Source: Arctopsyche grandis (Eukaryota; Arthropoda; Insecta; Trichoptera; Hydropsychidae). From it: a stretch of DNA of 64,000 bases. Positions 1 to 64,000 of the stretch are shown here, one piece after another. Within the stretch, counting starts at the first letter, position 1, and every line of letters starts with the position of its first letter. The notes under the pieces are model-generated. The model saw only the letters and a program-made list of their open reading frames with translations. It made no database searches and had not been told where the DNA came from. The translations under genes were made by a program, and so were the position numbers. The stretch is taken from contig NC_135358.1 of the NCBI RefSeq assembly GCF_051622035.1, forward strand, positions 7,853,001-7,917,000, written 5' to 3'.

Positions 1-389
1 TCATAATATTACAGAAAAAAAAATGTCAAAAAATATATATTTTCGACTTTTAAAATTCGCTAGATAATTAATTATAAGTATTTTAAAGCGACAACAAATC
101 ACAATCAATATGAAAAACATGTGACTATTGATTCCATTACTCACTTTTGGCACATAAATACTAGATTTTGAATTATAGACTGCAAAAGCCAAAAATATGT
201 AAAAACTGTCCATTTTTTTTAAACGATCATATCTCATAAACGGGAGCAAACCAACGAAAATCATAGTCATATTCGAATTCAGTGAGTCAAATTTAGTAAA
301 AATTGATTAGTCTCCGCTCCGTAAATTTTTTTGTTGCTCAACGTTATTATTCTAAGTTAAATTCTTTAAAAAAAGAAATTAAACCTATT
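1..389. other. intergenic, 3' flank of TBC1D23
   Basis: AT-rich sequence downstream of the TBC1D23 stop codon. Short open frames exist on both strands, but none resembles a known protein and none has splice-site support. I see nothing else here. Confidence 0.5.
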
Positions 390-3300
390 TCAACTGTTTT
401 TAACGATCTGATTAGAAACAGCTTTGGTGGCTTCCCCAGCATTGGGTATCAAAAACCTATCCATATCCTTAATTACCAACGTATCGCCTTCCGGCATTCC
501 GTATTTAAAAGTGATCAGTTCTGGATGTCTTTTCTTGGCGGTGATTTTGACTATGGAAGAGAGAGGTCGCCGTACGATGATTTGCGCAAAGCCTTTGCGT
601 TTCTCTTCATCGCGCATGACAACTAAATGACTACTGGTGATGACCAAGTACGCATCGTGCATATATCCGTTCATCATAACTTCTTGACATTTGAAATGTT
701 TAACTACATTGGGATTTTTCAACCAATCGGCCAACTCCACGATTTCCTGTGCGTTCTCCTCATCCGGTGTCAACTCTTCAAGTCCTATTTCGCCGTCATT
801 GTCCTCGTCTATGCTAAAGACGGGAGCTACATTCCGGTAACGTTTACCATTCCTATCATTTTTAGACACGTGACGTTCCAACACGGGCGAATTGGCATTA
901 GGATTGACAATATAGTCTATGAGTTTACCTGTAACTTCTTGAGATTTACTACGCATAGCTGCTGATAGTTTATTGAATAGATCAACGGAAGTTGTATTGG
1001 TTTTTGGAGGGATTCTATCCTTCGGTTGGAGTTGTACATTAGGAGCGCAAACTAAGCATCGTGAAGAATCGTGGTCTTCCAAGCAGTCGACCATGTGATT
1101 TCCGAAATAGTCATGTATAGCAATGTATCCTCCATCTAACATAGACACGTGACGGATATTTCTTTTTAAGAAAGACGCCACAACCATGTGAACATAGCCA
1201 TCTTCTTCCATTCTACCCGAGCCAAGTATACATAGATGTTCACCAGCTGCCAATGAATTAGCTGCGAGAGCCTGCCGTTGAGCATTCAGAAGTCCTTGAA
1301 CAGCTGTCGCAAACGTAGATGGCTCTTGAAGCATGAGATTACAATCTAAGGGAAAAGCTGTAGATAAATGTCCAGCATTATACTGATCAGCGGGACGACA
1401 GTCAACTAAAAAGAACCGAACGCCTTCTGAATCCGGATTTATTTCCATCGTAGCATTTTCGACCAGTTCGTGTACAGATACCGGTAGACATAGTGCTTGT
1501 GTAACGCTTTTGGAAGAAGCACTTGGACCTTCATTTCCAAATAAGACAGGTGCTATATCTGCTTGGAAAGATTTGGGGGTTTTATGGGCGTAATATTGCG
1601 CTAATGAACAAAAATCATTAACATCTTCAGTTTCTAAAGCACACGGCATATTTATCAAAAATTCAATGATCACATCTTTCGGTTCATTCTTCTTCGACAA
1701 GATCAGTTCACGCGCATTAATGAGCATAATCAAAGCGAGGAAGAATATAAAGAATTGATCGGATTGTTGGAAATATAAATCCCACATTGACTGAACGACC
1801 GGTAGTATACAAGTCCCGGCAAATAGGCTTTGGAACCACGGCAAGCAGTATTGTTCTGGTGTTATCCGTTTTGTATCCAAAAAGGAACACAGTTCCGGCT
1901 CGTGATACTGAAGCAACAACCATAACACGTGAAATGGAGCACCATTCTTGTTGCAATTCTTCGGCACGTACACTTTAATAAGCTGCTCAAATAAATTGTA
2001 AGTTTCGGCTCGTGGAAGCTTGAGGTTAAGCAACGGCAATAGTAATTCAATCCAGCCGTTATTTTTGGAATAATTAATATTTTTAGATTTACAATAAAAT
2101 GTGAGAACAGATTCTAAATCAGAGGCAACTGATACTTTGTCGTCTTCGTCGTTTCCCAATTTTTGCACGAATACTGTGACATCTTCTCTCAGACTGTTTT
2201 GATTTGGCAAGTCGAATATTTCGTTGAAATTGCTCATCTGATTCCCTTTATTTTGCACGTTGAGACACACTTGCCAAACGTCAGCGCGTACATTTTCCGG
2301 TATGGTTTTTCCTTTACACACTGCATAAATGTCGCTTGCCGTACAATCGTCCAAAAGAATTGATTCCAATTCGATCGCCCTAGAAAAATAATTGTTCTGT
2401 AAATATGTACATACATATATATTATCATTATAATAATATTATTAGGTAAACAATTATTAGAGTATTAATCAACACCAAAATATGTTCAATATTTTGACTG
2501 GTATTGTAATAATTTGTTATTTAATCTGAAACATTAGGGATGCCTAATTACTCGGCTTTGTTTAGTACCCGGGAAGTCGAATATTTCGCAAACTTGTACC
2601 TAGGAATTTCGGGTATTCGGGAATTGACATTAAAACAAAATCCAGATCAAAAAATAAATATTTTTAAATATAATACTGTAACACAGGGATTATCAGCCGC
2701 CTAAAGTGCATTCGGGGGCTAACAGTGGAGACCCCCGAATTGGCCTAGCGGGAGTCTAAGTGGTCGGTAGAATTCCTAGAAACCCTGACTCACTTAAAAC
2801 TGCCTAGACAACGGAGAAACAAATGGATCGGGGAAGCTGTAGTGAGCAACCTTCCCTTTTTAAGGAAGTACTTAGGCCATATCAGGAGGTGCGAAGAGAC
2901 ACCTCTGTGACGGACAGTACATATAAGTTAATTAAAATTTTAGAGTTAAGTAATTAAGATGTATTTTTTTTAATTAGCTTGATAGCTAAGATATATATAA
3001 ATAAATAAATAAAATATCAGATCATTCTGGAACGAGCGCTGACTGCGCGTGGACCTCCTGAATCAGTCAATAAATGATGTGAAGCGACTTTGGCATTTAA
3101 TTTGGATCTTCCACCCACCCCTACGCAACAATACCAAAAATGCAAAAATACTATTATATTTTTTGATTCTTAGATAAATTCAAGAAAAATATTTGTTATT
3201 AACAAATTGATTTTTCCAACATATATTTGATATGTTTAGTGGAGAATGAAATACGGTTGATTTAGTAAGTGAACCCTTCATATATTTTTAATTTATATTT

Positions 3301-4041
3301 TAAAATCTTATATTTTTTATTTATTTTATTTTTAGATATATACCAGGAAGGCTTGACAGGAAGACCCCAATGCGCCTTCCTGGACAATTAATTATATAAA
3401 ACTATTATTGGTTTTGTATATTTTTCTTATCCATATATAGGTTAACACCAAGAATAGTGTTGCCTGGCATTTAACGCAAGAGCCAACAGTACCTACATAA
3501 TATTGTGTAATTCTCTGTTGTGAAGGTGCGAAATGAATTTCTAAACACAAATTCTTACAAGTACGTTGTAAATAATCCGAGACTTGCGCCGAAATGACGT
3601 TTCAGCTTCCGTGTCACTCCGTGAATATAAATGCATTCGTTTGTGATTCACCAAGACAACTTTGTGAATCCAAATGATAGTGAATTGCACACTCGACGTT
3701 TTGTGTTTACCCAAATATATACAGACTCATATAAAACTGTGTGGTTCCCCAAATAAAATTGAACAATAAATATTTGTATTTACATACAGTAACTCATTAA
3801 ATATTTATACAATTTTGGCAAAATTTTCACATGTGTTAAATGAATACTTCTATTGGAATGCATCCATTTAAATCGCATCAAATTACGATTAAAGAAACTT
3901 GACAAGACAGAAACATACAATACAGGTACATCGTTTATCTACATTGAATGGTGCGTAATGCCTTCAAGGCTTGTGATTAATCTGAAGTGAAATGTAGCAA
4001 AGGTAGACCCACCAGGTGGAATCTTCGTCGTCAAGAGGCAT
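390..4041 (-). CDS. TBC1D23: TBC1D23 (TBC1 domain family member 23)
   Basis: Two coding exons, 4013-4041 and 390-2379, joined in phase to give 672 aa (human protein about 699). Exon 1 is 29 nt, reads MPLDDEDST and ends in a split Trp codon at a GTGGGT donor. Exon 2 opens at a CTAG acceptor and continues AIELESILLDD, matching the family's N-terminal helix. The order is a TBC domain (roughly residues 20-330), a rhodanese-like domain (VDCRPADQYNAGHLSTAFPLD region) whose active-site loop reads ILGSGRMEED and has no catalytic Cys, then a C-terminal PH-like domain (HPELITFKYG, RFLIPNAGEATKAV). In other animals TBC1D23 bridges golgin-coated trans-Golgi membranes to the WASH complex on endosome-derived vesicles and is thought to lack GAP activity. 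The 1.6-kb intron holds a solo LTR and a SINE-type hairpin. The exon 1 call rests on phase, donor quality and alignment to the family. Confidence 0.93.
2677..3130 (+). mobile_element. solo LTR, family 1 (Gypsy-like by TSD), in TBC1D23 intron
   Basis: Starts TGTAACAC and ends CTACGCAACA. It is flanked on both sides by the 4-bp repeat ATAC (2673-2676 and 3131-3134), as expected for an integrase-made target duplication. The 3' third, which ends in CACCCACCCCTACGCAACA, is shared with the copies at 9924-12628 and 20010-20362. No internal region is attached, so this is a solo LTR left by recombination. The termini and flanking repeat look complete. It is a fossil of moderate age by divergence from its relatives. 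Confidence 0.8.
3343..3383 (-). repeat. terminal hairpin of a 5'-truncated SINE
   Basis: Stem CCAGGAAGGC pairs with GCCTTCCTGG across a loop containing ACAGG and CCAATGC. This is the same hairpin that ends the full-length SINEs at 12835 and 62894. In element orientation (minus) it is followed by an AT-rich tail (about 3300-3340). The rest of the SINE is absent, as expected of 5' truncation. Confidence 0.75.
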
Positions 4042-5100
4042 TGTGAAAGGGGCGCAGAAGGGGCGGAGGCGCTGGGGGGCGACGAGAACGAGCTGACAGC
4101 TCGACAGACACCGACAATGACAACGGCCTAAGCACAACTTCACACGACCAGCACTCAAGTACGACTAGTCGAGATAACAAACACAGATAACGCATTCGCA
4201 CAGATCAAACAACGCTTTTATTGCGCTACAATTTACAATTTGACACGACTAATTTCCAATTGGTTACACATTTCAATTACGATGGTGTGCCAATTAATTA
4301 TCGGTACATTAATTTGAAGTTCACACTCGAATGTATTCTCTTTTCTATCTGGTTATAGCCTGGACTTGAAAATTCATAAAGGTATTGCGCATCAACTATA
4401 TTCCAAACCTATTGCTTAGTCGAAGAACATTATGTTTGGATCAGACTCAAAGCAACAGTTGATTGTCAAGTGTCATTACTGAAGGGCGGCTACACGCGGT
4501 TTATTTTTTCTTATAAAACCCTCAGTGTTCAAAGCCAAAGGGCAAAATACTTGTAAAAACATATCCTTTCTAAGAGATTGACAATAGAGAGTGAAGCGAA
4601 AACTACATTTGGTCTGTCGTCATTACCTGTTCGCTTATCTATGGGCAGGGCCGCGCCTACCATATGTACAAATGTGTGCAACGCACACAGGCGGCCAAAA
4701 GAAATGAGTTTCGAAAAAATTATATTCCTTAAAAAATACTAAACAAGACATCGTACTTTTAAAAATGCATTTAGGTTGACTTGTTGTAAACTTGTGGATT
4801 GCAAGTTACAACTTCTAACACACCGTTATTTTATGTTCTATTATCTTTGCCACTGCCAGATGTATTTTTTCATGGATGTTGAGTATTGGTTTTGTCATCG
4901 AAATAACAAAATCCCAAATGTGTGAATCGTCTGGTCCTGTTCAGAACTAAACATTTTGGTTTTCGGTCTGTTTTTCTGATTAATTTTTATTGTGATTAAA
5001 ATTTTCAACACTATACCCCAAATTAATATGATTTATTTAAATGCTGATAAAATTAAAGAGCGGCCGATTTCAGTTTACACACAGGCGGCTGTGCATGCAC
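4042..5100. other. upstream of TBC1D23; no gene seen
   Basis: A GC-richer patch at about 4040-4160 directly upstream of the TBC1D23 start is a plausible promoter/5' UTR. Beyond it the sequence becomes AT-rich. The stretch CAGGGCCGCGCC near 4645 resembles a hAT-type terminus, but no matching partner end was found. No supported gene. Confidence 0.45.
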
Positions 5101-5600
5101 AATTCTCAGTATAAATAGTTACTAATGCTAGTCCAGTTAACAGATTATTATTATAGTTATGAGTAATATTTAAGAATACATTATAACAGTAAGATCGAGT
5201 GAAATTAAAACACATTTGGAGGAAAACAAGAATGATTTCATCGCACAGATGCACAGCGAACGACCTACAGACGACTTCTAGACACACGTCAAGCGATCCA
5301 GCATGATCAAATGATCTCATTACGCAGCTTCATATCGAGTGATCTCTAGACCTCTAGACACTGACCCTGACCCTATCTCACAGCTGCATCGCCCAACCTC
5401 CAGCAATGATGACTGTCGCCCAGCTGCACATCGAACAGGATATATAAACCAGCGCAGCAGACTCAAAGGGTAGTTCAATCAGCCACTCAACAAGAAGTCG
5501 AGCAACCATACCTTGTACTATGAACCAATGAAAAATCCTCAATAAAGCTCAAACCGAGTTTCTACATATAGATCGGCATACCTCTACCTAAAAATAGTTT
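5100..5600 (+). mobile_element. degenerate LTR, related to family 2
   Basis: Shares short blocks with the family 2 LTR next to it, including AATCCTC and ACCGAGTTT near 5535-5565 and the repeated GATCTCAT/CACAGCTGCA type segments. Both ends are unclear. I read it as an old, decayed LTR copy against which the younger one at 5601 sits. The boundaries are approximate. Confidence 0.4.
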
Positions 5601-6159
5601 TGTAGGAATATAGCACGACTTGTGCTATTACGAATCAAAACCAGTGATCTCATCATCGATCCTGTACAAACATGCATAACTCAAGGGCAACGTCCCCTTC
5701 GACCATTCCAGAAGAAATAATTCATCGCTCGATCGTAAAACTAACGAAACCCAACAGTGATGTCATCAGGAAACTGTAACACGTGTCCTAGAAAGTCGTT
5801 TACGCGTGGCACACGACCCCATTCTCAAACGAACGACGTCCTGGCGCTGACCCTATAGCTATAAAACACGCGCCTCGAAAACAGGTCAACACGTGTCCCC
5901 AAGACACGCGTCCTGGAAACGAAGACAAAGCATCTGCACACGGCACGCTTCAAGCCAGAACGTATATAATGCGACGCACCAGCTCCGAACACCAGAGTGA
6001 ACCTCTGGAGTTCAACCAGCTCACTTCTCTGAAGCTCAACCACTTCGTACATACAATAACCATTGTAACAATTGAACAAAAATAAACGATCCTCTTACAA
6101 ACACAACCGGGATTTTCTTAGACCGGGACACGGTCAACACATCTGTCCCGCGTGCTAAA
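5601..6159 (+). mobile_element. solo LTR, family 2
   Basis: Begins TGTAGGAATATAGCAC and ends in a CCCGCGTGCTAAA block. The 4-bp repeat GTTT lies on both sides (5597-5600 and 6160-6163). It shares start, end and several internal blocks with 10165-12480, 41355-41903 and 41916-42443. No internal coding region is attached, so it is a solo LTR. Ends and target repeat are complete. Confidence 0.8.
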
Positions 6160-6468
6160 GTTTTGATAAAAAAAAACAGATCTTGTTAAAAAAATAGTGT
6201 TTTATATCATCAAACCATACATGTATATGTATTTAAAATAATTCATTACAATATTATAAAACTATATTTATACTAAATATAATTGATTTAATAAATAAAT
6301 TATGTTAAGCTTCAAGCTCATATTACATACAATTTTAAATTTATTCACAAAACTTATATTTAAAAATTGACATTCACTATTGAGTGAGCAAATTTTTTCT
6401 GTAGACTCAACTGTAACCAAAAATAATATTTTTACTAAAACAAATAAATTTGATACATTTTCTTGAGC

Positions 6469-8192
6469 CTAGCTGCATGGCCATTCATCAGCTACTATGT
6501 ATGACTTTTTCATATTGTGGTTATTCTTATGCTTTCTCAAATATTTGTTTGATACAAAGGATTTTAAGCAGATTTCACATTTATATGGTTTTTCCCCTGA
6601 ATGGTGATTCATATGCAGCTTTAAATCACTGTTTGTTACGAAACATTTAGTACAAATTTCACATTTGTGCGGTTTATCTCCAGTGTGAATGCTCATATGT
6701 CGTTTCAAGTTATTGTTCGACACAAAGAATTTCGCACATATTTTACATTTGTACGGTTTCTTTCCAGTATGACATTTCATATGCAGTTTCAGTTGACTAT
6801 TTGTAATAAAACATTTAGAACAGGTATCACATTCGTGTGTCTTTTCACCAAAATGAATATTCATATGCTTTTTTAAATACCTGTTTGATACAAAAGATTT
6901 TGAACAAGTATCACATTTATACGGTTTGTCCCCAGTGTGATATTTCAAGTGTAATTGTAATTCGCAATTTGTTACGAAGCATTTTGAACACACGTCACAT
7001 TTGTGTGGTTTTTCTCCAGTGTGAATACTCATATGACGTTTTAAGTTATTGTTGGATACAAAAGATTTTGAACAAATTTCACATTTGTAAGGTTGTTCTC
7101 CGTTGTGAAGTTTGGTGTGTAGTTTTAGTTCGCTATTCGTCACAAAACACCTTGAGCAGATTTCACATTTGTACGGTCGTTCTCCAGTATGAATACTCAT
7201 ATGTCGTTTTAAGTTATTGTTCATTACAAAACATTTCGAACAGATATCGCATTTGTATGGTTTCTCTCCGATGTGATGTTTCATATGCCGATTTAGTTCA
7301 CAGTTCATTGTAAAGGACTTTAAACAAATTTCACATTTATATGGTTTGTCCTCAGTGTGAATTCTCATGTGTGCCTTCAAACTGAATTTTCCTAGAAACT
7401 CTTTCAAACACATTTCACATTTGAACGAATTGTCCCCTTCGTGGGCTCTAAAGTGTTCTGCCAATTGATATTCGAGAGGAAATGCTTTGCAACAAATCTT
7501 ACATTTGTGAGGTTTTCTTTCAAAATCTACTTTTATATGCCGAATTAAACTGCATCTGAACTTAAATGATTTTAAACAGATATCACATTTGTATCGTGTG
7601 ATTTCGCAATGCACCAAAAGATGCGAACTTAATTCAACCTTAGTATTATACGTTTTTCCACAAAAGTGGCATTCATGTTTGAAATTACTTGTATTATATT
7701 CCACTCCTCCATTTATCTGAAAATGAAAAGAAATTAATTTTAATTATATTTTAAAATAAGTTTCAATTAGTTTAAATGCTGGTATAATATAATATTAAGT
7801 AAAGGATTATCATATAATATTACCACAGAATATTTTCTTACGGTTGCTGAAAAATCATTAATATTTGATCCTTTTTTATCTATTTCACAACAATTACCAT
7901 TTACTTCGTTTACTGAGATTTGTCTTAAATTTCTTTCACATATTGGGTCGGATTGTCTTTCACTATGCTTATTATCAATTGGAGAATCATATGAATTAGT
8001 ATCAAAACTCTCAGTCACCCAAACTAAATCGTCTAACAAAATTTCTTCCACTTTGATTTCTTCACGTTTGATTAATCTTAGTCTTGCCATCTTATCATTT
8101 TGACAACATATATTTTTAAAATCGGTGAAAATCTCTAAGTTAGATTCACACGGTGAGCATATAGTGTCAGGTAGCCCGTCATGGTTTTCCAA
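6469..8192 (-). CDS. ZAD-C2H2 zinc-finger protein, 14 fingers (5' exon missing)
   Basis: Two exons joined in phase 0: 7842-8192 (GTAAGA donor) and 6469-7716 (CAG acceptor). They give 532 codons plus a stop. Exon 7842-8192 opens with the C-terminal half of a ZAD domain (GLPDTICSPCESNLEIFTDF), the insect dimerisation module, then an acidic linker. The second exon encodes 14 C2H2 fingers with TGEKPYKC-type linkers. Finger 2 lacks its second His (HIKVDF) and is probably structurally weak. Fingers 6-13 alternate two types, one reading NNNLKRH and one TNSELKLH, so the array grew by doubling of a two-finger unit. This is probably a nuclear DNA-binding regulator with an unknown target. The exon carrying the first ZAD Cys pair is not visible upstream: it is either distant or lost to the transposon-rich flank. 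Confidence 0.87.
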
Positions 8193-8790
8193 CTGTAAGA
8201 AAAGTACATCTTATAATATTATTTACGAGAATTATTGACAGCTGAAATAAAGTCACCAGAATAACAATCGGTCAATATTAGCCACTAGCCTCTAGCTGAC
8301 AACAGTTATAAATGCGTTTCGCAATCAAATCCGAATCATATATAAGGGAAGAAGACGCAGCTGACGTAGAACCCAAACAAAGTCTACACTCCATCACAAT
8401 ATACTGTAACTGTAAATGTCACATTGACAGCCGACACGTATGCATACCAACAGCATAATATCACATGACGTATTATCAGAGTTGATATCAATTGAAGTTT
8501 GGCTATATGTAGTGCAATTATCTATGTACTTTCGGATTTGTCCTAGAGCAATCATTTTACAATATATACGATAACTTGGGCCCCAAACCACTAGCCGATT
8601 AGCAATTACAACATCACCGCAAACATTAATAAGCAGTTTTGGTTTTACTGTCGTTTTTGTAATATGCAATTTTGACTCGGTTTCTTTTAGTTCGTTGGCA
8701 AGTGAAGACGTGTCTTGGGTTTTCTTTCTTCTTCTGGATTCGTTGCGTTCCTTTTGAAAAAAAAATCTTTTGTACTCCATCCACAAAAAA
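8193..8790. other. 5' flank of zinc-finger gene; no exon recognised
   Basis: A CTTACAG acceptor lies at 8193-8195 on the minus strand, so transcription must come from further right. I searched for a CxxC-encoding ZAD exon here and found none. One open frame on the minus strand (8394-8786) has no recognisable domain. Confidence 0.4.
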
Positions 8791-9000
8791 TGATAGAGAC
8801 GTGTCCATCAGAAGCTCATTTAAGGAGCAGTATGTTATTGTTGTTTCACGTGAAAAAAAGTGCTGTAGAGGCTTCAAAATTCATTTGCGACATATACGGC
8901 GATATACTGGATGTAAGGAAGTGCCAACGTTGGTTTAAGAAATTTCAATCAGGCAATCTCAGCTTGGATGACGAGCCTCGAAGTGGACGGTGCATTCAAC
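8790..9000 (+). mobile_element. mariner-type transposase fragment (HTH region)
   Basis: The translation on the plus strand includes KKSAVEASKFICDIYGD, KCQRWFKKFQSGNLSLDDEP and RSGR. This is the diagnostic N-terminal helix-turn-helix of mariner/SETMAR transposases. Only the N-terminal part remains; the DDE catalytic domain is absent and the frame runs into a stop after 9010. It is a dead, 3'-truncated DNA transposon relic just upstream of the zinc-finger gene. Confidence 0.72.
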
Positions 9001-9923
9001 TCTTAATGATATACATATATCTTGATGAATTATAAATAATTAAAGAAAATTAAGTTTGAATTTTACTATGAAAAACGACTTAATATAATAGCATTATAAA
9101 GAATCTATCGGATTTTCGATGGTGCTTCAATTCTCCAATACACGTGCTCAGATAAAGCGTAATTAAAAGATGATCACGGAATTGCAATAAAGAAAAGATC
9201 TCGGGTTAAAAAGAGATTGTCAGAGGCGCAAACAAAGGATGTTTGAACGTATTGGCCTGAATTTATTCTGAACGTATTGGCCTGTATTTATTCTGAACTC
9301 CAGATCAGATCAAGAACCATTGAGGTAGTAAAGTAGCAGCTATGTTTCAGACGATCCAAGTCAAGAGTCTCATTCTGGCCCTGAAGAAGATTTTATTTTT
9401 ATTTTTTCCTTTGTAATTTTGAGTTGGGGAGGTAGGGGGTTTTGGCATCCTGACTTACACCGCACCAGGTGACACCAGCCCTAGCAACGCCACTGGTACT
9501 CCTCAGTATGTCTACAGAAAAACATCGATTAGTTGGTCTACCCAACTATGCAAAAAAAGTCGAATGACTCATTTACTATACGCCTCTTTGCTAAACTTAG
9601 ACTTGTAATTTTTTTATTAACAATAAAAGGCCTCTCTATTAAACATACTTCCGTTTCCTACAACTGGCAGCACATTTTCTATGTAGATACACAATCTCTA
9701 TAACATAAAAAAAATAGTATAAATTGACAATTATAAAATAGCAACACGAGGAAATATATTGTGGCGGCTCGCTATACGACATGATCGAATTTTGTCACCT
9801 TCCTGCGAGTGGGGACCAACTCGATTGTGTTCGGAGCTAGCTACTCACTCTGCCTTCAGCTGTCATAAATAAAACACGTGCATTAACATGCCAGTCGTCT
9901 CATTCGTTCATCCCCCATAGTAT
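9001..9923. other. no gene seen
   Basis: No supported coding sequence. A segment starting TGTGGCGGCTCG at about 9760 and carrying ATAAATAAAA before 9917 looks LTR-like in composition but lacks matched flanks. Confidence 0.4.
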
Positions 9924-10242
9924 TGTTACGTACGCCGCGGATTGAGCGAATTGCACTTAGACCAACGGATATCTGTTATCGGATTAACTAAGTGCATGCA
10001 CTTACTTCCAAGGATTATATCTGGACTCTAAGTGCATTTAGGCTAAACAATGACCGTTATTAGTTATTTCTCAGAATCGGTACGGGGAGACCCAATGTCG
10101 TGGAAATACATATCCGAATACGTGACTATACAACAGGTAAACAGATTAGGCGTCCTGAGAGATCTGTAGGAATCTCGTCGTCGTCATCGTCATCGAAACC
10201 TTCGAGAATATTCCGCAACAACAAAATACATCGAGCGGAACA

Positions 10243-10500
10243 GCGCCAAGCATTCCAGAAAATACTACGCCTCGACGAAAGCAAATTCCCCTTGTACGCA
10301 TCAATAACTAAATGCTCGTACAACCACTTCCATCAAGCATTCCAGAAAATACTACGCCTCGACAAAAGTGCATTCCTCTTGTACGCATCAACAACTAAAT
10401 GCTCGCACGCATCAATAACCACTTCCATCAAGCATTCCAGAAAATGCTACGCCTCGACAAAAGTGCATTCCTTTCTTACGCATCAACAAACCACCACCAT
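10243..10500 (+). repeat. about 90-bp tandem repeat, 3 units, inside LTR
   Basis: The block beginning CATTCCAGAAAATACTACG and continuing through CGCCTCGAC and GTACGCATCA occurs at about 10251, 10338 and 10433, giving a period of 87-95 bp. It lies within the left part of the family 2 LTR and accounts for its extra length. Confidence 0.8.
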
Positions 10501-10535
10501 CGGTCAGGCGATTCCAGAAACACTATAAAAGGAGG

Positions 10536-12053
10536 CAGTGGCGGACTGGGACTGAAATCAGTGCATGCCAGGAGTCAAAGGGGGCCCCACCCAGGGTTAA
10601 AATAATTTGTCCCCCCCCCCCCATATAACAAAATTTTCTTCTTTCCATAACGCTAAAAATCAAGGGAAATTTTTTTTTTTTCAAAATTGGGAATTAACAA
10701 ATTTAGGTACAAGAAAAATGGCAAAAGCAAAATAGATCCATAAATTATATTGTATATTTCGTTTTAACCCTTGTCCTAGGTAAATATAATGCATCATAAA
10801 AGAATGCGGCATAAAAGCGGCTTTTACTTTCGGTAGAAAACAATCAGGGACGTCATTTCAGCTTTTTCTTTGGGGGGCAGGACAGGCAAAGATTGGTTAA
10901 ATTGAATTTTTTTTCAAAAAATCTTTTTTATATCGGAATAAAAATGGAAAATATTCTTTACCTTATTGAGTTATAAAATATGAAAAAAAGTAAGCTTATT
11001 TTTGAAAAAGTAATTATAAAAAAATATTATGTAAAAAGAGAAAAAAGCGCCGCAGGCGAAAATTTTTTTCCACCAATCTTTACATAGTCAACATTAATCG
11101 ACCATCAAACTGATTCTCCAAAAAACTATCAATTAACTTAATTTCTACCGACTGTCTTGTCACTTTATCTATGTACATATATGTACGTAATAACATTAGA
11201 TAAAGTTTTGTTTTGTTTTTTTTCAAAGCACATAGCAGCGATTATTTTATTAGTTACCCAAAAGTAACATACATAAGAAATACACGTAGCATTCATAGAT
11301 CCATAGTATCTCATTAATCATTAAATTCATAATATTTTCTAAATTCACACTATTCCTTAATTTAGGCGAGTGCCCCCCTATGGCCCCCCCAAATTACGTC
11401 CCTGAAAAAAATGCATAATATTTTCAATTAATGTTAATCGAAAATCGGGATTTTGGGGAGGGGGCCCCTATCCTATATTTCTATTTACATGGATGTGTCT
11501 AGATTAGGAATAGATTTTATATTCGGAAACTGTTTAAAATTGTGTATTTAAATCTTACTATATCATCGAAGTATAATCAAATGTTATTTTGAAAGTATGA
11601 AGTAAATTTAAATCGCTGGTTGATGATGAATCGTCCTATCAAAATTGTTTTGAGCAGTTCAGTTTATATTATTCACGAAAATTTGTTTATTCCCATTTTT
11701 ATTTCAGTAGTTAATTGTTACATAGGTATTGGTATATACATAATCTTGACGTTGGAATAGGCCCGGCAAAAGGGCCCACGCAAATGTTGAAACTTACATT
11801 TCAAGCCTAATAAAAAAAGTTAACCGATCCTTGGGCTGTTAAAGCAGGTATTAGTTATTTGTGTATATCGTAAGAAATTTGTTTTGTTGAAATACCCAAA
11901 CTTTAGGTCCTAAAGTTGCAATATCCTATACATTTTTACACACGTGAAATAGTTAAAAAGTTATTTAATTTTACTGAGGGCCCATATTTTCTAACAGATA
12001 GTGGGGCCCACATGCCATCGGGCATGTTCGCTTGTATGGCCAGTCCGCCACTG
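10536..12053. mobile_element. non-autonomous hAT transposon, 1.5 kb
   Basis: Perfect 14-bp terminal inverted repeats CAGTGGCGGACTGG / CCAGTCCGCCACTG. The 8-bp target duplication AAAGGAGG is exact on both sides (10528-10535 and 12054-12061). An 8-bp duplication and CAG..CTG ends are hAT hallmarks. No transposase frame is recognisable, so it was mobilised in trans. It sits in the family 2 LTR and itself carries a smaller hAT element. Confidence 0.88.
10845..11404. mobile_element. hAT MITE, 560 bp, innermost of the nest
   Basis: Termini CAGGGACGTCATTT and AAATTACGTCCCTG are inverted repeats with one mismatch. The flanking 8-mers AAAACAAT (10837-10844) and AAAAAAAT (11405-11412) match at 7 of 8 positions. 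No coding capacity. The G- and C-rich runs just inside each end (GGGGGG, CCCCCC) are symmetrical. Confidence 0.75.
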
Positions 12054-12834
12054 AAAGGAGGTACAACCCAAACAACGCCAGTCGACCCACAGCAGCAAGA
12101 GTCGACCCACAGCAGCAAGCGTCGACACACAGCAGCAGACCAGTCAACATACAGCTCCTGACCAGCCACCACTTCACTACACGGACTTGGAAGATCAACC
12201 AGCCGACCGAGCCAGCAACACACTGCCGTATTCAGAGACTTGCTGAACATAGCCGAATGCCGAGCCAGCGACACTCTACCGTATCCAGAGACTAGCCGGA
12301 CATAGCCGAATGCCGAGCCAGCGACACTCTACCACATCCAGAGACCTCTGAACGACATACTTTTGCCCACAAATACCATACCTTTGTACAACCATAGGCA
12401 AACAATAAAACTTTATAAAACTAGCACAACAGTGTTTCGTTAGGCTGGGATACGGTCAACACTTACCTACCCCGCCTACAGATCTACCCTTTATAAGGCG
12501 GTACGTAGGCGATATCATGTCACTCTGGACTGAGCACTGACAGTGCGTGTATCTCCTTAATCATCAATAAATGCTGTGAAACGACTGTTGGCCTTTTACT
12601 TGGATCCTCCACCCACCCCTACGCAACAGTATAAATAAATGCGAGAAATTCACAAAAATGTATTTTTTTATGAATTACCTATTGAAAAATGCTTGAAATA
12701 TAAATAGTCACCCACTTGACTATCGGTTGATGGTTTTATGGATGGCGTATGGAGTTAAACGACGGAATTGTTGAAGACATGACTAAGTTAATATTTTTAC
12801 ATATGTATTTTTACGTATGTATTTTACACATATA

Positions 12835-13244
12835 CCAGGAAGGCCTTACAGGTAAATCCCAATGCGCCTTCCTGGCCAATTACAAATACAAATGCAGCAT
12901 TTTTATTATAAGTCATTGAATTGCGAGACACTGAAAAAACTCGCAAATTAACGAGACATCTATGAATTGTACATAAATTTTTATTGTACATCAATCAAAT
13001 TTCAAATAGTGGTGACATAGTAGGTAGGAAGGATTTTTAGCCAATTTTTTTTTCCGGGAACCGTTTCAACAATGAAATCAGAGAAAATTGGCAAACTATG
13101 ATAGGAAACGATCAACCTGGAGTCACAAATCCAGGTCTGACCAACAGCATACTCTGAAAAATTCATTTTCATTCAGGGATAGAACCCGGCACCTTCTTGA
13201 CGGTAAGCAGAAGCTTAACGTCCGAGCTATGCTGCTGGCTGATG
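12835..13244 (-). mobile_element. full-length tRNA-derived SINE
   Basis: In minus orientation it opens with a tRNA-like head at about 13170-13244: GCTCGGACGTTAAGC resembles an A box, and GCCGGGTTCTATCCC a B box. A body containing CTCGTTAATTTGCGAG follows. It ends in the hairpin GGCCAGGAAGGC...GCCTTCCTGG at 12835-12875 and an AT-rich tail to the left. It matches 62894-63318 over its whole length. Confidence 0.78.
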
Positions 13245-13681
13245 ATGGAAGTAATAAGGAAATAATATGATGGAAGTAAAGCAGTGGCAAACCAAAACAT
13301 GACGGAGTCGGGCCGAAACTCGACCATGTCGCAAAACCGCTTCAGTTTGATTTTAATTAACGTTTTTTTTCTATATGGAAAATGAGAAAGAGCAATTCGC
13401 GTGAATAATCGCTCAACGAATGAGCATTTATCAAACAATGGAGAGGCGCGTTCGATAGACGTTCGAAAGTCGCGCGTGTTCGCGAGCTCGATTGGCGCGT
13501 CACTCGTCAAGTCGTCAGATCGTCGGTTGGGGTGCGAGTGTGGGGTGTTGGCGCTCGCGTTTGCGGCCGACTGGCCGATTGGCCGAGTGGCCGAGTGGCC
13601 GCGTGACACGAGCTGAGCGGGGGAGATGAGTGGGGGAGGGCGTGCGCCCCCTTCGGGTTGTCGAGCTCGCGACCGACCGAC

Positions 13682-13796
13682 ATGAACGTGTCTGCGCGTC
13701 GCGCGCTGCACCGCAGCACCAGCAGCCTGGAGCTCCACCCCTCCAACTCCAGCTCCAACTGCAACCCCAACTCCAACTCGATCTCGACCCCCACCC

Positions 13797-13827
<31 letters not shown>

Positions 13828-16800
13828 GGCGGCGCCGCTCGCGCCCCCCTCCGCCGCTGCCGCGCCCCTCCGCAGAGAGTTCGGCTCGCACGGGGAGCTG
13901 CACCGCCCCAAAGCGCACCACCCGCTCCCCCCCGCCGCCGACTGCGCCCCGTCAGCCCCCGCCGACTCTGGAGACAGCTTCTTTGCCATGCTCCAGAACA
14001 TCCGGCCAACTGTCACTGTGGATCAACGCTCCCCAGGTACGCCCCCTTTCCACTACCACTACACCAATCGCAATCGCACTCGCTCTCGCTCTGATAGTAA
14101 ACAAAGGAAACTTGTTATTTTTGAATTGTTCATTCATGAAATGATAAGTCACCGTTTGCTATTGCGCTCATTCATTCGTATCTTATTTGTTTCATCGATT
14201 CCATTCATTGTTTTCGCACTGCAAGATTACTCGAATTATATCTATGACTTTTGCATTGAATTCATTTTAGCTTTAAAACGTCACAAAATCATCGACCTTG
14301 TGAATAGTTTTGACGATTAGTCCACTTCCTGCTGACACAAAGTAATTTTTTCTAACCTTTAGTACTGTAACTTGGAGATTAGGTGGGTGGCGCTCGTGGA
14401 CCGATGGCTTACGAGCGCTAATCACCTGATCTCTCGTTCGCGCCAAAATGATCTCGCCGTATGATTGAGCCGTATGCAACAGCCAATGGGATCGCCCCAC
14501 TCATCGACCAATAGTTTACATGTATATGTATGTATGTATGTTGTGCCCAACGGGTATAAATATGGGGTGCTCTCGATCTGGAAAGCATTCCAGCCTGGAA
14601 CGCCAGCGAGAGCACACGAATAAAACCGTCCTACGTCTTTCTCCGATTCTGGAAGCCCCCTCTTCACATCCACGCAACAGTACTTAAGATAGCTGTACAC
14701 CCGAAACCTTAATTTTGTTGCCGTTCCTTTCTTCGATGTATATATTGAGTGAATGCGACAATATATATCAATATATATATATATATTGAGTGAATCCGAC
14801 AATTGCGCTCCGACTGGATAATACGTATTTTAAATCGACAAAATTGAGGTTTCGTATTCTCCAATTTTGTCCTCCGAAACTGGACCAATTTTTGAAAAAA
14901 ATTTCATCATCCGTATGAGAAAGATATTTTTTATGCAACTGTGCGCGTATTTTTTTTAAGATCGACCGTTAAATAAGCACGCTGGACTCTTCGTGGGTGT
15001 AAAAAAGAGGCGATTTTATAGATGTTTGGCGGCTCCTAGCTCCTATAAAAAATAACTAATCAAAAAAATAAAATGATAGATGCATCCCGATGGTGGATAT
15101 CCATAGCATATTAAAAAATAATTTCTCTACTGCCATAATTGAGGATGGGAGAAGTGTAATACGTTTGTATGGACAAGGCGCTGGTTTCCAACCCTCTTAA
15201 CATTCTAAATCATTGCATAGAATTTCAACCACTGCTAGAAATTCATTATAACATGCTTAACCTGTATATTTATACGCTCTTCCTTAATCCTTTGAGTGCT
15301 GACGTCTTTTATGTTGACAGCCCGCCTCGGTGAAAATTTTGCCAATGTTTACAACTAGAATTATTTATAAATCCAATAGAAAGCAGGCATAAAAATTGTA
15401 GCTAATCCAAACATAACTTAGATCACTACCGCGGAAGATTTCGAATTTTGTAAAGGTGTGTTTAGACTCTCTAATACATCTTGCAACAATATAAAATAAA
15501 CCAAAGAAGTCTTTTAAAGAATGTATTTTTTCAAAACTATGTAGTTCCATCTTCTTCATTGCTGGAAATTCGTTATAACAAGACTAACCTGCATATTTAT
15601 GCGGTCTTCCTTAAAAGTATAAGGAAAACGTAACATTCCATGTAAGTAAGGTGACCATTTGTACTATTTTACCAGTACATTGCTAGTTTTTTGCGTATCT
15701 GTCCTGGGATAAAACCAGTACACTCTTTTATCTAATGGATGTATTTAAATATACAAAACCTTCAGTGAAAATGTTGATGTCTCTTGCAAAAATATTGAAA
15801 AATTAGTTAAATATTGTCTTTTTTTACCAGGAACATATGTATGCATCTGCCGAAGGACCTTTTCCTTCAATGAACAATATGTGGTCCAGTGACAAAACGC
15901 AACATTGAATGTTAAAGCTTTAGAATGTTTGCTAGTCGATAAGAATAATTTTAAAAAGTTCTGTGTAGAATTTTATAAGAGTGTTAAAGAAAATTAATTC
16001 TTTATGTTAGTTTTTAATAATGGAAGTATTTAGAAAAAAAAAAAGTTTTTTTTGATAAATGTCCTGGTTTTCAATTTGAAAAAAATGGTCACCTTATTCT
16101 TAATCATTACATAGAATTTTAACAACTGCTATAAATTCGTTATAACAAGATTGACCTGTATATATTTATGCGCTTTTCCTTAAAAGTATAAGGAAAACGT
16201 AACATTCCATAAAAGACTCACCTATATTTTTAAACTCCAATATTAAAATTATTACATCATATAACTTTGATTGTTATACGATGATATTTAATATTTTATT
16301 TTATATAATTTTTTCAATTAACCATGGACACTCGTCTAACAGATATAGCTCCAAAGCGACGATTCCACTACACAGACTAAGAACAAAAATACAAGAATTA
16401 CAAATACATACCTTATATTAAAAATTCTTCCAATAAACACAGTTAAATCGGTGGTAAATAGTCAACAGCTAAATTAGCAGCTAAGTGATTAGTGTTAAAC
16501 AACTCGCCATCCCTAAAAGAAGGATGAGGCCAGGTCTCGGTGATGGCAATGATGTCGAAATCAACTCCAAATTCAGATACCTCAAAATCGAAATAAAATC
16601 TGAATCAGTTAAATACCTATATAAAAAATAACAAAATTTCCAATATAATAAAATGTAGGGCAATTTTCTCACATCTTCCAAATATAATCTATCACTTGTA
16701 TGTAAGATTTCACCAGGACTGTGGATTAAAATTTACCGACTCCGACACTTTTTAATGATTCGACGATAATAAAGAAAATAATAATAAAAATGAGTCAGAA

Positions 16801-19800
16801 TCTCAGTTGATTATTTACGACTCTGACTCCGCTTGAAATGCTCCGACTCCACAGCCCTGGATTTAACACAAATATCAAATAAGCTCATGAATAAATGCAT
16901 CTGAATCTGAAATATCAATAGCGTTTTTAATATTTGGTTTTTTGGGTATTCGGAATTCGTTGAGATGATCATATTAACTTTTTTTTTACCTAAAACTCAC
17001 ATTCTTATCATAAAAGATTTTCTGTGTCATAAGACGTCATTGTTTGTAAAACTAAAGCAAATAAAATCGTCATTATTTTAGCGATTGCAGCACCATTCAT
17101 ATAATTATCTATTGTAAGAGATTACTGTGTTGAATTCCAACATTATATCAGCTAAGATTTTGTAATTGAATTTTTGCTTAAATACTCGAATTATTTTTAC
17201 TCATCCAACGTATTTTTGTTTAGGTCCTGCTGATTATTTGCGCGTACGTCCTGAACCTTCGACTGACGCCGACGACGGTCCCAAACCCCAAGCGAGTCCA
17301 AAGCTGCGCCTCAAGTTTCAGAAGTTTTTTTCAGCACCTACCAAGATGCGCCCTTTAGATGATTCTGCGCTGTCTGCTCCGTGTATTTCAGACATGGACG
17401 AGGCTACAAAAAGACGCGGTTTTGCGCATTATGACTGTCAATCTCTCACCGCCAACCTCGGTTTGGCTGCCAAACTTCGAGGGGTGTTATTGGGTCGCCG
17501 TAGAAACACCACTACAGGAGCCTCGGCCGCTTCGATGCTCGCTTCGAGGGCGATTGAGCTCGACGGAGATGCAGAAGATGACGCTGGTGATGGTTGTACT
17601 AATGAACTGATTGAAAACTGTCCATTTTTTCGTAATGAAATTGGAGGCAAGTATTATATAGCAAAGTGTACATTGGATATCTTCATACATTGTAAAAATT
17701 ATAATATTGTTTTATATTTTTTTTAGGAGAAGAAGAGCGTAATATAAGTCTAAATTGGAAAACTGGCAGATCGAAAAAATCCATTTTGCACAGTTCAACT
17801 TTAAATTCGTGCATGCACCAACCTAGTATAGCTTATGGTTTGTCAATTTTGGAGTTTCCACCTGGTCAAACGCATTGGAAACAGGCGTGCTATCTTGCAA
17901 GACAATCTTCTCATTCGTCTCGTCCAATTGAATGTCAAGATCAGGGTGCTTTATATTACAGGAATCATTTTTTTAATCAAGGTGATGATAACTCGAATCT
18001 TTGTTCTTGATTCATTTTTTAATTTTTCAGAATACAATATCTTCTGTTGTTTGTTTTAGAACATCAGAATTGGTTCGGTATGGACGAACAAGTTGGGCCA
18101 GTTGCAATTTCCATAAGAAAAGAAAAGACTGAGTTGGGCAACGTTTCAGAAATGCTGAATAACTCTACAAACACCAATGCCGTTTTATGGCAATATAGGA
18201 TAATTATACGTACTTCAGAACTGTTAACAATAAGGGGTTCAATATTAGAAGATGCGATACCCAACATTAAACCATCGAATAAAGTGATAAATGCTAAAGA
18301 AGTTATTGAATATGTCGCCCCTGAAATACAACTGTCGTGTTTGAGGTAGGTTCAGATATGATACGAAGTGTGTAATATGCATAAATTTAAATTTTTAATC
18401 ATTTATATTATTATTTTAAAAGGCTGGGCATTACTGGCGGTGGAGTGGAAGAACAGTTGTTGCGATTAGACGAGCAGTGTATAAGTCGACATTATAAAGT
18501 AGGCGTCATGTACTGCCGACAGGGACAAGCGAGCGAAGAAGACATGTACAATAATCAAGAAGCCGGACCGGCATTAGTCGAATTTCTTCAGATGATCGGT
18601 AAAACTGTACGGTTACAGAATTTCGAAAACTACAAGGCTGGCCTCGATAATAAGACCGACTCTACCGGTCTCTATTCCGTGTACACAAAGTATCAAGACT
18701 GCGAAATAATGTTTCACGTCTCGACTATGTTGCCGTACACCCCTAACAACCGTCAACAGTTGCTCAGAAAACGACACATAGGAAACGATATCGTCACCAT
18801 AGTATTTCAAGAACCTGGTGCGCAAAGATTCACACCAAAGAATATAAGATCCCAATTTCAACATGTATTTATTGTCGTTCGAGCTATAAATCCTTGCACC
18901 GACAACACTCATTATAGTATAGCTGTATCGAGATCTAAAGAAGTTCCCATATTTGGTCCACCTATTATCGATGGTGCTGTCTATCCTAAAGGAAAAGTGT
19001 TCACCGATTTACTTTTAGCAAAGGTATTGAATTTATGCATACTTTTATACGTAATTTGAAAGCATTGATGTTTATATACAATGCAATTTCATTCTATTGA
19101 TATTTGTGGCAATGATATGCGTTTGTATATTTATAATAAACGTTTATTTTTAGATTATAAATGGGGAGAATGCAGCTCACCGATCGACAAAGTTTTCTAC
19201 GATGGCTACTAGAACTAGACAAGAATATCTGAAAGATTTATCTAAAAATTATGTATCGACGACAGCTCTTGATACCGTTCAAAAATTTTGTAAGATGCTG
19301 TTCTGTAATACATTAATGTATATTTCAAAGAGAAATGTTATCTAATAATCGTTTATTTTTTAGCTTTGTTTTCATCATTGCTCAAAACAGGTGTCACGAG
19401 TGGTGTCAGCGGTGTTAAAATGTTAGGATATGGTAATCCGAATTTAAATTGGAGCACAGGAGGTTCGCTGTGTTGGCCTGTGATTGCAAGAGACGAAGGA
19501 AGAGCTGGCGCTCTCGCAGATTGCTTCCTGGGATTGTCCCGCGATACCTTTGTTTTAATTGAAGAATGTACTCGGCAAATAGTTTTCGTCGCTCCGACGG
19601 CCTCTATACTTGGTTAGTATGATGCGTATGTGTATATTATGCGTATGTTATGATTGTTGTATTAAAATAACGCTTTTTTTTTTAGGTTGGAGTTGGTGGG
19701 GAGATCCTGGTGGTGTTCGTATTTATTATCATCGTGGCGAAAGTGTGGCTGTTAGAACTCGTGAATTATACGAAGCTGGTGAATTGATACGCGCCCTCAC

Positions 19801-22219
19801 TCTCGCTGCTACATCGGCTGCATTGGCAGAACAACTTCAACTGCGTAGAAATAATGCTGGTCAACTTGGTAATTAACTAATTTTTTTTTCAATTTGAATT
19901 CTTTACGTGTATTTTTTTTATTATTACATGCATACATTATTTGTGCCATGACAGGAATTACCCCAAGGCGACACATATGGTTAGACTATTTTTTTTTTTA
20001 CATAAGTAGTGTTGCGTAGGGGTGGGTTTAGGATCCAAATCAATGGCCAAAGTCGCTTCACAGCATTTATTCAATGATTCAGGAGGTCCACACGAAACAG
20101 TCGCTCACTCCAGAACAATCTGATATACTGTGTGTACCTTCTTATAAAATATAAGTTGCCCATCACAGCATCCCCGATCCGTTGGCGTGTCTATTGTCTA
20201 GGCACGTAGGTTTACCCTGGCTAGTTGCACACACTCGACCCGGTTCTGAGAACTCTCGCGCATCCTTTGTCCGGATACTTACTCGGTAATCTGAGAGTCT
20301 CAATTGTTCACCCACGAATGCACTTAGACAATGTGTACTCTCTCCCATGTTCCCACGTTACAGTACGAACAATTTTCGAAACAACAGAACATAGAACTCA
20401 ATGGAGACATCTATGGAAAATTAACAAATTTTTTGATACACAGCAAATTTGCGAGAAATACATTAGGTAGGTAGCATTTTATATGATTCAACCTATTCGA
20501 GATGCTGATAAATCGAATTCGCGAGAAACTGACGGGGAGGATACCGATTTATTGTATCCGTCACAATAATTGAGCTAGACAAATCGGAAAATTCTAACAG
20601 GAGATGGTCGATCCGTGTTTTTAATAACCACAGGATCTCGCCAGCAGGGTATTTGGCTGGGACTTGAATCCAGAGTATGTGCAAGTATTTAATTTATATT
20701 TATTGTTATAGGTTTCCATGTGCAACCAGATGGTGTCGTCACTCAAGTTGAATCTGGAGGAGGAGCTGCTAGAGCTGGGCTACGGCAAGGTGCCCGTCTT
20801 GTTGAAATATGTACAGTAGCAGTATGCACTCTTTCACACGATCAAATGGTTGATTTATTGAAAACATCTGCGCCTGTTACCGTAACTGCCATCCCACCTC
20901 TTTCCAATGGCACAACACGAGGCTGTTGCACCGGTGCTGAATGTCCTGGGGCCAATGGATTAGTCATAAGTGGCGGACAATTACCGGGTCGACATCGCCG
21001 TCGGTATGAAAGAAGTTTCTCTCCACCTCGATCGAGTGCCAGTTCGGGTTACGGAACCGGAAGCTCCAGCAAAAGTTACTGTCCTCCTGATCTTTGGTCT
21101 ACAGACATGGCTCCGATTGAAGTTGAAAAATCACCAATAAATCTCGACTCCAGGGCATCATATAGATCGCCAGAAACTGACTATTCCATTTTGAGAAGCG
21201 ATACGTCGGATCCTTCGATATCTCTCCAGAGTGCGAAAGTTGTATTAGCTCGACGGCACTCCCAAGAAATAATCAGCGTTAATCACAGTGAATTTAGAGG
21301 AGACAAATTATGGCCGGATGGAAATGGCGAGCGTGTTGATTCTTCTCCACGTCCGCAGCAAAATTCTGGTTCTAGAAGAGGGACGCCTGCGAGTGGTCAT
21401 CAGTCCCCTGCGAGTACGGGGGAAGCTCGATTGAGAGTCCCGCGTACGCAGCGCCACAGCGCCGGTGGTAGTACCACTCTACAAGAAGATTTGATGAGAC
21501 TTATCAATCCAGACTATATTGAAAATGGAGGTAACACCAGGGAAGAAGGCATCCTTACACAAGCGCGACCCGCAACTGTAATATCGAGTACTTCTAGCGG
21601 AGGATCACCAGCTCCAAATCCACCTCTTCCATTACCAGATGCACGTCTCATGGATTGGCCTTCTCTTGTAGACACTGCAACGAGAGCAATGTTACAAGTA
21701 ATTACTTTATTTCTTGTGTTTTAGCTATTTTTACTCTATCTATGTACGTAGTAACAATAGATGAAGTTTTTTTTAATATAATGTTGCATCTTTTGTATTA
21801 TTTTGTTTAGATTTGTGAAGAACAGTATACTTCATTGGGTGATGGCGAAGGGAGTATAGCTTCGGGGGGTGCAGAAGGTCTCGATATTGGAGAATCTTGG
21901 AATTCACTAGGAAATGGTGCAGATATCCCCACGGGTCCAGAGTGTTGTTCATTGCGACGACAAGTTAATGAATTAGAAAATAAAGTCATTCGAGAAATAC
22001 GTACAAGACGAGCTTTAGAAGAAGAGGTAAGACATTTTTTCATCAGTTTTATTACATGTTGTATGGCGTCATGTATTTTAATAATGAAATTTTTTTATAT
22101 AATTCAAGGTTAAACGGCTAAGACACCACAATAGGCGTTTGCGTGAAGAAAGTATGAGGGCTGTACAACAATTACAGAGATTTACCAATTGGTTTTTTCA
22201 AACAGTAGATCGACAATAA
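13682..22219 (+). CDS. SIPA1L-like RapGAP/PDZ protein
   Basis: Eleven coding exons: 13682-14036, 17224-17646, 17727-17981, 18060-18345, 18423-19023, 19154-19289, 19364-19612, 19686-19868, 20712-21697, 21811-22026, 22109-22219. They join in frame to 1266 aa (human SIPA1L1 about 1800). The start is the first ATG after an in-frame stop at 13604. Residues 1-118 are Ser/Gly/Pro-rich with a Gly-Ser run. The conserved block ending [11 protein letters not shown] precedes the RapGAP domain (about 440-650), where the catalytic Asn-thumb helix reads [19 protein letters not shown] domain (about 829-905, [11 protein letters not shown]) and a Ser-rich tail follow. A C-terminal coiled coil (about 1180-1266) has heptads such as [22 protein letters not shown]. 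The family stimulates GTP hydrolysis on Rap1/Rap2 at junctions and synapses. Intron 2 is GC-AG. Candidate poly(A) signals lie at 22571 and 22935. Confidence 0.93.
14366..14679 (+). mobile_element. solo LTR, family 3, in SIPA1L intron 1
   Basis: Begins TGTAACTTGG and ends CCACGCAACA. The exact 4-bp repeat GTAC lies on both sides (14362-14365 and 14680-14683). Visible parts are a CCAAT-type box (about 14481), a TATAAATA box (about 14556) and AATAAAA (about 14619). The ending is like family 1. It looks whole as an LTR, with no internal region. Confidence 0.8.
15284..15551. mobile_element. piggyBac-type MITE, one end only
   Basis: Starts at a TTAA followed by TCCTTTGAGTGCTGACG. It shares its interior (TTGCAACAATATAAAATAAAC and neighbours) in inverted order with the complete element at 34831-35400. 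The right terminus is missing. It lies in a zone where a roughly 100-bp host repeat (GAAATTCGTTATAACA..., ending CTTCCTTAA) occurs three times, at about 15200, 15555 and 16105. Confidence 0.65.
15647..16096. mobile_element. MITE with TAAGGTGACCATTT ends
   Basis: Perfect 14-bp terminal inverted repeats TAAGGTGACCATTT / AAATGGTCACCTTA bound a 450-bp AT-rich segment. No convincing target duplication and no transposase. The superfamily is not assigned. It interrupts the repeat block mentioned at 15284-15551. Confidence 0.65.
16714..16859. mobile_element. short hAT MITE (CAGGGCTGTGGAGTC type)
   Basis: A 146-bp element beginning CAGGACTGTGGA and ending TCCACAGCCCTG. The flanking 8-mers GATTTCAC and GATTTAAC match at 7 of 8 positions, as for hAT. 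Its interior repeats GACTCCGAC/GACTCTGAC near both ends. It lies in intron 1 of the SIPA1L gene. A relative at 37812-39419 is split by a LINE. Confidence 0.75.
20010..20362 (-). mobile_element. solo LTR, family 1, in SIPA1L intron 8
   Basis: In minus orientation it starts TGTAACGTGGG and ends CACCCCTACGCAACA. The flanking 4-mers GTAG and GTAC match at three of four positions. About 353 bp, no internal region. It is an old copy by divergence from 2677-3130. It lies wholly within an intron, in antisense to the host gene. Confidence 0.72.
20395..20690 (-). mobile_element. decayed SINE remnant in SIPA1L intron 8
   Basis: Retains landmarks of the SINE family: GAGACATCTATG, TTCGAGATGCTGA, a GGAGATGGTCGATCC block corresponding to GGAAACGATCGACC in other copies, and CCAGCAGGGTATTTGG. 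Boundaries are blurred and the terminal hairpin is lost. It abuts the solo LTR. Confidence 0.55.
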
Positions 22220-25200
22220 TTGAATTGAAAATGTTTGCTGCTATCTTCATTTTTTTAATAATTAATATTGAATAATTCTGGCCCAAAGAAAATAATGAAT
22301 TAAACTGCAAAAAATGTATTAAGTTTTGTGTATTTTATATATTTAGGAATAAGTTTCTAGATGTTATTCACATATATACACATTATAATACCAGAAATTA
22401 TTATTGTAATTTTTGACAACACATATAAAATTGTTGCAAAATCAAAATAAGATGTTTATTAATATTATACATATATTATATACAAGGGTGGCCAAACTTT
22501 ATGGATGTTGGAGCTGCATTATATAAAATTAAAAGTGAACTGAATTCGCATTCAGTTTATGTGACTGTTTAATAAACAATTTTCATAACGCTGAATATAA
22601 CTGATGTATTATTCAAATGAAGACGAGGGATTGATTGATGTCCTTGTATTATTATTTCTTTTTTTCGTTTACGATGTATTCAATGTATGTGCAGTTTGCT
22701 GTCCACCATTTGGCGATGTCTGTTTTATATATATGCATGATTAAAAAATATAGGAATTGTTAAAACTCCATCCTTAATCTTTCATACATATATATATTGT
22801 TAAGTGCCTTTGAATATTTTCAACTTATAGTCTTACATCATGTTAATTTTAATTTATAACTGTGTCAAATTTACAATTGTCAAGACGTACCTTATTTCAA
22901 CCAGTATTTAACATAATTTAAATTCTTATTTTTAAATAAAGCAGCTACAATTTTGTATTACTTTTTTATACGTATTATTTTATAATTTATTTTATGTGTT
23001 GATACACGAGTCTCGCATACGTTTAAAAGTTCTACTTAAATTATAAAAGAACTGAAAATTGAGTATGTAAGAAACGTTTCTCAAAATTATGCTACTTACG
23101 ACAGTTAATGGTTACTTATATTTGTTAAATTTTGTTTAATGTTAAATAATTGTATGTCATATAGCTTTGTCCACTTTTTTTGTTACTTGAAAGATAATAT
23201 TTTTCGTAAAACGCTTACTTTAATTTGTGTGATATTATTATTTTCAATAATTTATGTAGCAAAATACATCATGAAAGCATAACATAAGTACCAAAATTCA
23301 ATTGTATGAATTTTATTTAATTATTAAAGAAATAATTTTAATGTTTATACATTCCAGTTGAATTATATATGTATGTAAATAGCTAGTACAAAAAGTTTTT
23401 TGATATACTTGACATTGAATTCAAAAAATTATAATATTTCATTGACGAATGAATTTACTTGAATCGCTTGGCGGCCGAATAGAAGTATAAATACGTGAAT
23501 CAATATTTATACATATTAGAATTTTGTAATATAAATTTTCTCTAATTCCAGTGTTATCAAGTTACAACACTTGTTTGCAAATGTAATTAAATAATAAATA
23601 TATACATATATATATATTAAATCAATACTGATGTAGTGCCATTTATACAATAGATCAGATTGTGTTGGGAAATATACATATTAATTTTAGTGATAGCTTT
23701 TGCTTGTGAATTGTTTCGATTCATTGTTCGTATTCAAGATTCAATATCTTCCTTTTTTTCTTCTTATATTTCAATCTTCACTATGTTTACGGGGTGTAAA
23801 CCTTATGGTGTGTGCTTTAAGTCTGGGAAGACATTCGAGAGTTTTTTTACGTTCAAAAACCAACTGATATTGGAAATTAAAATTATAGTGATAAATTTGG
23901 CCTTTGATTATGGTAGTATTAAGAGATTAATATTAAATTTGCCTTATTTTAAATATATCAGTGATTTGTATTATTTTATATTTAAGTATTGTATGTAGGA
24001 AGTAGTAAGTATTATCTCATTTGACGATGAGTATTTCATTCCAAAAAGGCAATGTGACTACGTCACAAGGAACAAATTTAGTATTTTATTATAGGCATAG
24101 TGATTTGTATTATATTTACTTGCGTACAAGATTAGATTTACGTATGTTTTCATATATATATATATATAAATATAAAGCGTAAATCTATTTTGTTTCATTG
24201 TGTTGAAATGATTATATTTACTTATTGTTATATATTTTTTTGTATTGTCAAGCCTTTTTTTATTCCACCTTTTATGCTGTGTAACAGTTGATATGTATAG
24301 ATTATTGTTATTGTTATTTGCAACTTTATACATGTTATTAGAACACAGCTCAATATTGTTTTTCAACTCGTCATACATTTTCTTGTTGCATATGCAGTTT
24401 TTGATATTTAGTGCCTTAAACATTGTTCTATGACAAATATTTGAATGAAAGAATGCATTCGATTTGTATGTGAATATAAGTTGAAAATTTTGCGACATTG
24501 CTTAGAAGCCATAGAAACTATTTTTTTTTAAATCAATTTTCGTATTTCTATTGTTAAAATTTTCTAAATAAATAAATATTAGATTTTTGATAAACTCATT
24601 TGCCACACACTAATAATTGCTATTACAGTTAAAATTGCATAATAATTTTAAGCAATGTCAATTTACATATATGCATAATATATATATTATTACCGTTAAA
24701 AATAAAATTAAAAAAGTTTGTATGTATTAATAACGTTCCAAGACTTCTTTTACATGTTTATGTAATAAACCAAAGAACTTATGAATTTTGTAATAATAAA
24801 ATTAACTTGCAATCTATATACGGGCGATGTGCCGTCGCTAATTAGTCTTCCTCGAATCTGATCGATTGAAACGTACTTGATTTCTTTTATGAAGGCCTTG
24901 TTTAAGTTGAATTAAACATTAGATTATATTATTGTAGTATTGATTAGTTCATAAAAATATTGATTATAAATAAGAAACATTCTCATTATTTATTATGTTT
25001 AATTAAATATATTAAAATATAACATTTTCATCTCTCGTATTGTACCCTGATCATACTTTCCTCATCATATTTGGGAATCGAATGGATGAATTGAATGAAA
25101 GTAGTTTTTTTTTTACATACACTATGTGCATTCTTATAATTATTTATTTAGTAATGGAAGATCAGATCTGAACATGTAACTTAAAAATACTATATACAAT

Positions 25201-25414
25201 ACTATCCTAGTATTGAGTAGGGCTAGGCATCTTCGAGTGCAAATGATCTTATATGTCATCTGTCATTTCACACCCATCTGCAGAAAGGGAAAAATACATG
25301 AATCTTATTGATTAAAAAAAACTTTCAGCCACTCAAAGCAATAAAACTTCAGCTCCTAGATTTGACAATTGATGAATATGGTAGTTTTTATGCTATTGAT
25401 TAAATTACATAGTA
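22220..25414. other. SIPA1L 3' UTR and AT-rich intergenic
   Basis: Directly after the SIPA1L stop. AATAAA occurs at 22571 and 22935. The rest is very AT-rich with short TA runs (about 23600, 24150, 24680). Open frames on both strands are low complexity and resemble nothing known. Confidence 0.5.
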
Positions 25415-25976
25415 CTAATGGTTTTACCCAGCTTCGCTCAGTATTCGTAATATAAACTGCTGAAACATGGCTAATCTAATAGTAAACATTCATATGTTCT
25501 TTTATTAAATTTATTTGAATTGGAACTGGGAATCGGAATTGGAACTAAAATAGGAATCCGGATTCGAAACTGAAACAGGAATCGGAAACCGGAACTGAAA
25601 AAGTATTCCGGATCCGGAACTGAAACAGGAATCTGGATCCAGAACTGAAAAAGGAATCAGGAACTGGAACTGAAAAAAAGAATCGGAATCCGGAACTGAA
25701 ACAGGAATCCAGAACCGTAAATGAAAATGGATTGGGAACCAGAATTGAAACAGTAATTCGGATTCAGAACTGAAGAAAATAATCGTAACCCAGAACTGAA
25801 ACAGGAATCCGGAACGGGAACTAAAAAAGGAATCGGGAAACTGAACTGAAAAAAGAATCCAGATCTGGAACTGAAAAATGAATCAAAAACGAAAATGATA
25901 TCGATATCATCACAGATTCTACGAACCAAAATTTACATACATACATACATAGTCTCTTTCGAAATTATATATTAGA
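25415..25976 (-). mobile_element. Helitron-type element with internal minisatellite
   Basis: Read on the minus strand it begins TCTAATATATAATTTCG, AAAGAGAC. It ends GAGCGAAGCTGGGTAAAACC then ATTAG, the pattern of the Helitron-like family also at 48590-49170 and 62013-62644. Between the conserved ends the usual short interior is replaced by a run of about 20-mer repeats. Non-autonomous, no Rep/helicase. Confidence 0.68.
25518..25890 (+). repeat. degenerate minisatellite inside Helitron
   Basis: Tandem units of about 18-27 bp built on GGAATCCGGAACTGAAACA, with many variants (AAAAAGGAATC, CCGGATCCGGAACTG). It gives spurious open frames on both strands. Its right border is the Helitron interior at GATATCGATATC. 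Confidence 0.8.
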
Positions 25977-26040
25977 TTACAGGATACAAGTAAACTGAAG
26001 TTATTTGAAGTCAACAAAAATCGTCTACCAATCTGAATAG

Positions 26041-26405
26041 GGGTCTACGTGACGAGACAGAATGTTAAATTACAGAAAACACAAATATCGGAAGGCAAAG
26101 ATCGAAAATCGAAAGTTCTTAAGTCGAAAAATCAAAAAAAAATGGTGCATGGTAAACGGTACATATGTACTCACTTAATTTGCGCGAGCAGGATACAAAA
26201 GGAACAAGAGGAACATGCTTTTCCTCCCGTATTCTGCGCGCGCACATTAATACGGGAGGAAAATCCTTTTCCTCTTGTATCCTGCTCGCGCTAATTAAGT
26301 GAGTATGTACCGTTTACCATGCACCATTTTTTTTGATCTTTCGACTTTCGATTTTCGATCTTTGCGTTTTCTGTAATTTAACATTCTGTCTCGTCACGGA
26401 GACTG
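26041..26405. mobile_element. foldback MITE, Mutator-like (9-bp duplication)
   Basis: The whole 365 bp is a long imperfect palindrome: arms of about 150 bp run from CGTGACGAGACAGAATGTT inward to CTCCCGTATT and back. The 9-bp repeat TCTGAATAG flanks it at 26032-26040 and 26406-26414. A 9-bp duplication with long inverted repeats is the signature of Mutator-like elements. No coding capacity. Confidence 0.78.
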
Positions 26406-26648
26406 TCTGAATAGATATGCACAATTCACAGAGTGCAACAAACATAGAATTGAGAATAGTTAAAACATCGTATAATCACTAAAAAATTGTATCCTCTACT
26501 TTACAATTCTAAGGATGCCCGGCTCTAAACAATAGGACTCGGACATAAGAAGTTCTAGTGCTAAAATCTACATACACTTATGGAATGAATTTAATAATTA
26601 ATGACTGACATTTACAACATGGACAGGCGATGGATTCAACGCCGACAT

Positions 26649-29041
26649 TTATTCTCGCCTTATTCGTTTCGGACGAATACTGCAGTGTGCATTTGAATCG
26701 GTACCGTCGCCGCTCGCTTTCTGCTTCTTACTGACGAATACCTGGCTTTGAGCCGTCAAATGTAAAGATATCGCGTGCGTATTCAACTTTTCAGCGAGCA
26801 ACAGATCTTTCAGACCTTTCATCTTATGACTGTATAGAGTGGTTGTCGGGTGGCTGTTTGCCACAGCTTCCATCTCCTCGCCCAGCTCCTTGGGAGTGTT
26901 TTCCGATGACGCTGTCGCGGATATGGCCGAACTACTTTGTGACATTGAAACGTCATCGGCACTTTGTGACTCATTGTCAATGGAGGAATTATCTTTCGCT
27001 TCATCAGTACTTTCATCGTGGCATATTATGTTGACTTGAGCCCTAACATCGGCGTCGAATTTCGATATTGTGCTGACTAAAGGTTTCGCCCAGCCTATGT
27101 GCAATATCGGAGTTTGACTCTCTTCTTCCCACTTACAAATACCGTCGTAAAACCTTTAAAAAAAACACACCATTTAATTATGTAATTTGTATTAAAAAGA
27201 AAATACTATATATTATTGCGACAATACAAACCTTAAAAGGTGTGCAAAACACTGAGGATCTTTTAAAATTGACCGTGCCGAATGACCGGAACTTTCGATC
27301 TTCATTATTTGAGGGATTAGCTCGTTGGCTATTTCGATGAATTCTTTATATATTTCCTCATCGTCTCTAGAATAGTTGTATCTGCGGAATATAATTTCTT
27401 TTTAATAAAATAAAATGTATACATAGATTACGCATTGATTGAAATGTACGTACGATCTGATTACGTCTCCGGCATCGGCCCAACTGCCGAAAGCTTCTTT
27501 GTACATTTTATTGCGGAAATAATATCCACCTTGAAACGTGTAAGGATACACATGCCTGTTGCAATAGTTTTTCCTGGCACTTCCTATTGCTTCTTGGAAC
27601 AATTCAGAAGCATCGGGTCGAACTTTTCCATCATCATAACGTCTTACTTCTTCGAGCTCTCCCAAATTTCCCAAAGCCATAGGATAGCCGCTGAGGTAAC
27701 CTACAAAATATAATGTTTATTTTTATATAAATGCAAAAATACGTACATTGTAAAAATTATTTTATAATACCTTGCTCGTACAGAAGCCATAATAGGCGCT
27801 GTTGCATCAAAGCTACTTCAAACGCGTCCGTAGTAGAATCAATCGAAGGATTTATGGAAGAGACTAAAGCCGCAACTTCCATGTGTCTCGTACAAACTAC
27901 AGGATAGCCGGCTACATACAACCAAGATGTTGTAATAGCGCCAGCTCCGATGGGCTGACCGCGTTTGTCTTCATTCCCTTTGCCATGCCAAGTAACCTAA
28001 AAATTATATACATACATACATACATATATAGAATGCTACAACTAGTACTTTTGAAGTGTTTTTACAAATAAAATTGTATATAATTATATAGTAGACATAA
28101 TTTTCCAAATGAAATTCAATTTGGCAGTTTTTTTTTTAATAAATCGGGAACTAAAGCATTGTTTTTTTTAACTTTGATTCAAGATTATTTGGAATATCAA
28201 AGCTTTAGCTCCTAAGCTTAATTTTTAAACTAGCAACTTCGGCATTTGTAGTTGGGAAAGTCTTTTTAGCAACTTTCATGTTGATTACTTCTACTACTTT
28301 CTGCAATTTAGAAATGGAGGCAAGAAGCTAAAGCTTCAATATTTATAATAATAACAAATAAATAAAGTTTTGTTCGTGTATTAATGAAAAAACTGTTGGG
28401 TATTAAGCCCTATATGGAAAATTGTACAGTTATATGATAAAAAATAATACCTCGGCTGTTTCATTGCCATCTGGTCCGAAGACGACCCAAGCATGATCTT
28501 CTGACAGAGCCAAGTGTACATCGGTGTACCCGAGCACTTGACAAGCGGCTACAACAGCAAAGGCGACGCCAAAGCAATCCAATTTGCTACCTGTCAGGTA
28601 GCTGTAGAGGCTCTGAAGATGTGCACGGTCTTTGTAGTAACTCCGTGTTAATGAGTTCCAAATAACATCTGATACCTTCTTGATGAGGGCACGTGAGGCG
28701 GTCTGCAGATGTTTTGTTTTAGCCTCGTTGCCTAGGGCTCCTCTGATGATTCCGACGAATTTGTCATACAAGGTGCTCACCTCTTCGTATGTGATGACTG
28801 GGAAGCCAACTTTGACCAGTTTGTCGGATTTGGAATCGTTTTGATGGCGAGATTTGAGCGTTTGTTTATCTTGTTCGGGGTTCGAGGGTTTGCGTTCCGT
28901 CAGACTGTTCTCGATGGCTCCGACGACGATGGAGAGAAGGGCGAGGTCCGGCTCTTTCTCCACTTCGCTCCTGAAGAGCTCGATGAGACGGCACGCGCCA
29001 CTGATTGGGAAGCTGTCTCTGTCGGGGCCGCGGGACCACAT
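26649..29041 (-). CDS. Mnn1: menin
   Basis: Five exons on the minus strand: 28451-29041, 27771-27996, 27454-27700, 27232-27381, 26649-27153. They give 572 aa (human menin 610). The start is ATG at 29041 (MWSRGPDRDSF), leading into the family's LIELFRSEVEKEPDLALLS helix. Hallmarks are LALSEDHAWVVFGPDGNETA followed by VTWHGKGNED, AINPSIDS-like INPSIDSTTD, LGNLGELEEV, DYNY-type YNYSRDDEEIYKEF and CFAHLLRFYDGICKWEEES. These build the transglutaminase-like core and TPR-like palm that bind MLL/KMT2 and JunD N-terminal peptides. The C terminus keeps LTAQSQVFVSKKQK and a basic RPKRIRRE end, a likely nuclear signal. The acidic/Ser-rich linker in exon 5 replaces the human low-complexity insert. Menin is a nuclear scaffold of H3K4 methyltransferase complexes. 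Confidence 0.95.
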
Positions 29042-29990
29042 TTCGCGCCAAAACACTCGCGCCAAAAACTACATTTGACAACCACCAACTCGCCGGCAAA
29101 ACAACCCGGCTTTCCTAACCTCGCGTTGACATGCGCATTGCGCGCCACGAATACTGGCAACACTGGCTACTTTTCGATTTTTTACCACCCTATTTTAGAT
29201 TTATCGCATATAAAAGAAGAGGTTCGGTGATTACTGGTCACACAGTCACTAAAATCTCTATAACGGATCATCTGGCGGACGAATAGTCCATCATACTAAC
29301 GATAACTTCTAAGCCCGCTTTAAGGTCTGTTCATACCTAGCCAGCACGTACCGACTTCAGCAGGTATCCGGCCGTACGAAAAGTATTCTTTGGTACATTT
29401 TGTATGGGTATATTCATACCAACCGTCACGTTTACGCCACGGCAGGCTTACAGCAGTACCCGACATTTCCTGTTCATACCTTACAGCAACATCCGTTAAC
29501 GTATCGTATCCGTCTTTTTGGCCATCGTGGAGATATACACGCGAATTACGTGCCATGAGTCTGCCGCTTTGCTGTTTTGGACCAATTATCGATATTTTTT
29601 CGATTCAAATAAATTTAATAAAATGCACATCAAAACGCCTCCGTGCTTTTTTATTGCCTTCTTGAGCTTCTTCTTCCAACAACAGCGCGATTATACATAC
29701 TCTATGGGGGTAGGGCGAATGAAACGACTGGCTTTTTAATGCACACAAGTGTTATATTTGGCAGCCGGTAAATAAGTGGTAAAGCAATTTTTCAACGCGG
29801 CCGAGCTGGTCCCAACTCACAGGATGGAGAGCGAAACTCGACCATATCGTAGAGCCGTCATAAATCCAATTACCAGATTTGCGGTCCCTGACGAACCGAA
29901 AGAACTTTTGCAGCGAACAGTTGCAGTAGCTTGGTGAGTACACCCTGTTGTAACTTAATGGGCTTGGGTGCGGTTGCAAAGTTGTCGCAA
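29042..29990. other. upstream of menin; no gene recognised
   Basis: The first 130 bp hold the likely menin 5' UTR/promoter, GC-richer than its surroundings. At 29320-29560 there is an open minus frame of 78 codons, with TATGAACAG-like motifs repeated at its ends. It resembles no known protein and may be part of an unclassified repeat. Confidence 0.4.
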
Positions 29991-30354
29991 CTTGGGGGCC
30001 GTTCAAGTATTACGTAAGCAGATTTATTACAATTATTTACCCCCTCCTCCCCCTTGTCAGCAAAAGTAAGCAAAGCTCTTACCCCCCCCCCCCCTCCCAT
30101 GCTTACGTAAACATTGGTACCTATATGCATTTTTTAAAACTTTCGAACAATTTTTGGTATAACTTGAATTTGTCTATTTGAAACGACATCTTAAACAATT
30201 CAACTTTGGCGAAAGAGGATCAACGGTAACACAAATATTAACTTGCTTTGCTTTGCTTACAACACGTCAAATCGTCAATCGTACCGAAATCAAACAATAG
30301 ATTGACGGAAAAAATTTTGACAGTGAGAAGCGCGCGGTAATTCCCTCACTCGCT

Positions 30355-31140
30355 TCTAATAATAATAATAGCTTTTATTCCAGACGATGAGGAGAATAGT
30401 GCAATCCCCAACGCCCATATAAATAATATATAGATAATAAAAAAAGTATTGAAAAATAGTAAATAAAAAAAAAAAAATAAATAAATACATAAGTAAATAT
30501 ATAAATATTACTGATAATAAATATAATAATAATAAATAATAATAAATAATAATAATAATAAATAATAATAATAAATAATAATAATAATAATAAATAATAA
30601 TAATAATAATAAATAATACTAATAAATAATAATAATAATAAATAATAATAATAATAAATAATACTAATAATAAATAATAATAATAATAATAATAAATAAC
30701 ACTAATAATAAATAAATAATAATAAATAAGTCTAATAATAATAAATAATAATAATTTTATGTCTATTCAAGGCGGTCGGTGTAGCAGTTCCATCCATCGA
30801 ACATACAATGAAGAATGCAAATGAGAAGATGCAGCAGCAAGAAGACAATTAGGCGATAAAAATATATGAAGACGTAGAGAGGCCGCTCTCATCCTGAGAA
30901 TGGCTTCAAAATGAGGCACATGCCCTTCTACAAACATTTGCGACGAGCTACAGCTCCTAGGTAACCCGAAAAGAGCACGGTAACAGTTGTTGTATTGTAC
31001 TTTTATCTTCCTCATCGTCTCCCGCTTGTATCTGGTCCATAATTCACCAGTATAGAGGCTAGTACAAAAGGACATAAATAATTGTCTCTTAACCTCTACA
31101 CTGGAGTGGAAAAATCGTCTAGCCAGCATATTTGCCCTTA
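30355..31140 (-). mobile_element. 5'-truncated non-LTR retrotransposon fragment
   Basis: The minus-strand frame 30767-31129 reads VKRQLFMSFCTSLYTGELW, then YNNCYRALFGLPRSCSSSQMF. This is the conserved C-terminal region after the reverse transcriptase in LINEs of the CR1/RTE-like type. A long (TTA)n-rich 3' UTR follows in element orientation, ending in GGAATAAAAGC and a short TTATTA tail near 30355. Only the 3' end is present, inserted in the MITE 29996-31346. Confidence 0.68.
30525..30760. repeat. (AAT)n microsatellite
   Basis: Long run of AAT/AAATAAT units on the plus strand within the LINE 3' UTR, with a few ACT and AGT interruptions. Confidence 0.92.
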
Positions 31141-31351
31141 CACAAGCGAGTACCTAAACGTATTCATTATTTGTGGGAATCCCCGAATATGTGTTTGGTT
31201 TTCAAGCATAGACAATGTGTAAAAAAAAAAAAACTACTGCTGACGTAATCACCATCTCGACCCCCCCACCTCCCATGTCATCAAAAATAAGCAAAGCAAA
31301 GACCCCCCCGCCCCCCTATAGTGCTTACGTAATACTTGAACGGCCCCTTGG

Positions 31352-31795
31352 TGAATACGGGGATTTATGCTAGTCGGTTCGATTATAACAAATTTGCTGT
31401 GAAGTATTTATTTAAGTGTTAAAACTTAATTGGGTAACGCCAACTTTGATGATTGACATCGTTTTGTTTTTATTCGACGTGGTGGATAGTAATGACGAGC
31501 TGAAAATGAATTGGTTTTGAATTTTGAACGGAAGAGCGAAGGAGGTGTTCGAGAGGAGCGGCGTTGTCTATGGGCGATTGATCTCGCGGGTGGCGCCGGC
31601 AGCCGCGGCCGCCGCGCCCGCCGACCGCTTCTCGCTCTTTGCCGCTCCCCATTTGCCATTCACCGTTCGCCTCTCGCCATTCGCCATTAGCCATTTGCCA
31701 TTCGTCACTCGCCACTCGCCACCGGCTGATTCGCGCGTCTACCGATACGGACATCGACTCGGACTCGGACTCCGACTCCGACTCCGACTCTGACC
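31352..31795 (+). promoter_or_regulatory. GC-rich promoter/5' leader of chk1
   Basis: AT content falls sharply from about 31530 up to the chk1 ATG. Two short tandem arrays sit in the likely 5' leader: CCATTCGCC/CCATTTGCC units at about 31655-31725, and GACTCC/GACTCG hexamers at 31757-31793 that stop two bases before the ATG. No TATA box obvious; it resembles a GC-rich leader. Confidence 0.5.
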
Positions 31796-37321
<5,526 letters not shown>

Positions 37322-37811
37322 TTTTAATATATTTTTTTAAATCAGTTTTGTGCCATACATTAAAGATTTTATTATTATACGAGTATCTAATCCTTGATAA
37401 TTGCAACTGTTTTAAATTGTTAAAAAAAAATAGTGTAATTTGATGAATTACGCTCCACATTATATTATCAAGGATTAAAGGTTCAGCTGTGATTATTTTT
37501 TTTATCTACATATATAGCTTTATTAGTTTTGTTAACCTTCAATTACCTGTGACAATTTTAATGAATGATCTGTATTTTAGTTGGATGTTGTGTTTTAACT
37601 ATACATATATAAATAAAATATGACTACTTAACTTTGCATTTTATTTAAAACTTGTTATCAAAACACTTATTTTGTAAGTTTTAAAATTCCTTCTTACATC
37701 AGTTGCGGAGACAAACTGGAACGCTATAGAAAAATATGATCTTGCGTAGTATTTCGGAAATCTTAAATCAAATCGACACTCAGTGATTTAAATATTGAGT
37801 TATATGTTTAT

Positions 37812-39419
37812 TGTGGCTGTGGAGTGTGATCAAAATTTACTGACTCCAACTTAAACGATTTTAGTAAGATAGACTTCTTGCCGACGCATAAAACTATTAG
37901 TAATGAAAATAATAGCGATTCTTATATTATAAAAATTTTATGGAATTAAAAACTCAAAAAAAAAATTTTACATGTTACCCAAATTAATTTATTTATTTTA
38001 AACAGACCATTGTGGCATAACAGGAATTCCTAAAGCGCCACAATGGTCAAAAAATATAACACAAAAAAGAAAAAAAACAAAATAACAATTAAACATAAAC
38101 ATAAATACATCCATACATACATAAAAAATAGCATTTAATAATAACAGATAAAGTAAAAATATCAAATAAAATATAGCATAAGGAATGCCTTGCACCTACA
38201 GCCAGTTTCAATAAATATGTAAGAAACAACTACAAATACAAAACATCCCTGTAAGGCCCAAATGGAAGAGAGTTAATCAAAATTTCACTCATAAATCACA
38301 ATCAATCATGAAAACAATGATGAGCGCAGACTACCAGATAAATGGGTTAGAGTAATTTCCGACAATTTACGCTCACTAAGGTGGAAAATATCACATTCAG
38401 TCTCGGCAGCAACGATTTCATTAAGAAGTCGGATAGCTCTTGGAATAGGAGCCATTCGAAAAAGGACTGTGCGGGCAGGAGGTACAGCCAGCAAATGATG
38501 ATGTCTACCACGCACATAGTGATTAGGGACATAAAGCCCCAACTGCTCCAGCAACAACGGGCATGACGTATTACCACGTAAGAGCAGGAGAACGAAACGA
38601 ATTAATGAGAAGTTTCTCCGAAGTTCAAGGGAATTATACCCAAGCATGCCCAAAAGGAAAGGAGTGGGGTAGAGATATGGGTAATACCCATATTCTTTCC
38701 TATATAGGAAACGAAGAAATGCTTTTTGCACTTTCTCAATCATCAGAGAGTAATTTGCTTCATGCGGATTCCACACAATCGCATTATACTCTAGCTTACT
38801 TCTCACAAGCGAATTGAAAAGCAAGCGAGAAGACAAAGGATTGGGGAATAATCTTGCATATCTCAAAACAAATCCAAGTCGACGAAAGGAAACGTCAGCG
38901 ACTTTTTTGATATGGTTGTGAAAGGTGAGCTGAGGATCAAAAGTGATACCCAAATCGACAATAGATTCCACACGCTTCAACAAGACGGATTTAATGGAAT
39001 ATCCGTGACAATAGAGTGAATGTGCACGTCCATAGCTCATAATTGCACATTTGTTTAAATTAATGAATTTGTTTAAATTAATTAATGAATTGGTTATGAA
39101 ATATGTAGGTGTAAATAAAAAGTAAGTACATTCATAGTATATGTGTATGAATGTGCACGAACTAATCAACTTAATAAAAAAAATGAGAGTATAAAAAAAG
39201 TATGAGTGAGGAAACATCGTTCTTGGACAGAACACATCATAATATGTACATATTTGCATTTAAATTCGTGATTTTTAAAAAGACTTAAATTTCAATTTAA
39301 TAGTCTATTTACTTCAATAAAATTTGACAATTCTTTAGCATACCGTGATATTATTAAAAATAGAAAAAGGAGTCAGTTGGTAGATTTTTTACGATTCCGA
39401 CTCAGACTCCACAGCCCTG
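37812..39419. mobile_element. hAT MITE split by a LINE insertion
   Basis: The left end GGCTGTGGAGT with ACTGACTCC just inside, and the right end GACTCCACAGCCCTG, correspond to the MITE at 16714-16859. The interior is interrupted by the LINE 38005-39062. Target duplication is not clear, so the left border is approximate. Confidence 0.6.
38005..39062 (-). mobile_element. non-LTR retrotransposon (LINE), 3' part with intact frame
   Basis: The minus-strand frame ending at 38306 encodes about 250 residues of the post-RT region: VDLGITFDPQLTFHNHIKKV, LVRSKLEYNAIVWNP, KVQKAFLRFLYRKEYGYYP, RHHHLLAVPPARTVLFRMAP. This is Jockey/CR1-like. The 3' UTR ends in the hairpin GACCATTGTGGC...GCCACAATGGTC (38005-38048) followed by an ATAAATAAATT tail. 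5' truncated near 39062. The undamaged frame suggests a fairly recent insertion. The second copy is at 63497. Confidence 0.8.
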
Positions 39420-40374
39420 ATTTTAACACCAAAAATTAGGACAAAAATAACATGAGCTAGGGAGAATTTTAATGTGAGACTGATTTACTATCTTACTTTA
39501 CTATATACTTACACTCTTTACTGTTGAATGAAATTTGGGATTAAAATAACGACTTTCGTCTCCATTATACATAAATTTTATAAAGTTTTCTCACTGGTTT
39601 CTGTCCACAAAGTTCGGCTTTCGTGAGTCGTCTTCTCGCAGTCACTAATATTGATTGAAAAGTCATCATAAACATTATTTCTTATTAAAATAGCGGGTTT
39701 AAATCGCTGCTGTAGAGATAATCGGGATTCCAGGGGACCTTTTCAGTCCGATCCCTTTCAACGGGCAAAAATTGGAAATTCCTTATACTTCAATATTCCT
39801 GATACAGTAAATATGGAACATCTCATTTGTGTAGAAATTGACCATAAAGATAATCCTGAATTTACAGAATTCTGAATAAGAATACGAATAGAACGCATTT
39901 TTTCACGGTATTTTTATTTTAAACGTTTTTGATCCTTAAACCTCGAAAGCTCACATGGAATTGAAAAATATTATATTTAAAAGATGCGATCGCTAAAAAT
40001 CTTACACACTAAGAGATAAAATTGTAATTGCCCAAAAATCGCAAAATCACAAACGTTCCAGTTTATTTGTTCGCGACTGTATAGTATGATCATTAGAACC
40101 AAATAATATTGGATACTGGGATAAGTGTTTCTAAAATCTTGGAAATGATTGAATGAGGATTCGTTTTCATGTTGTTAGTATTTTCATAATTAGTAAATGA
40201 ACAGAAGGAAAATGAATTTGTTTTCATATAATTTATTGAAAAATAGTGGTAACATTACAATATGATTTGTATTTAAGTCCATGGCAGTGTGTATTCACTT
40301 TTTGTGCCCCATTAAGAATGTTCACCGTTGATGCACTTATAAAACAGCAGACTATAGTAATATTTTTTAATACA
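39420..40374. other. intergenic between chk1 side repeats and Gemin6
   Basis: AT-rich, no gene seen. TTTATT at 40232-40237 (AATAAA on the minus strand) is a candidate Gemin6 poly(A) signal. Confidence 0.45.
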
Positions 40375-41034
40375 TCATGTTTCCATAGAATCGCTGGGCA
40401 TGTTTTGAAGTAGATGTTGTATCCTCCCCAGAACTATGGAATTACTACTAGTACAGTTCTCGGGTTTGTACGGCGGTGATATTATAACATGGCCATCATG
40501 AACGTGAAGCTTATCGTCCACTTCCTTCACTGGAAGTAAATTTCTTAGCAACCAACTGTGTGTTTTGCTTTTAATTGATTGTATGTCAGTCTGGTCCAGA
40601 CTCTTCTCATTGGATATAAATACTCTGTGTACCCGGTCAGGCGGTGGATCTTTAATTGTAATATCACGAATGCTGAAGCCGACGACGATTTTTGTTTCAG
40701 GGACCCCGCAAATCAATGTGGAAAGAATAATACTAGAATGGATGATATTTTAGGTTATGTATACGATTTATAATTTCACTAATTTTGAAGTTAAAACTAA
40801 GTCACATTAAAAGTTTGAGATGTGTCATTGCTTTGAATGACTATTTGGTGATAATTGCATGTAATTATGGTTAAAACAAATATTCGAATACCTGCCAGTG
40901 TAAGGATCAATAGCATCAACGAATCCTTCGTAGTTACTGTTATTACTAGTGCAAATAGATACGTATGTTCCTATAAAGCAGGCTAATTTAGAAGGGGGTT
41001 GCGTGTGTAGGGGCTGAGCCCCATCTGAGTTCAT
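40375..41034 (-). CDS. Gem6: Gemin6 (SMN complex subunit)
   Basis: Two exons, 40892-41034 and 40375-40732, give 166 aa (human Gemin6 167). The start ATG at 41034 reads MNSDGAQPLHT. The N-terminal half is an Sm-like fold: FIGTYVSICTSNNSNYEGFV, then DAIDPYTGSIILSTL across the splice. The C-terminal half carries the family signature DGHVIISPPYKPENCTSSNS and IVLGRIQHLL, matching human VLTIDPPYGPENCSSSNE. Gemin6 pairs with Gemin7 as an Sm-like dimer in the SMN complex, which loads Sm rings on snRNAs in the cytoplasm. The 159-nt intron is typical. The gene runs tail to tail with chk1. Confidence 0.93.
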
Positions 41035-41354
41035 TTTGCTGGATTTAAATAAAGTCACAAACAAACTGTTCGAATTCCCTGACAATGACAGTTGCCGGTC
41101 CAAGTGTTGCCAATAATTACGGTATAGCCAGTCGTTATTTTAAATTGAAAACTTATTTTTATTTTGCATTGTAACTGAATTTCAATGTATTTATACGAAT
41201 TCGATTGATGTTGAGATGCTTTAAAATTCTTTTTAATCATATAATTTTGTTTCGCTAGTAAACTAGTGATTTAGTCGAATATAAAATTGGTATTTCTTTC
41301 TTACTAACCAAATTATTGTTTTTCCCCCCTGGAAACTTATTGTATGATTATATT

Positions 41355-41903
41355 TGTAGGAATATAGCACAACTTGTGCTATCCCGAATTAAAGCCAGTG
41401 ATGTACTATATTTCACAACAATACACAAGTCGTACGATGGCATTATCGCACTCCTGTACAAACATGCAGAGCTAATCTCGCCTGAAATTATCTTCACCAC
41501 TCGAGGGTAACGACCTTTTCGACTATTCCAGAAGGAAGATTTCATCACTCGATCGTAAATTGAGCAACATTGAGGGCCGAGGCAGATCGGCACACTGACC
41601 TGACCTCAATGTCTGTGGAAACTTCCAGAAGTACGATCTCGTCACCTGGAGACAAAGGATAACCTCAAGCTCCAGAAAGCTGGATGACATCACTCAACTA
41701 GTTTATGTATAACCCAGAGCATCAGACTCAGATGTCAGTTTAGCCAGCCCTTCCGCTGAAGTGGGCAACTAGCCCACTTCTCCGCTAATATATTATACTT
41801 GTAACAAACTTGTATACTGTATAATAATAAGCAATCCTCTTAAAAACTCAACCGAGTTTCCATAGGTCGGGACACTGGTCAACACACCTTCCCGCGTCCT
41901 AAA
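41355..41903 (+). mobile_element. solo LTR, family 2 (left of a tandem pair)
   Basis: Begins TGTAGGAATATAGCAC and ends in a CCCGCGTCCTAAA block. The exact 4-bp repeat TATT is on both sides (41351-41354 and 41904-41907). 549 bp, no internal region. Confidence 0.8.
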
Positions 41904-41915
41904 TATTCTCATTAG

Positions 41916-42443
41916 TGTAGGAATATAGGCCAACTTGTGCTATCCCAAATCAAGGAAGATGATCTCATCTACTTTATTTCTCATTAAAAGTCACACGATT
42001 GCATCATTGCCTTCCTGTACGAGCATGCAAAGCCGACCTTGCCTAAAATATCTTCGTTCTCACAAGGGCAAAGACACAATTTGACTTACTCTACACAAAC
42101 AACCTCGAGCCCAAAGGAACCCCAGAGAACATTATTTCATCACACAGCTACGCATCGACCAAACCTGGTGGCATAACTACACAAAGAACAGCCTCAAGCT
42201 TGTAGGAATCCGAGAGCATGATCTCACCAGCCAACCTACAAGGATCTTTACCAGTGCACAAGCACAAGAAACCAGTGAGCTTCTGGAAATCAGCCCGCCC
42301 ACTCATGTGAAGTTGAGCAACTACATATCTCCTTTGCCGGACATACAATAAAACTTGTATCCACTGAACATGAATAGAGATCCTCTAAAAAACTGAACCG
42401 AGTTTTTATAGGCCGGGAAACAGTCGAAACCACCCATCCTATA
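41916..42443 (+). mobile_element. solo LTR, family 2 (right of a tandem pair)
   Basis: Begins TGTAGGAATATAGGCC and ends near CACCCATCCTATA. Same orientation as the copy 12 bp to its left, but diverged from it. Flanks TTAG and GTAG match in part. No internal region; the right border is approximate. Confidence 0.72.
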
Positions 42444-43487
42444 GTAGCATTTCGTATGTGTACTATCAAAGAATAGTATGTTTTATGGTTTTTTTTAAGT
42501 GATGGAGTAGAAGATTGAAATCCAGAAGTTATTTTATTGTAATACAATGGATTTGTAGTATAAATTTTCATAATTGGGAAAAATAAAAAGCGATGTTTAA
42601 CTATAAGGCACGTATATTTTATAAATATATAATTCAATTACATGAAACTTACTACATGCACGTAAACAAAAATTGAATAAATAAAATTGGTTACATAAAA
42701 ATATTATTCAAAATATACAAAACTTCAAAATTGTTTTTGTTGACATTTTTGATATTATATTTTGTCTAATTTAAGAAAAAGTAAAATACGAACACAAAAA
42801 TGTTATTACAAATTACACAAATGCTATTACAACAATAAGGATTAATTAATCAATTTTTTGATAATTTTATTGTTAAAAACTAAAAACAGCATGAAAATAT
42901 TAAAGATTACATTAGAAATTACACAAATGCATTTTTTACTACAAATATTATTGCTATCTACGTATTTTAAGGAACAGTAGATTTATATTTTGGCATTTTA
43001 ATATGATAAAATATACATTAATGAAAAATAATCTAAGTATTACATATGTCGCTAACATATTTACATACATTATATGTATATTTAGTAGTATAATATATAC
43101 TGATATATTTTACATAACATTATTTACATGCACACACATACGTACAAATAGAATTGAATAAATTGGGTAATACAAAAGTTCCATTAAAAACAGTGGGCTT
43201 TTCTTGCAAAAATATAATCGTCATCGACAATATAAAACATTGAAAAAACCTAACATCCTCTTTATTATCTATATTTCGATTATTCTATGTTCAGTTTGAT
43301 TCTTTGATAGTACACATTTAATGAATGATATGTATGTATTTATACAAATAAAATATGGGTAACTAATAAAAAAATAAAATAATATATAAATATTCGACGT
43401 TTTTACGGTTTCGTTCACGTTGTAATATTACATATATTAAAATGAACTTTGCAAACAGTGATTAAAATTATAATTGATTTTTTAGGC
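42444..43487. other. nompC 3' UTR and AT-rich flank
   Basis: No coding signal. TTTATT at 43261-43266 (AATAAA on the minus strand) is a candidate nompC poly(A) signal. Otherwise plain AT-rich sequence. Confidence 0.45.
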
Positions 43488-46400
43488 TTAATTTGGAGCT
43501 GGCGTTGTCGCTCCGGGTAATTCTGATACTGTGGAAGCAACATCTTCACTTTCTGCTCTGCCTGGTCCTTCGGTGCTGTCTCTCCACAAAGCCCTATAAC
43601 GTTTGGCTATCGTTTCCCAATCGGCCACATTTTCAATGCGAGTAGTACTGGAAAAACTCAATTGTGACCCGAGAGGACTTAAATGGACAACTGACAAAGC
43701 TACAGAATCTGAAATTATGCATTTGGATGAAAATTGAAGTAATCACAAAATTAAGCAAATACATATGAAACGTAAACCAGCACCTTTTGGTACAACTTGA
43801 GTCTTTTTTACTTTCGACAACCACTTTGCGCCAGCTTTGGTCCTCGCGCTCATTTGATTCCTCTGCATTCCGATGAGATGAACCAAACTTGGTCGTTTTC
43901 GTTTGGCCATCCTCGCCTATTTAAAGCAAAAAAGAACATGAATATTCTACATACATATGTATTTTCCATTATTTTTTTTCACCAAATACAAATAGCAAAC
44001 CTTGCACATCGCAATGAGCCACATTAGCCAAGTTGTTACAAGATTCAATGGTGACGGTGCAGTAGTCGTTCGATGCATGTTCCTGATGAGCTTGGAGAGG
44101 CCATATTTCCATTCGATATCAGATTGCGCCTGCAAGCATCACATTATTAGACAACTCGACACAAACAATGCTTACACAAAATCTTAAATACTAATAATAC
44201 ATACTCTAATTATTATGATTATCATTATAAGTTGAAATTCAGCGTGTGGTTTTTACTTTATAAGTGACATATATAGGTCAATTAGTAAGGAACTATTGAA
44301 TTGGCAGAGTTCAGAACCTGCACCGATCGCTGAATTGCACAAATTTTGTATAGACTGTGCTGACCTCGGTAAATATACGATGTAGTTTTTATAAATATAG
44401 AACTTTAAAATGAAATAAAACATATAAAAATCGTGATAATGACCATGGTATTGACTTTATTAGAAGATAATGCTATGCCATTAGTGTTTAAATACTGTAT
44501 TTGGCATATGGATGCCGTGGCTGGTTCGAATAAAGCGCAATTTGTCAATTTGGAAGTCCAATTTTCGACCGCTTTTTCGAATAGCTCGGGCCGTATATCG
44601 GCAATAATGCAGCGAAGGCTTCCAAGTCATTCATCGTTTCTGGTTTATCAGCGTAGACTAACGACTTCACATATCCCCATATAAGGTTAAATCACGCGAC
44701 CTTGGAAGCCAATTCACGACTGTAAAATTGACGTAGCGCATGGTAAGTTTCGCGAACGGAACCATGAATTCCGAAATAAATTAATGTTATGCCACTAGGG
44801 TTTAAATATGATATTGGGTATATGGACGCCGCGGCTGATTCGAATAAAGCGCAATATGGAAGTCCAATTTTCGACCACTTTTTCGAGCAGCTGTGGCCGT
44901 ATATCGGCAATAACGTGGCGAAGGCTTCCAAGTCGTTCATCGTCTCTAGTTTATCGGCATAGACTAACGACTTCACATATCCCTATATAAGGTTAAACCA
45001 CGTGATCTTGCAGGCCAATTCACGACTGTAACATGGACGTAGCGCATGGCATGTAACTTTCGCGAACGGATCCATGATTTTCGAAATAAATTTACACAAT
45101 TTGAAAGCGTTTATCTGGTGTAAGTCGATTCATGGTAAAATGGCAAACCAAACTAAGCACAAATCATATATATGTAGGATATTAATATAAAATGATTATA
45201 ATTATGTATAATGATGTGGCTCATGCCGAACAGTTGGTATTATGCACTGTATGTATTAATGTTAAGGTTGGTACTACCGAACCGTGTCCGAGCGACAGTA
45301 GTAGGCGTCGCGCCTTGACGCGCCGGTTGCGTACGCGCATCGATTACCTATTGTTCTAAATAAACAAATAAGATTGAATTAAGATCGCTTTTACTTGTCT
45401 CTCTCTCTCCTGCAATCCTCCCTACTACCCAGTGGACTTCCTATATATATGATGTCAAATTGGCTGTTGATTGAAAAGTGTTCGAAAAGGAAACCTCTAA
45501 ACAAAGCACCTTTTATACGAGTAGTATCATATGTTATGTGTGATTTTAATAAAAGTTCTAGAATGAAATGCTTATAGTATGTAAAGTGAGATGCGGATGG
45601 AGGCGTCGTTGGTATTGTCGCGTCCGCACATTACCTGTATCCGTTGGTACGTGTCTGACATCATAGCAATGAGCAGATTGATCAGAACGACCACGGAGAC
45701 CAACATATATATTCCGAAGACGATTTTGTAAAGGTACTCGGTCCAGGCCGGCTGCTCCACCGGCGGCGATGCGTGCGTCTGCTCGGTGGTGGTCTGACCG
45801 AACACGGCGAAGAATAGCAGCTCGAACGACAGAATGGGATTCATCTTGACTGAAATCAGAAATGGAAAACAGGGCGAATGCCCGCAGTGAACGCGTTGCC
45901 CAAAATTACCTGAATGCGTTGGTATGTGTCTGACATCATAGCAATGAGCAGGTTAATGAGGACGACGACGGACACCAACAAGTAGACGCCGAATACCAAC
46001 TTGAAGAGGCTCTCGGTCCATTCGGGCCGCGATTCCGGCGCGTAGTTGATGTCGTCGGGGGTGGTGTGCCCGAACACGGCGAAAAACAACTTCTCAAAAG
46101 CCTCCACCGGTGTCATTTTCGCTAGAGGGAAAGTCACCAACAACAAAGGCCCATCAGTTCCTCTTTCGTGAGGAAAAACTTCTCAACAAACAGTTACAAC
46201 AGGCTGACAAGGCCGCTAACACACAACAAGCCGTCCAACAAACAAATAAAAAACAATAATGCCAAAAAATCAACATAAAAATCGTCAGTCGCCACTTCAA
46301 ATTTACACAGATTTTTCAAAATCAAAAAGTGGCAGTCTACAGTTAACTCTTAAAAAGCTGACCAGACATCATAGACTTTATAATGTAATTCACATTGAAA

Positions 46401-49400
46401 GATAAACTAATCAACAAATTAGTATTCATATAAAAAGGAACATTATTTTATTCTTCCATAACCAATGTTATGCTTTTTATTTTTTATACTTCTAAATAAA
46501 CGAAGACGGTTTTGCAAAACAGTATCCAACCCATATGATTTAATAATTATAAACACATTTACAAACGCAGGCTTTGAACTGTATATTTTTTCTCATTATC
46601 CATTTGCCCGTACTAATTTTCGCGGTACGTTTTCAGCGAATTTGTAAATCGAGTTTTCGACCATAAATATATATTGCAATATTTATTCAAATGACCGAAT
46701 ATGTCAATTGACAACTGAAGTATTTTTATTTTTAAATAGTGAATCACGCCTGTAGTATTTTGTTTACACAGTGAATCACGCCAGTTTACGCATGACGTAT
46801 ATAGCGGTCAACCGTGGAGAAACGGTTATTATTGTACATATTAACGCTTAAATAAATTAAAAATGAATATAAAATAGACAATTTTCACCAGATTATTAAC
46901 TGAAGACATACACATTAAAAACAAACCGTATAAATAATAAATTTCTTCTAAAAATAAAAATCTGTCACAACATAATAACTTTGATGAATGTTGCACAAAA
47001 AAAATTTTTGTCAATTTTTAATAAATGTAAATGTATGTATAATTAAAATTGTTTATTATTTTTATTGATTTATTAATCCCCAAATTTTATAATTTACAAA
47101 ATTTTGCTCATATGGGTTGAACCATTTTTGCAGAACTACATACATATGTATATACGTCCGAAAAAATAAGCACACGTTATATAGAAAAGAAAATGTAAAT
47201 TTTTCCATATAAAAAGTTAAAATATCACAATTCACAGACAAATACATATGTTACTCTAAAAGTCTATTTCTAATTCTAAATTTCTAAAAATTCCAATAGT
47301 TTGACCTCTTTATAGGGAAAAAACAACATTTTCCACACACAGTCACACACGTGTGTAACACTTCGCCAGTTATGAAACTGTTTTAGACGGAACAGCTTCA
47401 ATGAACTCACTCATTGAATCTACAAATCATAGAAAAATCTGAAGCGACAACGAACGACAACAATCAATCAAAAAACCAGAAATAAAAAACATCAACAGTC
47501 AACAAACGTCCAAGAACGCGAAACAAACAAAAACATTCCAAAACACAAAACAATCAAACACAAAAAAAAGTTAAAATAAAAGAAAGCATGAAACGTAAAG
47601 AGAATGGATTGCCAAGACGATGAGTAACATACTGGGAGCATCCCTGTGCGACGAGCGGGCGAAGGTGGCGATAGGGGAGGTTTTTGGACGCAGTGTTGCG
47701 CCTCTACTGAACACAGCCTAAAATTCAAAACTGAACGCAACATTTGCCTAAATCGTACCAGTTATTGAATAAACGTGCGACCTGTAACAAAACAAAAACT
47801 AAAAACAAACAAGGCTCATTCCATCGGAGTGGGGTGCATCGACATATTCGATGATCAACTGGATGCGCCGCAAGTTTCACAATCAAAACAAAAAGCGCAC
47901 ATTCTAACCAAAAATAATAAAAAAAAACAACAACAACAAAAATGTATTCATCTAGAACAAGACAGCTAAAGTAAAATAAACAACATCAAAACTAACATCG
48001 ACAAGTAAAAACCTTCTTACAAATAAAACACCATGCTATGAGAAGTAAAAACGATGATTTTCATTCCGGGCGGGATGCAACAAACTTGCAATTGTAATTT
48101 TTTATTGATGTAGAGTTGTTACAATTTTTTTTTTTGATTTTGGATATTTATCAAAAAGCATTCCATAGGTAAAAGTAGGTTGTGAGGGTGAATTATGTGG
48201 GGGGTCGCATTCCAACACCAACATTCTAGTGAGGCGGATGCAAGCAGCGGTGGCTCAACGGTGGTCCGCGTGCCTCTAGAGGGCCCGCGTACCGCCGTTT
48301 GCCACCTCTGCCCACCCTAACATTCCCTGACATGTAACTTACTCCCGGGTCTGTGCTTTCTCCTGTAGCTATCCGTGTAAAAAGGTTTTTTCGGAGACGT
48401 ATCGATCCACTCTACGTCATTCGGAATCCCTCGTTTCGCTCGAACATTGGACATTGAATCTAATTGCATAAGTCAGTTATATAAATGATATTCATTAAAA
48501 AAAACCAATCCTCAAATCATCACTGGAGCCTCTATCTTATACTATACAACGAACGAGCAAAAAAAACATTTTTTCAAATAAAAGTTGAATCTAATATATA
48601 ATTTCGAAAGAGACTTTGTAACTATAGTTGGGTGGGAAACAAAAACAAATTAAAGTTTCCATGACGACAGATAAATTCGCCTCCGGCCCCAGAGGGCGCC
48701 GGGGGCGCAGCCGCCGGATTCTGGTATACATATAATTTCGAAAGAGACTTAGTATATATGTTTCTTTGTTCGTGACAGTCAATTTATTAAAAAAAAAAAC
48801 AAATGAATATTCTAATAAATCTATATAAAATAAAGCTATTCAAATAAATTTAATAAAATTTTTTCTATAAGATTAGTCATGTTTAAGCGGTTTATATAAC
48901 AAATACTGAGCGAAGCCGGGTAAAACCACTAGTCTTATATAATTTTGAAAGAGACTTTGTATGTAACTATGTACATATGTAAGGTTTGGGTGGGAGCATC
49001 GAAAACAAATGAAAGTTTCCATGACGACGATATCGATATCGTTGAATATATATTTTTTCGATTCAAATAAACTTAATAAAAAAGCAAATTAATGTCTACT
49101 ATTAGATTGTTTTGCCATGTTTAAAATATTTATAATATAAATACCGAGCGAAGCTGGGTAGAACCACTAATCTTTGATAAATTCGAGTACTGATATGTAT
49201 GTTCATATGTACTTTTACAGTAGTCATTCAGATTCGTATATGGTTGAATATTTAGTAGTACTAATTTTAGAAAGGAACTACATACTAAAAATCACCGTAA
49301 AAGAGTGACAGTTTATGTATGTATGTATATCCAAACCAGGTCAAATTCCAGTAGAAAAAGAATGGACTTGGTTTGGCATTATAACCACAACAATGGCATC

Positions 49401-52400
49401 CGAAACGGGCTAGTGATAGACTTGAGTCCAATAACCGTATATTTCTTAAGTTGACAGCTCTAGGAGCAGGTCTGGTTTCAATTATCAGTTTGGGTTGACC
49501 TCGATTGAAAAGAATTTATTCAAAAGTATTTCTGTAGTGCTGCTGTTTAGACTTGGATATTTGTGAATCCAAGTCGATCGTTTCCTATCAGAGTTTGCCA
49601 ATTTATCTACATAATTGCATTGTTGAAACGGTTCCTCATCAAATTAGCAAAACTATCCTACCTACCACACATGTCACAACTATTTGACTATGATTTCAAA
49701 TTTATAATCTATAAATGTATGTATATATGTACAAGTTTAATACGATAGGTGTCACTCGGGGACTGAATTACATTACTGAATATTCATATCATGAGAGAGT
49801 TAAAGATTAAACAAAAAGAGCTCAACAGTTTATAGACCCAGAAGATAGAGACTCCAGTACTCCAACAAGTATACACATTTTATATATTTGAACAGTCCAT
49901 AGTAAAACTTATAAAAGGTATAAGATAGAATTGAAGTAATAAATAAGGAAGTATATTTTACCGTCTGAGAAGTATTCTTTAGGCCTGGGTCTAGATAGTC
50001 TGCGCACTTCTTCGGGCGTGAAGTTCTTGAACGGCTGATTCAGAGCGACGATGTGCATCGAGAACCCGAAGACGAATATGGCCAGCACGGCCAAGAACCT
50101 CGCCAAGTCCTTCATCAGATCGCCGATGATGATGGCCCAAGGGCCGAACAGGTAGTGAAACGACAGGAAGTCCAGTATTTGAACACACGCCAATAGGAAC
50201 GACAGTGCGAAGAACTGATTGCGGCAGTACATCAGCGTGGGCCAGTACGGCTTGTCGATGAACAGCATCCCGGAGACGTGGGCTGCCACACCGCACATCC
50301 CGAAAAGCAGAACAGCCAGTTTGATCCAGCCCAGGCCCGACTTTTCGCTGGGGTTCGTCAGCTCGAAGAGTAGCAGACCACTTAACCAGATGAGCAAACA
50401 CCACTCGTACCAGTACGGCAGGAGGCTGGGACGCACCACCGGATAGATTGGCGTTATGCCGACTATCATCAGCAGCACCATCAGGTATATGTGCGACGTT
50501 AAATACGACATGAATTTTATGATTGGCACTTTGTTGTATTTGTGGCCGAGTGGCAGTGTGAACACGACCCACACGGGAGGGCAAATGAGGAAACCGATGA
50601 ACAGGAACATAGTCCTCCAGGGGGCCCACGTTAAACTTCCCCGCCACAATTCCTAAAAATCAAAATTCAAAATGAGACGAAGAACACACTCGATCGGTTC
50701 AGTTGTTATATTACATGCATGCACTTACTTATAAATGAGATTTCTAGAACATTCATACAAAACTTAAAGGAGTCATAGACGATGCGACACTTTGCCAAAT
50801 TATCTCTCGTAGCTGTTGTTGGTGTCTTTATATGTAAGACGAGTGAAAAATTGCTCCAACTCCAAACAAAAAGCATGAGCTGGATTCAGATGGGGAATGT
50901 TGTTAGCTTTGAGATCCTCAGTTGATCATATCAAAGATTTGAAATATGTAGATAACGGAAAATATGCTGAAAAAAGGTCTTGGGTTTACGTGTTCGGACG
51001 TCTATCTGGTTACATTATTTCTTAAAGGGTACGATTTAACGGTGAGTTAAAAAAAAATAACTTTGCTCCTTAGAATGAATTATTTGCGCATTAGAATAAA
51101 ATAAATTATATATAAAATAAATATATATCAGTCAAATAAAAAATGTTACAATGAGCAATAATTTATTTGTATGTAGTATGAAATTGAAAAAAAAAATTCG
51201 ATCATTTAACAATTAAAAAATGCGCAGAAAAAATCCCATGATTTCAACTACAACAAATTTTCAGTTTAATTGGCAAATTCTAAATTCGCAAGTTATAAAG
51301 ATTAAACACCTATGCTATTGAATGGGCCTACTTGGACGGTGGCCGGTTGAGACATTGCCGATCATATATGCGAGATCTAATGCTCAACGTTAATGCGCAT
51401 TTAATTCACTTTAGATTGCTTTATATTTTTTCTGTTGTAAAAGTAACTAAAATTGTTGACCTAATTAAAACAACGGATTTGTAATTTTTCAAAAGATCAT
51501 GTGTTTTTTTATTTACTAAAGGTTTTTAATTTTATTGCTTATTTTATTTTTTTAAGTATTTTTTGTTATGTTTAAAATATTATATAATATCAATATACGA
51601 CCTTTTATACGTTCTTTTATTTTATAATCTAATTATAATTTTTCTATTGTTGTTTTTTTTTAAATATATGAGAATTTTTTTTTAAATTTTACATTTATAT
51701 TTTTAAATGATATTATATATTTATTAATTCACAAAAATTTTATCAAATTACGATAAATGCGCATTTAAATTATTTCCTTTCTTAAACGTCCTTGAATGAT
51801 TTTGGCGAACTCAAGCTAGATATATTTACGTCGTTTATATACCAAAGATTTATTTATAATGTGTTAGGCAACTTGTCGCATAGAATATGACTCCTTTAGT
51901 CCACTGTCATTTTACAAGGCATAGCCTTCTAGAAATTACCTATCTTTTACCTGGAGGTATCTTTGTACTACGGTATGGGCTATGACTTCCTTCTGTTCAT
52001 TTTCTATTAAAACATCTAAAAATTCCATATTTCTACGATCAGTGGCAGTGAGGATGCGTCCAGCTGAATCCGACCCAGCCGCTAGAGCTAACAGTTCTGT
52101 GGCCATCGATTCACATTGCTTGCCAGCTGATATCAAATCTTTGGCTCGTTCTTTTTCCTACAACACCCAAACAAAAATCAATAAATTTATTCAGTTGAAA
52201 CATATGCACGGTATATATGGTTGGATTTGTACGCACCTTAGAAGATAAATTAATGAAAATATTAGATAATTTGGCAGCTGCATCTACTGGTGCGGGTGAA
52301 ACTAAAATGAACTCTTCTATCGGCTTATTATTGTAGTTCTTCGAACACACCATTAAATTATATACAAATCTACGATCTTCCATCAACGAGTACGTGTCGT

Positions 52401-55400
52401 GCTCTTTGTGCATCAGGTATTCCAACACGTCGTTGTGTCCCTCGGAAGCTGCGAACCATATCGCCGAACAGTTAAAATTTGTCTCGGTCTTAGGAGATGC
52501 TCCCGACTCACACAACAGTTTTACAACGTCTAAATGGCCTGCTTTCGAAGCACAATGCAAAGGAGTCCACCCGTTCTTGTCTGTAGCGTTGATTTCAGCA
52601 CCCTGTCCCAGCAATACCTCCACCATCTGATAATGTCCATGGGTGGAGGCTATGTGGAGACCAGTTTTTCCATGACGATCCGTACTCTGCAAAAGTTCGG
52701 CAGATCTACTCAAGAGGAGACCCACCACTTGCATATGACCGCCGAAACACGCCAGATGCAAGGAGTTATAACCCTGAAAAAAGTAAATGCATTACATAGA
52801 CTATATAACCAATACCATATTTGAAAACATTTTCATGAGTTTTACATACATTTTCTGTTGTAGCAGCCTCAACTTGCACTCCTGCCGAATTGAGCAACAG
52901 TCTGACAACGTTCTCGTTACCTGAATATGAGGCTAAATGCAAAGGTGTCATGCCGGACTCGGTCCCAAGTTCACCCACCAAAGAAGTACCAGTAGGTGCA
53001 TCTGATTTTACTGTGCCAGGCACATGCGTCAGCAACTCTCGAACAGTATCTAAACATAAAACGCCATTAAGTATACGTACACATTAGATGCAACAGTTCA
53101 AAGATTATATTTAGTTAACCTGCTTGTCCGTAGTATGCCGCCACATGAAGGGGTGTGAGTCCTAGCTTTTTGCTAGATATCTTCAGAGAATTTGACGTTC
53201 TCATGACTTCCAGCACCTGCCCGTGTCCATTTTGAGCTGCCAAATGCACTCCGGTGAATCCAGATTTGTTTTCATCAGTTATTGATGCACCAGCGCGTAC
53301 CAATGCTTTGACCACGTCAGCGTGTCCACCTTCGGCTGCCAGTTGTAAAGGAGTAGAATCGTTCAATCGATTCCTTGCCGATATCACTCCGTTCTTATCG
53401 AATTTCATGAGCTCTTCTATCACTTTCACGGATCCCTGCATGGCGGCTATGTGAGCACAAGTGTTCCCGTCACGATTGGTTGCCATTACTAAACTCGGAT
53501 GCTGCTGTAAGAACAACTGTGCCACTTCTGAAAAATTGTTCTGGGCCGCCGCGTGAATGGGCTTCTGTCCTAGTTCATCGGTCGCGTCTATGTTAGCTCC
53601 TAATTCCAACAGCGAGCGACATACCTCGATTTGACCACTGGCTGCTGCTAAGTGAAGAGGCGTTTGCTTCTTCAGAGTCAAGACGTCTATCACAGCGTTA
53701 TGGTCCTTGATGAGAAATTTAACAAGGTGGGTGTATCCGTTCATGGCCGCCAAATGCAAAGCCGTCCTTCCGTTTCTTGATTTTGAGTTTATGAAAGCTT
53801 TGTTGGTGAGAAGGGCGTCGCATACTTCTAAATATCCTCGTTCAGCCGCCAAGTGCAGAGCTGATCTGCCTTCTGTGTCGAAGACGTCAACTCGAGCATG
53901 ATTGGCGAGCAGCGTGTTGACTAGCTCCAAGTGCCCCCTGTGACAGGCTATCAACAAAGGCGTCCACCCCACTGATGATTGTTTGTTCATGGCCTTCTGC
54001 ACGTCGGTGGATGACATATTTTCAATCATTTGATACATAACATCGTTGTTACCGGCAACGGCACAATAATGAAAAGCAGTTTCGCGCACTTGTTTGGTTT
54101 CCAAAGTCACATCGGCACCGTGTTGAATCAACAATCTAACCACTTCACGATCGTTTCCAGCAGTTTCAACATCTTCCTGGTTTATATGAGAAGCACAATG
54201 TAAAGCAGTGGCGCCGTCATCGTTGACCATGTTGATGTAGGACGTGGTAGCTTCGGCGCCATGCTTTTCCATTACGAATTCGATCAGCTGACGTACAATG
54301 TCGGGTCTGCAACTTCGACCTGCCAAATGCAACGGCGTCTCTCCCACCTGAATAAAAATAAATTCAATATACCAAAAATAATACAAAAAACGACAATAAT
54401 TTAAATGAACATAATTTACTTTTGATTTGTTGAGAGGATCTCCTCCATCTTCGAGTAGGAGCGTCAGCGTGGACAGGTTGCCGTGTTGTGCTGCCGCATG
54501 AACAGGCGTTTGTCCATCTTCGGTAGGAAGATTGACTCCAGCACCTGACTTCAACAGCATCAAAGCACACTTTTCTCCACCTGGGACACGTGCAGCAATG
54601 TGTAAAGGAGTATCGCGTTGTTTCCCGCCTCGTATGTGCACATCTGCTCCATAACCCAAAAGAGTCTCAACAACAGCAGGCTTGCAAGATTCGACTGCTA
54701 TATGTAACGCCGTATGATTATCCTAAAATTTACATAAATAAATAAAAACCTCACATAAAACCAAATATTTTCAAGCTAAAGTTTGACGAAACTTACATTA
54801 GTGGTGACGTCTACTTTTTCGCCCTTTTGAAGAAGAGTATTGATGATTCCTACATGGCCGTACCTGGCTGCTGTGTGTATACTTCTGGCTCCACCCTACA
54901 CATTTAATGCAATCAAAATAAAATTCAACAGATAATTTTATACGAAATGGCAAAATTTAAATACCTTATTCGGCATATGAAGATACACTCCTTTCTTGAA
55001 GAGCATCATAGCACAATCGGCGTGTCCGTTCAGCGATGCTATGTGCATCAAAGTGCTACCGTCTTTGGTCCTTTCGAATATACTCGCTTTGAACTTGTCA
55101 GCCAAAAGTTCTATGATACTAGCGTGACCGTTTTCAGCAGCCAAATGCATAGGAGTTCGATCTAAACATAAAAATACCCATTATTTAAAAGTTTCTTAAA
55201 CGACATTTTGTAAGATTGAAAGACGCACCTTGATGATCAGCGATTGCAGCCGAAGCTCTAACACCGTAAAAGTACTTCACTAGAGTTTCGTCTCCTTCAG
55301 CTGATGCTATGTGTAGAGGTGTCTGTCCATCGCCGTTTTGAGCATCCACATTGCTTCCATAATCGACTAATATTCTAACCATGTCTATGTCTCTTCTTCG

Positions 55401-58400
55401 AGCTGCCAGATGTAAAGCACAATCGCCGTTTGTCGTTGTCGCCTATTTGCACCAATTCAAACAGTTAGAGATTGATATATCATTGTTGGGTTATAAGAAT
55501 GGAAAGAGATTGACCTTGAGCTGTTCTGAGGTTTGGGAAGACAGCAACTCTCTGCACATGGATTGGTTGCCAGCCTCGACAGCGAGCAGCAGTGGTATTT
55601 TTCCTCGCTGAAAAACCAAAATGTCGTCCATTATTTTCTTCCAATCCTTCACCATCGCCTTGCGCTTGTTCAGCTCGATGTAACTGATCTCGTCCGTTTT
55701 GGTCAGGTTCAAACTGAACTTCAAAGTCTTATCGTCCGTCTTTGAAGATCTGGTGAGTGACGTTTGCGACTGAACATCACTGTTGTCATCCGACGAAGAA
55801 GACGACCGTTGCTCGCCGCGGATTGACATTTTGCACATTTAGGTCCTCGCTATTATTCAATACACTTTCGAACTTCGAAGGTTCGCCATAAAAAACTTTT
55901 TTATGCCTTTATTAGCTTAGCTGACTATGATTTCGAAACTAATGTATTTTCATGGCGTGACACCAGTTTACTTTAGTGATTCGTCATCTTTCCGCGTGGC
56001 GGGTTTTATACGAAATAGCAACGAGCATATTTCAACGTTTATACGTTAATTATGTACATTAAATAATTTCCAGAGTACATACAGTAAGAGATAATCAATG
56101 CAAATTGTAGCTAACCGCCGAATTCAATTCCGTTCTGAATTGCATGAGTTTTTCAAACGAAGTGCAGGAGTTAATTATGCAAATTTTCATATCCGCTATT
56201 ATCATAATGGAATTTCCGACCGCCCTACAATTTCCTGACAGTATAAATCGATAAAATGAAATATTACTAAATTTATTCTACGACAATACATATGCATCGA
56301 ATCAGCATTGAAAGTTTGCATATTTGAAGTAGTTTCACATAAAATTTCCCATATATATGTATGTAGCATTCGATTTTTTGACACAAGGCGCATCACATTT
56401 TCAATATCGTTTACACATGCAAGTTTTCCGATACATTTCACATTACACTATCAGAAGCATCATAAAATTCTCCAAACGGCTCGTAGGTATTCACAAAATT
56501 TATTTTACAATTTTATTTGGCCTTTGTCTTAAAATATCTGCATACATAGAATAGTTCAAGGTATCCCTGCACTTACACAAATGTAATTTAAACGGAAATA
56601 TGCATATAAATTTAACGCCACTTTAAATAAATAAATATTTTTACACTGAAAAGACAATTTTCAATCGATAATTTGATTACTAGATGCAAATTAAATATTT
56701 ATTATTATATTGTAGTAATATTTTAAGATTATAACCACACAATTTAATCAAAAAAATGTTTAAAAATAACGTTTTTATTGTTTTGAATATTGAATAAATC
56801 CGTATTTTCGTTTGATCGATATAAGTAAAATATTACAATCGGAAGCAATGTGGAAATCATTCACTTTTATCACAAAATATTGCACATTTACATGGTTTAG
56901 AGTGATTTTATTTTTTATTTGTTCAAAAAATAGTGTAATTGTCACGTTAGGACACAATTTTCGACAGTGAGGCGATATTGGCGTAGTCTCGTGAGATACT
57001 AAATTCGTAGTCATAGTTTGTCAGCAACGAGCCCACCTAAACGTAACCCTCGTGTGACGTGTTTATTTATTTCAAGACGAAACAGTACAAAGCCTTCAAT
57101 CGAATTAATATATAATATAATGAGAATATCCAGTCAAAGTTTTTTATGAGTAAAGTTTTCCATTAACTTTGCTACTTTGCAACTTTCGTCATTGTGGCAT
57201 TGAAAGATATTGCGTGATTTATTACTTTGAGATTGAGATTATTATTTTTTCCCCACTGTTTTTGTATACAATCAAAGCGTAAGTTTTAATTTATATACGA
57301 AGAAAAATAAAATACTAAATATTTGGTCGAAAGGATGTTACTTCTGATTTTGACACTGCACTTTGGGGTATTATGGGCGCGATTCATTCGTTGCAGTGTT
57401 AAAGCTTTGTCGCGTGCTTTTCTAGGATACGAATAAGTTTCCAGCAGCACTATATTCAAATAAATGTCGTCATTAATAAGTAATGAATTGCCGGCATCGG
57501 GGCTAGACAATTTCTGAGGGTAGGTAATCGAAAAGTGTGCGTCGACTTGTGTCCTACAAGTCTGGGTCGAATTAGCATTTCGTATAATCGAAACATTATT
57601 CAAAACGTGTGTCATTTCACCAAGTTTGTACTTTCGACGATTTAATTACTAGATCGTTAAGAAAAATCACATTGAAACTTTGAAGAAATTTCAATGATTT
57701 TAATTGTCTTGAAAGGCACCTGTTGCTTCACGACACGGGAAAAACTCCATTCTTTATTTTCCAGCTATGAAATTGTTAGTTTCGAATGGAATTTTCTCTT
57801 TGACAATCGTTCGTTCAATTATTTTGTCAAATAACTAGGTACTCGTGAAAAGTGTTCTGCAAGACAACGAGTCAATCATTTTGCATGACAACGACTTCAA
57901 TACAAAAGTTTCGAACGTTATAATGTACAATAACATGATATTTTAATTTCGACTTCAAATTAATTATGTATAATTATACTTTAAAACAACGAGAACATTG
58001 TTCGACGATTGTTTATATTATATTATATTAATTATTCAAATGTGATAAGAATTTAATTGATCTTTGGATTATAAGCTCAAAGATTAGATTATTTTTTAAA
58101 TTCTCACTGCATAATGTCAACAAATTTCCTATAATATAACCATTAACATTTGCAGTGTAAAACTAACGCCAATTAAAATACCATTATAATAACTTAAAAT
58201 AAACAAATCGAGTCATTACAAAATAAAAGCCCGAGTCTTTATTATATTAAATAGAAATCTTCACAGAGAAATTAAAAAATATATATTTTCATTTATAATA
58301 TTGTATATATATATATATTATTCTATTAATTTCAAGTACGAATTTTATTCAAATAGATCCATATTTGTATGTGTATATAAGAGCCGTTATATTTGAAAGT

Positions 58401-61400
58401 GGCATAAGTCCGCTATTCTTAATTTCGAGAAATATTTCTGTAAAACATTGAATATAATGTTTTGCGTTTAGCAATATTTAAAATTACTCCTGGCCTGTAA
58501 TACGTTTATTCTGCTTTTCCAAGATTCTGGACATACCGAATTAAAATGAGTGATAACAATTTGTGAATTAAGTAAAACAGAAATAGTGATTTTGGAACTG
58601 ACTTCCGCCACTTTTAAATATAACCGCTCATATACATATTCGTAGTGTCAAAGTGCTCATATTGCAAGGTTTTTTTTGAATGGGTTAACTTAATGAAACT
58701 TAACCTGATCTATATACATACATATGTACATATATCATAGAACTAATGATAAAGATAAATTGAACTATTTTTATAAAAAGTTTTATTATTTAATAAAAAA
58801 AAGTTAATAATTTCTAATAAAAGCACATGTTTAAGTAAAAAAAAATACTACTCTTATTAGTAAAAATTTTTCAATAGCTGAAATTGTTTAGATAAATTCT
58901 CACTATATAAAAAAATTAAATGAAAAATGAAAATAAGACCTAATATTATATTACATATATTATATAACCTATGTACATACATACCAAATAAACGCGGATA
59001 AACTTATTATGGGTTTTCTTGATTGTATCATATTATTTTAATTATTATCCATTACATTACACCAGAATTTTCTAAATTTAATTGAATTGTATTTGAAGAA
59101 AGACGATTTAAAACTCTTCCAAAAGAAATCTAATAATAAGATAAAATTTATTATTTTTTTAATTACTTTATAGTAAGGTCAACTTCTGTTATTTCAAGTA
59201 ACATTGTTTTTTTTTGTAAAAAATTAAAAAGGTACGAAAATTTAATCAAAAAATTCCGGAAAAATTTATTCTTATGAGAATTCCAATACAGAAATTTTCC
59301 CCAGAAAACGATTCAAACTAGAATACAATAAGATATTTTCCGGAAATTTTCAGCTTTACAACCCCTGTGTGCAATGATGGCGAAGGTTGGGGGTAGGAGT
59401 GGGCGGTGACAGAGGGCGGCGCATCCGAGCGCCAGGCACCGCCTTCTACCCCTACCCACTGTACCATTACCACCCCCATTTCATCCCCCTCACAATTGTC
59501 ACTTACTACAAAAGCATCTTCAAGTACAACACGAGAAAAAAAAAACACCTTTCTCCAAATCTACATATCTCAAAAACTCTTATTACATAGAAAATATAGG
59601 TAGTCAATATGTATGTACATACATATGTATATGTATATGCATATGTAAACTTTACCCCGTCTGCTTTAGTTTTGATATCCTTTCCGGCCGCAGTCAAAAG
59701 AGCTCTCAATATACTGGTTGCAGTTCCGGTTTGCCTACTCGCCACTAGATGCACTGCGGTTTGTTGTCGACTCTAAAATCAATAAGGATTCAAATAAATA
59801 AAAACAACGAAGTATTTTTATACACATATCTACTTATAATATTAACAAAATATCAGTATCGTGATAAAAATTTTAAACATTATCAATTTATCAATACTCA
59901 TATGTATGTATATATAAATATATACATATATATATATATATTTTCATCTGTTATTTCTATGTTTTATTTTTATTTTATTTTTATATACCAGGAAGGCCTA
60001 ACAGGTAGCCCCAATGCGCCTTCCTGGCCAATCATAAACATCGATAAACAATTTATAGAGAAAATTTACACAGCATAATGTGAATATATTTGACAAAAGT
60101 TTTAGCATTTTTGCATTAAATTCGAGATGCTGAAAACTCGAATTATACGAGAAATAGGACAAGGTTGCCAATATATTGGAACCGTTTCAACGAAATCAAA
60201 TAAATTGACAAACTCTGATAGAAAACAATCGACCTGGAGTCAGGCATATCTAAGGTCTGGCCAGCAGTGTTGGGCCAGGGATTGACCCTGTGACCACTCA
60301 GTTGAAAGCATTACACGATAAACACTGATCTATGCTGCTGGTTTGGTATTTTGAACTTAATCGATCTGTCAGCCTATTGATACAGACGCTATTTGAATCT
60401 CAACAAGCATCAATATCGGCTGCTGTCGTCGTCTTTATATATTCATCAAATTCGCATTTTTATTTAATTTAATTAAAAAAAATAATCCTTGCAAATGAGG
60501 GTAGGTGGCCAATTTGGTAATCAAATAAATTGACAAACTTTAATAGGAAACGATCGACCTGGAGTCCCATACATATATATCCAAAGTCTGGCCAGCAAAA
60601 CCGGGTCAGGGATTGAACCTGTGACCCTTTAGTTGTTAGCATTTAGTTGTTAGTTAGCGAAATCAAATAAGTTGGCAAACTCTGATAGGAAACGATCGAC
60701 CTGGAGTCACATACATTTTATTTTATTTTATTATATACATACATATGTACATATGTATATACCAGGAAGGACTATCAAGTTAGCCCAATTACAAACAACA
60801 CAGCATTTTTATTACACAAGTCACTGAATCACGAGACACTGAAAACTCGAAATTAACGAGACATCTATGAATATTAGCCTGTACATATATTTTATTGTAT
60901 ATTAATCATATTCAAATAGTGATGACATAGTAGGTAGGAAGGTATTTAGCCATCGACGAACTGTTTCACCAATGAAATCAGAAGCATTGGCAAACTCCGA
61001 TCGAAAACGATCGACCTGGAGTCACATACATATATCCAAGTCTGACCAGCAGCAACCAGTGGGACTCGAACTCGTGACCACTATGTTCAAATAATGGTGA
61101 CATAGTGGGTAGGACAGTTTTCACCAATTTGATTGGAAGTCACAAATATCCAAGTCTGACCAGCAGCATTACAGATATACTCAGAATAAATTATTTTCGA
61201 GGTCAACTCACGGGATTGAACCCGGCGCCTCTCACCACCCAGCCACGTTGTTGGCAATATCCAAAGTCTGAACAGCAAAACTGGGCCAGAGATCGAACCT
61301 GTGACCCTTCAGTCGTTACCATTATTCTCTAACTACTGAGCTATGATGCTGATTTAATGAGTTTACTCATAAGTTTTGAAGGCTAAGTCCACAATTTGGT

Positions 61401-62775
61401 ACCAATATACATATGTACGTATAAATATAAGATACATGGGTATCGATACAGATTACATTATGTACGGGGTTTTTAACTGTTGCGCCATACACACACATTA
61501 CTTTTTCGAGCCGATTCGCAGAAGGCAAAAGCACACTCGTTAAATGGCGAATGTTTCGATTATATCTGTTACATTGTACATTGATATAATAGTGGAGCAG
61601 GCGATAAACATATTCCGGTTGTAAATTCGGTACACACATACGTACATAATAATATCCGGCATGTCAAATTGGCGAATTGAAATGCGTAAAAGCAAATCGG
61701 CTACGACTGCGCTTTTCGGTGAAATTTTCAACTCGAGCATCCGGTTCCGGTCGTACCACCGAGTGTCAGCGGCGCCTAACTTTTTACAACTTTTCGTGAC
61801 TTTAATTTTGATAAACTTACGCCGGCCCCTCGTATAATTCACGCGCCGAGTTCCCAACTTTCGGTCGACCGATAAACCTACATAGATAAAGACTACCCTT
61901 TATCTGCGCTTCTCCCGTTCCAAATTTCACAGTTTTATGGGTGTTGAGAGCTCATTAAAAATAATGGAAGCATGCATACTTATGCCCATACAATACACGT
62001 CTAAAAATCATATCTAATATATAATTTCGAAAGAGACTTTGTATGTAAGTAAATATCGTTGGCTGGAAAATGGTTGGGAACTTCGAAAACAAGTTAAAAT
62101 GTCCATGACGACATGGGGACGGGGTACGGGGGGTGCCGGGGGTGAAGGCCCGGAGGGCGCCGGATTCTGATATAATATATAATACATCTAATATATAATT
62201 TCAAAAGAGACTTTGTAAGTTAACTATAGTTGGTTGGAAATCGAAAACAAGCCAGTTTCTACGACGATTCGATTGGTTGAATTTTTTTTTTCGATTCATA
62301 AATTTAATAAAAAAACAAATGAATTTGCAAGTACTATATATAGTAACTGCAAATAGCCAATAATTTGCACATATAGTACCGGCAAATAGCCACAACCATT
62401 AAATTAACGTTTGCATAATCTAATATATATGGAATTTCGAAAGAGACTTTGTATGTAAGTATGTTTGTAAGTATTTTTGGTTAGGAACTTCGTATACAAC
62501 ACATAGTTTCTATGATGACGATTCGATATATATTTTTTTCGATTAAAATAAAGTTAATAAAAAAACGAATGAATATTTACTATCAGATTTGCCATGTTTA
62601 AGCTGTTTATATTACAAATACTGAGCGAAGCCAGGTAAAACTAGTTATATATTATATATATGTGTATACCAACCCCTCCGGTAGAAAAAGCATCAACTCC
62701 TTTCTTGGACAGTAGAAGTTTGACCACATCTTCTCTGGAGAACATAGCCGACATGTGGAGGACATTGTAATTATC
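43488..62775 (-). CDS. nompC: nompC / TRPN mechanosensitive channel (5' end off window)
   Basis: Sixteen exons in the main reading: 62674-62775, 59656-59772, 55515-55607, 55229-55442, 54965-55161, 54797-54895, 54420-54722, 53120-54347, 52850-53049, 52237-52773, 51951-52157, 49962-50652, then 45910-46121 or 45635-45849, 44001-44129, 43784-43916, 43488-43708. All phases agree, giving the last 1560 residues. Residues 1 to about 980 are ankyrin repeats (TPLHLAA units). A linker follows with IENEQKEVIAHTVVQRYLQ, then six membrane spans from ELWRGSLTWAPW through LINLLIAMMSDTYQRIQ, then the TRP helix and a C-terminal tail. The family is a tetrameric TRP channel whose ankyrin spring ties the pore to microtubules in touch and hearing neurons. 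The first roughly 170 residues lie to the right of the window. Confidence 0.96.
44470..45150 (-). mobile_element. internally deleted mariner-like element, tandem duplicate
   Basis: Two copies with a 306-bp period. In each, the minus strand reads a transposase N terminus (MNRLTPDKRFQIV, then HGSVRET in the other copy) followed shortly by the C-terminal stretch KSLVYADKLETMNDLEAF and KKWSKIGL. The catalytic middle is missing, so the fusion arose by internal deletion before duplication. It lies in a nompC intron. Stops in several frames; non-functional. Confidence 0.7.
45635..45849 (-). CDS. nompC: nompC alternative pore/S6 exon, version b (GQTT)
   Basis: Encodes VKMNPILSFELLFFAVFGQT, then the outer pore with TEQTHASPPVEQPAWTEYLY, then S6 VFGIYMLVSVVVLINLLIAM and the TRP-box start. 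It starts after a TTTCAG acceptor and ends CAG|GTAATG. It is 215 nt; entry needs two bases and exit is in phase 0. This is the same slot as the exon 60 nt upstream, so the two cannot both be used in frame. The sequence is closer to the canonical fly NOMPC pore as I recall it (FAVFGQTTTEQ). Confidence 0.9.
45910..46121 (-). CDS. nompC: nompC alternative pore/S6 exon, version a (GHTT)
   Basis: Encodes AKMTPVEAFEKLFFAVFGHT, then PDDINYAPESRPEWTESLFK, then VFGVYLLVSVVVLINLLIAM. It is 212 nt, bounded by CTAG and CAG|GTAATT. S6 and the TRP-box entry are nearly identical to version b, while the pore helix, filter edge and outer turret differ. It is the upstream member of the pair. Only a 60-nt intron separates it from version b. 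Confidence 0.9.
48343..48459 (-). CDS. nompC: predicted optional nompC exon, 39 codons
   Basis: Minus strand: acceptor ATTAG, then 117 nt without stop, then a consensus GTAAGT donor. With the split codon left by exon 49962-50652 it reads DSMSNVRAKRGIPNDVEWID, then TSPKKPFYTDSYRRKHRPG. Entry and exit phases are both 1, so inclusion keeps frame before either pore exon. It is GC-richer than the surrounding intron. It would insert a basic segment between S5 and the pore helix. I know of no matching domain. Confidence 0.6.
48590..48932 (+). mobile_element. Helitron-type element, copy 1 of a tandem
   Basis: Starts TCTAATATATAATTTCG and ends GAGCGAAGCCGGGTAAAACC then ACTAG, followed by T. TC...CTAG ends and insertion next to T fit Helitrons. 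A partial second 5' end (ATAATTTCGAAAGAGAC) lies inside at about 48734, so the copy is composite. No coding capacity. Confidence 0.72.
48933..49170 (+). mobile_element. Helitron-type element, copy 2, head to tail
   Basis: Starts TCTTATATAATTTTG immediately after the CTAG of copy 1, and ends GAGCGAAGCTGGGTAGAACC then ACTAA (CTRR). 238 bp, non-autonomous, in a nompC intron. Confidence 0.72.
49455..49720 (+). mobile_element. SINE fragment, plus orientation
   Basis: Shows the SINE body in the order GTTGACCTCGATTG, TAGTGCTGCTG, GTCGATCGTTTCCTATCAGA, GTTGAAACGGTTCC, CCTACCTACCACACATGTCA. The tRNA-like start and terminal hairpin are missing. It is in the same intron as the Helitron tandem, with orientation opposite to most SINE copies here. 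Confidence 0.65.
49962..50652 (-). CDS. nompC: nompC exon: S1 to S5
   Basis: A 691-nt exon encoding pre-S1 through S5, with FIGFLICPPVWVVFTLPLGH, KVPIIKFMSYLTSHIYLM, ELTNPSEKSGLGWIK and FLAVLAIFVFGFSMHIVAL recognisable. It ends in phase 1 (GAC G), the phase required by the optional exon and by both pore exons. GC content is well above the flanking introns. Confidence 0.95.
50653..51950. other. nompC intron, nothing recognised
   Basis: AT-rich intron between the linker exon and the S1-S5 exon. No repeat family identified, no alternative exon seen. Confidence 0.5.
53120..54347 (-). CDS. nompC: nompC large ankyrin exon
   Basis: 1228 nt coding about 12 ankyrin repeats without interruption, including SSVGWTPLLIACHRGHLELV, LLANHARVDVFDTEGRSALH and KQTPLHLAAASGQIEVCRSL. 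These are close to the fly protein. The exon is preceded by a 72-nt intron that is itself stop-free in frame. Confidence 0.95.
55515..55838 (-). CDS. nompC: predicted alternative first exon of nompC
   Basis: The ankyrin exon 55515-55607 can be extended upstream in frame to ATG at 55838 (second ATG 55829 in better context, CAAAATGTC). A TAA directly precedes the first ATG. The extra 77 codons read MCKMSIRGEQRSSSSSDDNS, then a Thr/Ser/Lys segment, KFSLNLTKTDEISYIELNKR and AMVKDWKKIMDDILVFQ, joining RGKIPLLLAVE without a splice. This gives a 1564-residue protein lacking the first ankyrin repeats. The shorter fly NOMPC form of 1619 residues may be comparable, but I cannot confirm its N terminus from memory. 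Confidence 0.65.
55839..59655. other. nompC intron upstream of the alternative first exon
   Basis: Long AT-rich intron. The 200 bp next to 55838 would be the promoter of the short form. A GC-rich island lies at 59380-59490 (GGGCGGCGCATCCGAGCGCC region) of unknown role. A minus-strand open frame at 57286-57615 is unrecognised. No repeat family stands out. Confidence 0.45.
59988..60345 (-). mobile_element. SINE, variant subfamily
   Basis: Terminal hairpin CCAGGAAGGCC...GCGCCTTCCTGG at 59988-60027, then TTCGAGATGCTGAAAACTCG, GATAGAAAACAATCGACCTG, and a tRNA-like end with ATTGACCCTGTGACC. In minus orientation this is head to hairpin. It lies in the nompC intron and starts a cluster running to 61360. 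Confidence 0.72.
60490..61360 (-). mobile_element. cluster of SINE pieces, nested or end to end
   Basis: At least four partial copies: 60490-60655, 60660-60715, 60760-61090 (hairpin with its right arm lost, body complete) and 61091-61355. Each shows GATCGACCTGGAGTC-type and GTCTGACCAGCAG blocks, and several show GATTGAACC/GAACCC B-box-like ends. Borders between copies are approximate. Confidence 0.65.
61361..62012. other. nompC intron, unique-looking segment
   Basis: Less AT-rich than its surroundings between about 61640 and 61930. Open minus frames are not recognised and have no splice support. Nothing else seen. Confidence 0.4.
62013..62644 (+). mobile_element. Helitron-type elements, three 5' ends and one 3' end
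   Basis: TCTAATATATAATTTC-type starts occur at 62013, 62187 and 62419, but only one GAGCGAAGCCAGGTAAAACTAG end is found, closing at 62644. This is either repeated end-to-end insertion with loss of ends or replication-slip tandem growth. No coding capacity. Confidence 0.68.
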
Positions 62776-62893
62776 CTGAAAACATTAAAAACAATCAAAT
62801 TAATTCAAATTTTACAAAATCGTACATATCTATTATATAATCGCCTAAATCTGTGTGTGTATTATTTTTTTCATTTTTTTAATTACATTTATA

Positions 62894-63318
62894 CCAGAAA
62901 GGCCTTACAGGTAAACCCCAATGCGCCTTCCTGGCCAATTACAAACAATACAGAATTTTTTTTATTATACAAATCACTGAATTACGAGACACTGAAAACT
63001 CGCAAATTAACGAGACATCTATGAATTTTACATACAGTTTATTGTACATTAATCATACTCAAATAGTGGTGACATAGTAGGTAGGAAGGATTTTAACCAA
63101 TTTTTAATCGGAAACCGTTTCAACAATAAAGTCAGAGAAAATTGGCAAACTCTGATAGGAAACGATAGACCTGGAGTCACAAATATCGAGGTCTGACCAG
63201 CAGTGCTACAGATATACTCAGAAAAATACTTTTCAGTCGAGGTCAGCTCATGGGATCGAACCCGGCGCCTCTCGGTGTTAGGCAGAAGCTTTACGACCGA
63301 GCTTTGCTGCTGGCTAAA
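62894..63318 (-). mobile_element. full-length tRNA-derived SINE (best copy)
   Basis: Minus orientation. tRNA-like head 63240-63318 with GCTCGGTCGTAAAGC (A-box-like) and GGGTTCGATCCC (B box, matches GGTTCRANNCC). Body with GAAACGGTTTCCGATT and CTCGTTAATTTGCGAG. 3' hairpin 62894-62934. AT-rich tail to the left. About 425 bp. Transcribed by RNA polymerase III if active. Confidence 0.82.
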
Positions 63319-63421
63319 TATGTACATATGTCTGTAAGTAATGTAATCTCCGCAGTATAATAGTCGTTTCGATTCAACATACGTCACAGTTAAAACACTG
63401 CTAACATGTTGTACGAATATA

Positions 63422-63430
<9 letters not shown>

Positions 63431-63472
<42 letters not shown>
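63431..63472. repeat. (TA)n microsatellite
   Basis: Alternating T and A run adjoining TTTATTTATTTA repeats at the tail of the LINE copy that follows. Confidence 0.9.
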
Positions 63473-63476
<4 letters not shown>

Positions 63477-63496
63477 TTATTTATTTAATAGTTTTG

Positions 63497-64000
63497 GACC
63501 ATTGTGGCATTACAGGAAGAACCTAATGCGCCACAATGGCCTACATTTGAAAAATATATAAAAACATGATATAAAAACAAGTAAACTGTAAATAAAGGAA
63601 AAAAGCAAAAGCAGAAAACATGGTAAAATAAAATTACAAAAAAAGTAACAAAAGGAAAATAATACATCATTCAGAGAGAAAAAAATAAATAACAAAAGTG
63701 TAAAAATTAAAAATAAAATCCATAAATCCCATTCTTTGTTTACACTGATCAAAATTAAAATAGTATATAAAAATGTACAAAAGAGAAAGAAAAAATAAAA
63801 TAAAATAAAACAAAATATGAATAAAAAATAAAATCACAGCGAGGCCCAAATGGAAGAGAGTAGATTAAGATTCCACTCATTCATCACATTCAAATTAAGA
63901 AAGTAATGATGAGCGCAGGTTACCAGATAAATATGTTAAGATAATATCCGACAATCTACGCTCCCCAAGGTGGAAAATATCACATTCAGGGACAGCAGCA
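63497..64000 (-). mobile_element. LINE 3' end, second copy, runs off window
   Basis: The terminal hairpin CCATTGTGGC...GCCACAATGG at 63499-63539 is followed leftwards by a TTTATT-rich tail. From about 63840 the sequence matches the LINE at 38005 (CCCAAATGGAAGAGAGT, ATGATGAGCGCAG, AAGGTGGAAAATATCACATT). The 3' UTR is longer and A-rich. The coding part lies beyond the right edge. Confidence 0.75.

Follow-up and report, generated by a model that had tools for sequence, protein, structure and literature searches.

Mutually exclusive homologous exons are familiar from insect channel and receptor genes, including nAChR alpha6, para, cacophony and Rdl. For nAChR alpha6, PMC1919356 refers to duplicated exons many times. 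Among TRP channels, the available sections of a paper on TRPM3 describe alpha1 and alpha2 forms in which splicing alters the pore loop and hence ion selectivity (PMC7959729). For fly nompC, several alternately spliced isoforms with a shared N-terminus have been predicted and observed, according to the accessible part of PMC2882365. The accessible parts of papers on the TRP genes of Bactrocera and Pieris (PMC6137742, PMC7143563) give splice forms for other TRP genes and none for nompC. In the part of the open-licence PMC literature searched, we found no mutually exclusive exons in a TRPN gene or covering an entire TRP pore with S6, and nothing on splicing of an insect TRP filter. A partial search of the same open-licence literature, which took in available sections of PMC1949825, PMC10379062 and PMC2753570, returned no report of two nompC pore exons, and PMC8134069 contains none of the terms exon, isoform or splic. 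The pair described here may already be listed by automatic annotation pipelines.

The nompC locus and its two pore exons

The window analysed is a 64,000-nucleotide stretch of the Arctopsyche grandis genome (NC_135358.1 7,853,001-7,917,000, assembly GCF_051622035.1), and all positions below are in window numbering. On its minus strand, from ~43700 to at least ~59700, lies the nompC (TRPN) gene. For the ankyrin part, the match to the fly NOMPC chain 5vkq scores 915 bits; the S1-S5 exon matches residues 1258-1488 of that chain with 389 bits (E 8e-116). These matches bear out the assignment to nompC made in an earlier note on this DNA. The exons are ordered on one strand, encoding a long ankyrin array and then a six-helix TRP channel, the architecture of a TRPN protein, with NOMPC as the closest match. 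Pfam Ank is found in the ankyrin part, and each pore exon matches Pfam Ion_trans; taken alone, a 159-residue stretch of S1-S5 gave no Pfam family at 0.001. Judged by its sequence, the gene is an insect-type nompC encoding a TRPN channel, for which opening by force is predicted. Among the neighbouring genes Pfam places TBC1D23; a Rap-GAP and a PDZ domain, near each other on one strand; menin; and a protein kinase, which we take to resemble Chk1. The features of the pore region and the neighbouring-gene regions are as follows.

49962..50652, minus strand: shared upstream exon encoding S1-S5, with a phase 1 end at acgGTAAAA
46122..49961, minus strand: intron upstream of exon A, 3840 nt
45910..46121, minus strand: exon A, 212 nt, encoding an alternative pore helix, filter FGHTTPDD, outer loop and S6; acceptor CTCTAG, donor cagGTAATT
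45850..45909, minus strand: intron between exons A and B, 60 nt
45635..45849, minus strand: exon B, 215 nt, encoding an alternative pore helix, filter FGQTTTEQ, outer loop and S6; acceptor TTTCAG, donor cagGTAATG
44130..45634, minus strand: intron downstream of exon B, 1505 nt
44001..44129, minus strand: shared downstream exon encoding the TRP helix (AQSDIEW...), phase 0 entry
390-2438, 18391-21724, 27402-29068 and 33603-33881: neighbouring-gene regions, from Pfam

The exon lengths, the 60-nt gap and the AG...GT borders given in the earlier note are correct to the base, and the two filter strings and the differing outer loop were found as it had described them. Its proposal that each exon holds a pore helix, filter, outer loop and S6 is borne out by the sequence and by matches to Pfam Ion_trans (E 7e-7 for A and 1.8e-8 for B); both exons also match fly NOMPC 5vkq (E 2e-21 and 4.3e-27, respectively). 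S6 had been called nearly identical between the two; strictly, this holds over the final 24 codons, where 23 of 24 residues agree, and the earlier part of S6 carries conservative differences. An in-frame AG upstream of exon A, at 46160, would add 13 residues to the exon without a stop; as an alternative acceptor it is not favoured, its tract being purine-rich. A tandem direct repeat of ~315 nt, 85% identical, occupies 44468-45092 within the intron downstream of exon B.

In a tblastn search of the window with exon A, exon B was recovered at E = 1e-28 and the best hit other than A and B had E = 0.72, so the similarity of the two exons lies far above chance. No third pore exon was detected by tblastn in the window, including the introns at 46122..49961 and 44130..45634. 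When 43000-64000 was compared with itself by blastn on the coding strand (E up to 1e-3), a comparison that is blind to diverged copies and to ankyrin repeats and in which 59800-64000 holds no assigned exon, A paired with B and no other doubled exon emerged, the remaining matches being repeats outside the assigned exons. When the 476-Mb, 189-contig genome was searched at the DNA level with exon B, B and A alone were recovered among the best candidates scored. Viral contigs were scanned with A and with B, and prokaryote genomes with the S1-S5 exon; the pattern matches obtained included no confirmed relative. These comparisons bear on the idea that two haplotypes or gene copies have been joined in tandem by the assembly, for which we found no support: A and B differ at 60 of 210 aligned bases (33 of these at third positions), no other assigned exon was paired in the self-comparison and the genome search yielded no further copy among its best candidates, and we consider such an artefact extremely unlikely.

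Reading frame, splice sites and probable exclusive use

The last base of the upstream exon is the first of a codon, and 212 and 215 both leave a remainder of 2 on division by 3, so exactly one of A and B restores the frame. In silico, A alone or B alone (junctions 49962-46121, 49962-45849, 45910-44129 and 45635-44129) gives one open frame each. Joining both exons (45910-45849) yields ...QRIQSR* and skipping both (49962-44129) yields ...FSDGAI*, each product stopping no more than four codons past the junction. The claim that both exons enter in phase 1 and leave in phase 0, with double use breaking the frame, is thereby upheld. An early stop with exons still downstream is the usual trigger of nonsense-mediated decay, which would act as a backstop against double products.

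The arrangement can be set against the criteria of Kassiopeia, which in the available part of PMC3923563 are homologous neighbouring exons with a similarity of at least 15% of the self score and a length difference of at most 20 residues. A and B score 0.67-0.68 of self under our own BLOSUM62 scoring and differ in length by 1 residue, within those defaults; they have compatible GT-AG splice sites and the same frame, and their double inclusion is unproductive in silico. Homology, length, splice sites, frame, purifying selection (below) and the frame break on double use or skipping thus all agree with the mutually exclusive design that the earlier note had proposed. Mutually exclusive use of A and B is well supported by the design of the locus as read from its sequence, and we think it very probable that this nompC gene carries a tandem-duplicated pore/S6 exon of which exactly one copy enters each productive mRNA, giving two TRPN channels. 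Each exon would be used in some cells or stages. It could also be proposed that double use or skipping serves as an off switch, in which an early stop and mRNA decay tune the amount of channel and not its type, as might be read from the stops that follow both faulty junctions; such a switch requires no second intact pore, however, and a constrained S6 combined with a changed outer loop points to two proteins, so that this function appears very unlikely as the explanation of the pair.

The splice sites of both exons fall inside the range seen at the gene's remaining sites or exceed it. Matches to the donor consensus number 8 for A and 7 for B, against 5-8 for 11 other donors of the gene, and the acceptor pyrimidine fraction is 0.71 for A and 0.82 for B, against 0.41-0.76 for 11 other acceptors; two further junctions with doubtful ends were excluded from this scoring. 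The eight other short introns with assigned ends measure 67-84 nt, more than the 60 nt of the intron between A and B, although alternative ends are possible for some introns and would bring lengths down to 40-63 nt. The only YTNAY branch-like sites in the A/B intron are placed 22 nt after the donor or 6 nt before the acceptor. Five of the eight other short introns, by contrast, have one that is no closer than 46 nt to the donor and 17-24 nt away from the acceptor; the remaining three likewise lack a well-placed branch-like site. Double products might therefore be blocked mainly by crowding within the 60-nt intron, an argument that the three introns without a site and the shorter alternative intron ends reduce to a hint. 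RNA structure was rejected as a cause of exclusivity, since the predicted fold of the intron with its flanks is no better than that of shuffled sequences (z 0.68).

Selection on the two exons and comparison with fly NOMPC

The proteins encoded by A and B are identical in 48 of 71 alignment columns. By the NG86 method, dN between the two exons is 0.231 and dS is 1.12 (a rough figure, as it rests on 48 synonymous sites), giving dN/dS of 0.206. The ratio falls to 0.021 over the last 24 codons, from the end of S6 to the start of the TRP region, and is ~1.5 over the 15 aligned outer-loop codons, a small sample. As far as these substitution patterns indicate, both exons are under purifying selection. 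A 26-nt identical stretch in the S6 end was considered as a trace of gene conversion; a run of six identical codons occurs in 30% of shuffles, and there is thus no case for it.

We also weighed whether only one exon is in use, the other being a duplicate that has recently fallen out of use and has not yet decayed. A neutral simulation was run with 5000 copies from each exon, in which survival meant an open frame, both splice dinucleotides and the observed identity. There were no survivors at 0.56 substitutions per site (half of dS), 0.0006-0.0008 survived at 0.3 and 0.04 at 0.2, and about 30% of copies still looked intact at 0.1, corresponding to very recent decay. Only a recent loss of use could therefore hide, and it would often leave no trace; exon A, moreover, departs from fly at 14 positions at which B and fly agree, with one position the other way, which makes A the odd one of the two. 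Against disuse, dS of 1.1 combined with S6-end dN/dS of 0.02 means that constraint acted on A and B alike over most of the time since they diverged, and the splice sites of both exons are as good as those elsewhere in the gene. On balance, the use of one exon only is unlikely, and two intact interchangeable pore exons would probably mean two kinds of touch channel.

Exon B matches 59 of 69 aligned residues of the fly NOMPC pore segment 1490-1565 (5vkq), including FGQTTTEQT, and by this likeness is the counterpart of the fly exon. Exon A matches fly at 47 of 70 residues and B at 48 of 70, and so is about equally distant from both. In a three-way alignment with 69 ungapped columns (9 further columns are gapped), 45 columns are common to all three sequences; A alone deviates in 14, B alone in 1 and fly alone in 3, and the other 6 have three different residues. 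These counts suggest one of two histories: a duplication that predates the split from flies, or a later one followed by much faster change in A. Equal rates would favour the older date, fly being the one outgroup sequence. That the pore switch is ancient, predating the split of this line from flies, is a tentative reading to which we give somewhat less than an even chance. Were it right, many insects would have two classes of TRPN touch and hearing channel, differing in permeation and selected according to cell type, and fly studies of a single isoform would have covered only half of the system. At residue 1551 of 5vkq, within S6, the deposited chain reads LIQLLIAMM, as against LINLLIAMM in both window exons. 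That asparagine is common in TRP channels, which makes the Q of the deposited chain odd.

The two predicted channels and known systems

A common ankyrin spring, S1-S5 region, lower gate and TRP helix are predicted for both channels. They would differ where the pore helix begins, at the edge of the filter and in the outer loop. Exchanging A for B alters the pore-helix start, the residues at the filter edge (H/Q, P/T, DD/EQ) and the outer loop as a whole, with four acidic residues in the loop of A and two in that of B. In fly NOMPC, the available sections of PMC8186909 place a narrow gate at I1554 and have the TRP domain turn about W1572. Counted from the 5vkq alignment numbering, I1554 belongs to the LLIAMM that both S6 ends have in common, and the tryptophan of AQSDIEW, encoded by the shared downstream exon, would correspond to W1572. 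With gate and pivot in common parts and the changes at the filter edge and outer loop, the force-gating machinery would be constant and the ion path would vary. Force gating would then be unchanged between A and B channels. The A pore, with an acidic PDD after the filter, His in place of Gln and the richer complement of loop acidic residues, could alter divalent-ion handling, proton sensitivity or blocker binding; for a change in divalent handling or block, the TRPM3 pore-loop variants serve as a precedent (PMC7959729).

Single-sequence AlphaFold models of both exons begin with a helix, which a loop connects to the long helix of S6, with mean pLDDT of 76 and 77 and pTM of 0.44 and 0.52. In a fold search with the model of A, TRPC channels were listed first and made up five of seven matches; the best E was 0.49 and none was significant, so the search adds nothing firm.

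NOMPC is a leading model of a tethered force-gated channel, and two natural pores that share spring, gate and TRP helix would separate the determinants of force sensitivity from those of ion selectivity. Two pores could also explain differing currents among the touch, stretch and hearing neurons of one animal. The swappable segments, ~71 residues each, are suited to exchange in one construct.

Among the systems compared, TRPM3 alpha1/alpha2 is likewise a TRP channel with a pore loop altered by splicing. There, a 12-residue insertion is present or absent, whereas in nompC the swap would involve two complete homologous pore/S6 exons. Drosophila NOMPC isoform L (PDB 5vkq) is the orthologous channel with a B-like pore segment, and its solved chain contains only the B-type pore. 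As in nAChR alpha6, para, cacophony and Rdl, the exons described here are tandem and homologous, of similar length and frame, and would be used one per mRNA. Mutually exclusive channel exons are a known kind, and the interest of this probable member lies in the position of its switch, at the nompC pore.
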